The position numbers were made by a program, and so were the translations under genes. Under the pieces are notes generated by a model. The model saw only the letters and a list, made by a program, of their open reading frames with translations. It was not told where the DNA came from and made no database searches. A stretch of 64,000 nt of DNA from Pyropia yezoensis (Eukaryota > Rhodophyta > Bangiophyceae > Bangiales > Bangiaceae): NCBI GenBank assembly GCA_009829735.1, contig CM020620.1, forward strand, positions 14,319,420 to 14,383,419, read 5' to 3'. Below are positions 1 to 64,000 of the stretch, in pieces. Position 1 is the stretch's first letter. Every line of letters starts with the position of its first letter.

Positions 1-1138
1 GGTCTCCCTTCGTAAACTCCTGTAGCATGTAAAAAGCCATGCCTTCACTTATGGCATTGTCGTCACAGGCTTTTGTGAAACGACGTAGGAACTCAAAGAC
101 ACGGAGGGGGGGAGTTCCATCCCACTCCGCTCTGTGCCCAAAAGAATGAAGTGCATTCTTCTTGGCACGGCCCATGGCTCGGGCCTGGTCAGGACCATAC
201 GCCACCGACTTGTTGTGGAGGGCGTAGGTCTCACAGTCAAAGATCCGCTGGTAGACCGGGTTGGCTACCTGAATCTTGGGCGGCACCTCACGTTGAGGGA
301 ACAGCCGCTGTGGCACTGGGGTAAGTCCACCTTCAATGCCTGTAGTCTGGTACGGCGAGCTTGGTGTAGCCGCCGGCGTTTCCGAGGGGAACTCCCCCGT
401 GAAGGGCGTACGCCCCACCGCGTATGGTGTGGCTCCCTCGTTGGGAGTCACAGGTGTCGCCCCCAGTTCGGGGCGACCCGAGATAGGCGTGGGGAGGGAT
501 TCCCCCTGCGCCTGTGGGCTCGAAAGCCCCAATCCGGTCTGGACATTCAGGCCATCTGGCAAACTCGCTACAATCTGATTCAGAATAGTATTCGTCATCG
601 TGACCACCAGGTCCGGCAAAGTCTGCCGCAACACATTGGTCGCCTCCCGACGGACAGTTTCCGCGAGGAGTGGATTGACGACTCCAGTTGAGTCTCGGTC
701 CGCCTCCGGGAGTCCACCTGAGGGGTAACCACGTTCCTCAGGGGTCTCAACCGGGGGCATGGGCGCGAGCCCATCGCCGACCAACGGAGGTCCGCCGTCC
801 TCCGAAAGCCTAGTTGGCGATGGCTCCATGCCAAAGTTGGCTCCAACCCGAGTGGAACTCGCGGGGACAGTCCTCACCCCTTGGGACGTTCCCGTTGAGT
901 ATACCACGCGGTGGCCAGACTTCGGCCCACCCACGTCAGAAGTGTCACCCGAGTGAACTCCCGACTGAGTCGGGGTGGCCTGTTGCCCGCCCGCACTTCC
1001 AGTCCTGCTGGCTTGAGGGACCTCTAGTCCCTCTGCGACCCCAGGTAAACCCACCTGTGTCTCACCAGTATTCAAAGGCACTGAAGTACGTGCGTCACCC
1101 GCGTACTCCCCGGACGACGGGGGGTCCGAGCTAGCCAT
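1..1138 (-). CDS. gag: Gag polyprotein, family C chromovirus (partial, runs off left edge)
   Basis: The minus strand is open from an ATG at 1138 to the window edge, 379 codons without a stop. The first 290 or so residues are Pro/Ser/Thr/Gly-rich and probably disordered. The last 60 resemble the start of a retrotransposon capsid domain: a Phe-Leu-Arg-Arg-Phe segment followed by Lys-Ala-Cys-Asp-Asp-Asn and a Ser-Glu-Gly motif, which closely matches the family B Gag in this window. The zinc knuckle and pol would lie left of position 1. The gene follows its own LTR and primer-binding site in the same orientation, as expected for gag. The identification rests on position and on the resemblance to family B capsid. 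Confidence 0.75.
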   Translation of the reverse strand, partial: MASSDPPSSGEYAGDARTSVPLNTGETQVGLPGVAEGLEVPQASRTGSAGGQQATPTQSGVHSGDTSDVGGPKSGHRVVYSTGTSQGVRTVPASSTRVGANFGMEPSPTRLSEDGGPPLVGDGLAPMPPVETPEERGYPSGGLPEADRDSTGVVNPLLAETVRREATNVLRQTLPDLVVTMTNTILNQIVASLPDGLNVQTGLGLSSPQAQGESLPTPISGRPELGATPVTPNEGATPYAVGRTPFTGEFPSETPAATPSSPYQTTGIEGGLTPVPQRLFPQREVPPKIQVANPVYQRIFDCETYALHNKSVAYGPDQARAMGRAKKNALHSFGHRAEWDGTPPLRVFEFLRRFTKACDDNAISEGMAFYMLQEFTKGD

Positions 1139-1240
1139 GTTGGCTAACGATCCGTATGACACGGTCCAAGTCCACCGTTCCTCTGAGACAGAGGGCCCCC
1201 TACACCCGGGTGCACCCGGAGGTAAAGTTTACCTCTGTCC

Positions 1241-1255
1241 CCTGCTGCTCCACCA
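1241..1255 (-). promoter_or_regulatory. Primer-binding site, family C
   Basis: Read on the minus strand this is TGGTGGAGCAGCAGG, two bases after the end of the 5' LTR. It would pair with a tRNA ending CUGCUGCUCCACCA. Families A and B carry the same site. Confidence 0.7.
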
Positions 1256-1257
1256 AA

Positions 1258-1725
1258 TGTGGCAAAAACCACTCGCACACACAGTACCCAAGTTGGGGCG
1301 GTGTGCGAGGGCTGCCTCCCGTGTCGGGGGAACCGGAAGAAGTGCAAGTCGCACACACTCTATCCCTGTTGTGGGGCAATCCCCCCACGGACAAACAAGA
1401 AGATGGTGTGTGGTCCAACAGTTTCTTGGTCGGGACGGGGACGCAGGGCCAAGCCCCGCTGTCCCTCCCCTTATCCCCCCAGGGTCCACTCAGAATCTCG
1501 CCACTCAGAATCTCCCACCCCAGCACCTGCCCACCGGGCCACACGAAAATTCAAGACGATAAATGCAGAAAACCCTCAAATCCAAGTTGGATTTACTACT
1601 AAGCTAACTATCCCGAACTTAGGGAATATGGACCCAAATGCAGGGGGAGGAACGGATCAGGCTAGTGGCCTGCCGCCCCTTGCATGGCACGTGTTGCCCC
1701 CTACCTGGGGGTCAATACTGCCACA
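1258..1725 (-). repeat. 5' LTR of family C element
   Basis: This 468-bp block starts TGTGGCA and ends TGCCACA as written, a good short terminal inverted repeat. Its inner end abuts the primer-binding site and its outer end abuts family A pol sequence. The partner LTR lies left of the window. The five bases after it, CGTAG at 1726-1730, are the likely target duplication, but the second copy cannot be seen. Confidence 0.8.
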
Positions 1726-2570
1726 CGTAGGTTGGACTGGACTCTGCAGATGCCTGCGAGATCGCAGTTAACCGGGAGGACTGTCTCTGACAACGGCTCA
1801 AAGCGAGTTCGCTTGGCCAACCGAAGTGTCTTCGGCTCGACGCTTGCGTACACCTCAGCCACGTTAACGTGGCTTCCTTGTAGCGTCAGGTCCCTGACGA
1901 TAGCCGTGTGTCCTCGCTTCGTCCCGTCGGCTTCTTGAAGCTCGACGGTCCTCCGGCCTGGCCGGATTGCATCAACGTGAACGTTGATGAAGGTGCACCC
2001 CAGTATGCAGGGCACCGATAGCGCTTCACATACCAGGAAGTCAACTTCCGTGGTGAGATCCCCGATGGTAACCTGCAGCGACATCGCTGCGGTCGTACGA
2101 ATGAGTCGACCATTCGCGTCCTTGATGGTGGGTCCCCGAGTCACTCTGACTCGTGGAAGCCACTTGTCCGGGAGGGTATCCTTCCGGATAAGGTTGGGTC
2201 CAGCCCCTGTGTCCAGTACAGGGTAGTACGATCGTGTCGACTGGGGGTCAACCCCCAGTGTGGCTGATACCTTGAAGTTCTCCAAGGTAAACAACACATG
2301 TCCTACACCGATATCCGGTGTAGCTCGGGCATCCTGAACAGGGCCCTTGTCTGGTTCAACGTGACGGGGCTTCCCGTCCTCTCCTCCCAACCTTGGAGGT
2401 TGGTCATCAATCCCCTGACGCCGTGTCGTCGGGGCCGGAAGGTGTACCCGGGGGTTGATGCGGCGTCGGCTCAACCGCGCTCTCCGTGGGGCTTTCCCCG
2501 CGGTACTCCGGGGTGGCTTGCTTGGGTAACCCCAGCGCCCCCCGGTCATCCTTCCTCTTACTCGATTCCC
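1726..2570 (-). pseudogene. pol: Pol of family A element A1, 5' part only (protease), cut by family C insertion
   Basis: The minus strand is open from the gag-pol junction to the family C insertion at 1726. It encodes the aspartic protease region with the Asp-Thr-Gly-Ala-Gly active-site motif near 2205-2220 and the Pro-Cys-Ile-Leu-Gly motif near 1990-2005. It is colinear with the first 250 or so residues of the intact A2 Pol (56412-60599). Reverse transcriptase, RNase H and integrase are missing from the window because family C inserted just downstream of the protease. No ATG lies upstream of the protease, so Pol would be made by frameshifting from Gag; the slippery site of this copy is mutated. 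Confidence 0.85.
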
Positions 2571-4741
2571 GCCCTTGGTAGGGTGCTGTCCGCCGGGACA
2601 TCCGGCTGAGGAGGTGCCCCCTCGACGGCCAGTACTCCCCCTGGAGCTGGCTGCCTACCCGGTGCGGGTCCGGGTGCTCGGGCGGGATACCCCCCGGTGG
2701 ATGCCTTGCGTTGCGCCGCTGCCCGCCGAGACTCCTCGGGGATGAGTGGGCAGGAAGACACCCAGTGCTGGGGATCCCCACACAACATACACCCGGACGT
2801 GCCGGTCCCCCCTTGAGTTCGCATCGGGGTAGCCCCGTAGCTACGGTTGCCTCCCTCGGGCGCCCGAGTGCCTGCTCCCTGGTAGGCCTTGGGTCCTTGG
2901 GTCAACCGGAACATGGACTCCCCCAACCGGTTGGGTCGGCCCGCAATCTGCGGAGGTGCCTCCGTGCGCACCGCCCATGTTGGCAAGGGTTGGTGAGGGT
3001 TACCCGTCACCGGGGAGTACCCCGTAGTCCGCACATACGGGACGCGCCGTCCCGTTCCTTCGTTGACCTGGAACTGGGTTCCAGCCGGGGCGATGTACGC
3101 TACCGTACCATGTTCATCAATCACCGGCGTCGCCGGTAGCAACATGTGGCCCTGTTGGTCGACTAGAGGGTCATCCTCACCAATAGGGGTATGTTCGGTC
3201 GCCACCAGTACTGGTGCGGCCTTACGTTCCACCTTCTCTTGCCTCGGTACCGGGGTAAGACTGGGCTTGCCTCCCTCACCCTTGGGCTTCGGGGCCAAGG
3301 CACACTCCGGGTGTAGAACCCGGTAGGCGTCCCCTAGGGACTTGCACATATGCATCAGTCGACTGAAGTTCGTCCGGGCCGTATTGGCTCCCCGTGCGGA
3401 TATCCGCACGTAGTTGGGTACTCCTGCGAACAGGATGGCCCGTAGCTCCCCTTCTCTGAGGAGCTTCCCCAGCTCGTAGTCGAGCTCTTGGATCCGGCGT
3501 CCAAACATCTCCTCATCCTCCCAGGACTGGGCGGTGGCAGTGCGAAGGGCCCGGTAGTGGTCCTCGCACTTGTCCTCACTGAGGTAACTGCTCAGCAGCT
3601 CCTTGAGGATCCCACGGTAATCCATGAGGGTGGCCGCGACCCTCATTCCCGGCATCGGGGATGCCTGGCGAAGGATGCCTCGCACCCGTTCATCAACAAA
3701 GAACGGGAGGATCTCCAGGGCCAGCCCCTCGTTAACGAGGGCCTTGTCCGCGGCTGCCTTGAAGCTAGTCAAGAATCCGATGACTGCCAACGGGCGTCCG
3801 TTCGGCCCTCCGAACATAGGGACTCCCTTCATAAGGGTCTGCATAGAGCGGATCGCCCGATGCGACGTATTACGCATCGATTCCGATACGGTGGTAGAGC
3901 GGTCCTCCAAACGATAAGGTTCCGGAGTAAGAACCGACCGGAAGACCTCGTTGACGATCTCCGTGTCAGCGTCCTGGATATCCAGTCGCTTAGCCAGTTG
4001 ATGAGCAAACTCATCGGACTCCATCCGCTTCAGTAGGCTCGCAGTTACCTGCGCGGTCATAGCTTCCACCACTGAAGATGGTACTTCAGGCGTCGGCACC
4101 TCGGGAACCCGAGTTGCCTGGCCTCCTGCGTCGTGGGGGTACTGCGAGAGGGTACCCCCTCCCCCAATAACCGACTCTCCCCCGGCGTACGTATCCGCCG
4201 GGTCGTGTCCGCGGAGTCCGCTTCGGGTGCTCCGAGCGTATCGCTCCGTGTGACTCCGTTCCAACTCTGCCGACGAGTCGGACCCATACCCCATTGTGTC
4301 CGGGGGTTGTCCAGGAGTAGCAACCCCGGGATTGACCCTGGTGGACTCCGAAAGTAGTCCGGCCGGTTCGAACCGTACCGGTGTGGGAGGAACACGACGG
4401 GGTCCCGTCGTGTGCCGTGTTGACATCAACACTGCCATTGCGTCCTCCGTCCGATCTTGACGGGCGTCGAGTCCGGAGAGCCGGGCCTCGATGCGGGCCA
4501 ATGATGCCATCAGGGAATCCCCTGGTGAAGGAGGCGGCGGAGTGAGGTCGGTCGACGACAGTTGAGGCGGGCCCCCGCCTCCTGCCGTCCGAGCCGTACC
4601 AAACGTCGATCCGGCACCGGAAAGCATTGGCGTCTCAATGTTATCGATCGGGTTCCCGATCCCGGTTCCCGTAGTCACCTCCGGAATCGGCGTCGACGCC
4701 GATCCGTCATCTTGAACGTTCCCCGTCTCTTGGGTAGACAT
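2558..4741 (-). CDS. gag: Gag polyprotein, family A copy A1
   Basis: An intact 727-residue Gag. I chose the ATG at 4741 (Met-Ser-Thr-Gln-Glu) rather than an upstream GTG. Order of parts: a disordered Pro/Gly/Thr-rich N-terminus with an Arg-rich helix that may coil (about residues 80-105), a helical capsid-like domain (about 240-480), a linker, then one CCHC zinc knuckle, C-x2-C-x4-H-x4-C, near 2745-2790, and a Pro/Ala-rich tail. Gag assembles the particle and packages the RNA in the cytoplasm. It is almost colinear with the A2 Gag, with scattered substitutions. It ends Ala-Gly-Ile-Glu-stop where A2 and family B end Gly-Asn-Glu-stop; that change breaks the frameshift heptamer. Confidence 0.9.
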   Translation of the reverse strand: MSTQETGNVQDDGSASTPIPEVTTGTGIGNPIDNIETPMLSGAGSTFGTARTAGGGGPPQLSSTDLTPPPPSPGDSLMASLARIEARLSGLDARQDRTEDAMAVLMSTRHTTGPRRVPPTPVRFEPAGLLSESTRVNPGVATPGQPPDTMGYGSDSSAELERSHTERYARSTRSGLRGHDPADTYAGGESVIGGGGTLSQYPHDAGGQATRVPEVPTPEVPSSVVEAMTAQVTASLLKRMESDEFAHQLAKRLDIQDADTEIVNEVFRSVLTPEPYRLEDRSTTVSESMRNTSHRAIRSMQTLMKGVPMFGGPNGRPLAVIGFLTSFKAAADKALVNEGLALEILPFFVDERVRGILRQASPMPGMRVAATLMDYRGILKELLSSYLSEDKCEDHYRALRTATAQSWEDEEMFGRRIQELDYELGKLLREGELRAILFAGVPNYVRISARGANTARTNFSRLMHMCKSLGDAYRVLHPECALAPKPKGEGGKPSLTPVPRQEKVERKAAPVLVATEHTPIGEDDPLVDQQGHMLLPATPVIDEHGTVAYIAPAGTQFQVNEGTGRRVPYVRTTGYSPVTGNPHQPLPTWAVRTEAPPQIAGRPNRLGESMFRLTQGPKAYQGAGTRAPEGGNRSYGATPMRTQGGTGTSGCMLCGDPQHWVSSCPLIPEESRRAAAQRKASTGGYPARAPGPAPGRQPAPGGVLAVEGAPPQPDVPADSTLPRAGIE
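2564..2570 (-). promoter_or_regulatory. Mutated -1 frameshift site of A1
   Basis: On the minus strand this reads GGGAATC where A2 and family B have GGGAAAC. The A-to-T change destroys re-pairing in the -1 frame, so A1 probably could not make Gag-Pol efficiently even before family C cut its pol. Confidence 0.65.
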
Positions 4742-4950
4742 AGTCACAATCAGTCCACCGACGCAACGATCACCACGAATAAGAGAGCGAGGGGGTAGAT
4801 TGGGGAGAGTAACAGTATGTCACAGTCACAGGTAAAAGCTCAACACAATCGATCAGGTCGCAACACCACGAGTACAAGAAAAGGACCGGATCCCTATCCG
4901 TGTGCCAGGGCCGAAGACGGCGTCACCACAAGGGTGACGGAAACCCGTCC

Positions 4951-4965
4951 GCTGCTGCTCCACCA
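4951..4965 (-). promoter_or_regulatory. Primer-binding site, A1
   Basis: Minus strand TGGTGGAGCAGCAGC, one base after the end of the 5' LTR. It matches the family B and C sites except in the last base. Confidence 0.7.
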
Positions 4966-4966
4966 A

Positions 4967-5329
4967 TGTAGCACAATAGGAATCCGTCGCACGTCCACTC
5001 TCAGGGAACACTCACCAAGGGGGATCGGCACCAACGTCACCGGGAGGCCAAGGTTGCTGTCCTTGGAGCGCAAGCCACGGGACCAAGATGGGAGCCCAAA
5101 TGGGAGGGGCTTGTTGTTCTACCTTGGCCGGCGGTGGATTCGCCACCGGCCCCCTCGTTATAAACCCTCGGAGACACTACTAACTACCCTCCACCCCAAG
5201 ATGCAAGTCCCTCTGGTCATACGTAACTTATAGATACCGTGACCAGTTCGGACTCTCAAATTGAAAGTTAAGGATTAGAAGTAGCCCCCCTGATATTAGG
5301 GTCACAATACGGACAACCATATTGCTACA
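4967..5329 (-). repeat. 5' LTR of family A copy A1
   Basis: 363 bp, beginning TGTAGCA and ending TGCTACA as written, the same length as both A2 LTRs. In element orientation it has a TATA box (TTTATAAC, complement of 5158-5165) followed by a short GC-rich hairpin, so transcription probably starts near there. The right flank is GAGGT at 5330-5334. The matching left flank is outside the window. Confidence 0.9.
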
Positions 5330-8300
5330 GAGGTCCTTGGGCCCCCTGGACGGTGTACCGCTTTCAGGGACACCCTGGGTGGACCGGCTGCTGTCGAACA
5401 TGATATGGGGCCATCCTTTTCGCATTGATTTGCCCGGCTCGGGGGTGGGTCCCGGCCCATGTGCTAACTGGGGCTTGGAAGAGGGGTAGTCGATTTTAGA
5501 AAGGAGCCAGGGGACGGCTGGGGGCCATTGTTTTGAGGACCTTTTTCCGTGTGCGGGTCACCGTTTCTTAGATGGCCGTTCTTGAGGTAAATGTTCCATG
5601 TCATGGGGTCGCCTGGTTGGTCCACGAAGAAGCCTGGTCCTCATGTGCCCAGTGCTCATTGAGGCATTTTGGGCAGGTGCCCCTCATGCTCCTGACGAAG
5701 CGGCGTCTCCTCCTCCTTCCCCTCGTGGACCCCTCTTCTTGACCAGGCACATCAGGGAGGCAACCCCCCCCAAGCCAGCTTCCCTCTGGCGGTTCTACCT
5801 TTGGCAGGTGGAGTGCAGTGCGGGGGGGAGTGCCCAGGTGGAGTGGGTTCTCCACAGGCGCCGACAGTGCGCGAACCCAGGAAGCAAGGGGGAAGGCGTC
5901 TCCTGTGTGCGTGGCGTGGGGGGAGGTCATGCCTCAAGAAGGGGCGGAAGTGCACGACATCGCATCAAGGCACTTCGTGCTTAGTGCGCAAAGCGCCTCG
6001 TTGCTGTTTGGCCTATCGGGCAGACCTTCCCTAGGCCCCCCCAAAATTCGGCCCTCTCGACGCCCTGCACCATCCCGACACCACCTTCCTCCCTCTTCCG
6101 CTGCACCAGAATTTACCCACCCAGTCCCCCTTATCCCTTCTGCCCAGCGGAGCCACCGCACCAGCCCCCCTGCGCCCGCAAGGTAAAGAAGAACGCCGGC
6201 GCTGACGCGGGCGCCGGCGCCGGCGGCTAACACCATCGCCACTGTGTCGCCGTCACCCACTCCACTCCAACTCAAACAGTGACTTTACCCTGCCCGTTTC
6301 ACCTTGCGCCGACGGACCCTCCCCCCGCCCCCCCTTGCAGCTATCAAACCCCCCGCCATCGCCAAAGCTGCCCTTGCTCAAACAAGAACCCCGCCGCCAT
6401 GCGTCACCTCAATGCCCCCAACGCAGAAGCCATCAACATCCCCTCCCCTCCCCCTCCAAAAAAGGGAAACTACCAGCCCTTGGAACCCTCCCCCGCCACC
6501 CCCTAGTGCTGCCACCGGCACCACACCCCCCAGCCAAAACACCGACCCCGCCATCCCCAGCGACCTGCCGGACCCCCTCACAGAGCGCCTTCACCGTCCC
6601 GCCACCCTCCCCCTGCGCAACGTCCCCGCGGTCCCCTGCGGCCCGCCTCCCCCTTCCCCACAACCGCGGCGGCACCACCGCCCCCCCAAAAGACGTAGCC
6701 TCGGCTCTCTGTGGCGTTCCACACGCTCACCAAAAAAACCAGTCCACACGGCCGTCTGCCCGCCGCCCCCTCCCCCCCCCCCTCAAATACAGTCCCCCCC
6801 TCCTCCCTCCGCAAACACATTACCACAGCCTCCTGTGGCCTTCCCGTCGTTGCGACCGCCTCGATGGCTGCCGCGGCGGCCGCCGTGGCCGCCGCCTCGT
6901 CGATAGCCACCGCCGCCTCCGCGTCGACGGCCGCCGCCGTGACCGACGTCGCCACCGCCGCCGCCGCGGTCACCACTGCCGCCACATCGGATGCAGCAGC
7001 CGTCACCACGGACAACGCGGCAGGCGAGGTGGCCGCCACCGTGGGCACCGGCACAGGCGGGGTGTCCACCCCCACACTCTTGACTGCCGCGCCGGCCGCA
7101 GCCACAGGAGCCGACGCCACTTGCGCCGTCGCCGTCGCCGTCACCGGCGCCGCCCCCCCCCCCCCCCCCGCCCTCCCCCCCCCCAAACGCAAATTTGTCG
7201 CCGCCATCGCCGTCCACGTCGCCGTCGCTGTCGTTTCCGCCGTCGTTGCAAATGACGCCGCCGGTGTCGCCGCCGTCGCCGCCGCCATTGACGCCGCCGG
7301 GGTCGCCGCCGTCGCCGCCGCCGTTGCTACCGCCGTTGCCGCTGCCGTTGCCGCTGCCGTTGCCGCCGCCGCTGCTGTTTCCGCTGCCGTTGCCGCTGCC
7401 GTTGCCGCCGCCGTTGCCGCCGCCGTCGCGCCGCTGTCGCTGTCGCCGCCGCCGTCGATGCTGCCGTCGATGCTGCCGTCGATGCTGCCGTCGATGCTGC
7501 CTTCGATGCTGCCGACGATGCTGCCGACGATGCTGCCGTCGTCGACGCCGGCGGCGGCACCGCCCCCTCCCCCCCGCCGGGTCGTGGACCTCCCCACGTG
7601 CTGTACTCGCTCTCCAGTTGATGAGCGTCCTGGCATGGTTTCCGGAAACGGACCCACCACCGCTCATGTGAGGCGCATTACACCGGGGCATACCATCAAG
7701 TCACGTGATTGGCTCAGGTCTGTGGCCCGAAGGTTCTCGGTGGAAAGAGAAAAGAACGCTCCGTGTACCTTTTTTCTGCAACGTACCATATCTATCTATC
7801 ATTGGGTATGCTGGATATTCGCGTGCACAGGGGGACCCCAAAAGGTTGCGATCGACAGCATTTTCCGGATCAGACGATCGCTTAACCAGTGAAAAGACGC
7901 TGTTTTTGAGGACATCAGAAGGGGGGCTGGAAAGGGTTGTACCGTTTCAACCTCAGAGTGTTCCCTGCCGCTTACCCGACATTCTATTTACACGTGCCGT
8001 TTTGGAGCACCACTAGACATGTGCAATGGAGAGTATGGAAATGTATGGAGATTTATCATAGCGCACCGATAGAGGTGCTCTTACAGTACTCCCTCTGGGC
8101 GGGCGCTCTCTCTTGGTTGGCCCGCAGCCACCCACCACCGCTGGCTGGGCGCGGGAATGGACACGGGGGCATCGTCACCAATAGAAAAATTCCCATCGGA
8201 AGTCGATTTTCGAGGCTCGGCGACAGTCGCTTGATATGCCAACACGCCAAATTCTCGTTCGAGTCAGATGCGCGCCAGGATGCGTATCAGTCGTCAAGGC

Positions 8301-8960
8301 TTCGACGCGCGTCTATCTCGAGACTGCTTACGGCCGTGAAAGTGCGGCCAATGAAAACGGTAGAAGCGAGCGTCCTGGCAGAGCCGTCCATGCGCACCAA
8401 GTCGCTATCACAAGGCAGGCATCGCGAGATGACGCAACCCGTGGCGCAGGTCAGCGGATGGCACATCTCATGATGGGGCGTCTCAGGATGGCTTACACCG
8501 AGGACCCCGCTATCGCGCGTTCATAGCCGTGCATGGCGCTTCCCTACGTACGTGCGTGCCAACGCTTGCGCGTCTAGATCAAGACAGAAGGGCACCGAGC
8601 ACTTTACTCAAGCAGGCAAAGCAGTGCAAATCAAGAACAAGCAGGAAATGCAATGAAGCAGTGCCCGGCGGGGGCCATCAAGGGTGCAGAGCATTCACCG
8701 CCCCCCCACAGAAGAAACGAAATATAGCGCGACACTGCCGAGGGCGAGCAAGAGCACATACACTGCAAAGGAAGCACTCCAGTACAAAAGCACATGCATG
8801 ACTCGTATGCACAAACGCAAAGCAATAAGTGCAAAGAGGAGCCAATGCGCAAGGAACAACCGATCGTCGGCATCAAATCAGGACACACAAGCGTGCACCA
8901 ACATGAACACCACACCCGCACAAATACCACTCGCGCACGCAACAGAGACAGACAACCGCG
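5330..8960. other. Unassigned flank of A1; no supportable gene
   Basis: This is the DNA into which A1 inserted. Open frames occur on both strands, but they are short or follow the C-rich or trinucleotide composition (6280-7560). None shows a recognisable motif or a convincing splice-linked continuation. The 7700-8960 part has more ordinary composition and is A-rich towards 8700-8950, which would fit the 3' flank of the minus-strand gene ending at 8964. Confidence 0.5.
6850..7560. repeat. Imperfect GCC/GTC trinucleotide tract with 12-bp subrepeats
   Basis: Long runs of GCC, GTC and GAC triplets. Within it a 12-bp unit GATGCTGCCGTC repeats about seven times at 7452-7545, and a GCCGTTGCCGCT-type unit repeats at 7320-7420. 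All six frames stay open over hundreds of bases because the triplets avoid stop codons, so the long Ala- or Arg-rich frames here are not evidence of genes. Confidence 0.85.
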
Positions 8961-8963
8961 CCC

Positions 8964-11250
8964 TCAGTTACCCTGAGGTCCCGCCGCTGTGCTGCCATCA
9001 TTGTCACCACTACCCATGCCGCTGCCACCCTCTCCAAGGGCAGCGTCACCACCAGCGACACCTCCGCTAGTGGCCACTGCCCCTTCGTTCACTTCGTCCG
9101 CCATATCCTCGTTGAAGCCCGCGACTGCACCAGGCTGGCCAGTCCCAGTGACGACAGCGCGATGGACGTCGTGACCGTCAATGAGGCGCAGGCCGTTGTG
9201 AGTCTCGTCGTCATGTGGCAGCACTGCGTCAACTCGGGCCAGCTCCGCCTTCCACAGGTCAAAGATGCCCTCCCCGACGCCCGACCGGCGACGGGAGCGC
9301 AGCCCTGCCTTGCTCTTCAATGCCGCCCACACAAAGCACGACGCAAGGGAAAAGTGGCCCGCAGTGGTGTGGATGGTGGGGCAGCCGCCGAACGAGCTGG
9401 CCTCCTTCACCATGTGCCCCGCGCCAATGCTGCGGAGAAGCCCGGTCAGACCGACGAGGAGGCACGGAAATCCGCGCTCAGACTGCATGTAGGCCAGGTT
9501 ACGCAGCCACATCTTGGCAGTGTCCTCGGACAGGTTGTCGCGGGACTGGCAGATGCCCGTGAAGAAGGCGAAGCAAGCAATCTCCTTCAGAGTCTGCATC
9601 AGATGCGGCTTGGCGCAGGGGATCGGCACGCATGCGCGCATGGAAACCAGCACGCTCGTGTCACGGCGCGCAGGGAGACGGATGGTACTCAGCAACCACT
9701 CCGTCGCCTCCTCCAGATCCACTCCAAGTGTCTCCGCCGCAATCCCTGTTAGCTCACTCCAGGTCCGACCGGTGTCGAGGTGTACGTCATTGCTGCTGGT
9801 CGCCTCCGCCATCCGCTTGACAAACTGTGCCCCGGAAGGCCCGCTTGACGCTCTGCACCTTTGCCAGTACCTCAGCTTGCTGCGCGTTAGAGGTCGGGAC
9901 GCCCCCGTCGACGCCAACTGACATCTGCTTCAGGCCATCCATAATGTCCTTGAACCCGACGGTGACTGCGCCTTGCATGCAGGAGACGGCCATAGCAAGG
10001 CGCTCCTGGCCGCGTGACAGCAGCTCGACCTTGACGAGGATGTCGCGGACAGACTCGAGGATGTCGTCAACATTGGCCGATACTGCCGTCAGCTGCAGAC
10101 GCAGTGGCCGCGTCCCAATGTGGATCGCCTCGCCGAGAGTTGACGACCCCTGCGCAGACGACGGCGCCGGAGGCACGGAGGGCGTGTCTGACGGGGGCGG
10201 CGGAGGCCATGCCCGACGTGTCGTACGCGCGGACCGAGGCGGCCCGGTAGCAGGAGACGCGGTCGACGCGCTCGAAAGAATCGGCGGCGGCGTCGAAGGA
10301 GGGGTCGGGGGCGGCGCCCACGCACGGATGGGCACCATCGCAGAAAACGTCTGCGGCGGCGCGCACGCGCGAACGGGCACGGTCGCAGAAGGCGTCGGAG
10401 TCGGCGCGCTCGCCCGGCCGGGCGGCGTCGCGGAGGGCGTCGCGGGCGGCGCACACGTGGGAGTAGACGGCGTCGCAGAAGGCGTGCGGGGCGGCGCGCA
10501 CGAGCTCCCGAGCGGCATCGCGGGCCGCGTCGGGGGCGGCGCACCCGTGGGAGCAGGGGGCGTCGCAGGAGGCGTCGGAGTCTGCGCGCACGCTTGGCCA
10601 GGCGGCGTCGCGGACGGCGTCGAGGGCGGCACGCGCGTGGCAGCAGGCGGTGTCGCGGACGGCATCGCGGACGGCGCGCGCGTGGGCGCAGTTGGCGTCT
10701 CGGATGGCGTCGCGGACGACGTCGGGGGTGGCGCGCACGCCTGGGTAAACGCCGGTGCAAGACCCGACGGACGTCGCATCTGATGAATGTCAGCCAGAAC
10801 CGGGATGGCAGGCCCAGCACCGGAAGAGGGGGGAGCAGTAGGTCCCTGTGTCGCCCCAGTGCCAGCGCTCACTGTGGGTTCAGACGACGGCGACCGACGA
10901 GCAGTCGACCGCGTGCAAGCGGGAAGCGCAGGAAAAGGATCACCTGGGCTGCCGCCCTCTGCAGCTTGTGTGCGCGTGCGCGACGCTCCGCTGCGAGTGG
11001 AAGGCCCGCCAGCGCTGGCTGCTCAGGCGCCGCCTTCATCAACAGTAGCCCCAGTCCCTCGAACGACAGCGGCATACGAGGGCGCGGCGCCGCCGGCAGG
11101 TGCCGGCGAGCGCGCTGCAGGACTGTCCGAAGAACCACTTGGTGACATTGACGACCTGATTGAGGCCGAAGTGCCACCAAGGCGGCGGCGCTGGCCAGCA
11201 CCGCTGCGAGAGCGAGCCGAAACAGCAGGGCGCTTCGGCGGACGAGGCAT
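8964..11250 (-). pseudogene. Unknown minus-strand gene, decayed (one in-frame TGA, one frameshift)
   Basis: The ATG is at 11250, just after a 5'UTR intron and downstream of a TATA box. The reading frame runs to 9787 with one TGA at 11023-11025. It then needs a shift of frame within 9787-9917 to continue to a stop at 8964; a small missed intron could explain the shift. The N-terminus is basic (Pro-Arg-Pro-Pro-Lys-Arg) and followed by a Ser-Tyr-Ala-Ala-Val-Val motif. Next come a Pro/Ala/Thr repeat region, a predicted coiled coil (about 9950-10090) and a globular C-terminal part with hydrophobic helices (about 9270-9760). I do not recognise the family. The Ser-Tyr-Ala-Ala-Val-Val stretch recalls retroelement ORF1 proteins, but there is no zinc knuckle. 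It could be the second gene of the nearby DDE transposon. Confidence 0.55.
10270..10745 (-). repeat. Coding minisatellite, Pro/Ala/Thr-rich
   Basis: Degenerate tandem units of about 57-60 bp encode variants of Thr-Pro-Ser-Ala-Thr-Pro-Pro followed by Cys-Ala-Pro-Pro on the minus strand. Eight or so units are visible. The array stays in frame within the unknown gene and likely forms an extended linker. Confidence 0.65.
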
Positions 11251-11265
11251 TCTGAGAAGCCGGAG

Positions 11266-11470
11266 CTACAAAAGAGGAGGACACTCCACATCAGTTGGCC
11301 ACGAAGACACACAAAGCGCAACCTCCAGAGGAAAAGATTAACCAAGGCACGTCAGAGTTGCTGAACATGATGGAGGACAATATTGCTGCGAGCATTGCAT
11401 AGCGAGGAACGCCTTGAAGAACACACACATACCACCATGACAGGAACTCAAAGGATCGATCAAAGCTTAC
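11266..11470 (-). other. 5'UTR intron of the unknown minus-strand gene
   Basis: Minus-strand donor GTAAGC at 11470 and acceptor CTCTTTTGTAG ending at 11266, 205 bp, with a pyrimidine-rich 3' end. The acceptor is 15 bases before the ATG. This is the best-formed splice pair in the region and supports a real, once expressed gene. Confidence 0.65.
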
Positions 11471-11620
11471 CGTGCAACAGGTGACAGCGTAACGGGAGTC
11501 CGGAACTTGGGGCAAAGAGAAGAAGGTGAAAGACAACGGCGGAGACGAGAGCGATGAGAAGCCGAGCACGCGTTGGGAGGTGCGAGCGCCAAACGTGCGT
11601 CGAGGGCACCGGCGACAGCC

Positions 11621-11628
11621 TTAAATAG
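11621..11628 (-). promoter_or_regulatory. TATA box, unknown minus-strand gene
   Basis: Minus strand CTATTTAA, about 150 bp upstream of the intron donor. A C/T-rich stretch follows, suitable for a start site and leader. Confidence 0.45.
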
Positions 11629-11639
11629 GCCTTCGGGCG

Positions 11640-13406
11640 CCGCAGCGCAGAACTCGGCGCGCCTGCCAGCGCGCCGGCCATCTCACGCGCCGCCCTGCAA
11701 ACAGCGGGGACCAAGCGCCTCAGGACGGTCCACCGAGTGAACCCCGCCACAGCGGCCCACCAAAAACGGTGATCGCAGCGGCGTGCAGTCCGGAGGGAGA
11801 TCACCAAGCACTCGCGGCGAAGAAGGTCCACACGTTAGTTTCAATCCTGCCAGCAAAAAAGCTCTTCGGCACTCCACGCCGAACTGTGTAGTGTTGCGAG
11901 AGCACCAGAGGACGGGAAAGATAGCACGCCAGCGCTGCCATGTCGCCGCTCGTCCCAGCTTCAGACAAGTGGCAAAAGAAAGAGTGGTCAAGTGAGTGGC
12001 TGTGGTGCCAGCGCACCCAGGAAAGGCGCGACCAGCAGGGTGCTCAAGTGCCCACCAAGCAGGGTGAGAGTCTCGGCATACCTTTGAGTCATATCTGCGT
12101 CCGGCCGTGTCGAAGGATCGCCCTGCTCGCCGTGACGCTGCCGATCAAGGACCCGTCGTGTTGAGCAGCTCGGTACATTGCCGGGCGAGATCCGCGGCAG
12201 GGACAGCTGCCAAAACTCAGACGGCAAAAGAGCGCGGAGAGCTGGGGGCCGAGCATCCACGACTGAGCGCGCGTGGGGGCCGAGCCGTGACTGATCCACG
12301 GGCGTGGGGGCGTGCGATGACAACGCGTGGTTCAACGAGAGAGACCCAAGCCGTGTCGCGAGTCGGGGCTGACGATGTGCCGAGAGAACTGGACAGCGCG
12401 GCGGGCCGGCGCTCATCCCAAGTAGACCAACTTCATAGGTTCTGAAAGTGTTGCATCATTCAAATTCCTGCAGATATTGATCTGCCAGCGCAAGAGCCTC
12501 TGGTTGGTCCGTTGTCATGGAATGTATGTGATCGGTGGACTTTCTTGGGCGTCGCTGGGTTGCTGTTTATGCAATTGTGCCGATGCAGCTCGATGCGCTT
12601 GGGATTTCTTGAATGGACGTGGGGTCCCAGCCGCGGAAGACTCGGCAAGGCGCTTAATTGTTGGCGCCAGGCGCTCCCGGCTCTAGCCCCTCCGGCGAGC
12701 TCGCCGGATGTGCAGACGATGGGCGCCACCGTCGTGGACCCCACGGCTGCCCGAGGCGCGTGTTCTCGAGATGCGGATCGGCGGAGCATCCACTCCTCTT
12801 CCCTATCGCCTCCAACGATCATCATGCCCAGTTTTGAGCGCCCCGCACGCACGGGCGTGGCATGAAGGTACTTTTGGCACCAGGCAAGCGCCAATGCCGA
12901 TGATGGTCGCGCTTCGTACTCACGGGTCTCGTGATTGCATGTCGGGAGCGTTCCTGTCCACCCCGTCGGTTGCCGGTGTGGGAGGTTGGCGCGCTGCGGC
13001 GTTCTTGTCGCAGCAATGTGTGATTGCCGCATGCCGCCCGCGATGTGTGGCCGGCACCTGCCCCAGCGTGTCGCTTTTCTCCACCCGCCGCTGCTCGTGA
13101 TTCCGTCTTCATTTGCCCTGCGTCTGGCGCTGCTGCACGTGTTGATCGCCGAAGGGAAGGCCCCTGACAATTTTTCCATTCATGCTGTGTTGCTGCTACA
13201 TGGTTGGCTTGAGACGCGCGTGCTTTTTCGACCGACAGTCTACAAACGCTGGCACTTCCCGACGCACCGGAATGACTTCATCCGCGCCCTTGTGTCTCAC
13301 GGTTCAGCTGTCTGGCCTTCGACGCCACCTCCCCACGCGAACAGGGATGTGGCGTTCAGGGTGAACGCGCACGGCGTGGTGGGCCGGGTGCTGGGGCAGC
13401 CCGTGA
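11640..13406. other. Unassigned segment between two candidate genes
   Basis: No gene that I can support. It would contain the divergent upstream region of the minus-strand gene and the 5' part of whatever coding sequence family B interrupted at 13636. A plus-strand frame at 13080-13400 has protein-like composition, with Leu/Val/His-rich helices and a Trp-His-Phe-Pro segment, but no recognised domain. The minus-strand frame at 12460-13179 overlaps it and looks no better. Confidence 0.4.
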
Positions 13407-13635
13407 CCGCGGCTGGCCGCGAGCCTGCAAGCCGGTCCGTCGCGTCAGGCTGCGCGTGGTGGGGTGTGGACAGTTACGGCGGCCGCCGCGGCGCACGTGG
13501 TGCTTGTGCTTGCGGTTGTCGCCGAGCCGGTGCGGCTGTGCGTGCTCGCGCCCGAAGTCGCGCGCGGCGCGGTAGTGCTGCATGCCCTTGGCGCGGGCTG
13601 CGCCCCTGCTGCTCTGCCCTTTGTTGACGGGCTCC
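13407..13635 (+). pseudogene. Candidate coding sequence interrupted by family B (5' part)
   Basis: A plus-strand frame is open from 13407 to the insertion point at 13635. If the family B insertion and one copy of the GCTCC duplication are removed, the frame continues without a stop into 32070-32215 and ends at a TAG. The joined piece is Ala/Val-rich, then Cys-rich (Leu-Cys-Glu-Arg-Cys). The start is unknown, an upstream intron is likely, and no family is recognised. The in-frame join across the insertion is the only evidence. Confidence 0.35.
13631..13635. repeat. Target-site duplication of family B, left copy (GCTCC)
   Basis: GCTCC directly precedes the left LTR at 13636. The same five bases follow the right LTR at 32065-32069. 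Confidence 0.85.
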
Positions 13636-14207
13636 TGAAGCATCCCTGGCCCCGACTTGGCGCCGACCCGGGACTGCAACCAGAGGGCACCAGGTGCCAG
13701 AACACGCCCGCCGTGTGGCGATGGTTGGCGGCCGTGGCCCGTGCCCGGCACTGGGATGCGGTGGACTACGCTATCCACACGCGAGAGAGGGATTTCTGAT
13801 GTGTTTTTGCATATTTGTGAGGGACTTGATTTGAGAGAATTTGAGTGTGAGATTAGTGAGTGGGAATAGAATTAGTAGTGATAGTGGCCCCCGACCTGAC
13901 GAGGTTAGACTCGGGTCGGGGCCACTCGGGGTTATGGGGGGGCTACCGGGCCAACGTGCCGGGGTTCCCCCAGATGCACGTTAAGAGGGACAGCGAGGCG
14001 CCCTCGGCCCGCGCCCTCAGGGAAAAAGACAACTGCGCGTTTGCTTTCCTCTTCCCCGTGTGCACTACCGTGCGTATCTGTTTGCCCTGCGAGCAGGCAC
14101 GTGAGGCAACAGGCATACCATTCTCGTAGTTCCCCTTTTTGCGTTACCTGTCCCTTTCCCCCGAGGGATATTGACACGTGTCTGAGAGGATCGAGTTTTA
14201 TACCACA
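13636..14207 (+). repeat. 5' LTR of family B locus
   Basis: 572 bp, TGAAGCATCC to TATACCACA. All other family B LTRs begin TGTAGC, so the third base is a private change. Against the right LTR (31493-32064) I count about two differences, which means a recent insertion. Confidence 0.9.
13884..13925 (+). other. Hairpin in the family B LTR
   Basis: Inverted repeat GTGGCCCCCGACC / GGTCGGGGCCAC around a 17-base loop that itself holds CGAG/CTCG. It is kept in all the family B LTR sequences that cover it. Its place within the LTR would fit an RNA structure near the R region, such as a polyadenylation or packaging element. Confidence 0.5.
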
Positions 14208-14211
14208 TATT

Positions 14212-14226
14212 TGGTGGAGCAGCAGG
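14212..14226 (+). promoter_or_regulatory. Primer-binding site, family B
   Basis: TGGTGGAGCAGCAGG, four bases after the LTR end. The same sequence follows the second copy at 22993-23007, and B3 has it on the minus strand at 41586-41600. Confidence 0.7.
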
Positions 14227-14416
14227 GGATTGGAGTGTTTGAGAAGAGACATTTGGGAGCAGCGGTTGCGTTGTTCCTATTCTGTCTTTTTCTGTGGTTT
14301 GGGAATTATTTGCACCCGTTCACGGGAACCCCATTCCTGGCTCTCCAACCCCTCTCTTGTGGTCTTGCGATCTTTGGACACGCAGGTAACTGGACTGTGG
14401 CTGTCAAGAGACCAAC

Positions 14417-16177
14417 ATGGCTACCCTCCCTGGCACGACGGTGCCCGAAGGGGTAGACCCCGCGTCCCTTGACGCATCCCTGGTCACCGCGGGGGACGGT
14501 GCCCAACCCGGCGTTCTCCCTACGGGTGAAGCAGACCTGGGCGTGACATCCGGTAGTGGACTGGAGTCTACAGGCGGCCAAGTACCGCCTGCTCCCGTTC
14601 CTCCGGCTGTTCCTCCTGTGGGAGCCACCCCGGGGTCAACGGCGTTTGAGTCCGCTCGCAGCAGACGTCTCCCTCCTGTCGGTTCTACTCTTCAACCTCC
14701 AGGGATAGCCCCTGGTGTGTTTACTCCTGGACCCACACATGGCAGCTGGGTGTATACACCTCTTCCTGTGGGCACTAGCAGTGCCAGAGGCACCGCTATG
14801 ACTGGTTCTACGGGTCTTCCTGAGACTTCGACTCCTGGGACCGGCCAAGCTTTTCCTCCCCTTGCGTCCTATGGGGCGGGGAGCTCCAAGACCGGTGACC
14901 GGAGCAGCCGTAGGCGTCGGCGTCGTCGCCGCCGCTCTAGCACCAGCGAGACCAGTTCCTCCAGCTCTGAGGAGGGATATGACTGGGATGCATCTCCCGG
15001 TCCTACCCGGCGCAGGCTAGTCGAGTTCGACTTCCCTGCCCACCAAGTGGGAGATGCCACCCTGAACAAGGTCACGTATTGGGGTAACTACCGGCTGGAG
15101 AACCAAGACCAAGGTTACACCCGGAAGATGGCCAAGAAGATGGCATCCCTGAACCGGCGAATGCAGCCGAGCTTTGGGGGGCATCCTAAGTTTTCCGGGA
15201 AGAGACCGGCGCTTATCTTTGCCTTCCTGCGCCGGTTTGTCAAGGCATGCAATGACAACGATGTGTCCGAGGGCAAGGCTCTCTATCTCCTGGTTAACTT
15301 CATGACCGGAGAAGCGGAACAGCGGTTTGCACAGGTTCTACCAGACTCTGCCGGGCACATTGTTGGACGTACCGTCGCGAGTTATCCGGAGGCGGTCAAC
15401 TGGCTCCTGTCCAACTACGCAGACGCGGACTCCCTGCGTAAGGCAGTCGGTAGGCTGAACCGGGCAACCATGGAGAGACAAGAGACTCCAGAGGCGTTCG
15501 CCCGTCGTGTCCGGGAGATGAGCGATGCTTGTGGCAACGTTTACCCTGAGGACAGGCTCAAGATGATCTTCTCGGAGGGGCTTCCTGAATATCTTCAAGT
15601 GGATGCGGAGAACTACAACCAGGAACATCAAGAACATACCTTCCAGCAGTTGATGGCCTATACCCAGGGCAAGCACCGGCAAGCCAAGGCCCTCCAGGCT
15701 CCTATGGTATCAACCCCCAAGCCGTTGTCGCGAGTTCGTCCCGGACCCGACAAGTATAAGGGAGGTGATAACCCTGTACCGGTACTCGCAGTTGGCGAGG
15801 CCTCACCCATGGAGTCAAGGGACAAGTGGGGCGGCTTCGTTTCTAAGGAGCAACCTTCCCTGGTCGCCCCCAAGCAGATCAGGAACCAGCGGTTCCGGTC
15901 TTGCTGGCTGTGCCAGAAGGAGGATCATATGTCCTACCAGTGCCCGACCATTCCCGAGGATCTCCAGGAGAAACTCAAGCGTCAAGGACTGGTGTTTGCA
16001 AAGGCGGTCAACTGGGCTGACCGGCGGGCACCCTCCAAGATGGACAAGGCACAGGTACATGCCATCCGAGTGGCAACCTTACAGAGCATCACGGAGGCTC
16101 TGGCAAGGGAAGCTCCTACGGACTTTGACCTGGAGACCGAAACCTCTAAGGACTCCTCGGAGCCGGGAAACGAGTAG
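14417..16177 (+). CDS. gag: Gag polyprotein, family B (left copy)
   Basis: 586 residues from the ATG at 14417. The N-terminal 150 residues are Pro/Thr/Gly-rich, followed by an Arg cluster and a Ser/Glu patch (about 160-190) that may act as a nuclear or RNA-binding signal. The capsid domain covers about residues 225-420, including Phe-Leu-Arg-Arg-Phe-Val-Lys-Ala-Cys and Ser-Glu-Gly. The zinc knuckle Cys-Trp-Leu-Cys-x4-His-x4-Cys lies near 15898-15945. The protein ends Gly-Asn-Glu-TAG, with the slippery heptamer over the Gly-Asn codons. It forms the particle and binds the genomic RNA. The second copy (23198-24958) appears identical in protein. Confidence 0.92.
   Translation: MATLPGTTVPEGVDPASLDASLVTAGDGAQPGVLPTGEADLGVTSGSGLESTGGQVPPAPVPPAVPPVGATPGSTAFESARSRRLPPVGSTLQPPGIAPGVFTPGPTHGSWVYTPLPVGTSSARGTAMTGSTGLPETSTPGTGQAFPPLASYGAGSSKTGDRSSRRRRRRRRRSSTSETSSSSSEEGYDWDASPGPTRRRLVEFDFPAHQVGDATLNKVTYWGNYRLENQDQGYTRKMAKKMASLNRRMQPSFGGHPKFSGKRPALIFAFLRRFVKACNDNDVSEGKALYLLVNFMTGEAEQRFAQVLPDSAGHIVGRTVASYPEAVNWLLSNYADADSLRKAVGRLNRATMERQETPEAFARRVREMSDACGNVYPEDRLKMIFSEGLPEYLQVDAENYNQEHQEHTFQQLMAYTQGKHRQAKALQAPMVSTPKPLSRVRPGPDKYKGGDNPVPVLAVGEASPMESRDKWGGFVSKEQPSLVAPKQIRNQRFRSCWLCQKEDHMSYQCPTIPEDLQEKLKRQGLVFAKAVNWADRRAPSKMDKAQVHAIRVATLQSITEALAREAPTDFDLETETSKDSSEPGNE
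16165..16171 (+). promoter_or_regulatory. -1 ribosomal frameshift site GGGAAAC (family B gag-pol)
   Basis: In the gag frame it reads G-GGA-AAC, the canonical X-XXY-YYZ pattern, and is followed by GAG and the TAG stop. Pol lies in the -1 frame and is open through this point, with no ATG before the protease. It is repeated at 24946-24952 and, in B3, at 39638-39644 on the minus strand. Confidence 0.75.
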
Positions 16178-19100
16178 GGCAGGCGCTCTCCCCAAGTGTC
16201 TTCCCGAATCTCCAACGGCAGGGTACTTCTACCTGTTCTCCCCTTGCGTGCCGGGAGAAAGGACGGCAGTTACCTGCTCAACCGGTAGCCGCCTGGACAC
16301 CCTGTTTGTTCAAGGGGACCTTGCTCGTCCTGCGTAAGGAAAACCTCAAGATTAATGCTCGTATGCGTGTGGGGGATAGCCTCCCCCAAGCTGTTACGCC
16401 GGTGGTCGACACGGGAGCCGGACCAAGCGTCATCACTGAGAACCTGTTACCTCCGGGCTGGCGTCGACATGCCTGGAGAGCGCCTACCAAGACCCGGATT
16501 GAAGACGCATCAGGTCAAACCCTACGACCGCTTGGCCGTCTTCCCGTCGCCATCTATGTCAACAATGAACCAATGCTTTTTCCCTTTCTAGTAGTCAAGA
16601 CTGTATCAGTCCCTCTCATCCTAGGCTAGCACTTCCAGAAGCAGCATGTCAAGAGCATCCTACCCGGAGAAGGAAAGGTGCAGTTCAACCATGGGTTTGT
16701 GTCACCAGTGCTGGAGCACCTGGACACCAAGGTTCGTGTGGCCAAGAACCAGAAGGAACGCATCCCACCCTCTACCTTGACCCTCATCAAACCGGTGCTC
16801 CTACTTCCTCGTTCGGAGACCAAGGTTCAAGTCACGACCCGGACTGCAGGTCAATGCCTGATCTACGGACGCAAGGAATTTCTGGCGAAACACCGATTAT
16901 ACCTAGCCCACGGACACCACAAGAAGGTGGAGAGGCACACCCCGTTCTCGGTGCTGATCGTCAACGTGAGCCAGAAGCCAATAACCCTCGCCAAGGGCAC
17001 TCGAGTTGGTACAGCAGAGCCTTACCGGGGGTCCGCCCGCGCCATGAGCAAGGAAGACCTCTTCAACCTGCAACAAGAGCTGGCATCCAACTTGACGGCC
17101 TTAGACGTATCTCCGGAACAAGAACAGGCTGGCCGTACTACTCCGAAGCCCGAACAAGCACCGCCCGGGATGCCGAAGGTCAACCAAGAAAACGTCCCTC
17201 CCGACTTGAAGGAGGCACTGGAGAAGCTTCTCCAGGAATATCGGCACCTGTGGTCCGGAGAGCTGGGCAAGATGGACGCCACCCTACACCGGATTCAACT
17301 CAAGCCAGATGCCAAACCAGTGCACATGCACCCATACCGGGCTGGACCTCATCGCCGGGATGAGATTGAGAAGCAGGTTAACAAGATGCTCAAGATGGAT
17401 GTTATCGAGCCGTCTGATGGCGAGTGGGCTTTCCCGGTGGTAGTCGTCCCGAAACCTGGCGGTCACTTCCGTTTCTGCGTTGACTACAGACGCCTGAACG
17501 AGATGACAGTCAAGGATGTATACCCGATACCCCGGATGGATGATTGCCTCGACTTTCTTGGTGATGCCACCCTCTTCTCGACGCTGGATTGTAATGCCGG
17601 TTACTGGCAGATCCCTCTGGCTGACGAGGACAAGGACAAGACTACCTTCACGTGCCACATGGGACTGTTCCGGTGCAAGCGTCTCCCTTTTGGTCTCACT
17701 AATGCTCCGGCAACCTTCCAGAGAGCCATCGACATCATCCTGTCGGGGCTAAGGTGGAGAACATGTTTGGTCTACCTGGACGACATCATTGTTTTCTCCA
17801 AGACCCCAGCGGAACACCTGGAGCACCTTCGAGAGGTCCTGGCCCTCCTGTCCAAGGCTGGAGTTACCCTCAAGGCCGAGAAGTGCCACCTGTTTGAGAC
17901 TGAGGTGGAGTACCTGGGGCACGTGCTGAGTCCGGGGGAGCTCCGAGTCAATGAGAAGAACATCAAGGCCCTCCGGCATGCACGGCAACCCAAAACCCAG
18001 ACGGAACTCAAGAGCTTCCTGGGTATGTGCAACGTCTACCGCCGGTTCGTACGAGACTACGCTCTGATTGCCCGGCCCTTGACCAAGCTTACTAGCAAGA
18101 AGCTTCCAGCACAACTCCCGGTGTTCGACGAGAAGCAGACAGCAGCCTTCGAAGAGCTCAAGAAGCGCCTGACCACCACTCCAGTACTGGCGTTACCCAA
18201 GCGGGAGGGTCAGTTTGTTCTGGAGACTGACGCCTGTGGCGTCCAGGTGGGGTGCTCACTACTCCAGCAGCAACCTGATGGGCACTTCCTCCCGATAGGC
18301 TACTACAGTCGCGTCTTGACTCCAGCCGAGAAGAACTATTCCACGACCGAGCGCGAGTGCTTGGCGGTCGTCTGGGCTTGCTTCCTGTTACGTCTATATC
18401 TTGAAGGACAAGAGTTCCTCATCCGGACGGACCACGCCAGTCTAAGGTGGCTGCTATGCATGGACAGCAGTCAAGGAAGGGTCGCCCGGTGGCGCCTACG
18501 CCTTTCGGAGTTCAAGTACAAGGTGTGCACCAGAGCAGGGAGGGAGCACCACTGCGCCGACACCATGTCCCGGCTGGAGACTCCTGCAGCCGATACCGGT
18601 CCTATCCCGGAGGAAATACCTTGCTTCATCCTCCCGAATGTCGGACGTGGCTGGCATGCTCCCCTGTACGAGACACCTGACGCTCATCAACCGGTAACCA
18701 TTCACCGGATGCTGGAGGCACAATTGACGGACCCTCAATGCTTGGAGCTTCGCCACCAAATGGACCTGAACCGGAACAGTCGCTTCTCCGAGTCTACAGA
18801 CGGACTCCTGGTACGGGTGTCACCCTTCGATGGGGCAACTCAAGTCTACGTACCCCGGGGCCTACGAGCTGACATCCTACGCCTGGAGCACTCGTCTCCC
18901 CAGGCCGGGCATCCTGGTATCAATCGGATGTATGCTTCCATGAGACGACATTATTACTGGGAAACCATGGCCAGTGACGTCCATAAGTGCCTGGAGGCTT
19001 GTATTTCTTGTGCAAGGAACCGGTTGTCCCAGAGGAAGAAGACTTCTAAGCTACGCCTATTCCCTGCGGCGGAGCCCTTTGCAAGCTTAAGCATGGACAT

Positions 19101-20265
19101 CCTGGGGCCCCTACCTGAGACCTCCAGTGGCAACATATACCTGCTCATCATTTGTGACCGGTTCTCCAAGTTCACTCGAGCAATCCCGTTGAGAACCATC
19201 ACGGCTCTGGATGTCACGTCGGCCTTCTGCGAGTACTGGATAGCTGCCTACGGCCCTCCAGACTCCGTCTTAACCGACAACGGTCCCCAGTTTGCATCCC
19301 TGTTCTTCCAAGGAGTCTGTGACCTGATGGGCATCAAGAACTTGTACACCACGACGTACCACCCTCAAACGAACGGCCAGGTGGAACGATTCAACCGGAC
19401 CCTAGTGGACATGCTACGGCACTACGTGGAGGAGCACCAAGAAGACTGGGACGAGCTCCTGGCTGTCCTCACTCTAGCCTACAACTCCCGAGTTCACCGG
19501 ACAACGGGAGTCGCTCCACTCGACTTTGTCACCCCAAGGCGGCTGACCAACTTCTCCCTGGAAAGAATACCGGATGGTCTCCAGCCTGCACTGAAGTCAG
19601 GTCCCAAGGCAAAGGATGAGTTCCTGGAACAACTAAAGCTCCTGCTCCCAAGAGTCAAGGAGTCAATTTCAAAGATCCAGGAGCGATACAAGCGGGACTA
19701 TGACAAGGGTGTCCGGGAAAAGAACAAGGAACTGGGTGGTGGCGACTGGGTTTTTGTGGACAACCATAGCAAGACCCGGGGGAAGCTGGACTCTAAGACG
19801 GATGGACCTTATGAGATTCTCAATACGGATGGCTGGACCTTCCTTCTAGACGTGGATGGCTCTCCGTACCGGGTGAGCAGCGACCATGTCACCCGAGCTC
19901 CACCGCCAAGCCAACGGGACTTGACCCGGCGTAAGCGGACTGCGATACCCTGGCTATCCCAAGAAGAAGGTCGGGAATTTGTCTACGTCAAGTTTGTCGA
20001 CCATGCCTGGAGAGATGGACGCCTGTACCTGCGAGTACGCTGGTTCGGATTCAACCCGGCAGATGATACCTGGGAACCCTCAAACCGGCTACCCATCGCG
20101 GACGTCTGTGCCTACACGCGACGGAACGGGATTGAGGGCACTCCCGTGGCCAGAGCCGGCAAGATTCTGGAGTCGGACACGGAGGAGGACCAAGAGGACG
20201 GGGCCACCCAAGACCCTCGGGACGAGACGAGCTCACCCGCAACGGATGTGGAACAAGAGGATTGA
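16165..20265 (+). CDS. pol: Pol polyprotein, family B (left copy): protease-RT-RNase H-integrase-chromodomain, with internal UAG
   Basis: Read in the -1 frame from the gag-end heptamer. Protease: Val-Asp-Thr-Gly-Ala-Gly at 16405-16422. A TAG at 16627-16629 falls straight after the Leu-Ile-Leu-Gly motif, then the frame stays open to 20265. Reverse transcriptase: about 17290-17880, catalytic Tyr-Leu-Asp-Asp near 17773. RNase H: Glu-Thr-Asp-Ala near 18222 and Arg-Thr-Asp-His near 18427. Integrase: zinc-binding His/Cys region about 18890-19025, catalytic Asp near 19093, Asp near 19274 and Glu in Gln-Val-Glu-Arg-Phe near 19380. Chromodomain: about 19980-20110, ending Trp-Glu-Pro. A complete chromovirus Pol apart from the UAG, acting in the particle and then the nucleus. 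Confidence 0.92.
16627..16629 (+). other. In-frame UAG between protease and reverse transcriptase (family B)
   Basis: The stop lies where the intact family A Pol has Cys after the same Ile-Leu-Gly motif. The 16 codons before the next large frame remain open and protein-like. It is repeated at 25408-25410 and in B3 at 39180-39182 (minus strand), so it predates both insertions. Confidence 0.8.
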
Positions 20266-20410
20266 GAAGAAGGGAACGGGTATATCAAGGAGAACACGCA
20301 ATACAAGCATGGAACAATCAAGGAAAACAAGCACCCGTTCGAGCAACCCTTCTCTCCGCCTCTTCCCTCCTCGCTTCTCCCAAGACCCTCACCCTCCTTG
20401 CCTCCAACGA

Positions 20411-22173
20411 CTACTCCCGGCGCGGACGCTGAGCCGCGGGAGTGTCCTCCGGCGCTGCCTCCGCGGTACGACGGGAACCGGAGGAAGACGGGATGACGTA
20501 GTGCGGTGGACGCGGTGCATCCCGGTATGACGCCATCGGAGTAGTACCAGTAGTTGCCGGTGGCTCCCGCTCATCCAGATATGTCCGTCGGCGCCGCTGG
20601 AAGCCCGTGAAGGTCTCTGACCACTGCTGGGCCAGGCCATGCCGCGTCAAAGTCGCCAGAAGTTCGCCAACCACCGGGTTGTTCGACATCTGGCCGCTGT
20701 CCGCGCAAGCAAACACCCGGTCGACCACGTCGTTCAAGACGCTGGCGTAAGTACCCAGCACCAGAGAGGACCCGACGCCTTCAACCTGCACCGGAAGACG
20801 ACCCAGCTGGTCTTCAATCATGCCGACGTCGTACTGGTCGCATGTTGGACCACCTTGGTTCAGGTACCAGTCAGGCACCCGGAAGCGGGTAAGGCGCAGA
20901 GTCGGCGCCGGATTCTCGAACCGGCCCGAGGATGACACTACCGGACGGTCCACAACGGCCCCCGAGACCGGAGTACCCAACTCCAGCGGAGGCACAGCGC
21001 CGCCGGCGTTGGAAGAAGGCGTCCGGGGTAGAGCGGCCGGAGTAGTCGGCGACCGCACGGCCACTCCCAGACTCGCCGCAGACAAGCGCGGTGCGGAGGA
21101 GCTTGAAGTACCGGCACAGCAGGAACAGGGCGCGGACGCGCCGGTGACGGTTCAGGCGAGGCAACCGGGGCGACAGGGGCAACAGGAGGAAGAGGAGCCG
21201 CCGCAGACGCCCGACCGACCGCCGCGGCCCATGCCGACTCCTGTACCGGCGGCCCAACTGGCAGAAGATCAAGGGCGGCCGGAGCAGGAAAGCTACCTAG
21301 CTGCGGCCCACGCCGGAAGCGGCGTCGCCAGCTGCACCTTGGCCGGAGAAGACTGGTAGACCACCTGCGCCCAACCGAAGCCATCCCGACGCGGGCGGTT
21401 CTGGTCGGCAATCGCGTTCAAGGAGTTCCGGTCATGCACCGGCACCAGACGCCGGAAGTCAATCATCGCCTGGAAGAGCTCCTTGTACTCCTCGTCCTCG
21501 CTGCACAGGAAGTCGACGGTCAACTTGTCGACAATCCAGACCATCAGGAGGTCAGGGAGAAACCAAAGCCGGTTGGACACCAAGACCTCATGAAGCCAGT
21601 GGTTGGCCGCCAAGACTGTCATCTCGGACGTGTACATCATGTACGGGATTGAGTGGAAGAAGCCCTTGATTGACGCCTGAGTCAAGGCGTCCAAGAAGTA
21701 CCAGGTGCAAGGGATGCTGGAAGGAGCAAACCCGACCGGGATCTCGACTTCCTGCTGCTGCGGGATGACCTTGGGGTAGTATGCCGCCCGGTTAGCCTTG
21801 TCCAGCTTCCAGAACTCCTGGTGGTTGCAGCTTACAAGGAAGTCACGCTGACGCCCGCGTCGCTCACCCTGCTCCCGTGCCGGCGACAACTTGGAGTATT
21901 TCCGGGTCAAGAAAGGCGGCTCCAGAGCGACCATGCTCGGACGGGGGTCGCAGTTCAAGCTTCCCGACCCCTTGAGCGCCTCGTCCCAGACCTTGAGCGC
22001 CCGGTGGACGTACCCTTCCTCCTCCGGCCACCGGAGAACGGACGCGGACACGCGACGCTCGGTCAGGGTAGATCCAGTACCGGTGCGAAGGGGAGATCCT
22101 CCAGACGAGCAACCCAAGAGGAACCCGAGAAGCTCTGGGAGCGGTCTTGTGCCAGGCGCATCTGGTCCGCCGT
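20411..22173 (-). pseudogene. Antisense accessory ORF, family B left copy (frameshifted, cut by gap)
   Basis: Same gene as 29192-31309, but single-base differences break it into at least two frames. These include an extra C at about 21309, a missing C near 21093 and a missing A near 22066. They cluster near the contig end, so sequencing or assembly error is as likely as real decay. The N-terminal part falls in the N gap. Confidence 0.75.
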
Positions 22174-22673
22174 NNNNNNNNNNNNNNNNNNNNNNNNNNN
22201 NNNNNNNNNNNNNNNNNNNNNNNNNNNNNNNNNNNNNNNNNNNNNNNNNNNNNNNNNNNNNNNNNNNNNNNNNNNNNNNNNNNNNNNNNNNNNNNNNNNN
22301 NNNNNNNNNNNNNNNNNNNNNNNNNNNNNNNNNNNNNNNNNNNNNNNNNNNNNNNNNNNNNNNNNNNNNNNNNNNNNNNNNNNNNNNNNNNNNNNNNNNN
22401 NNNNNNNNNNNNNNNNNNNNNNNNNNNNNNNNNNNNNNNNNNNNNNNNNNNNNNNNNNNNNNNNNNNNNNNNNNNNNNNNNNNNNNNNNNNNNNNNNNNN
22501 NNNNNNNNNNNNNNNNNNNNNNNNNNNNNNNNNNNNNNNNNNNNNNNNNNNNNNNNNNNNNNNNNNNNNNNNNNNNNNNNNNNNNNNNNNNNNNNNNNNN
22601 NNNNNNNNNNNNNNNNNNNNNNNNNNNNNNNNNNNNNNNNNNNNNNNNNNNNNNNNNNNNNNNNNNNNNNNNN
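22174..22673. other. Assembly gap, exactly 500 N
   Basis: A run of 500 N, a typical placeholder of unknown true length. If the locus were a genuine tandem with a shared middle LTR, about 790 bp would be missing here: roughly 540 bp of internal sequence and 255 bp of LTR. Confidence 0.98.
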
Positions 22674-22988
22674 CCGACCTGACGAGGTTAGACTCGGGTC
22701 GGGGCCACTCGGGGTTATGGGGGCTACCGGGCCAACGTGCCGGGGTTCCCCCAGATGCACGTTAAGAGGGACAGCGAGGCGCCCTCGGCCCGCGCCCTCA
22801 GGGAAAAAGACAACTGCGCGTTTGCTTTCCTCTTCCCCGTGTGCACTACCGTGCGTATCTGTTTGCCCTGCGAGCAGGCACGTGAGGCAACAGGCATACC
22901 ATTCTCGTAGTTCCCCTTTTTGCGTTACCTGTCCCTTTCCCCCGAGGGATATTGACACGTGTCTGAGAGGATCGAGTTTTATACCACA
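22674..22988 (+). repeat. Partial LTR of family B next to the gap
   Basis: Matches the last 317 bp of the LTR at 13636-14207. A G-run at 22718 has five G instead of seven, a homopolymer difference typical of low-quality contig ends. Confidence 0.85.
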
Positions 22989-23197
22989 TATTTGGTGGAG
23001 CAGCAGGGGATTGGAGTGTTTGAGAAGAGACATTTGGGAGCAGCGGTTGCGTTGTTCCTATTCTGTCTTTTTCTGTGGTTTGGGAATTATTTGCACCCGT
23101 TCACGGGAACCCCATTCCTGGCTCTCCAACCCCTCTCTTGTGGTCTTGCGATCTTTGGACACGCAGGTAACTGGACTGTGGCTGTCAAGAGACCAAC

Positions 23198-24958
23198 ATG
23201 GCTACCCTCCCTGGCACGACGGTGCCCGAAGGGGTAGACCCCGCGTCCCTTGACGCATCCCTGGTCACCGCGGGGGACGGTGCCCAACCCGGCGTTCTCC
23301 CTACGGGTGAAGCAGACCTGGGCGTGACATCCGGTAGTGGACTGGAGTCTACAGGCGGCCAAGTACCGCCTGCTCCCGTTCCTCCGGCTGTTCCTCCTGT
23401 GGGAGCCACCCCGGGGTCAACGGCGTTTGAGTCCGCTCGCAGCAGACGTCTCCCTCCTGTCGGTTCTACTCTTCAACCTCCAGGGATAGCCCCTGGTGTG
23501 TTTACTCCTGGACCCACACATGGCAGCTGGGTGTATACACCTCTTCCTGTGGGCACTAGCAGTGCCAGAGGCACCGCTATGACTGGTTCTACGGGTCTTC
23601 CTGAGACTTCGACTCCTGGGACCGGCCAAGCTTTTCCTCCCCTTGCGTCCTATGGGGCGGGGAGCTCCAAGACCGGTGACCGGAGCAGCCGTAGGCGTCG
23701 GCGTCGTCGCCGCCGCTCTAGCACCAGCGAGACCAGTTCCTCCAGCTCTGAGGAGGGATATGACTGGGATGCATCTCCCGGTCCTACCCGGCGCAGGCTA
23801 GTCGAGTTCGACTTCCCTGCCCACCAAGTGGGAGATGCCACCCTGAACAAGGTCACGTATTGGGGTAACTACCGGCTGGAGAACCAAGACCAAGGTTACA
23901 CCCGGAAGATGGCCAAGAAGATGGCATCCCTGAACCGGCGAATGCAGCCGAGCTTTGGGGGGCATCCTAAGTTTTCCGGGAAGAGACCGGCGCTTATCTT
24001 TGCCTTCCTGCGCCGGTTTGTCAAGGCATGCAATGACAACGATGTGTCCGAGGGCAAGGCTCTCTATCTCCTGGTTAACTTCATGACCGGAGAAGCGGAA
24101 CAGCGGTTTGCACAGGTTCTACCAGACTCTGCCGGGCACATTGTTGGACGTACCGTCGCGAGTTATCCGGAGGCGGTCAACTGGCTCCTGTCCAACTACG
24201 CAGACGCGGACTCCCTGCGTAAGGCAGTCGGTAGGCTGAACCGGGCAACCATGGAGAGACAAGAGACTCCAGAGGCGTTCGCCCGTCGTGTCCGGGAGAT
24301 GAGCGATGCTTGTGGCAACGTTTACCCTGAGGACAGGCTCAAGATGATCTTCTCGGAGGGGCTTCCTGAATATCTTCAAGTGGATGCGGAGAACTACAAC
24401 CAGGAACATCAAGAACATACCTTCCAGCAGTTGATGGCCTATACCCAGGGCAAGCACCGGCAAGCCAAGGCCCTCCAGGCTCCTATGGTATCAACCCCCA
24501 AGCCGTTGTCGCGAGTTCGTCCCGGACCCGACAAGTATAAGGGAGGTGATAACCCTGTACCGGTACTCGCAGTTGGCGAGGCCTCACCCATGGAGTCAAG
24601 GGACAAGTGGGGCGGCTTCGTTTCTAAGGAGCAACCTTCCCTGGTCGCCCCCAAGCAGATCAGGAACCAGCGGTTCCGGTCTTGCTGGCTGTGCCAGAAG
24701 GAGGATCATATGTCCTACCAGTGCCCGACCATTCCCGAGGATCTCCAGGAGAAACTCAAGCGTCAAGGACTGGTGTTTGCAAAGGCGGTCAACTGGGCTG
24801 ACCGGCGGGCACCCTCCAAGATGGACAAGGCACAGGTACATGCCATCCGAGTGGCAACCTTACAGAGCATCACGGAGGCTCTGGCAAGGGAAGCTCCTAC
24901 GGACTTTGACCTGGAGACCGAAACCTCTAAGGACTCCTCGGAGCCGGGAAACGAGTAG
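23198..24958 (+). CDS. gag: Gag polyprotein, family B (right copy)
   Basis: 586 residues, the same protein as 14417-16177 at an offset of 8781 bp. If the gap region is an assembly duplication, these two entries are one gene. This copy should be preferred because its downstream antisense ORF is intact. Confidence 0.92.
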   Translation: MATLPGTTVPEGVDPASLDASLVTAGDGAQPGVLPTGEADLGVTSGSGLESTGGQVPPAPVPPAVPPVGATPGSTAFESARSRRLPPVGSTLQPPGIAPGVFTPGPTHGSWVYTPLPVGTSSARGTAMTGSTGLPETSTPGTGQAFPPLASYGAGSSKTGDRSSRRRRRRRRRSSTSETSSSSSEEGYDWDASPGPTRRRLVEFDFPAHQVGDATLNKVTYWGNYRLENQDQGYTRKMAKKMASLNRRMQPSFGGHPKFSGKRPALIFAFLRRFVKACNDNDVSEGKALYLLVNFMTGEAEQRFAQVLPDSAGHIVGRTVASYPEAVNWLLSNYADADSLRKAVGRLNRATMERQETPEAFARRVREMSDACGNVYPEDRLKMIFSEGLPEYLQVDAENYNQEHQEHTFQQLMAYTQGKHRQAKALQAPMVSTPKPLSRVRPGPDKYKGGDNPVPVLAVGEASPMESRDKWGGFVSKEQPSLVAPKQIRNQRFRSCWLCQKEDHMSYQCPTIPEDLQEKLKRQGLVFAKAVNWADRRAPSKMDKAQVHAIRVATLQSITEALAREAPTDFDLETETSKDSSEPGNE

Positions 24959-27900
24959 GGCAGGCGCTCTCCCCAAGTGTCTTCCCGAATCTCCAACGGC
25001 AGGGTACTTCTACCTGTTCTCCCCTTGCGTGCCGGGAGAAAGGACGGCAGTTACCTGCTCAACCGGTAGCCGCCTGGACACCCTGTTTGTTCAAGGGGAC
25101 CTTGCTCGTCCTGCGTAAGGAAAACCTCAAGATTAATGCTCGTATGCGTGTGGGGGATAGCCTCCCCCAAGCTGTTACGCCGGTGGTCGACACGGGAGCC
25201 GGACCAAGCGTCATCACTGAGAACCTGTTACCTCCGGGCTGGCGTCGACATGCCTGGAGAGCGCCTACCAAGACCCGGATTGAAGACGCATCAGGTCAAA
25301 CCCTACGACCGCTTGGCCGTCTTCCCGTCGCCATCTATGTCAACAATGAACCAATGCTTTTTCCCTTTCTAGTAGTCAAGACTGTATCAGTCCCTCTCAT
25401 CCTAGGCTAGCACTTCCAGAAGCAGCATGTCAAGAGCATCCTACCCGGAGAAGGAAAGGTGCAGTTCAACCATGGGTTTGTGTCACCAGTGCTGGAGCAC
25501 CTGGACACCAAGGTTCGTGTGGCCAAGAACCAGAAGGAACGCATCCCACCCTCTACCTTGACCCTCATCAAACCGGTGCTCCTACTTCCTCGTTCGGAGA
25601 CCAAGGTTCAAGTCACGACCCGGACTGCAGGTCAATGCCTGATCTACGGACGCAAGGAATTTCTGGCGAAACACCGATTATACCTAGCCCACGGACACCA
25701 CAAGAAGGTGGAGAGGCACACCCCGTTCTCGGTGCTGATCGTCAACGTGAGCCAGAAGCCAATAACCCTCGCCAAGGGCACTCGAGTTGGTACAGCAGAG
25801 CCTTACCGGGGGTCCGCCCGCGCCATGAGCAAGGAAGACCTCTTCAACCTGCAACAAGAGCTGGCATCCAACTTGACGGCCTTAGACGTATCTCCGGAAC
25901 AAGAACAGGCTGGCCGTACTACTCCGAAGCCCGAACAAGCACCGCCCGGGATGCCGAAGGTCAACCAAGAAAACGTCCCTCCCGACTTGAAGGAGGCACT
26001 GGAGAAGCTTCTCCAGGAATATCGGCACCTGTGGTCCGGAGAGCTGGGCAAGATGGACGCCACCCTACACCGGATTCAACTCAAGCCAGATGCCAAACCA
26101 GTGCACATGCACCCATACCGGGCTGGACCTCATCGCCGGGATGAGATTGAGAAGCAGGTTAACAAGATGCTCAAGATGGATGTTATCGAGCCGTCTGATG
26201 GCGAGTGGGCTTTCCCGGTGGTAGTCGTCCCGAAACCTGGCGGTCACTTCCGTTTCTGCGTTGACTACAGACGCCTGAACGAGATGACAGTCAAGGATGT
26301 ATACCCGATACCCCGGATGGATGATTGCCTCGACTTTCTTGGTGATGCCACCCTCTTCTCGACGCTGGATTGTAATGCCGGTTACTGGCAGATCCCTCTG
26401 GCTGACGAGGACAAGGACAAGACTACCTTCACGTGCCACATGGGACTGTTCCGGTGCAAGCGTCTCCCTTTTGGTCTCACTAATGCTCCGGCAACCTTCC
26501 AGAGAGCCATCGACATCATCCTGTCGGGGCTAAGGTGGAGAACATGTTTGGTCTACCTGGACGACATCATTGTTTTCTCCAAGACCCCAGCGGAACACCT
26601 GGAGCACCTTCGAGAGGTCCTGGCCCTCCTGTCCAAGGCTGGAGTTACCCTCAAGGCCGAGAAGTGCCACCTGTTTGAGACTGAGGTGGAGTACCTGGGG
26701 CACGTGCTGAGTCCGGGGGAGCTCCGAGTCAATGAGAAGAACATCAAGGCCCTCCGGCATGCACGGCAACCCAAAACCCAGACGGAACTCAAGAGCTTCC
26801 TGGGTATGTGCAACGTCTACCGCCGGTTCGTACGAGACTACGCTCTGATTGCCCGGCCCTTGACCAAGCTTACTAGCAAGAAGCTTCCAGCACAACTCCC
26901 GGTGTTCGACGAGAAGCAGACAGCAGCCTTCGAAGAGCTCAAGAAGCGCCTGACCACCACTCCAGTACTGGCGTTACCCAAGCGGGAGGGTCAGTTTGTT
27001 CTGGAGACTGACGCCTGTGGCGTCCAGGTGGGGTGCTCACTACTCCAGCAGCAACCTGATGGGCACTTCCTCCCGATAGGCTACTACAGTCGCGTCTTGA
27101 CTCCAGCCGAGAAGAACTATTCCACGACCGAGCGCGAGTGCTTGGCGGTCGTCTGGGCTTGCTTCCTGTTACGTCTATATCTTGAAGGACAAGAGTTCCT
27201 CATCCGGACGGACCACGCCAGTCTAAGGTGGCTGCTATGCATGGACAGCAGTCAAGGAAGGGTCGCCCGGTGGCGCCTACGCCTTTCGGAGTTCAAGTAC
27301 AAGGTGTGCACCAGAGCAGGGAGGGAGCACCACTGCGCCGACACCATGTCCCGGCTGGAGACTCCTGCAGCCGATACCGGTCCTATCCCGGAGGAAATAC
27401 CTTGCTTCATCCTCCCGAATGTCGGACGTGGCTGGCATGCTCCCCTGTACGAGACACCTGACGCTCATCAACCGGTAACCATTCACCGGATGCTGGAGGC
27501 ACAATTGACGGACCCTCAATGCTTGGAGCTTCGCCACCAAATGGACCTGAACCGGAACAGTCGCTTCTCCGAGTCTACAGACGGACTCCTGGTACGGGTG
27601 TCACCCTTCGATGGGGCAACTCAAGTCTACGTACCCCGGGGCCTACGAGCTGACATCCTACGCCTGGAGCACTCGTCTCCCCAGGCCGGGCATCCTGGTA
27701 TCAATCGGATGTATGCTTCCATGAGACGACATTATTACTGGGAAACCATGGCCAGTGACGTCCATAAGTGCCTGGAGGCTTGTATTTCTTGTGCAAGGAA
27801 CCGGTTGTCCCAGAGGAAGAAGACTTCTAAGCTACGCCTATTCCCTGCGGCGGAGCCCTTTGCAAGCTTAAGCATGGACATCCTGGGGCCCCTACCTGAG

Positions 27901-29046
27901 ACCTCCAGTGGCAACATATACCTGCTCATCATTTGTGACCGGTTCTCCAAGTTCACTCGAGCAATCCCGTTGAGAACCATCACGGCTCTGGATGTCACGT
28001 CGGCCTTCTGCGAGTACTGGATAGCTGCCTACGGCCCTCCAGACTCCGTCTTAACCGACAACGGTCCCCAGTTTGCATCCCTGTTCTTCCAAGGAGTCTG
28101 TGACCTGATGGGCATCAAGAACTTGTACACCACGACGTACCACCCTCAAACGAACGGCCAGGTGGAACGATTCAACCGGACCCTAGTGGACATGCTACGG
28201 CACTACGTGGAGGAGCACCAAGAAGACTGGGACGAGCTCCTGGCTGTCCTCACTCTAGCCTACAACTCCCGAGTTCACCGGACAACGGGAGTCGCTCCAC
28301 TCGACTTTGTCACCCCAAGGCGGCTGACCAACTTCTCCCTGGAAAGAATACCGGATGGTCTCCAGCCTGCACTGAAGTCAGGTCCCAAGGCAAAGGATGA
28401 GTTCCTGGAACAACTAAAGCTCCTGCTCCCAAGAGTCAAGGAGTCAATTTCAAAGATCCAGGAGCGATACAAGCGGGACTATGACAAGGGTGTCCGGGAA
28501 AAGAACAAGGAACTGGGTGGTGGCGACTGGGTTTTTGTGGACAACCATAGCAAGACCCGGGGGAAGCTGGACTCTAAGACGGATGGACCTTATGAGATTC
28601 TCAATACGGATGGCTGGACCTTCCTTCTAGACGTGGATGGCTCTCCGTACCGGGTGAGCAGCGACCATGTCACCCGAGCTCCACCGCCAAGCCAACGGGA
28701 CTTGACCCGGCGTAAGCGGACTGCGATACCCTGGCTATCCCAAGAAGAAGGTCGGGAATTTGTCTACGTCAAGTTTGTCGACCATGCCTGGAGAGATGGA
28801 CGCCTGTACCTGCGAGTACGCTGGTTCGGATTCAACCCGGCAGATGATACCTGGGAACCCTCAAACCGGCTACCCATCGCGGACGTCTGTGCCTACACGC
28901 GACGGAACGGGATTGAGGGCACTCCCGTGGCCAGAGCCGGCAAGATTCTGGAGTCGGACACGGAGGAGGACCAAGAGGACGGGGCCACCCAAGACCCTCG
29001 GGACGAGACGAGCTCACCCGCAACGGATGTGGAACAAGAGGATTGA
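24946..29046 (+). CDS. pol: Pol polyprotein, family B (right copy), with internal UAG
   Basis: Frame, domains and the UAG (25408-25410) match the left copy. Landmarks: protease Asp-Thr-Gly near 25188, Tyr-Leu-Asp-Asp near 26554, integrase Asp near 27874, Asp near 28055 and Glu near 28161, chromodomain about 28760-28890. The C-terminal tail is acidic (Asp-Thr-Glu-Glu-Asp-Gln-Glu-Asp). Its stop at 29046 faces the stop of the antisense ORF at 29192 across 145 bp, so the two genes are convergent. Confidence 0.92.
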
Positions 29047-29191
29047 GAAGAAGGGAACGGGTATATCAAGGAGAACACGCAATACAAGCATGGAACAATC
29101 AAGGAAAACAAGCACCCGTTCGAGCAACCCTTCTCTCCGCCTCTTCCCTCCTCGCTTCTCCCAAGACCCTCACCCTCCTTGCCTCCAACGA

Positions 29192-31309
29192 CTACTCCCG
29201 GCGCGGACGCTGAGCCGCGGGAGTGTCCTCCGGCGCTGCCTCCGCGGTACGACGGGAACCGGAGGAAGACGGGATGACGTAGTGCGGTGGACGCGGTGCA
29301 TCCCGGTATGACGCCATCGGAGTAGTACCAGTAGTTGCCGGTGGCTCCCGCTCATCCAGATATGTCCGTCGGCGCCGCTGGAAGCCCGTGAAGGTCTCTG
29401 ACCACTGCTGGGCCAGGCCATGCCGCGTCAAAGTCGCCAGAAGTTCGCCAACCACCGGGTTGTTCGACATCTGGCCGCTGTCCGCGCAAGCAAACACCCG
29501 GTCGACCACGTCGTTCAAGACGCTGGCGTAAGTACCCAGCACCAGAGAGGACCCGACGCCTTCAACCTGCACCGGAAGACGACCCAGCTGGTCTTCAATC
29601 ATGCCGACGTCGTACTGGTCGCATGTTGGACCACCTTGGTTCAGGTACCAGTCAGGCACCCGGAAGCGGGTAAGGCGCAGAGTCGGCGCCGGATTCTCGA
29701 ACCGGCCCGAGGATGACACTACCGGACGGTCCACAACGGCCCCCGAGACCGGAGTACCCAACTCCAGCGGAGGCACAGCGCCGCCGGCGTTGGAAGAAGG
29801 CGTCCGGGGTAGAGCGACCGGAGTAGTCGGCGACCGCACGGCCACTCCCAGACTCGCCGCAGACAAGCGCGGTGCCGGAGGAGCTTGAAGTACCGGCACA
29901 GCAGGAACAGGGCGCGGACGCGCCGGTGACGGTTCAGGCGAGGCAACCGGGGCGACAGGGGCAACAGGAGGAAGAGGAGCCGCCGCAGACGCCCGACCGA
30001 CCGCCGCGGCCCATGCCGACTCCTGTACCGGCGGCCCAACTGGCAGAAGATCAAGGGCGGCCGGAGCAGGAAAGCTACCTAGCTGCGGCCACGCCGGAAG
30101 CGGCGTCGCCAGCTGCACCTTGGCCGGAGAAGACTGGTAGACCACCTGCGCCCAACCGAAGCCATCCCGACGCGGGCGGTTCTGGTCGGCAATCGCGTTC
30201 AAGGAGTTCCGGTCATGCACCGGCACCAGACGCCGGAAGTCAATCATCGCCTGGAAGAGCTCCTTGTACTCCTCGTCCTCGCTGCACAGGAAGTCGACGG
30301 TCAACTTGTCGACAATCCAGACCATCAGGAGGTCAGGGAGAAACCAAAGCCGGTTGGACACCAAGACCTCATGAAGCCAGTGGTTGGCCGCCAAGACTGT
30401 CATCTCGGACGTGTACATCATGTACGGGATTGAGTGGAAGAAGCCCTTGATTGACGCCTGAGTCAAGGCGTCCAAGAAGTACCAGGTGCAAGGGATGCTG
30501 GAAGGAGCAAACCCGACCGGGATCTCGACTTCCTGCTGCTGCGGGATGACCTTGGGGTAGTATGCCGCCCGGTTAGCCTTGTCCAGCTTCCAGAACTCCT
30601 GGTGGTTGCAGCTTACAAGGAAGTCACGCTGACGCCCGCGTCGCTCACCCTGCTCCCGTGCCGGCGACAACTTGGAGTATTTCCGGGTCAAGAAAGGCGG
30701 CTCCAGAGCGACCATGCTCGGACGGGGGTCGCAGTTCAAGCTTCCCGACCCCTTGAGCGCCTCGTCCCAGACCTTGAGCGCCCGGTGGACGTACCCTTCC
30801 TCCTCCGGCCACCGGAGAACGGACGCGGACACGCGACGCTCGGTCAAGGGTAGATCCAGTACCGGTGCGAAGGGGAGATCCTCCAGACGAGCAACCCAAG
30901 AGGAACCCGAGAAGCTCTGGGAGCGGTCTTGTGCCAGGCGCATCTGGTCCGCCGTGTGAAGACGTGCCTTGTCCATCTCGGTCAAGACCCCGCGCTGGAG
31001 TTCCTTGCGCCAGAGGTCCATGCAATCCTGCTGGCACTGGGCCGCGCCGGCGTTGCCGACCACCGTGGAGTAACGCCGGGCCGCCAGAGGGTCCTGCCCA
31101 AGGAGCATCTCCGGGAGACCCTCCGGGGGGGCCTCGACCGGGTGCATCGCGGAAGCCGGGGGAACTCGATCCGTCCCCGCCGTGGCGACCGGCGCCGGCA
31201 CCGACATCCGAGGAACCGGAGGCAGGAGAGGGGCACGACTACCCGAGTTCTCCTCCGCAACACTCGCCGCCGGAACCACGGGCCCAGCTTGGATCTCGGA
31301 ACTGGACAT
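29192..31309 (-). CDS. Antisense accessory protein, family B (intact, 705 residues)
   Basis: A complete frame opposite to gag-pol, between pol and the 3' LTR, from the ATG at 31309. Residues 1-160 are Pro/Ala/Ser-rich. About 160-400 looks folded, Trp/Tyr/Phe-rich and helical, with a Pro-Cys-x2-Tyr-Phe motif near 273, Arg-Leu-x2-Leu-Pro near 320 and Val-His-Asp near 364. About 400-540 is a Pro/Ala/Val linker. About 545-650 is a second folded segment with Val-Val-Asp-Arg near 602 and Trp-Ser-Glu near 637, and the tail is Pro/Arg-rich. No signal peptide, membrane segment, zinc knuckle or known catalytic motif is evident. The same gene occurs in B3 with colinear length (2118 bp). Function unknown; a structural or antisense-regulatory role is only a guess. 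Confidence 0.85.
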   Translation of the reverse strand: MSSSEIQAGPVVPAASVAEENSGSRAPLLPPVPRMSVPAPVATAGTDRVPPASAMHPVEAPPEGLPEMLLGQDPLAARRYSTVVGNAGAAQCQQDCMDLWRKELQRGVLTEMDKARLHTADQMRLAQDRSQSFSGSSWVARLEDLPFAPVLDLPLTERRVSASVLRWPEEEGYVHRALKVWDEALKGSGSLNCDPRPSMVALEPPFLTRKYSKLSPAREQGERRGRQRDFLVSCNHQEFWKLDKANRAAYYPKVIPQQQEVEIPVGFAPSSIPCTWYFLDALTQASIKGFFHSIPYMMYTSEMTVLAANHWLHEVLVSNRLWFLPDLLMVWIVDKLTVDFLCSEDEEYKELFQAMIDFRRLVPVHDRNSLNAIADQNRPRRDGFGWAQVVYQSSPAKVQLATPLPAWPQLGSFPAPAALDLLPVGPPVQESAWAAAVGRASAAAPLPPVAPVAPVASPEPSPARPRPVPAVPVLQAPPAPRLSAASLGVAVRSPTTPVALPRTPSSNAGGAVPPLELGTPVSGAVVDRPVVSSSGRFENPAPTLRLTRFRVPDWYLNQGGPTCDQYDVGMIEDQLGRLPVQVEGVGSSLVLGTYASVLNDVVDRVFACADSGQMSNNPVVGELLATLTRHGLAQQWSETFTGFQRRRRTYLDEREPPATTGTTPMASYRDAPRPPHYVIPSSSGSRRTAEAAPEDTPAAQRPRRE

Positions 31310-31480
31310 CCCGTCCAGACTCCGGGGAACGAGAGGGCCAAGGTGAAGGAGCGGAGGGGGGGGGCAGGATCGGGGCAGGTGATCGTGACCGGGTGAAGAC
31401 GCTCGACCTCGGCACCGGTGTGGACGTGCTCGAGGCTGTGCACGGTGGCACCTGGTTCGGCCCGAGGACGTGCCGGACTA

Positions 31481-31492
31481 GGGAGGGAGCTA
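31481..31492 (+). promoter_or_regulatory. Polypurine tract, family B
   Basis: GGGAGGGAGCTA directly before the 3' LTR, the expected plus-strand primer for reverse transcription. Confidence 0.65.
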
Positions 31493-32064
31493 TGTAGCAT
31501 CCCTGGCCCCGACTTGGCGCCGACCCGGGACTGCAACCAGAGGGCACCAGGTGCCAGAACACGCCCGCCGTGTGGCGATGGTTGGCGGCCGTGGCCCGTG
31601 CCCGGCACTGGGATGCGGTGGACTACGCTATCCACACGCGAGAGAGGGATTTCTGATGTGTTTTTGCATATTTGTGAGGGACTTGATTTGAGAGAATTTG
31701 AGTGTGAGATTAGTGAGTGGGAATAGAATTAGTAGTGATAGTGGCCCCCGACCTGACGAGGTTAGACTCGGGTCGGGGCCACTCGGGGTTATGGGGGGGC
31801 TACCGGGCCAACGTGCCGGGGTTCCCCCAGATGCACGTTAAGAGGGACAGCGAGGCGCCCTCGGCCCGCGCCCTCAGGGAAAAAGACAACTGCGCGTTTG
31901 CTTTCCTCTTCCCCGTGTGCACTACCGTGCGTATCTGTTTGCCCTGCGAGCAGGCACGTGAGGCAACAGGCATACCATTCTCGTAGTTCCCCTTTCTGCG
32001 TTACCTGTCCCTTTCCCCCGAGGGATATTGACACGTGTCTGAGAGGATCGAGTTTTATACCACA
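31493..32064 (+). repeat. 3' LTR of family B locus
   Basis: 572 bp, TGTAGCATCC to TATACCACA, followed by GCTCC at 32065-32069, which matches the flank of the left LTR. Confidence 0.92.
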
Positions 32065-32069
32065 GCTCC

Positions 32070-32215
32070 CAGCTGACGCCGCGCCGCAGAAGGTGGTCCG
32101 TTTGTGCGAGCGCTGCGCCGTGCGCGACATAGTGTCGCTCGACGTCCCGGTGTGTGCCTGCGCCGTAGCCGTAGTGCGCAAGTTCTTTAACGCGGACAAC
32201 GAGGAAAGGCCTTAG
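32070..32215 (+). pseudogene. Candidate coding sequence interrupted by family B (3' part)
   Basis: Continues the 13407-13635 frame once the element and one GCTCC are removed, ending TAG at 32213-32215. It contains Leu-Cys-Glu-Arg-Cys and Val-Cys-Ala-Cys pairs, so a metal-binding C-terminus is possible. From 32216 to 32651 I see another protein-like plus frame (about 32254-32565), but no start, domain or splice link I can defend. Confidence 0.35.
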
Positions 32216-32651
32216 GAGCTCCTACAAACGCCCACAAGGCTGTCGAGCTGCTTTTGGCGCTGCCAACACATGAAGAAGTGCGTTTTGGTATTCTTCCCGA
32301 CGTGCGCTTTGTGCTTCGGATGCGTGCGAATCCGCCAGCGCACGCGGCTGTGTGCCACCAGCATGTCGTGGTCACGCACAGCGCGGTTTCAGCAGGACCT
32401 TGCGCCGCACGGGGTGGTGGGACTCGCGCCTGGTACGGGGTGAGATTGTGTGGTCTGACTCTCTTCTCTAAGCTCTCGGCATGGCTGGGCTCCACGTCTA
32501 GCTGGCGTCGCGCGAGGTGGTGGAATTCCCCTAGAGCGTCACCGCTGACGCCGCTCTCGGGTTGAGCGTCGCTGTTCTTCTTTTGGCTTCGTGGAGACTT
32601 GCGTGAGGCTGGCTGCACTCAGGCGGATGCGAGACGCTAGGTGCAGTCGCC

Positions 32652-32948
32652 ATGGCCGACATGACCATGCCTAGAGCAGACTTGCAGTGCCTCGTGTATG
32701 GGAGCTCCCCTTTCTCGCGCGGTACCCTGCGAAGGCACCAGCTCTCCATGCACAACGGTAACACGCAAGCCGCTGCACCCCCTGCTGTTGCCACTCACGG
32801 TGGCAACACGAGTGCGCAAGCAGTGCGAGTCGACCAGCGTGCACCGGGCAATGGTCCTCGATTGGCTCGTGGAGCAGGTGGTGACATTGACCGAGCCGGT
32901 CAACCCGAAGATCACCATGCGGTTCCCGTTGCAGTATCTGAGGAGGGG
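32652..32948 (+). pseudogene. CACTA/Plavaka-like DDE transposase, first exon 5' part (zinc finger)
   Basis: From the ATG at 32652. Residues about 13-33 have the spacing of a C2H2 zinc finger, C-x2-[C]-x12-H-x4-H, but the second Cys is Tyr (TAT instead of TGT). Such a finger at the N-terminus is typical of Plavaka/CACTA-type transposases. The frame then enters a polar region and stops at the B3 insertion. After removal of B3 and one AGGGG it continues in frame at 42182. Confidence 0.6.
32944..32948. repeat. Target-site duplication of B3, left copy (AGGGG)
   Basis: AGGGG precedes the left LTR and recurs at 42177-42181 after the right LTR. Confidence 0.85.
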
Positions 32949-33520
32949 TGTGGTATAAAACTAGATCCTCCCAGACACGTGTCAATATCCCTCGGGGGAA
33001 AGGGACAGGTAACACAGAAAGGGGAACTACGAGAATGGTATGCCTGTTGCCTCACGTGCCTGCTCGCAGAGCAAACAGATACGCACGGTAGTGCACACGG
33101 GGAAGAGGAAAGCAAACGCGCAGTTGTCTTTTTCCTGAGGGCGCGGGCCACGGGCGCCTCGCTGTCCCTCTTAACGTGCACCTGGGGGAGCCTCGGCACG
33201 TTGGCCAGGTAGCCCCCCCCATAACCCCGAGTGGCCCCGACCCGAGTCTAACCTCGTCAGGTCGGGGGCCACTATCACTACTAATTCTATTCCCACTCAC
33301 TAATCTCACACTCAAATTCTCTCAAATCAAGTCCCTCACAAGTATGCAAAAACCCATCAGCAATCCCTCTCTCACGTGTGGATAGCGTAGTCCACCGCAT
33401 CCCAGTGCCGGGCACGGGCCACGGCCGCCAACCATCACCACACGGCGGGCGTGTTCTGGCACCTGGTGCCCTCTGGTTGTAGTCCCGGGTCGGCGCCAAG
33501 TCGGGGCCAGGGATGCTACA
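32949..33520 (-). repeat. 3' LTR of B3
   Basis: 572 bp, reverse complement of TGTAGCATCC...TATACCACA. Next to it, at 33521-33532, lies the complement of the polypurine tract (GGGAGGGAGCTA in element orientation). Confidence 0.92.
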
Positions 33521-33704
33521 TAGCTCCCTCCCTAGTCCGGCACGTCCTCGGGCCGAACCAGGTGCCACCGTGCACAGCCTCGAGCACGTCCACACCGGGG
33601 CCGAGGTCGAGCGTCTTCACCCTGGTCACGATCACCTGCTCCGGTTCTCTGCCCCCCTTCTCTCCTTCACCTTGGCCCTCGCGTTCCCCCGGAGTCTGGA
33701 CGTC

Positions 33705-35822
33705 ATGTCCAGTTCCGAGATCCAAGCTGGGCCCGTGGTTCCGGCGGCGAGTGTTGCGGAGGAGAACTCGGGTAGTCGCGCCCCTCTCCTGCCTCCGGTT
33801 CCTCGGGTGTCGATGTCGGCGCCGGTCGCCACGGCGGGGACGGATCGGGTTCCCCCGGCTTCTGTGATGCACCCGGTCGAGACCCCCCCGGAGGGTCTCC
33901 CGGAGATGCTTCTTGGGCAGGACCCTCTGGCGGCCCGGCGTTACTCCACGGTGGTCGGCAACGCAGGCGCGGCCCAGTGCCAGCAGGATTGCTTGGAACT
34001 CTGGCGCAAGGAACTCCAGCGCGGGGTCTTGACAGAGATGGATAAGGCTCGTCTTCACACGGCGGACCAGATGCGCCTGGCACAAGACCGCTCCCAGAGC
34101 TTCTCGGGTTCCTCCGGGGTTGCTCGTCTGGAGGATCTCCCCTTCGCGCTGGTGCTGGATCTGCCCTTGACCGAGCGTCGCGTGTCCGCGTCCGTTCTCC
34201 GGTGGCCGGAGGAGGAAGGGTACGTCCACCGGGCGCTCAAGGTCTGGGACGAGGCGCTCAAGGGGTCGGGGAGCCTGAACTGCGACCCCCGTCCGAGCAT
34301 GGTCGCTCTGGAGCCGCCTTTCCTGACCCGGAAGTACTCCAAGTTGTCACCGGCACGGGAGCAAGGCGAGCGACGCGGCCGCCAGCGTGACTTCCTCGTG
34401 AGCTGCAACCATCAGGAGTTCTGGAAGCTGGATAAGGCTAACCGGGCGGCGCACTACCCCAAGGTCATCCCGCAGCAGCACGAAGTCGAGATCCCGGTCG
34501 GGTTTGCTCCTTCCAGCATCCCCTTCACCTGGTACTTCCTGGACGCCTTGACTCAGGCGTCGATCAAGGGCTTCTTCCACTCGATCCCGTACATGATGTA
34601 CACGTCCGAGATGACAGTCTTGGCGGCCAACCACTGGCTTCACGAGGTCTTGGTGTCCAACCGGCTTTGGTTTCTCCCTGACCTCCTGATGGTCTGGATT
34701 GTCGACAAGTTGACCGTGGACTTCCTGTGCAGCCAGGACGAAGAGTACTAGGGGCTCTTCCAGGCGATGATTGACTTCCGGCGTCTGGTGCCGGTGCATG
34801 ACCGGAACTCCTTGAACGCGATTGCCGACCAGAACCGCCCGCGTCGGGATGGCTTCGGTTGGGCGCAGGTGGTCTACCAGTCTTCTCCGGCCAAGGTGCA
34901 GCTGGCGACGCCGCTTCCGGCGTGGCCGCAGCTAGGTAGCTTTCCTGCCCCGGCCGCCCTTGATCTTCTGCCAGTTGGGCCGCCGGTGCAGGAGTCGGCA
35001 TGGGCCGCGGCGGTCGGTCAGGCGTCTGCGGCGGCTCCGCTTCCTCCTGTTGCACCTGTCGCCCCGGTGGCCTCGCCGGAACGGTCGCCGGCGCGTTCAC
35101 GCCCTGTTCCGGCTGTGCCGGTACTTCAAGCTCCTCCGGCACCGCGCTTGTCTGCGGCGAGTCTGGGGGTGACCGTGCGGTCGCCTACCACTCCGGCCGC
35201 TCCGCCTCGGACGCCTTCTTCCAACGCCGGCGGCGCTGTGCCTCCGCTGGAGTTGGGTACTCCGGTTTCGGGGGCCGTTGTGGACCGTCCGGTGGTGTCA
35301 TCCTCGGGACGGTTCGAGATTCCGGCGCCCACTCTGCGCCTTACCCGCTTCCGGGTGCCTGACTGGTACCTGATCCAAGGTGGTCCGACATGCGACCAGT
35401 AGGACGTCGGTATGATTGAAGACCAGCTGGGTCGTCTTCCGGTGCAGGTTGAAGGCGTTGGGTCCTCCCTGGTGCTGGGTACTTACGCCAGCGTCTTGAA
35501 CGACGTGGTCGACCGGGTGTTTGCTTGCGCGGACAGCGGCCAGATGTCGAACAGCCCGGTGGTTGGCGATCTTCTGGCGACCTTGACGCGGCATGGCTTG
35601 GCCCAGCAGTGGTCAGAAACCTTCACTGGCTTCCAGGGGCGCCGACGGGCATGTCTGGATGAGCGGGAGCCCCCGGCAACTACCGGTACTACTCCGATGG
35701 CGTCATACCGGGATGCACCGCGTCCACCGCACTACGTCATCCCGTCTTCCTCCGGTTCCCGTCGTGCCGCGGAGGCAGCGCTGGAGGACACTCCCGCGGC
35801 TCAGCGTCCGCGCCGGGAGTAG
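33705..35822 (+). pseudogene. Antisense accessory protein, B3 copy (two premature TAG)
   Basis: Colinear with the intact 705-residue frame, same length and no indels in frame, but TAG replaces a Lys codon at 34749-34751 and a Tyr codon at 35400-35402. Everything else is well kept. It confirms that the gene is a regular part of family B and not a chance open frame of one copy. Confidence 0.85.
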
Positions 35823-35967
35823 TAGTTGGGGGCAAGGAGGGTGAGGGTCTTGGGAGAAGCGAGGAGGGAAGAGGCGGAGAGAAGGGTTGCCCGAGCGGGT
35901 GCTTGTTTTCCTTGATTGTTCCATGCTTGTATTGCGTGTTCTCCTTGATATACCCGTTCCCTTCTTC

Positions 35968-38900
35968 TCAATCCTCTTGTTCCGCATCCGTTGCGGATGA
36001 ACTCGGCTCGTCCCGAGAGTCCTGGTTGGCCCCATCCTCTTGGTCCTCCTCCGAGTCCGACTCCAGAATCTTGCCGGCTCTGGCCACTGGAGTGCCCTCT
36101 ATCCCGTTCCGTCGCGTGTAGGCACAGACATCCGCGATGGGTAGCCGGTTTGAGGGTTCCCAGGTATCATCTGCCGGGTTAAAACCGAACCAGCGTACTG
36201 GCAGGTACAGGCGTCCGTCTCTCCAGGCATGGTCCACAAACTTGACGTAGACATATTCCCGACCTTCTTCTTGGGATAGCCAGGGTACTGCGGCGCGCTT
36301 GCGCCGGGTCAAGTCCCGTTGGCTTGGCGGTGGAGCTCGGGTGACATGGTCGCTGCTCACGCGGTACGGGGAGCCATCCACGTCTAGAAGAAAGGTCCAA
36401 CCGTCCGTATTCAGGATCTCATCAGGTCCATCCGTCTTCGAGTCCAGCTTCCCCCGGGTCTTGCTATGGTTGTCCACAAAAACCCAGTCGCCACCACCCA
36501 GTTCCTTGTTCTTTTCCCGAACGCCCTTGTCATAGCCCCGCTTGTATCGCTCGTGGGTCTTCGAGATTGACTCCTTGACTCTTGGGAGCAGGAGCTTCAG
36601 CTGTTCCAGGAACTCATCCTTTGCCTTGGGACCTGACTTCAGTGCAGGCTGGAGACCGTCTGGTATTTTTTCCAGGGAGAAGTTGGTCAGCCGCCTTGGG
36701 GTGACAAAGTCGAGTGGAGCAACCCCCGTTGTCCGGTGAACTCGGGAGTTGTAGGCTAGAGTGAGGACAGCCAGGAGCTCGTCCCAGTCTTCTTGGTGCT
36801 CCTCCACGTAGTGCCGTAGCATGTCTACTAGGGTCCGGTTAAATCGTTCCACCTGGCCGTTCGTTTGAGGGTGGTACGTCGTAGTGTACAAGTTCTTGAT
36901 GCCCATCAGGTCACAGACTCCTTGGAAGAACAGGGATGCAAACTGGGGACCGTTGTCGGTTAAGACGGAGTCTGGAGGGCCGTAGGCAGCTATCCAGTAC
37001 TCGCAGAAGGCTGACGTGACATCCAGAGCCGTGATGGTCCTCAGCGGGATTGCTCGAGTGAACTTGAAGAATCGGTCACAAATGATGAGCAGGTATATGT
37101 TGCCACTGGATGTTTCAGGTAGGGGCCCCAGGATGTCCATGCTTAAGCTTGCAAAGGGCTCCGCCGCAGGGAGTAGGCGTAGCTTAGAAGTCTTCTTCCT
37201 CTGAGACAACCGGTTCCTTGCACACGAAACACAAGCCTCCAGGTACTTATGGACGTCACTGGCCATGGTTTCCCAGTAATAGTGTCGTCCCATGGAAGCA
37301 TACATCCGATTGATACCAGGATGTCCGGCCTGGGGAGACGAGTGCTCCAGGCGTAGGATGTCAGCTCGTAGGCCCCGGGGTACGTAGACTTGAGTGGCCC
37401 CATCGAAGGGTGACACCCGTACTAGAAGTCCGTCCGTAGACTCGGAGAAACGACTGTTCCGGTTCAGGTCCATTTGGTGGCGAAGCTCCAAGCATTGAGG
37501 ATCCGTCAGTTGTGCCTCCAGCATCCGGTGAATGGTCACCGGTTGATGAGCTTCAGGTGTCTCATACAGGGGAGCATGCCAGCCACGTCCGACATTCGGG
37601 AGGATGAAGCAAGGTATTTCCTCCGGGATAGGACCGGTATCGGCAGCAGGAGTCTCCAGCCGGGACATGGTGTCGGCGCAGTGGTGCTCCCGCCCTGCTC
37701 TGGTGCACACCTTGTACTTGAACTCCGAAAGGCGTAGGCGCCACCGGGCGACTCTTCCTTGACTGCTGTCCATACATGGCAGCCACCTTAGGCTGGCGTG
37801 GTCCGTCCGGATGAGGAACTCTTGTCCTTCAAGATATGGCCGCAACAGAAAGTCAGCCCAGACGACTGCCAAGCACTCGCGCTCGGTCGTGGAATAGTTC
37901 TTCTCAGCTGGAGTCAAGACGCGACTGTAGTAGCCTATCGGGAGGAAGTGCCCATCAGGTTGCTGCTGGAGTAGTGAGCACCCCACCTGGACGCCACAGG
38001 CATCCGTCTCCAGAACAAACTGGCCCTCCCGCTTGGGTAACGCCAGTACTGGAGTGGTGGTTAGGCGCTTCTTGAGCTCTTCGAAGGCCGCGGTCTGCTT
38101 CTCGTCGAACACCGGGAGTTGTGCGGGAAGCTTCTTGCTGGTCAGCTTGGTCAGTGGCCGGGCAATCAGAGCATAGTCCCGTACGAACCGGCGATAGACG
38201 TTGCACATACCCAGGAAGCTCTTGAGTTCCGACTGGGTTTTGGGTTGCCGTGCATGCCGGAGGGCCTTGATGTTCTTCTCATTGACTCGGAGCTCCCCCG
38301 GACTCAGCAGTTCAGGCGCCGATAGTCAACGCAGAAACGGAAGTGACCGCCGGTTTTCGGGACGACTACCACCGGGAAAGACCACTCGCCATCAGACGGC
38401 TCGATAACATCCATCTTGAGCATCTTGTTAACCTGCTTCTCAATCTCATCCCGGCGATGAGGTCCGGCCCGATATGGTTGCATGTGCACTGGCTTAGCTT
38501 CCGGCTTGAGTTGAATCGGGTGTAGAGTGGCGTCCATCTTGCCCAGCTCTCCCGACCACAGGTGCCGATATTCCTGGAGAAGCTTCTCCAGTGCCTCCTT
38601 CAAGTCGGGAGGGACATTTTCTTGCTTGACCTTCGGCATCCCGGGTTGTGCTTGTTCGGGTTTCGGAGTAGCGCTGCCAGCCTGCTCTTGCTTCGGAGGT
38701 ACGTCTTAGACCGTCAAGTTGGATGCCAGTTCTTGTTGCAGGTTCAAGAGGTCTTCCTTGCTCATAGCACGGGCGGATCCCCGGTAAGGCTCTGCTGTAC
38801 CAACTCGGGTGCCCTTGGCGAGGGTTATTGGCTTCCAGCTCACGTTGACGATTAGCACCAAGAACGGGGTGTGCTTTTCTACCGTCTTGTGATGTCCGTG

Positions 38901-39644
38901 GGCCAAGTATAACCGGTGTTTCGCCAGAAATTCCTTACGTCCGTAGATCAGGCATTGACCTGCAATCCGGGTCGTTACTTGAACCTTGGTCTCCGAGCGA
39001 GGAAGTAGGAGCACCGGTTTGAAGAGAGTCAAGGTAGAGGGTGGGATGCGTTCCCTCTTGCTCTTGGCTACACGAACCTTGGCGTCCAGATGTTCCAATA
39101 CCGGTGACACAAACCCATGGTTGAACTGGACCTTCCCTTCTCCGGGCAGGATACTCTTGACATGCTGTTTCTGGAAGTGCTAGCCTAGGATGAGAGGGAC
39201 TGATACAGTCTTGACTACTAGAAAGGGAAAAAGCATTGGTTCATTGTTGACAGAGATGGCGACAGGAAGACGGCCAAGCGGTCGTTGGGTTTGACCCGAA
39301 GCGTCGACGATATGGGTCCGGGTAGGCGCTCTCCAGGCATGTCGACGCCAGCCCGGAGGTAACAGGTTCTCAGTGATGACGCTTGGTCCGGCTCCCGTGT
39401 CAACCACCGGCGTAACAGCTTGGGGGAGGCTATCCCCCACACCCATACGAGCATTAATCTTGAGGTTTTCTTCACGCAGGACGAGCAATGTCCCCTTGAA
39501 CACACAGGGTGTCCAGGCGGCTACCGGTTGAGCAGGTCACCGCCGTCCTTTCTCCCGGCACGCAAGGGGAGAACGGGTAGAAGTACCCTGCCGTTGGAGA
39601 TTCAGGAAGACGCTTGGGGAGAGCGCCTGCCCTACTCGTTTCCC
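35968..39644 (-). pseudogene. pol: Pol of B3 (RT core deleted)
   Basis: Begins in the -1 frame at the heptamer 39638-39644. Stops: TGA at 39537-39539, the family-wide TAG at 39180-39182, and a TAA just before 38706. At about 38308 a 424-bp deletion removes the part equal to 26281-26704 of the right B copy, including the Tyr-Leu-Asp-Asp motif, and shifts the frame. RNase H, integrase (His/Cys zinc region, Asp, Asp, Glu) and chromodomain remain open from 38208 to 35968. The element could not encode a working reverse transcriptase. Confidence 0.9.
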
Positions 39645-41392
39645 GGGTCCGAGGAGTCCTTAGAGGTTTCGGTCTCCAGGTCGAAGTCCGTAGGAGCTTC
39701 CCTTGCCAGAGCCTCCGTGATGCTCTGTAAGGTTGCAACTCGGATTGCATGTACCTGTGCCTTGTCCATCTTGGAGGGTGCCCGCCGGTCAGCCCATGTG
39801 ACCGCCTTTGCAAACACCAGTCCTTGACGCTTGAGCTTCTCCTGGAGTTCCTTGGGAATGGTCGGGCACTGGTAGGACATGTGATCCTCCTTCTGGCACA
39901 GCCAACAAGACCGGAACCGCTGGTTCTTGACTTGCTTGGGGGCGACCAGGGACGGTTGCTCCTTAGAAACGAAGCCGCCCCACTTGTTCCCTGACCCCAT
40001 GGGTGAGGCCTCGCCAACTGCGAGTACTGGTACAGGGCTATCACCTCCCTTATACTTGTCTGGTCCGGGTCGAACTCGCGACAACGGCTTAAGAGTTGAT
40101 ACCATGGGAGCTTGGAGGGCCTTGGCTTGCCAGTACTTGCCCGGGGTGTAGGCCATCAACTGCTGGAAGGTATGTTCTTGATGTTCCTGGTTGTAGTTCT
40201 CCGCATCCACTTGAAGATATTCCGGAAGCCCTTCCGGGCAGATTATCTTGAGCCTGTCCTCAGGGTAAACGTTGCCACAAGCATCGCTCATCTCCCGGAC
40301 ACGACGGGCGAACGCCTCTGGAGTCTCTTGTATTTCCATGGTTGCCCGGTTCAGCCTGCCGACTGCTTTACGCAGAGAGTCCGCGTCGGCGTAGTTGGAC
40401 AGGAGCCAGTTGACCGCCTCCGGATAACTCGCGACGGTACGTCCGACAATGTGTCCGGCAGAGTCTGGTAGAACCTGTGCAAACCGCTGTTCCGCTTCTC
40501 CGGTCATGAAGTTAACCAGGAGGTAGAGAGCCTTGCCCTCGGACACATCGTTGTCATTGCATGCCTTGACAAACCGGCGCAGGAAGGCAGAGATAAGCGC
40601 CGGTCTCTTCCCGGAAATCTTAGGGTGTCCCCCGAAGCTCGGCTGCATTCGCCGGTTCAGGGACGCCATCTTCTTGGCCATCTTCCTGGTGTAACCTTGG
40701 TCGTGGTTCTCCAGCCGGTAGTTACCCCAATACGTGACCTTGTTCAGGGTGGCATCTCCCACTTGGTGGGCAGGGAAGTCAAACTCGACTAGCCTGGGCC
40801 GGGTGGGACCGGGAGATGCATCCCAATCACATCCCTCCTCAGAGCTGGAGGAACTGGTCTCGCTTGTGCTAGAGCGACGGCGATGACGCCGACGCCTTCG
40901 GCTGCTCCGGTTACCGGTCTTTGAGCTCCCCGCCCCATAGGATGCAAGGGGAGGAAAAGCTTGGCCGGTCCCAGGAGTCGAGGTCTCAGGCAGACCCGTA
41001 GAACCAGTCACAACGGTGCCTCTGGCATCGCTAGTGCCGACAGGAAGAGGTGTATACACCCAGCTGCCATGTGTGGGTCCAGGAGTAAACACACCAGGGG
41101 CTATCCCTGGAGGTTGAGGAGTAGAACCGACAGGAGGGAGACGTCTGCTGCGAGCGGACTCAAACGCCGTTGACCCCGGGGTGGCTCCCACAGGAGGAAC
41201 AGCCGGAGGAACGGGAGCAGGCGGTACTTGGCCGCCTGTAGACTCCAGTCCACTACCGGATGTCACGCCCAGGTCTGCTTCACCCGTAGGGAGAACGCCG
41301 GGTTGGGCACCGTCCCCCGCGGTGACCAGGGATGCGTCAAGGGACGCGGGGTCTACCCCTTCGGGCACCGTCGTGCCAGGGAGGGTAGCCAT
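39632..41392 (-). CDS. gag: Gag polyprotein, B3
   Basis: Still a full 586-residue frame from the ATG at 41392 to TAG at 39632-39634, with the capsid and the CCHC knuckle intact. A Gag-only copy could in principle still supply particles to active relatives; that is inference. The heptamer GGGAAAC (39638-39644) is kept. Confidence 0.9.
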   Translation of the reverse strand: MATLPGTTVPEGVDPASLDASLVTAGDGAQPGVLPTGEADLGVTSGSGLESTGGQVPPAPVPPAVPPVGATPGSTAFESARSRRLPPVGSTPQPPGIAPGVFTPGPTHGSWVYTPLPVGTSDARGTVVTGSTGLPETSTPGTGQAFPPLASYGAGSSKTGNRSSRRRRRHRRRSSTSETSSSSSEEGCDWDASPGPTRPRLVEFDFPAHQVGDATLNKVTYWGNYRLENHDQGYTRKMAKKMASLNRRMQPSFGGHPKISGKRPALISAFLRRFVKACNDNDVSEGKALYLLVNFMTGEAEQRFAQVLPDSAGHIVGRTVASYPEAVNWLLSNYADADSLRKAVGRLNRATMEIQETPEAFARRVREMSDACGNVYPEDRLKIICPEGLPEYLQVDAENYNQEHQEHTFQQLMAYTPGKYWQAKALQAPMVSTLKPLSRVRPGPDKYKGGDSPVPVLAVGEASPMGSGNKWGGFVSKEQPSLVAPKQVKNQRFRSCWLCQKEDHMSYQCPTIPKELQEKLKRQGLVFAKAVTWADRRAPSKMDKAQVHAIRVATLQSITEALAREAPTDFDLETETSKDSSDPGNE

Positions 41393-41604
41393 GTTGGTCT
41401 CTTGACAGCCACAGTCCAGTTGCCTGCGTGTCCAAAGATCGCCAGACCACAAGAGAGGGCTTGGAGAGCCAGGAATGGGATTCCCGTGAACGGGTGCAAA
41501 TAATTCCCAAACCACAGAAAAAGACAGAACAGAAACAACCCAACCGCTGCTCCCAAATGTCTCTTCTCAAACACTCCAATCATCCCCTGCTGCTCCACCA
41601 AATA

Positions 41605-42176
41605 TGGGGTAAAAAACTCGATCCTCTCAGACACGTGTCAATATCCCTCGGGGGAAAGGGACAGGTAACACAGAAAGGGGAACTACGAGACTGGTATGCC
41701 TGTTGCCTCACGTGCCTGCTCGCAGAGCAAACAGATACGCACGGTAGTGCACACGGGGAAGAGGAAAGCAAACGCGCAGTTGTCTTTTTCCTGAGGGCGC
41801 GGGCCAAGGGCGCCTCGCTGTCCCTCTTAACGTGCATCTGGGGGAGCCTCGGCACGTTGGCCAGGTAGCCCCCCCCATAACCCCGAGTGGCCCCGACCCG
41901 AGTCTAACCTCGTCAGGTCGGGGGCCACTATCACTACTAATTCTATTCCCACTCACTAATCTCACACTCAAATTCTCTCAAATCAAGTCCCTCACAAGTA
42001 TGCAAAAACCCATCAGCAATCCCTCTCTCACGTGTGGATAGCGTAGTCCACCGCATCCCAGTGCCGGGCACGGGCCACGGCCGCCAACCATCACCACACG
42101 GCGGGCGTGTTCTGGCACCTGGTGCCCTCTGGTTGTAGTCCCGGGTCGGCGCCAAGTCGGGGCCAGGGATGCTACA
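41605..42176 (-). repeat. 5' LTR of B3
   Basis: 572 bp. Its inner end has drifted (TGGGGTAAAA as written, where the left LTR has TGTGGTATAA). The primer-binding site lies at 41586-41600 on the minus strand, and AGGGG follows at 42177-42181. Confidence 0.9.
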
Positions 42177-42926
42177 AGGGGCGCCTGGCTGCAACCGACG
42201 ATGATGAGGACGTTGCCGCGCTGCTGGCCGTCACTGCCCAAGACGCCGTTGCACGCCTAAGACGGCGGAAGAGACGACGTTGTCAGGAGCCGCACGGAGC
42301 AACCCCATAGGGTACGCATCTCTCCGTGGCCACGCAGGTCATGGCCATCAACGAAGGTTACGGCGACAAGGCGCGCAGTGCACCCCTCGTTAAAAAGCGC
42401 AAGCACTCGAAGGCCGGCAGCTTTAACTCGCGAACGCTGCGCGCCATGCAGTCGCTCGCCTTTCGGACGGGCGGGTGCGGCTTGACGACCAGGGACACGC
42501 GCCACCTGTGGGGTCTTTTCCAAGAGTGGGAGTCAGACTCGCCCCCCCAAGATGGCCACCCGAAGAAGCTGCGGGACTTCTTTGAGACTCCCCACGCTTT
42601 CCATCAAGCCCTCAGCGACGACATTGATGCGGCGGTTCACGACGAGGGGTGATTCTCGTGCCGGCTGACAGAGCTGGGCGAATCGTTCGAGGGCTTCTAC
42701 CGCCCTGCTTTGGGAGTCGTGCTGGACGCATTGAAGTAAGCACCAAGCGTCCGGTACTGGGCAAGAGGTGTCGTAGGCGACGGACCTTCGGACAGCCGAG
42801 AGACTCCCTTCGAAGGAGACGCATTCCGGCTTTGTGAAGAGCAGGTAGTGCGGGACCACGGCGGTGCAGCGTTCGTCCTTGGCGTGCACGTATACAGTGA
42901 CAGTTGTGTCATATCATCCTCTCGAG

Positions 42927-43117
42927 GTACGTGGCGCAGTTTGAGCTCTTTGCTCCTGTTTGAGAGAGTTCATCTGCGCACGTGGAGCGTTGCGGTCTTG
43001 GTCCAGCGAAGCGGACTGCGGAGTGGCGCAGAGTTCACAGGACTGTTGTCTGACTGGCCGTCGCTTCCATCGGTACGCGTGCTCTGCTGGCATACTTGCT
43101 TGCGTTGACAACCGCAG
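42927..43117 (+). other. Intron 1 of the DDE transposase gene
   Basis: GTACGT donor and CCGCAG acceptor, 191 bp, phase 1. Joining restores a continuous frame into Leu-Tyr-Pro-Leu. Confidence 0.7.
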
Positions 43118-43701
43118 CACACAAGCTGTACCCGCTGCGCGTGCGCGTCATGAACGCTCTCACCAAGGAGCAAGAGTGGCACACGATCGCGTTCATACCG
43201 CAGATTTTGACGGAAAGAGGCTCCGCTGGTGCAGAACGGTCGCGCCTGCGACGTATGGCGGTGTTACAGCGCGTACTCTACTTGGCAATGCGTTCGCTGA
43301 TCCTCGCCAGTGACAAGGGTGTTCCTGTCCGCAACAGCGAGGGTGAGTACCTGCTGGCGTTTCCTCGTATCCTTTTGTACCTGTGCGACCAGCCCAAAGA
43401 GCGCGCCGTGTTGTGCCTGAAGCCCGGAATATGCAAGCAGCCGTGCTCGTTGTGCGACGTAAGCGTGGCGGACCTCGGGGCCCGGCCAGCCATGAGTGCC
43501 AACGACAGACACCCCCTACAAGTCGTGCCGCGGCAGCTGGAGGCACACGGGCACCGCGTCCGTGGGCGCGAGCAGAACAGACGGGCGTACCTTGAGAGGG
43601 AGCTGAGCATCAACTGCCAGCCACCGGTACTGGCCGCAATGGCGGGGCTGTGCACCCCGCCGTTCCTCCTCTTCAAGATTTTTGCCGTCGATGTGCTGCA
43701 C

Positions 43702-43877
43702 GTACGCTGTTACTTTCTCACTGTGTGGCCTTGTTTCATGTACGCCCCTGTTGTGTGCTTTGCGCATGAATTGTGGTCTGTGACCCGCTCCAGATCACTT
43801 TTCTGACAAGTCCGGTGCGCTGCAGTTGACACCTGGATCGGTTGTTTGCCACTCTTACCAGTCCTCAACATGCCCAG
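43702..43877 (+). other. Intron 2 of the DDE transposase gene
   Basis: GTACGC donor directly after the Val-Leu-His codons, acceptor TGCCCAG, 176 bp, phase 0. Confidence 0.6.
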
Positions 43878-44050
43878 GTTTTGGACCTTGGCGTCACTCG
43901 ACTGCTGGTCCATCGCCTCGTGCGCGTGTTTCCTAGCATTTGCGCTGGTTATGAGCCGCTGTATGGCTCACTGACTGCGACGTTCAACGAGTGCTTTCGA
44001 CGCTTAGAGGACTTGGGACGGCGCAGCAAGGCATCATGTGTGCGCCCTGG

Positions 44051-44283
44051 GTATGTTGCACTGGATGTTCAATAACAGGTGTTGTCCCCTACGCGACCGA
44101 TAGCCGCTGTCGGTCAATGCGGTGACGGGGAAACATTGTGGGGTGTCAGTGTGGCTTGGCGGCTCGCCGCACTCGTTGGCGTCGATTCATTCTCGGTGGC
44201 GGGCACCACAGTACCACTGACCCGCAGTCTTCCTCTGTTCGTCTCTCTTTGTGTCTCTTTTCTCCGCGTCTGCCTCCCACCAG
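44051..44283 (+). other. Intron 3 of the DDE transposase gene
   Basis: GTATGT donor and an excellent pyrimidine tract before CACCAG at 44278-44283, 233 bp. The join gives Arg-Pro-Gly-Tyr-Ile-Val in the frame of exon 4. Confidence 0.7.
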
Positions 44284-45694
44284 CTATATTGTTGGAGAGG
44301 ACGAGTCGCAGGCAACGTTCACCAGGCGCGAGCAGCGACATGGCGTTTGGGTGCTGGCGTTCCTGGTTGCAGGTTTGTTTGATCGACGGGAAACAGGCAG
44401 AAGGCGGCACGAACAAGTACGCCCACACGAGCACGATGCTGGAGAGGATGCGGCACGTCGACTGCAACGGTCTCTTTGCGACGGGCATGGTGAGCCCGTC
44501 GGCAACGAAGGAGCAGCTGGCTCTGACTCCGAGCTCGTCGATGGTGAGAGACGCAACGCGGTCAAAGGCGGCGATAAGTTTGACTGGGCAAGGTATCGGG
44601 CAGCATTTCCAAACACTCCTGTGCATGCGGCCGTAACTGCAATGATGGCTGAGTACGCCCGGCTCGTTGGCCGCATCACGCGACACCTTGGCGCCGCTGC
44701 GGCGTCTCCAATGACGCTCTCTGAGGGCACCGCTATCGCAGAGCAGGCGCAGCAGTTCATCCTCTATTACGCCACCCCCATCTTGGGGTACCTGCACACA
44801 ACCAAGGTTCATCGCCTTCTCTGTCACGTGCTGCATGCGGTGCGCTACCACGGGAACATCCTCAATGCGAAAACAAGTGTCAACGAGAGCCTGCACAAGG
44901 ACGAGAAGAGGCACTACCTGCGCACGAACAAGCGACCGGGCTTCACTTGTCAGCTGGTCCGCCACGCGCAGGGCACCCGCGCAGTCCTCAGAAAGAACGA
45001 GGAGGCTGGCGTGCAGGAGCTGCGTGCGGCACGTCCAAGGGACGCAGACGACGGCTACTCTGCCGACGTGACGCAGCAGGCCGCACCCTTGCGTCGGGCG
45101 CGCCCTGCCCATTTACCTCATGCGACGGTGGGTGTCCTCGCAGCCGCGCCGGGGATGTTCAACTTAGCCCGCGTTAGTGGCCTGCGAGCGTCTGACCGGG
45201 TGGCGGTGCCGACCTACGTGTACTTCATGGCGCAGTTATCGGACGGACAATGCAGGCTACAGGTTGTACGGGCGTCGGCCATGTTCCATGGGAAGAAGTG
45301 GTACGACCACGTCCTCTTCTCTCTTTCTGGTGTTGGGACGGCCTCGGAGACGAGGTATGGACAGGTGCGCCTCATTTTTCGTCAAGAGGGTGGGTGCGAC
45401 GTTGCCGTTGTGGCCGAGATGGAGCACGCGGTTGGCGCCGATGAGTGTCCACTCTCTGCCCGTGGATGCACTCAGCTGCGCTGGTCCGAGGATACCATGC
45501 CTGGAGCACCCCACCGACAAGTCAAGTTGCGCACGGTGCCTGTTGAGCACATCATTCGTGTCGTGCACATTGTGCCGGACTGTGCTGAGCTGTGCCGCCG
45601 TGCTGGCGTCGGGTCCACCCCACCGTCTTATGGTGAGAGTGGGGACAGACTCTGGCAATGCGCTACCTGTTCAATGCATTTCTACCCGAGATAG

Positions 45695-46550
45695 AGCAGT
45701 AAACGAGTCTTGCGGGTGTACACAAGCCGAAGCGAAGGTATAAACTACGGTGGTCGCATGAGCGCGCGAGTGCATAGCGCGCGCGCTCGCACCAATGAGC
45801 CCGGAACCGTTGATAGGGACGAAGAGCGCGTCCGTCGCCTTGAAGGTGACAGTGGGGGCCGCCTGCTGCCACGCCGTCGAAAACTTGTTGGCGGCCAAGG
45901 CCACCGACCACCAGATGGAGCGGCACCCACAGGGTCAAGCCGGGAAAGCCACCGCGGCGCTGGCCGCTTCGTGCCAGCGCCACCGACTGGGGCCAACGTG
46001 CTGCTCGTCGCTGTCACACATGGGGAGGGGGAATGGAACGGGTCACGAGAAGTCGACCGGCCACGACGAGGGTCGCGCCAAGACCGAGGCGGCCGCTCGT
46101 GCCTGCAGGCGGCTCCGACGGTGGCTGCGGCGGCAACTCTCGCGCTGGTGGCCAGCAGCTTAAACTGCCCCCTAAGGCGGCTACCAGCGTGCTGCAGCGA
46201 GCTGTCGTTGCGCGAGGGCACTGTGAGACGCCTCTGTCGAAGAACAGAAGCCTCGTGTGAAGTTTTTTTCCGCGACGGCACTCGCGACTGCTTCCATGGG
46301 CCAATCACTGTCCAGTCCTGAGCTTTCCTACAATTCGACTGAAGGCCCAAGGCACCTCGTGCATCGAGGGTGTCGAATTACAGCGCCAACGGTGTTCATC
46401 CCAGGATGAATGCGATTCGCCAATCGACGCGGATCCCCGTCAGCTATCGAATTCAATTGGATGGGCAACAGGGCGTATCAGCCATCCCGACACGGCGCTC
46501 GATCGAAAAACAGTCGTTTCTGACGATGGGCGGCCGACGGCGCCGACGAC
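45695..46550. other. Region downstream of the transposase; no supportable gene
   Basis: Frames are open on both strands (for example minus 45671-45904 and plus 45710-46321), but none carries a motif. It may hold the 3'UTR and the right end of the DDE transposon. I could not identify terminal inverted repeats by eye. Confidence 0.4.
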
Positions 46551-49500
46551 CCGCCCCGGGAAACGGTCACTCTAGCAGCCGTCGGGGCCGTGACCGCCAC
46601 TCGTAGCCGCACTCGCCACCGTCCGACTGACCCCCTGGTACGGCCTCCAAACGCGGGGGTGGGAGTTTGGGGCGGGCGCAGCGGCGGTGCTGTGGTCTCC
46701 CCCCCCCCGGCCCCCCCCGGCCGCCGTCGACAGGCGTAGATGCAACGGCGGTGGCGGGGCTGGCCGCCTTGGCCGCCACCATCGTCGGCCTCGACGGCAC
46801 GACCGTTGCGTGGACGGGAAAGGCGACGGTCCCCGCCGTGGCGGCCACCGTCACCGCCATCCTCACTGCGACCGCCCGGGTGGCGCGGGTGCTGCTGAGC
46901 CGCCCAGCCGCGCGGATGTTCGGCCGCGTCTCCTCCTTGGCCTGCCTCGTCCACTGGCATGTGTGAGTGCTCCTGCTCTACGCCCTGCCCCCGGGGGTGC
47001 TGGCCGCCGCGACGGCTGGAGCGGCACCCCCGCTGGCCGCTGCCGCCCTCACAGCCACCCTCACCGCCGTCCAGTACCTGACCGTCGGGTGCCCTCTGTG
47101 GACGCCGTCGGGGAGCGCAAAGGTACGGCCGGGAGGGGGGGGGGGCGGCAGCGACGGCGGCAGCGGCGACGGTCAGTGGCCGTGGCGACAGCGGCGGGAT
47201 CCCCGTCATTGGCGGTCCCTCTGCCGCCCCATCCCCGCTACTGCCGGCGGTTGTCCCCACCGCTGACGCCGTGGCCGCCCCCCGCGCGGTGCCCCCTCAG
47301 GCAGGGCCAAGGTGATGGTGGCACTGGCCCTCCCCGGCACCGTGCTGGTGTCCACCGCCCTTGCCACGGACGGGTGGGTGGGCCGGGCGCCATCCCCCCC
47401 CCCCCCCTCGGCGCGTCGGACCTTGCCACGCTCTACCAGCCCCCCCCCGTGCCGACCATTGACTTGTGCCCAGACCCCCCCCCCCGACGGCTGCGCCCTT
47501 TGCACCAACGCCATTGCCTTTGCCCGCCATGGCGTTGTCGCGATGATGGCCGCGCGAGGGGGCGGCGGCGGCCGCTGCCGCCGCCGCCGCCGTCTCGGTG
47601 GCCCCCCCCCGCCGCCCCCCCCATGGCTGGCCCAGTTGCTGGGCAACTTCTTTTCGGGCATGCGCCGGCGGCCGACGGCGGCGGCGGGGCGGCTGGTGGG
47701 CGGCCGCCTGCACTTTTCGTGGGCGGCCGCGTGCCCCCCGCTTGTGGCCTGTGCTTACGACGACCTGTCCGACCCGGCTGCCGGCGGTGGGGCACGCGCC
47801 GCCGTAACCGCCGCCGCTGCCGCACCGCCCACACCGTCTGGCGGTCCATGCTCGGGGGGGGGTACGCGCCCCCGGGGGGCGCCACCGCCGCGGCGGGGGG
47901 TTGAGGCGGGGGTGAGCCACCAGCCGGCTCTGGCGCCTCGACGTGCGTTTGCCGTGGCACGAGTGCGGCGGGCGGCGGGGGCGAAAGGGGCGTCTGCTAC
48001 CGCCGCCGCCGCCGCCGCCCCCACGCCCCCCGGCGCCGTCGACTCAAAGTTCACGCCGGCCACTGGAAGCTCTACTTCCCCCGGGCCCTCCGCAGGGGCG
48101 TCGACGTCCCCGACCCAGACCGACTGGGGACGGGGCTGCCCCGCCACCCCCCCCCCCCCGCATCTGCGCGCATCTGTGGCGGGACGCCGTCTTCTACCAC
48201 GGCGGGCCCCTAACGCGGACGGGGTCATTGCTGGAGGTGCCCCCGTGCGTAGAGGCTCTGGGGGGCGACCCGGCGGTCTCGGGCGTGGCAGTGCCTGGAG
48301 GGGAGGGGGGGAACGTAGGGGGGCGACACGTGGGTGTCCGACCGTGCTCTCCTTCCCCCCCCCCCTCCCGTCAGGTTTGTCAAGGTGGATGGAGTGGGCG
48401 GGGGGCAGCGCGGCTCTGTGCCGGGGCGGCCGCAGGCTTGGCAGCAGTGGGGGTGCGGGAATGCGGGGGGCTCGGAGGAGCCGGCCAGCCAGCCCCTGGG
48501 CGTCACCATCTCGGCCGGGGGGTGTGGCGCCGTGGCGTGTCCCCCAGTGGGTGCAGCGGTTGGGGATAGGTTCCCTCACAGGCGCGGCGGGCACGGTGGA
48601 AGAGCAGCGCTCGCGTCATTGGTGCTGGTGGCGCGCCTCTCCCCCTCGCGGCCGGCGCTGTCGAGCCGCCCGCCGAGGCGCGCGCCCGCCACGGCGGCGT
48701 CGTCGGCGGCAGGGGCGGCGGTGGGAGGCTCGCGGGCAGAGTCGGCCGGCTGAGCTCGCGCGGCCGCGGCCGCGGCGTTGGCGGTGGAGGGTGCTCGAGA
48801 GGGCAGCGCCGCGGTGCGCCCGTGACGGCTTTCTGGTCATGGAGGGGGCGGCGATGCCGCCGCGCTGCACGGGACCGTAACTTGGTCCTCCCCGCCGCGC
48901 TGGCCGCCCACTATGGGGGTACCGCAGACGCTGCGGCGGCGGCCGCGACGATGGCGGCGGCAGCGGCGGCTCTTGCCGACCGGCAACGGCGGCGGTGGGG
49001 GTGCTGCGGGACAAGTCGGGCCATCCAGCGGTGCTGCTCGGCGGTGCCGCCGAGGCGGCGGCCGCCGACGCAACCGTCCCTGTCCCGACCGTAGGCGTCG
49101 CCGCCGTGGCCGCAGCGGCCGCGGCGCACGTTTGCCGCCTGTAGGGCTCGCTCCTGCGGGGGAAAGGGGGGTGGCGGGAGGGGAAGAGCGCCTCGCCGCC
49201 CCGACTGTAGGTCTCAACCCTCAGAGACAAAGCTCCAAGACATCTCGCCGCTGTCACCACGCGGCCAGACCCCTCCCTCCCCCCGCCGTCGACTCGCCGC
49301 GCAACGGCGGCACGTGACGCGACCGGCGGCACCAAAGGCCGTGGCTGCCGCGGGCGGAGGTGCTTGTCGCGGGAGTGGCGGCGGTGGCGGTGGTGGCGGC
49401 GGCAGCGGCCTCAGGGGCGGCACTCCACCCGCGCGTCCCACACTCGCAGGGCCGCGTCGTAGCTGGCGGTCCGGTAGCTGGGCACCCCCCCCTCACCCTC

Positions 49501-50200
49501 ATCCCGGCCCTCCGCCCCCCCCCCTCTCACCCCCCTCAAAGGCGCACGCCATCCTCCTTCGTGACCACTTTGGGGCGGCTCCCCCCCCTCTGGTCCCAGT
49601 CACGGTCCCACGACGGGTGGATCCCCCCCGTCGGGCAACGCGGCCGCCACGACGACGCTGCGCCCGAGTAGGCCGTCGACCGCACAGGCGGACGACCGCC
49701 TTGCCCAGTAGGGGAGAGGGCAACGCCTGCCAGCTGCAGCCGCCCGTCGGTGCCCGTTGCGACCGCGCACGCCGCTATGGGGAGGCTGTGGACAACGGCG
49801 CTGCGGATTGATGACGAGAGGGGGCTCGTGCGGACGTTGCGCGCGCCGCCGTGGGTGGTGTGGGGCCACCGCATTTTTTCTCAGCGAAAGGGCAACGGGG
49901 GCAGCAAGCAACACAGTGACAGTGCAAGACCGTTGGAGCACACAACCCCCACGTATTGTTTTGATTTGACGGTTATACACCCACTCAGTGGGCGTCGCCG
50001 TACTTATTGTTATGACGGCAAGACTTAGGGCGTGGCGTGATCCGAACAGATCACACCGTGCCACTGAGGGGGGGCGCCTCCCAGCCGCAGGCTGGGAGCA
50101 CCGGCGCTTCCGCCGCCACCGCGGTAGCCACACCGCGGCGGACCCCAGCTCCCTCCCCAATCCACACGCCATAAGAGGCGACGCCGCCGCGTCTCCAGCC
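46551..50200. repeat. GC-extreme low-complexity region (C- and G-runs, CCG/GGC triplets)
   Basis: Dense homopolymer C and G runs (for example near 46700, 47400, 47480, 48130, 48360) and CCG or GGC triplets. Very long frames are open in several registers at once, encoding Pro/Arg/Ala/Gly mixtures without domains. I treat them as composition effects. It may be the left end of the DIRS-like element or older host DNA. From about 49900 the composition relaxes. Confidence 0.65.
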
Positions 50201-50473
50201 TCGGCCGCCTGGGTCGGTACGTCCGCTGTTTTTCCGTCTACGGAAAACCAGCGTCTACCGGTCTCCGGTGGGCGTGACGCGGCCCCGATTTAAGTTGGCG
50301 ATCTCGCCGACAGCACCCCCTAGGGGGAGCGGCTTCTGCGACGCACTGTCCAGCCGCCCCGGCCCCAACTTGGTGGCGACGGGTAAGAACTGGGGCATCT
50401 ACCCCACCCTTTGGCTATTGACCTGGACGCTACTCTGCATGTTTCGCCCACCCGTGGCCACTGCCGCCGCTGA

Positions 50474-51421
50474 CCGCCCTCGACGCCGAGCCGCTGGTGG
50501 CGGCACTGCTGGTGGCGGTGGGGCGGGCGGTGCTGGCGCGGCCCGCCGAGCCGGCGGTGCTCCCCCCCCCCCCCAGCCGACGATCCTCCTCCCCCCCCGG
50601 CACCAGCAGGGGCCGGCGACAGTAACGATGGCGCAGGCAACAGCCACAACGGCCGCAGGGGCGGTGGAGGGGGCGGTGGTGGCGGCGGGGGCGGCGGCGG
50701 GGGCGGCGGCGGTGGCGGCGGTGGCGGCGAAGTCGGCGATTTTGCCGCTGAAGTAGGCGTCTCCGACGACGACGACGAGGACGAGACCGACGACGATTGG
50801 GAGCCAGCCGGCTCGGGCCGGACACCCTACCGCAGCCCCTTTGACCCACGTGAGGTGAACCGCGTACGGCAGGAGCGCCCGGTCATCCGCGGCTTCTACT
50901 TGCCGCCCGAGGGCAGTCCAAGGCTCGCTTTCCCAGCGCCGTTTCAAGTTGTCGGCGACACGCGCTACGCACGAGTACAAGGCAAGGTGGGCGGTAAGGC
51001 AGCGCAAGACCTCGAGGTCGTCTACAACATCTGCGCGTTGGTCCAGCATCTGCACAACCGGGCTTTGGCGCGCGAGGCGGACAAGGAGGCCGCGGGCAAG
51101 CGAGTCTCGGCGTCTGATCAGGACAGTCGCCTGGCGCTGCACCAACTGTTCACCCTCACCAGCGCACGATACAAAGTGATCGAGCTCGCCACCCACGACG
51201 GTCCGGCGTCCGAGACGCTGCGGTCCATCATCTTTGACGACACGGACGCGGGAGTCTACTGCCGAGCCTCGGACTTCCTGCAAGAGGCCCAGACTGAGAG
51301 CTTTGTCAAGGTCGCGGCGCGCCGCCATGGCGAGCGGCACGCCGCTGGGATCCGCGGCGACGCGACCAACCCCAAGGCTGCCAAGCCCGGCGCAGGGGGG
51401 CGTCCCAAACGGGGCGCCTAA
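50474..51421 (+). CDS. DIRS-like element ORF1 (Gag-like), start uncertain
   Basis: The frame is open from a TGA at 50471-50473 to the stop at 51421. It begins with Gly-rich triplet DNA, then an acidic block (Asp/Glu-rich near 50763-50800), then a helical region of about 190 residues (50855-51421). There is no ATG in this frame. An ATG at 50439 lies in a different frame that joins the GGC repeat, so an indel in the repeat is possible. It overlaps the next ORF out of frame, a common DIRS arrangement. No zinc knuckle is seen. The assignment rests mainly on position. Confidence 0.5.
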   Translation, partial: PPSTPSRWWRHCWWRWGGRCWRGPPSRRCSPPPPADDPPPPPAPAGAGDSNDGAGNSHNGRRGGGGGGGGGGGGGGGGGGGGGGGEVGDFAAEVGVSDDDDEDETDDDWEPAGSGRTPYRSPFDPREVNRVRQERPVIRGFYLPPEGSPRLAFPAPFQVVGDTRYARVQGKVGGKAAQDLEVVYNICALVQHLHNRALAREADKEAAGKRVSASDQDSRLALHQLFTLTSARYKVIELATHDGPASETLRSIIFDDTDAGVYCRASDFLQEAQTESFVKVAARRHGERHAAGIRGDATNPKAAKPGAGGRPKRGA

Positions 51422-52748
51422 GCCGCGCCGAGGCAAGGCGTTGCCGACCCCTCGCTCTATTCGGGGGTCGGGCTCGCCCCCTCGCGTGCCGGGGGGCGAT
51501 GCCGCGAACAAGGCACGCAAACGCCGACGCCGCCCATCCCAGAGGCAGCGTCGGCGCGAGGACCGCTTGGCGGAGGAGGACTCGGCAGCGGCGGCTGCCT
51601 CGCCCTTCGACTCCTTGCGGCTCTCGGCCGCCGCGTGGGCGGCGCTGGGAGTGACCCACTGGGTGCTTCGCACGATCCTTTTTGGACTGCGCCTTCCCTG
51701 GGTCACGACACCGCCGCCCACGAGGTCAAAAGGCTACCCGCTCCCCGCCGCCGAGCAGGCATGGTGCTCCGTCAAGGTAGGACGCTGGGTGGCGGCCGGT
51801 TATGTCAGACGGCTGGGCACCGCGGCGGGTGCCGGGTCGCTCTGGGTGTCCCCCACCTTCGTTGTCCACGGTGCCAAGGACAGGATGGTCGTGGACCGAA
51901 TCAACCAGTTCATCGCGCCGCGGCTCTTCCGCTATCAGCGGCTGTCGCACTTCGCGTCCACCCTCTTCCCAGACGAGCACCTAGTGTCATGGGACGTCCG
52001 CGATGCGTTTTACCACGTCCGGATTTGGCCGGCGGACCGGATGTTCTTCCGGTTTATCGTCGGGGGGGTGGTGTACGAGCCGCGCGTGCTGCCGTTTTGC
52101 ATGAAGCTGTCGTCTTGGGCGTGGACAAAGGTGATGAGGCCGGTGGTTGCGGCGCTGCGGCTGAAAGGCTACATCGTCATGGCTTACGTCGACGACTTTG
52201 CGGCGACGGGCTGCGGCGCCCGCCCTTCCTCCGCGGCCTCCGCCACGGCGGGGCGCTCGGCTATCCTCACGCTCTTCCACAAGCTGGGTATCCACGTGCA
52301 CCCCACCAAGGGCGTGGCGTGTGGCACACAGCGACTCCCCCTGTTGGGGCTTCAGGTGGACACGCGCAGGCGCCTTCTGCTCCTCCCGCGCGAGCGCCTG
52401 GACAAGGTCATCGGCCAAGCCAAGATGCTGCTGTCGGCCGCCAGCGCACGCAGCCGCAAGGTGCCCGCCCGGGCGCTTTCTCGCTTTACCGGGACGGCCG
52501 TCTCGTGCGCGTTGGCGATGCCATCGGCACGGTACTACCTGCACCGACTGTACGACGCCCAAGGCAAGAAGGCAGGCACAACTCGTTTGGCGCACGGAGC
52601 AGTCACGGACCTGCTCTGGTTCTCCCACTTGAAGACCAACGACGGCGTCGGACGCGCTCTTTGGGAGTCCACATTGGGCGACGTAACAACGGACGCCTCG
52701 CCCTGGGGGTGGGGTGGCCACTGGGGCGACACACTGCCAGCGGCGGGC
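51327..52748 (+). pseudogene. DIRS-like reverse transcriptase and start of RNase H, disrupted by A2
   Basis: Plus-strand ORF; the first ATG is at 51327, overlapping ORF1. A basic N-terminus is followed by a reverse transcriptase typical of the DIRS group: Val-Val-Asp-Arg-Ile near 51890, Trp-Asp-Val-Arg-Asp-Ala-Phe-Tyr near 51990, Tyr-Val-Asp-Asp near 52185 and Leu-Leu-Gly-Leu-Gln-Val near 52340. RNase H begins with Thr-Asp-Ala-Ser near 52690, and the ORF is cut by A2 at 52749. Removing A2 and one CGGGC joins this frame exactly to 63364. No integrase or chromodomain is present. The tyrosine recombinase expected in DIRS elements would lie right of the window. Confidence 0.85.
52744..52748. repeat. 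Target-site duplication of A2, left copy (CGGGC)
   Basis: CGGGC precedes the left LTR and is repeated at 63359-63363. Confidence 0.92.
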
Positions 52749-53111
52749 TGTAGCACAATAGGGATCCGTCGCACGTCCACGCTCAGGGAACACTCACCAA
52801 GGGGGATCGGCACCAACGTCACCGGGAGGCCAAGGTTGCTGTCCTTGGAGCGCAAGCCACGGGACCAAGCTGGGAGCCCAAATGGGAGGGGTTTGTTGTT
52901 CTACCTTGGCCGGCGGTGGATTCGCCGCCGGCTCCCACGTTATAAACCCTCGGAGACACTACTAACTACCCTCCACCCCAAGATGCAAGTCCCTCTGGTC
53001 ATACGTAACTTAAAGATACCGTGACCAGTACGAACTATCAAATTGAAAGTTAAGGGTTAGAAGTAGCCCCCCTAACATTAGGGTTACAATACGGCCAACC
53101 ATATTGCTACA
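52749..53111 (-). repeat. 3' LTR of A2
   Basis: 363 bp, TGTAGCA to TGCTACA as written. In element orientation it has TATA box TTTATAAC (complement of 52941-52948) followed by a GGCGG/CCGCC hairpin. Confidence 0.95.
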
Positions 53112-53123
53112 TATCCCCCCCTT
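53112..53123 (-). promoter_or_regulatory. Polypurine tract of A2
   Basis: AAGGGGGGGATA on the minus strand, directly abutting the 3' LTR. Confidence 0.75.
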
Positions 53124-53701
53124 AGATTCGGCCCGTCCACGGGTCGAGTTGCATTCGGGTTACCGAATGTAAGTGGGTCGCGTGACCGTTTACCAGTCGG
53201 GTGGGGCTTTGCGCCCCGTCGCGACAGACACCCCTTTTCGAGGTTGTCTGAGGGGGGTGCCCCCCTTTGTGTGGTACACACACGATCCGTTTTCTGGACC
53301 GTTAGATTCCCGATGCGGGTTTCGGTTCACGACCCCCCTTTCCGAGGGGTGGTGCAAGCGGATCCGCAACCAGGTGCCTGGTGGTAGGGGGGCCCCTCCC
53401 GTGTGGACGATTGAGTGGGGGGCGGGGGCTGCCCGCGTTACGTGGGGGCGGTTGGAGGTGACCCCCCCTCGATTACCCCGTGTGGGGGGGGCGTGGCCCC
53501 GCCCCAGGTGCCTGGCGGGAGCGCCCTCGTAGGTCGGCTGGCGCGGGTCGTCCCGCGCTTCCCTATCGCTGGTGCCCAGCTGTGTGGTTATAAGCGCGGG
53601 TGCCCGCGCTTCCCTGGCTCGTCCGTCCGAGCGTTCTCTGTACCGGGTCGAGCCGGCCTTGGCTTTTCTGCAAGGGGCGCCCCTGCCACCCCGGTTGCAC
53701 C
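53124..53701 (+). promoter_or_regulatory. Leader and promoter region of the A2 antisense gene
   Basis: 578 bp with no convincing frame. It is G-rich at 53380-53510 and has TTATAAG at 53588-53594, about 110 bp before the antisense ATG, which would place a start site near 53620. This suggests the antisense gene has its own internal promoter. Confidence 0.45.
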
Positions 53702-55932
53702 ATGTCGGACCCCCAGGTACCCGGGGGCGAGGACGACCTCCTGCCTGAGGAGGGGGAAGAGGTGATGGTGGACGACGTTCCCGTCTCCGCCACCGCCGCC
53801 GAGTGCTTCCTAGCGAGCTCGTCGGAGGACGAGGACGACCGGGTGACCGTTCGTGTGGCCCCGGACGGCGCGCCGGGCGGGTTGTCGTTCGTGTATAGCG
53901 GCACGACGGCTCCGTCGGGTGGCGGACAACCGCGTGCAGCGGTGGCTTCTACCGCTTCTCCTCCGGCGGCCCGGATGGCTTCTGTCGCCGGTACCGGCGT
54001 GGCGTTACCTCAAGACGTTGTCGCCGGCGTGGCGGATGGTGGTGTTGGCCCCCCGTCCAGTCCGGCGGGTCAAGATGGGTCTACACCGATGGCAGTGGAC
54101 TCCGGTAGTTACTCCGGGCGGGCGCCCGCCCTTCTTCTTTCTCCTCGGCCGCGTGCGACTCCGGCGCCGGCCCCTCTTCCGGTGGGGCATCCCCCGGCGC
54201 CCCCTATTCTTCCTGGTCCTGCCCGGGTTGCCCCGTTGGGTGGCGGCGTCGCCGTGGCGGCGGGTCAACCCGCCATGTCGATGTTCGACTTGGTGGCTCG
54301 GGTTCGAGGCCTGACTGTGCAAGAGTCAATGGAGTCCGATGGGCGGATGCGGGTGGACTTCCACCTGCCCCATCCCCGTGGAGAGTTCTCCCGGCGCGTT
54401 AAGGTGGACCCGAGTTGGGAGCGGGAGTTGGTGCGGCTGGTCAACCAGCCGAACGCGGTGCGAGTGGAACACCATTGGATCCTGAGTCAGCCGGATGACC
54501 GGCATGCGCAGCTTTGGCGCACCCGGGTGGGACGGGTGAGGTCTACCTCGACCCCAACTTCGGGGTCTGCGACCTGATTGCTCCCACGTTGCCGCGGGAG
54601 GTTGACTACCCGGCTAGTGCTCGGGGGATTGCGGCGGCGGCGGCGCCGGTTGCGTTCGGGGAGACGGTGGGCGATACCGGTCGGTATCCCGACTTTGAAT
54701 ACTACCCGGGGGTACCCCCGTATCTGTCGTTGGCTGCTCCCTACCCGCCTATGGCGGGTTTGAAGTCGGCGTCGAGCTGGCGACGTAACCATGGTGTCAT
54801 GGCGGATGCGTTCCGCACCGATATAACGTGTGCGTTGCAGACCGGCAACGGTCGTGCGCCTGTATACACTCCCGTGCGCCCGCCTCTGTGGCAGGAGGGG
54901 TGGGAACCCGCCCCTGCTTTCCGGTTTGACACCGGCCCTTGTCTCCGATACTTCGGGAGTGTGTTGGCCTCCCGGCCGGTCCACCCGTTGCAGGGTACCT
55001 TTACCCTTGAGGTTACCCTCGGGCAGGCTTCCTCCTTCCTGCTGTCCGTCCGTCGGCAGGGGCGCCTGTTCCATCTTCCGACAGGTGTCCGTCGGCACAT
55101 CGCGCAGTTGGGCGTGGACCTGATCGCTGCCCAAGCCGGGTTGGCCCGGGAGATCGAAGCCCTGCTGGCTGTTCACGATGCCGTGAACTGGGTTGGGGTT
55201 TTGGCCCTTCCCCCGTACCGGGACCCGCAGGCTGGGGCTACCCCCTTGCCTCGTCACTCGTTGCGTATCCGGCGTACCCAGCCGGGTGAGCCTAGTTGCC
55301 ATGGGTGGGCGTCCACCGAGGCCGTTCCTGACCTGGGTATTCCCATGGTTATCCATGACCCTCTTCAGGTCCTTGCCCCGTGGTTCGGTAACCCGATACC
55401 GGCGGCGGTTGGCCGTCGTCCCCGAGAGTGGGGCTCTGCGGGTGGGGAGCGTGAGGTGTCCCGTCGTCGGGCGGAGCCCCGGCGGGGTTACGGTGGAGCC
55501 CCTTTGGTAGGGTCCTACCGAGCCTGGTATCAGGTGCCACCGGCTCCGGTGGTAGCCGTGTCGGCTCCTCTGGCTCCTCTGGCTGCGCCAGTGTCCGCTC
55601 CCGCCCCTGTCATACAAGACGGGGGTCCCCGTCTCTGGTATGAGGGCGTTGACGCCCTTGTTGCCCGCGCAATGCGGGAGGGTCTCTCTGTTAGCTGGGG
55701 GGGTATCCCCCCAGGTGCTGCGCTGGTTGGGTCCGCGCGTTGCTTCGGTGGCGTGCTTGACCGCCTCCAGAAAGCTCTGGAGGACGTGGAGGCTGGCCGC
55801 AGCACCCTCGTCCAGCTATGCACCGAGGTAACTTGGGTGATCGACCGTCGTGACATTGCCGACCGGTGGAGCACGGAGGTATACGCGCTTACGCGTGAGT
55901 GGCCTCCCTCGGGCAGTGGGTCCACCCACTGA
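53702..55932 (+). CDS. Antisense accessory protein, family A (one frameshift at 54514-54577)
   Basis: The ATG at 53702 opens a frame to 54577; a second frame, shifted by one, runs from before 54514 to TGA at 55932. Joined they give about 740 residues. The N-terminus is very acidic (Glu-Asp-Asp-Leu-Leu-Pro-Glu-Glu; Ser-Glu-Asp-Glu-Asp-Asp). A Pro/Ala/Val linker follows, then a folded part. Motifs shared in order with the family B antisense protein: Pro-Cys-x2-Tyr-Phe near 54940, Arg-Leu-x2-Leu-Pro near 55064, Val-His-Asp near 55167, Val-Leu-Asp-Arg near 55755 and Arg-Trp-Ser-Thr-Glu near 55864. The overlap holds no canonical slippery heptamer, so a single-base indel is the likelier cause. It converges on pol. 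Function unknown. Confidence 0.75.
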
Positions 55933-56220
55933 GGAGTGTTATTGTTTGTACGGGAGAGGGACCCGGTGGCCCTTATGGTGGCCGGGTAGTAGTGAGTGTA
56001 AACTCATCCCCCGCTGGGGGCATTGCTTGCCTCTGTTTGCTGCCCTGGGGAGTACCCCTTCTGGCGCAGTGGTGCCTTGCCTCCCGTCCAACTTCTTCCG
56101 GTTGGTTCATGCTTGGGGAGGTTATCCTCCCTCACTTTGTGTCTTGGATTTGGGAGGTCATTCTCCCGTGTAAGCCTCCTAGTTACTTCGATATTATCGA
56201 GGTTAGCCTTTACCTTTAAG

Positions 56221-56340
56221 TTAACTTATTAAGGTTCAGGTTTTACTTAGTTACCTAAGCTTGGCTCTACTTAGTTACCTAAGCTTGGTTCGACTTAGAA
56301 GCCTAAGTCTGGTTTGACTTAGAAACCTAAGTCTGCCATA
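56221..56340. repeat. Tandem array of 24-bp palindromic units
   Basis: Four clear units start at 56245, 56269, 56293 and 56317, plus a degenerate one at 56221. Each contains an imperfect palindrome of the form ACTTAG-(N)3-4-CCTAAG. The array lies between the convergent stops of the antisense gene (55932) and pol (56412), so it may form hairpins in both transcripts. Confidence 0.85.
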
Positions 56341-56411
56341 ACCATGTCACACCCTACTTAGTAGGTATAAGCCTCACCCCCCAACAGCCGAAGTCGGTGG
56401 CGGTTGGGTTG

Positions 56412-59400
56412 TTACAGTAGGCGTCGTCGCCTCATGTAAGGCATGAGTAGTTGGCGGGGTATTTTCGCCGCCTGTTCCCAGGTGGGTGAGTCGTGTCCGA
56501 CCCACATAACCTTGACGTACCAGGGTCCTGGTAGGTCCGGGTCGGTGTGTCCGACCACGCTCTCTACTTGGTATGGGATCCCATCCGGTCCCACCGGGTC
56601 ATCTGACTGGTGGGTTGTAAGAGCTTCATGTAGCAACCCAGCCGGTACCGGCTGAGGCTGTTTCGGCTTCGGAGCAGGTGTGACATCATTCACACTGATG
56701 CGTTGGATCTCCGTATCGGAGTGTAAGATAACAGAGTGGTCATCTCTGTGGAGAATCTGGTACGGTCCCTTGACCGGTTGCATGAGCTTATTGCCCCGGA
56801 ACTTCTGGTGTCTGATGTAGACCCAGTCACCTGTTATCAGGGTAGCGTTGCGCACCCGTAGTCGGGCGTCAAAGTTCTTCTTATATCGAAGTTGTGTTCT
56901 GTCAAGGGCACCCTTGAGCTTAGGAATCATCCACGATAGCTTGGCCAACCAAGCTAGGTGGATACGTTCGGCCGGTCGGCCTTTCGGTGTATCATACCGA
57001 GTGCACCTGCCTGGTTGCAGCGTCAGGTTACCGACGCCTAGTGGCATGACCCACTCCAGCGGAGCGATGTTTGTGCTCCGATGTGGCCTGGCATTGTATG
57101 CCAGGGTGAGTACGGACAGAAGCCTGTCCCAAGTGTTCGTGTGCTCGGCCACGTAGCACTGTAGCATCTTAACGATGGTGCGGTTGAACCGCTCCACCTG
57201 CCCGTTGGTTTGCGGGTGGTAGTCGGATGCCCGACGTGGTTCGATACCGAACATGCCCAGGACCTTAGTGCAGAATGCTGACGTAAGGTTGGCTCCGTTG
57301 TCGGAGAGGAGTTGCTTCATGACTCCGTATGCACTGACCCAGTGGTCAACCACTGCGTTCATGATGGTGTATGCCGGATCATTCGGGATGGCTGCCGCTC
57401 GTGACAGCTTAGTGAAGCGGTCAGACATGACCAGGATGTACCTGTTCCCTTCTTCCGTTACCGGAAGTGGCCCGAGTATGTCGATAGCGACTTGCTCGTT
57501 GGGCCCATCGGGTGGGAATAGCTTCATGGCAGACGCCTGTTTATGTAGACTCATGCGGTTACGTGCACAGGGGTGGCATCCCCTTACGTGGTCGACCACG
57601 TCGACGGCCATTGCTGGCCAGTAGAAGAACCTTCGCATTGCTGCGAGCATACGTGATCCCCCCGGGTGACCGGCTGTAGGGTTCTCGTGTTCTCGTTCCA
57701 TGACGGCTTGCCGTAAGGACACGGGAACCACGACTTGATGTCGTCCATCGGCGGGTGCCCGCCGGTATATGAGTCCGTCTTCATTCTCCGAGAAGATGCC
57801 GGCCGCGCCGGCCAGGAGGTTAGCGCGATGGCGTCTACAGTCGTCGTCATTGGCTTGTGCCTCGCGGAAGTCCGCTAGGGTCAGTGGGCATGCTCGGTGT
57901 GCCATGGTATGGTCAACCATACCTTGGGTAGCGTTACCCACCATGCAGACCGGTACCACCGGGATGTCCTCGTCCACCGAGCGGGTATCTCCGCTCGGGG
58001 TGTCGAGTCGAGACAATGCGTCTCCGAGATGGTGGGTTGACCCAGCCTTATACACGGTACGGTAGTCGTGCTCGGCCATTTTTAGCCTCCATCGGGCTAG
58101 CCTCCCATGGCTATCGGAATCCTTGTCACCAAGGTTGAGGAGCCATCGTAGGGGTTCGTGGTCGGACCTCACGATGAACCTGGAGCCCTCCAGGTATGGA
58201 CGGAGCAGTTGCACTGCCCATATAACTCCGAGGCATTCACGCTCGGTGGCACTATAGTTACGCTCAGCCGGGTTGAGTGTCCGGCTGAAGTATCCTACCG
58301 GACGTAGGTCCGGGATAACGTTGTCGGTACCGATCAACGTCTCCCCCTGTAACAGGGTGCATCCCACTTGTGTATCGCATGCATCGACATCGATGACGAA
58401 GGTACCCCGTCTGTGCGGTAACGCAAGGACGGGTGGGGATAGTAGGGCTCGCTTCAGCGACTCGAATGCCTCCTCTTCGCTAGGCGAAGGGGGTTGGAGT
58501 ACCTTGGGCAGGGTACTGCTTGTAAGAACCGTTAACGGTTTAGCTATCCGAGCGAAGTCCTTGACGAACCGTCGGTATACATTGCACATTCCCAGGAAGC
58601 TCTTCAGCTGCGTCTGGGTGTTAGGGAACCGAGCATCCCGGAGTGCCCGGGTATTGGCTTCGAGTACCCCTAGTTTACCAGGGGTTATCTGGTGGCCCAG
58701 ATACTCGACCGTCTGTTGGAAGAAGGCGCACTTCTTCAGACGCAGGGTTACCCCGGCGTTCCTCAAGAGGGTGAGTACCTCGTCAACATGTTGCACATGG
58801 TCATCCATGTTACGCGAGAAGACGATGACGTCATCGAGGTGCACTAGGCAGTCACGCCACTTCACCCCCGACAGTATGATGTCGATAGCCCGCTGGAATG
58901 TAGCGGGGGCGTTGGACAATCCGAAGGGCATCCTTAGGAACTCGTACACTCCACTGTGACAGACGAATGCCGTCTTGGGGATATCCTCGTCCGCCACCGG
59001 GATCTGCCAGTATCCGGCATTGCAGTCGATGGTGGTAAACACCGTAGCTTCCCCCAGGGAGTCGATGCATTCATCCATCCTTGGTGAAGGGTATGAGTCC
59101 TTCTTGGTAACCAAGTTGAGGCGTCGATAATCGATGCAAAACCGAGGGGTTTGATCCTTCTTCGGTACAATAACGACTGGGGCACCCCACTCCGACATCG
59201 AAGGTCGGATCACCTTAGCTTCACTCATCCGCTTCACTTCTCCATCAACGATCTCTCGTTGCATAGGTCCCGCTCGGTGCGGTTGTGACCGGGCGGGGCG
59301 TGCGCCTGGTACCAGGTCAATACGATGTTGGGTTGCCCCAATGGTACCCAAGGCCCCGCCTGTCCACATGACGTCATGCTTTCTTAGCATCCGTCGTACC

Positions 59401-60599
59401 CCTTCGGCTACGGAAGGGGGAAGGTGGTTGAGGTCAGCCTCGGCCAGTGCCTTCAATGCTTCTTGGTCCTTCGGCGGAATATCCGCCGGTAATGATGGTC
59501 GACTAGGCTTCCCGTCATCGGGTTGCTGTCGCTCGGTGGTCTCGGCGACCGCCAGCACCTCAAGTGGGTCCACTTGACCTTCCTTGTCAGGGGTAAGGAT
59601 ATCTCCTTCGTAGAGCTCGGCAATCCCGAGGATAGTTCCCTTCGGGAGGGTGACTGCCTTACGGCGATAGTTCGCCATCACTAGGAGGGACGACCCTCCT
59701 GATGGGAGGTCTATGAGACCGTTGGCCATGGTCAACCCATGGCGCTTGTACCTCCGCAAGATGGACTTGACTCTGCAGATGCCTGCGAGGTCACAGTTAA
59801 CCGGGAGGACTGTCTCCGACAACGGCTCCAAGCGAGTTCGCTTGGCCAACCGAAGTGTCTTCGGCTCGACACTTGCGTTCACCTCAGCCACGTTAACGTG
59901 GCTCCCTTGTAGCGTCAGGTCCCTGACGATAGCCGTATGTCCTCGCTTCGTCCCGTCGGCTTCTTGAAGCTCGACGGTCCTCCGGCCTGGCCGGATTGCA
60001 TCAACGTGAACGTTGAAGAAGGTGCACCCCAGTATGCAGGGCACCGATAGGGTCTCACACACCAGGAAGTCGACTTCCGTGGTGAGTTCCCCGATGGTCA
60101 CCCGCAGCGACATCGCTGCGGTCGTACGAATGAGGCGACCATTCGCGTCCTTGATGGTGGGTCCCCGAGTCACTCTGACTCGCGGAAGCCACTTGTCCGG
60201 GAGGGTATCCTTCCGGATAAGGTTGGGTCCAGCCCCTGTATCCAGTACAGGGTAGTACGATCGTGTCGACTGGGGGTCAACCCCCAGTGTGGCTGATACC
60301 TTGAAGTTCTCCAAGGCAAACAGCACGTGGCCTACACCGATATCCGGTGTAGCTCGGGCATCCTGAACAGGACCCTTGTCTGGTTCCATGTGACGGGTCT
60401 TCCCGTCCTCTCCTCCCAACCTTGGAGGTTGGTCATCAATCCCCTGACGCCGTGTCGTCGGGGCCGGAAGGTGTACCCGGGGGTTGATGCGGCGTCGGCT
60501 CAACCGCGCTCTCCGTGGGGCTTTCCCCGCGGTACTCCGGGGTGGCTTGCTTGGGTTACCCCAGCGACCCCCGGTAATCCTTCCTCTTACTCGTTTCCC
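56412..60599 (-). CDS. pol: Pol polyprotein, family A (A2): protease-RT-RNase H-integrase-chromodomain
   Basis: Open in the -1 frame from the heptamer to TAA at 56412, with no internal stop. Residues counted from the Leu codon at 60503: protease Asp-Thr-Gly-Ala-Gly near 88; reverse transcriptase about 400-580 with His-Leu-Asp-Asp near 557 (family B has Tyr-Leu-Asp-Asp); RNase H with Asp-Val-Asp-Ala near 704, Ser-Asp-His near 778 and Leu-Gly-Asp-Ala near 831; integrase His/Cys zinc region about 940-980, Asp near 1009, Asp near 1068 and Glu near 1104; a chromodomain-like C-terminus about 1314-1360. No ATG precedes the protease. It copies the RNA in particles and integrates the DNA; the chromodomain probably guides site choice. 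Looks functional. Confidence 0.95.
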   Translation of the reverse strand, partial: GKRVRGRITGGRWGNPSKPPRSTAGKAPRRARLSRRRINPRVHLPAPTTRRQGIDDQPPRLGGEDGKTRHMEPDKGPVQDARATPDIGVGHVLFALENFKVSATLGVDPQSTRSYYPVLDTGAGPNLIRKDTLPDKWLPRVRVTRGPTIKDANGRLIRTTAAMSLRVTIGELTTEVDFLVCETLSVPCILGCTFFNVHVDAIRPGRRTVELQEADGTKRGHTAIVRDLTLQGSHVNVAEVNASVEPKTLRLAKRTRLEPLSETVLPVNCDLAGICRVKSILRRYKRHGLTMANGLIDLPSGGSSLLVMANYRRKAVTLPKGTILGIAELYEGDILTPDKEGQVDPLEVLAVAETTERQQPDDGKPSRPSLPADIPPKDQEALKALAEADLNHLPPSVAEGVRRMLRKHDVMWTGGALGTIGATQHRIDLVPGARPARSQPHRAGPMQREIVDGEVKRMSEAKVIRPSMSEWGAPVVIVPKKDQTPRFCIDYRRLNLVTKKDSYPSPRMDECIDSLGEATVFTTIDCNAGYWQIPVADEDIPKTAFVCHSGVYEFLRMPFGLSNAPATFQRAIDIILSGVKWRDCLVHLDDVIVFSRNMDDHVQHVDEVLTLLRNAGVTLRLKKCAFFQQTVEYLGHQITPGKLGVLEANTRALRDARFPNTQTQLKSFLGMCNVYRRFVKDFARIAKPLTVLTSSTLPKVLQPPSPSEEEAFESLKRALLSPPVLALPHRRGTFVIDVDACDTQVGCTLLQGETLIGTDNVIPDLRPVGYFSRTLNPAERNYSATERECLGVIWAVQLLRPYLEGSRFIVRSDHEPLRWLLNLGDKDSDSHGRLARWRLKMAEHDYRTVYKAGSTHHLGDALSRLDTPSGDTRSVDEDIPVVPVCMVGNATQGMVDHTMAHRACPLTLADFREAQANDDDCRRHRANLLAGAAGIFSENEDGLIYRRAPADGRHQVVVPVSLRQAVMEREHENPTAGHPGGSRMLAAMRRFFYWPAMAVDVVDHVRGCHPCARNRMSLHKQASAMKLFPPDGPNEQVAIDILGPLPVTEEGNRYILVMSDRFTKLSRAAAIPNDPAYTIMNAVVDHWVSAYGVMKQLLSDNGANLTSAFCTKVLGMFGIEPRRASDYHPQTNGQVERFNRTIVKMLQCYVAEHTNTWDRLLSVLTLAYNARPHRSTNIAPLEWVMPLGVGNLTLQPGRCTRYDTPKGRPAERIHLAWLAKLSWMIPKLKGALDRTQLRYKKNFDARLRVRNATLITGDWVYIRHQKFRGNKLMQPVKGPYQILHRDDHSVILHSDTEIQRISVNDVTPAPKPKQPQPVPAGLLHEALTTHQSDDPVGPDGIPYQVESVVGHTDPDLPGPWYVKVMWVGHDSPTWEQAAKIPRQLLMPYMRRRRLL

Positions 60600-62770
60600 G
60601 CCCTTGGTAGGGTGCTGTCCGCCGGGACATCCGGCTGAGGAGGTGCCTCCTCGACGGCCAGAGCTCCACCTGGAGCTGGCTGCCTACCCGGTGCGGGTCC
60701 GGGTGCTCTGGCGGGATACCCCCCTGTGGATGCCTTGCGTTGCGCCGCTGCCCTCCGAGACTCCTCGGGGATAAGTGGGCAGGAAGACACCCAGTGCTGG
60801 GGATCCCCGCACAACATACATCCGGACGTGCCGGTCCCTCCTTGAGTTCGCATCGGGGTAGCCCCGTAGCTGCGGTTGCCTCCCTCGGGCGCCCGAGTGC
60901 CTGCTCCCTGGTAGGCCTTGGGTCCTTGGGTCAACCTGAACATGGACTCCCCCAACCGGTTGGATCGGCCCGCAATCTGCGGAGGTGCCTCCGTACGTAC
61001 TGCCCATGTAGGCAGGGGCTGGCGGGGGTTACCCGTAACCGGGGCATACCCCGTAGTCCGCACATACGGGACGTGCCGTCCCGCTCCCTCGTTGACCTGG
61101 AACTGGGTCCCAGCCGGGGCGATGTACGCTACCGTACCGTGCTCATCAATCACCGGCGTCGCCGGTAGCAACAGGTGGCCCTGTTGGTCAACAAGAGGTT
61201 CATCATCGCCCGTAGGGGTATGTTCGGTCGCCACCAGTACTGGTGCGGCCTTACGTTCCACCTTCTCTTGCCTCGGTACCGGGGTAAGATTGAGCTTGCT
61301 CCCCTCACCCTTGGGCTTTGAGGCCAAGGCACACTCCGGGTGTAGAACCCGGTAGGCGTCCCCTAGGGACTTGCACATATGCATCAGTCGACTGAAGTTG
61401 GTCCGTGCCGTATTGGCTCCCCGTGCGGATATCCGCACGTAGTTGGGTACTCCTGCGAACAGGATGGCCCGTAGTTCCCCTTCACCGAGGAGCTTCCACA
61501 GCTCGTAGTCGAGCTGTTGGATCCGGCGTCCAAACATCTCCTCATCCTCCCAGCTCTGGGCGGTGTCAGTGCGCAGGGCCCGGTAGTGGTCCTCGCACTT
61601 GTCCTCACTGAGGTAACTGCTCAGCAGCTCCTTGAGGATCCCACGGTAATCCATGGGGGTGGCCGCGACCCTCATTCCCGGCATCGGGGATGCCTGGCGA
61701 AGGATGCCTCGCACCCGTTCATCAACAAAGAACGGGAGGATCTCCAGGGCCAGCCCCTCGTTAACGAGGGCCTTGTCCGCGGCTGCCTTGAAGCTAGTCA
61801 AGAAGCCGATGACTGCCAACGGGCGTCCGTTCGGCCCTCCGAACATAGGGACTCCCTTCATAAGGGTCTGCATAGAGCGAATCGCTCGGTGCGACATATT
61901 ACGCATCGATTCCGATACGGTGGTAGATCGGTCCTCCAAACGATAACGTTCGGGAGTCAGGACCGACCTGAAGACTTCGTTGACGATCTCCGTGTCAGCG
62001 TCCTGGATATCCAGTCGCTTAGCCAGTTGATGAGCAAACTCATCGGACTCCATCCGCTTCAGTAGGCTCGCAGTTACCTGCGCGGTCATAGCTTCCACCA
62101 CTGAAGATGGTACTTCAGGCGTCGGCACTTCGGGAACCCGAGTTGCCTGGCCTCCTTCGTCGTGGGGATACTGTGAGAGGGGACCCCCTCCGCCAATAAC
62201 CGACTCTCCACCGGCGTAAGTATCCGCCGGGTCGTGTCCACGGAGTCCGCTTCGGGTGCTCCGAGCGTATCGCTCCGTGTGACTCCGTTCCAACTCTGCC
62301 GACGAGTCGGATCCATACCCCATTGTGTCCGGGGGTTGTCCAGGAGTAGCAACACCGGGGTTGACCCTGGTGGACTCCGAAAGTAGTCCGGCCGGTTCGA
62401 ACCGTACCGGTGTGGGAGGAACACGTCGGGGTCCCGTCGTGTGGCGTGTTGACATCAACACTGCCATTGCGTCCTCCGTCCGATCTTGACGGGCGTCGAG
62501 TCCGGAGAGCCGGGCCTCGATGCGGGCCAATGATGTCATCAGGGAATCCCCTGGTGAAGGAGGCGGCGGAGTGAGGTCGGTCGACGACAGTTGAGGCGGG
62601 CCCCCGCCTCCCGCCGTCCGAGCCGTGCCAAACGTCGATCCGGCACCTGAGAGCATTGGCGTCTCAATGTTGTCGATCGGGTTCCCGATCTCGGTTCCCG
62701 TAGTCACCTCCGGGGTCGGCGTCGACGCCGATCCGTCATCTTGAACGTTCCCCGTCTCTTGGGTAGACAT
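60587..62770 (-). CDS. gag: Gag polyprotein, family A (A2)
   Basis: 727 residues from the ATG at 62770. Same layout as A1: disordered N-terminus, capsid-like helical domain, CCHC zinc knuckle near 60775-60820, Pro/Ala-rich tail. It ends Gly-Asn-Glu-TAA with the intact heptamer. The 5' leader between LTR and gag is about 220 bp (62771-62995). Confidence 0.93.
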   Translation of the reverse strand: MSTQETGNVQDDGSASTPTPEVTTGTEIGNPIDNIETPMLSGAGSTFGTARTAGGGGPPQLSSTDLTPPPPSPGDSLMTSLARIEARLSGLDARQDRTEDAMAVLMSTRHTTGPRRVPPTPVRFEPAGLLSESTRVNPGVATPGQPPDTMGYGSDSSAELERSHTERYARSTRSGLRGHDPADTYAGGESVIGGGGPLSQYPHDEGGQATRVPEVPTPEVPSSVVEAMTAQVTASLLKRMESDEFAHQLAKRLDIQDADTEIVNEVFRSVLTPERYRLEDRSTTVSESMRNMSHRAIRSMQTLMKGVPMFGGPNGRPLAVIGFLTSFKAAADKALVNEGLALEILPFFVDERVRGILRQASPMPGMRVAATPMDYRGILKELLSSYLSEDKCEDHYRALRTDTAQSWEDEEMFGRRIQQLDYELWKLLGEGELRAILFAGVPNYVRISARGANTARTNFSRLMHMCKSLGDAYRVLHPECALASKPKGEGSKLNLTPVPRQEKVERKAAPVLVATEHTPTGDDEPLVDQQGHLLLPATPVIDEHGTVAYIAPAGTQFQVNEGAGRHVPYVRTTGYAPVTGNPRQPLPTWAVRTEAPPQIAGRSNRLGESMFRLTQGPKAYQGAGTRAPEGGNRSYGATPMRTQGGTGTSGCMLCGDPQHWVSSCPLIPEESRRAAAQRKASTGGYPARAPGPAPGRQPAPGGALAVEEAPPQPDVPADSTLPRAGNE
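60593..60599 (-). promoter_or_regulatory. -1 ribosomal frameshift site GGGAAAC (family A gag-pol)
   Basis: G-GGA-AAC in the gag frame, then GAG and TAA. Pol is open in the -1 frame across it. The same heptamer and the same distance to the stop occur in family B. Confidence 0.75.
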
Positions 62771-62979
62771 AGTCACAATCAGTCAACCGACGTAACAATC
62801 ACCACGAATAAGAGAGCGAGGGGGTAGATTGGGGAGAGTAACAGTAGATCACAGTCAAAGGTAAAAACTCAACACAATCGATCAGGTCGCAACACCACGA
62901 GTACAAGAAAAGGACCGGATCCCTATCCGTGTGCCAGGGCCGAAGACGGCGTCACCACAAGGGTGACGGAAACCCGTCC

Positions 62980-62994
62980 CCTGCTGCTCTACCA
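62980..62994 (-). promoter_or_regulatory. Primer-binding site, A2
   Basis: Minus strand TGGTAGAGCAGCAGG, one mismatch to the other copies (A for G at the fifth base), one base after the LTR. Confidence 0.65.
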
Positions 62995-62995
62995 A

Positions 62996-63358
62996 TGTAG
63001 CACAATAGGGATCCGTCGCACGTCCACTCTCAGGGAACACTCACCAAGGGGGATCGGCACCAACGTCACCGGGAGGCCAAGGTTGCTGTCCTTGGAGCGC
63101 AAGCCACGGGACCAAGATGGGAGCCCAAATGGGAGGGGTTCGTTGTTCTACCTTGGCCGGCGGTGGATTCGCCGCCGGCTCCCACGTTATAAACCCTCGG
63201 AGACACTACTAACTACCCTCCACCCCAAGATGCAAGTCCCTCTGGTCATACGTAACTTATAGATACCGTGACCAGTACGAACTATCAAATTGAAAGTTAA
63301 GGGTTAGAAGTAGCCCCCCTAACATTAGGGTTACAATACGGCCAACCATATTGCTACA
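62996..63358 (-). repeat. 5' LTR of A2
   Basis: 363 bp. It drives gag-pol toward lower coordinates. TATA box TTTATAAC is the complement of 63188-63195. Confidence 0.95.
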
Positions 63359-63363
63359 CGGGC
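63359..63363. repeat. Target-site duplication of A2, right copy (CGGGC)
   Basis: Matches 52744-52748 exactly. Confidence 0.92.
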
Positions 63364-64000
63364 TTCTTCTCTCTGCAGCAGCAGAACTGGCCCATCAACG
63401 TCAAAGAGGTGTGTGCCGTCCGGTTTTGGATAATGTCCTTCGGCCAGAAACTACTGGGCCGCCGCGGCGTGTTGCGGGTGCACGTCGACAGCAGGGTGGC
63501 CATGCACGTGATCAACTCCTTCAGCAGCCGGTCGCCCACACTCATGCGGGAGCTCCGCAAGCTGCACGCCGTGGTCAAGAAGTTCGGGCTCACTCTGCGA
63601 GCGGACTGGCTCCCATCCGTCGCCAACGTTTGTGCCGACCTGCTGTCCCGTCGGCGGGACCGCGACGATTGGCGGGTGAGCAGCGTTTGGTACGACCAGT
63701 TGTGCAATCGCTTCGGCAACCACACAGTCGACCGCTTTGCTTCCCCCACCAACACCCGCTGCCCTCAGTTCAACTCCCTCGTGCTCTGCCCAGGCACCGA
63801 GGCGGTCCACGCCTTCACAGTGCACTGGGGGGGGTCCGACAACAACTGGATCAACCCCCCTTTTTCGCAGGCCGGGCGGGTAGTCGACAAGGTCGTGGCC
63901 GACGGGGCCACGGCAACGGTGATCCTACCTGTCTGGACGGCCCAGGCGTGGTGGGCGCCAGCCGTCGAGCGGGCCACGGAGGCCTGGTTACTCCCCCTGC
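63364..64000 (+). pseudogene. DIRS-like RNase H remainder and methyltransferase-like domain (runs off right edge)
   Basis: Resumes the frame cut at 52748. RNase H: Val-Lys-Glu-Val near 63400, His-Val-Asp-Ser near 63480 and Cys-Ala-Asp-Leu-Leu near 63635. Then comes the domain that follows RNase H in DIRS elements: Asp-Arg-Phe-Ala-Ser near 63730, Trp-Ile-Asn-Pro-Pro-Phe near 63850 (an NPPF motif like that of DNA adenine methyltransferases), and Pro-Val-Trp near 63930. No stop before the window end. Before A2 arrived this gene looks to have been intact. Confidence 0.85.

Follow-up and report, generated by a model that had tools for sequence, protein, structure and literature searches.

The window, by which we mean the whole stretch of 64,000 nucleotides analysed here (G000:C3:14319420-14383419), was examined together with the 107.5 Mb genome of 11 contigs from which it comes; the three contigs that appear in our locus list (C1-C3) are 29-44 Mb long. 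The window carries LTR retrotransposons of two families, A and B, and in each of them the region between pol and the 3′ LTR holds an antisense accessory gene (aORF), encoded on the other strand from gag-pol (Table 1). This is the position and strand that an initial annotation of the window had given it in both families. The family B copy at 29192-31309 is open over 705 codons, as annotated, but the family A copy is not a single frame. Paired LTRs and the order protease-RT-RNase H-integrase place both families among the Ty3/gypsy elements, with the protease match below the cut-off in A and unlisted in B. The LTR pairs of the two families are 98.8-99.7% identical.

Table 1. Features of the family A and family B elements, with positions in the window (aORF, antisense accessory gene)
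Feature	Position	Strand	Remarks
Family B gag	23198-24958	+	sub-threshold CCHC knuckle
Family B pol	25459-29046	+	sub-threshold chromodomain
Family B aORF	29192-31309	-	intact, 705 aa; between pol and 3′ LTR
Family B 3′ LTR	31493-32064	+	99.7% to 13636-14207; leader of ~183 bp before aORF start
Family B aORF, inverted copy	33705-35822	+	same gene; 2 internal stops
Family B aORF, first copy	20414-22173	-	frame-broken; abuts 500-N gap 22174-22673
Family A aORF	53702-55932	+	opposite to gag-pol; frame broken between ~54514 and 54577
Family A aORF, open 3′ piece	54514-55932	+	472 aa; holds conserved core and C-terminal region
Family A gag-pol	62776-56412	-	strand opposite to aORF
Family A pol	56412-60503	-	protease-like, RT, RNase H, integrase; protease match 25.4 bits, cut-off 28.2
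Family A gag	60587-62776	-	upstream of pol; 26% identical to family B gag (245 residues)
Family A 3′ LTR	52749-53111	-	98.9% to 62996-63358; leader of ~590 bp before aORF start
Family A 5′ LTR	62996-63358	-	pairs with 52749-53111

The inverted B copy is the same gene, as the initial annotation had it, but is no longer open, and the first B copy was absent from that annotation's list. The first and second B elements (13636-32064) stand in tandem with a common middle LTR, their gag and pol proteins are 100% identical, and the 500-N gap lies between the tandem's two ends; the arrangement may reflect either a real tandem or a duplication made in assembly. At the left edge of the window (2-280) lies a gag fragment, 35% identical to the B gag, that comes from another element, and the flank beyond it led to a third family, C. 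A candidate tRNA-Leu (AAG) was called at 51385-51475 by ARAGORN under the bacterial code.

The antisense gene across the genome

Of thousands of candidate places in the genome, those with the highest scores contain a stop-free match to the A gene in 83 of 90 cases and to the B gene in 62 of 63. This choice favours intact copies; neither of the broken B copies of the window figures among the 63 places for B. In family A, 73 of the 90 scored places are stop-free with 777 or more open codons (825 or 909 as a rule), and the copy at locus L010 encodes 789 aa counted from the first methionine. The region in which the window's own A copy breaks frame is covered by the Logan protein P0004. When the distant relative P0013 is used as the B query, 68 of 77 scored places are stop-free. 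Family C provides 147 scored places, with at least 700 open codons in 99 of them and 724 in 88; a short form of 256-262 open codons, found at 15 of the 147, is perhaps a subfamily that has lost the conserved core. At all 28 loci compared (10 A and 18 B, including the window's own), pol lies on the strand opposite to the antisense gene, with the 3′ ends of the two facing each other. We note that family A seemingly comprises at least two subfamilies, whose accessory proteins differ at their N-termini (L062 and L064).

Protein searches returned ten relatives of the A protein (P0003-P0012), five of them named Pyropia vietnamensis (43-62% identity, 346-661 aa; best E value 7.7e-135), whereas for the B protein they returned only the near-identical P0002 and P0013, at 42%. 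No relative of the antisense protein was found in scans of viral contigs, bacterial and archaeal genome contigs and phage records. Because half of the A relatives carry the P. vietnamensis name, the host is taken to be a bangiophyte, Pyropia-like red alga, and the species is probably Neopyropia yezoensis. A published account of the P. yezoensis genome assigns nearly half of it to predicted repeats, with LTR elements foremost (PMC7423979).

Selection on the antisense frame

The initial annotation had named a dN/dS near 1 across copies, together with a lack of antisense transcripts, as an outcome that would count against its reading; the ratios lie at 0.11-0.33. Between the second B copy and the inverted copy of the window, dN/dS in the antisense frame is 0.167 (bootstrap 95% interval 0.10-0.26), next to 0.226 for gag and 0.10 and 0.17 for pol in the same pair, and the third positions of the antisense frame hold 61 of the 92 differences. 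The other two frames of the aORF strand give 1.8 and 2.6, and the three frames of the opposite strand 1.2, 0.22 and 2.7; the frame at 0.22 is wobble-aligned with the antisense frame and contains 11-12 stops in those B loci for which stops were listed.

Across genome copies of family B, dN/dS is 0.109 for 8 of the 63 scored places (L001-L008, L001 being the window's intact copy), with pairs up to 0.28. The corresponding set for family A, 9 of the 90 scored places (L010-L018, with the single stop in L011 skipped and L009, the broken window copy, left out), gives 0.325, and single pairs range over 0.22-0.95; the constraint on A is thus looser, or noisier, than that on B. Two opposite-strand frames in A show 0.45 (with 12-13 stops) and 0.82 (with 1-4 stops), and the remaining frames 0.99-2.4. 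The antisense protein is under purifying selection in A and in B, the two families measured.

A common core, bridged by family C

The A and B proteins had been proposed to be homologous from short anchors that recur in order, and comparison of their profiles supports homology, convincingly only by way of family C. Compared directly, the open A piece and B score 76, against a mean of 47 and a maximum of 68 in 300 shuffles and 68 for the reversed B sequence. When only the cores are compared, the pair L010-L001 reaches 66, with shuffles up to 47; other A-B pairs are weaker, many of them at chance, and seven of seven pairs between A and the distant B relative P0013 are out of LP register. The N-terminal A piece resembles B at the level of composition only (score 69, shuffles up to 78, reversed B 104). 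The profile-to-profile check suggested in the initial annotation does find similarity, weakly in the direct comparison and strongly via C: five direct hhalign runs return P values of 0.0079, 0.057 (distant B relative added), 0.0096 (full length), 0.068 (core) and 0.072, and for the core run at 0.068, 8 of 200 column permutations are equally good. The direct comparisons alone would thus be a weak basis, insufficient to claim A-B homology.

Family C adjoins the window on its left (L029), and its pol is 40% identical to that of A and 47% to that of B. Downstream of this pol, and antisense to it, only 258 codons of the accessory gene are open (L029:3788-4561), whereas another C copy has an aORF of 724 codons (L074:83-2257); beside a further C copy, L075, pol again lies on the strand opposite to the antisense gene. 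The C core scores 139 with the A protein of L010, 106 with P0005 of P. vietnamensis, 152 with P0013 and 95 with the B protein of L001. For six A and three B sequences set against C, the scores are 68-152, shuffle means are 30-39 and shuffle maxima 48-64, and none of 500 shuffles reaches the score of the real pair in any of the nine comparisons. Decoys, in the form of 28 overlapping slices of gag and pol, score no higher than 47. By hhalign, the A-C comparison has a P value of 3.2e-7 (probability 93%) and the B-C comparison one of 6.2e-10 (97%). When C joins one side of the A-B comparison, no column permutation exceeds 24.9 where the real score is 65.2, or 22.8 where it is 53.6 (0 of 100 in each case), a signal that is carried there by C.

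The residues of the C core aligned by A are 34-258, and those aligned by B are 63-253. Since A and B each align to C over the same collinear core, they are homologous there by transitivity: in all three proteins, as bridged by a single full-length C sequence, some 190 residues form a homologous core.

The anchors fare unevenly as markers of this homology. In counts that accept a match at any position in 20 A, 12 B and 1 C sequences, of which some are partial, RLxxLP (A 18/20, B 11/12, C 0/1) and VHD (A 17/20, B 9/12, C 0/1) are frequent in the A and B cores but not fixed, whereas PCxxYF (2/20, 5/12, 0/1), V[LV]DR (9/20, 10/12, 0/1) and [RQ]WS[TE] (8/20, 9/12, 0/1) are not conserved. PCxxYF, RLxxLP and VHD all sit in the core, and none of the three occurs literally in C. 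In addition, PP[YF]L, which had not been listed before, is found in half of the A sequences (10/20, a set with several partial ones), 12 of 12 B sequences and the C sequence (1/1). The two C-terminal anchors, V[LV]DR and [RQ]WS[TE], had been read as part of the homology. Both are missing from the P. vietnamensis relatives, and C-terminal alignments of four A sequences with B are equalled by 5, 274, 27 and 473 of 500 shuffles, that is, two are at chance and two borderline, with all four at chance against C. Homology of the C-terminal regions of the A, B and C proteins is not supported by these shuffle tests.

Pol relationships and origin of the gene

The label of chromovirus, given earlier to A and B, fits them weakly. 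The Pfam Chromo match in B reaches 20.8 of the 25.1 bits that the cut-off requires and is unlisted in A at E 1, and the tails of the A, B and C pols look chromo-like by eye. An unrooted tree built on the final 480-620 residues or so of pol, with long branches (0.98 for A), separates the A pol, the B pol and two C pols at 100/100 support from nine canonical chromovirus loci of the same genome; the nine are those with a long open pol frame among 30 fetched chromodomain loci, and the shorter second C pol of L029 was left out.

These canonical chromoviruses (30 loci; clusters L032, L034, L041 and L048) are like A, B and C in having a Ty3/gypsy integrase and in belonging to the same algal genome; the chromodomain that they carry is a putative feature in A, B and C. 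They differ from them in that no consistent long antisense frame lies within 1.5 kb after the chromodomain, the longest being under 230 codons at 27 of the 30 loci; a survey of this span would miss a short or distant gene, and it gives 339 codons in A, 450 in B and 258 in C at L029. The longer antisense stretches beyond canonical pol are 387 codons at L052 (L052:1992-3152, chromodomain-oriented), 275 at L050 and 261 at L060, the last of which is among the nine loci of the tree. We infer a single acquisition of the gene by the ancestor of the A/B/C pol clade, followed by inheritance along with the element; one gain in that ancestor is the simplest reading.

Protein features and possible role

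Sequence searches of Pfam, NCBIfam and the PDB gave nothing above the cut-off. The weak matches below it are scattered: DUF6214 on the A piece (E 0.051), ASTN_2_hairpin on P0013 (0.0085) and Rieske on B (0.14), as well as a bacterial-type P450 on the joint profile (E 0.023). AlphaFold2 models have a mean pLDDT of 32 for A (11 sequences) and 30 for B (3 sequences), and the helices they predict are of very low confidence. No transmembrane segment is present (the maximum 19-residue Kyte-Doolittle mean is 1.54), and no CxxC motif occurs in the accessory proteins examined. The N-terminus of A is acidic (16 of the first 50 residues); stretches rich in proline, alanine and glycine are found in A, B and C; and arginine runs comprise one of four in B (RRRR) and one of five in C. 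The C protein (L074:83-2257) ends in a basic, RS-rich tail, which we take to resemble the tails of splicing factors. This set of features (the acidic A N-terminus, the P/A/G-rich stretches, RRRR in B and the RS tail in C, with neither a transmembrane segment nor CxxC) appears compatible with a nuclear role.

In the mechanism that we propose, the antisense gene would be read from an antisense promoter of its own, situated in the leader or the 3′ LTR. Its product would be a soluble protein that works in the nucleus, in trans, on the nucleic acid or chromatin of the element itself. Such a protein might regulate sense expression or help in the nuclear phase, as has been proposed for Grande gene23, Retand TRP28 and HTLV HBZ. 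Drawn as it is by analogy, the mechanism as a whole, promoter and trans-acting protein together, is tentative and should be considered doubtful.

Accessory proteins of mobile elements can counter host silencing, and VANC is an anti-silencing factor of this kind in some plant DNA transposons. The algal protein might likewise counter silencing by its host, and its retention in high-copy families with LTR pairs as similar as those described above would agree with this, but no domain match rises above the cut-off, and we regard the idea as unlikely. Alternatively, the antisense strand could encode an extra structural or movement protein, capsid-like or envelope-like. The position after pol is that of env, and the predicted core is mostly helical in the very low-confidence models; against this, Env-like genes are in sense orientation and encode a transmembrane segment, whereas the algal gene is antisense and its product lacks both that segment and CxxC, and the pairwise decoys made from gag slices show no similarity, so that a structural role is rather improbable.

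A different question is whether A, B and C took up related genes independently, for instance by separate captures from one host gene family, or whether the core reflects convergence. Direct A-B similarity at the edge of noise and C-terminal regions without a match are what independent uptake would lead one to expect; however, the stretch of C matched by A and the one matched by B are the same, collinear core, the gene has the same place and orientation in all three, and the A/B/C pols group against families in which the gene is not visible within 1.5 kb, which makes independent uptake or convergence improbable. That the antisense frames are a by-product of GC-rich DNA, encoding no protein and perhaps giving an antisense RNA that regulates the element, is very improbable in view of the low dN/dS and third-position excess in that frame, the conservation in the five P. 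vietnamensis proteins and the lack of stops at most scored places, even though the window is rich in open frames of 150-400 codons without evident function and regulatory antisense RNAs are described in other elements (PMC7264820).

In sum, a bangiophyte red alga has at least three Ty3/gypsy families, deeply diverged from one another, that carry an antisense accessory gene converging on pol and placed between it and the 3′ LTR. The best explanation, to which we assign a probability of roughly 80%, is that of one gene family in A, B and C, with selection in A and B, a homologous core and a single gain; the nuclear regulator proposed as its product is, as said, much less likely.

Relation to known antisense genes

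Antisense accessory genes of LTR elements in flowering plants have been described since the 1990s, with their function given as unknown in the account of PMC7264820. In the plant Tat/Retand lineage of Ty3/gypsy elements (Grande gene23, RIRE2, Retand ORF4; TRP28 domain, PF04195), such a gene is described between pol and the 3′ LTR, in most copies and across diverged families (PMC7264820, PMC11963269). By that description, the algal gene is alike in its antisense orientation, its location, its sharing across diverged families and its presence in most copies, whereas the host is a red alga instead of a plant, and the protein is a different one. PF04195 (TRP28/Transposase_28) is unlisted at E 1 for the A, B and C proteins, and a scan of the whole genome yields no candidate at E 10; the algal proteins would therefore be a protein family separate from TRP28, as far as these scans reach.

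Outside plants, the fungal retrotransposon Boty (Botrytis, Sclerotinia) is named as carrying an antisense ORF (PMC7264820). There, too, the antisense gene is known from the slot that separates pol from the 3′ LTR, and it is by this ORF, as described, that Boty can be likened to the algal elements. HBZ/APH-2 of HTLV-type retroviruses is likewise described as an antisense gene at the 3′ end that encodes a nuclear regulator (PMC11963269, PMC7264820). The algal gene, known from sequence alone, resembles HBZ in its antisense 3′-end location, and no bZIP is listed for its proteins in the Pfam scans. Our literature search, which mostly did not extend to subscription journals, found no description of such a gene in red algae.

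It is possible, if short of probable, that one ancestral antisense gene was kept in place while several red-algal Ty3/gypsy lineages diverged (to pol identities as low as about 40%), independently of plant TRP28 and of deltaretrovirus HBZ. If so, an antisense nuclear regulator next to the 3′ LTR would be a solution that LTR elements have reached repeatedly, with unrelated proteins. A separate, selected red-algal protein family, carried by at least three diverged families whose largely open copies number at least in the tens, argues for an antisense slot that serves a need of the element. In addition, a single genome here offers a comparative set, with families A, B and C carrying the gene and chromovirus loci in which none is visible, and the function of the gene would be testable there.
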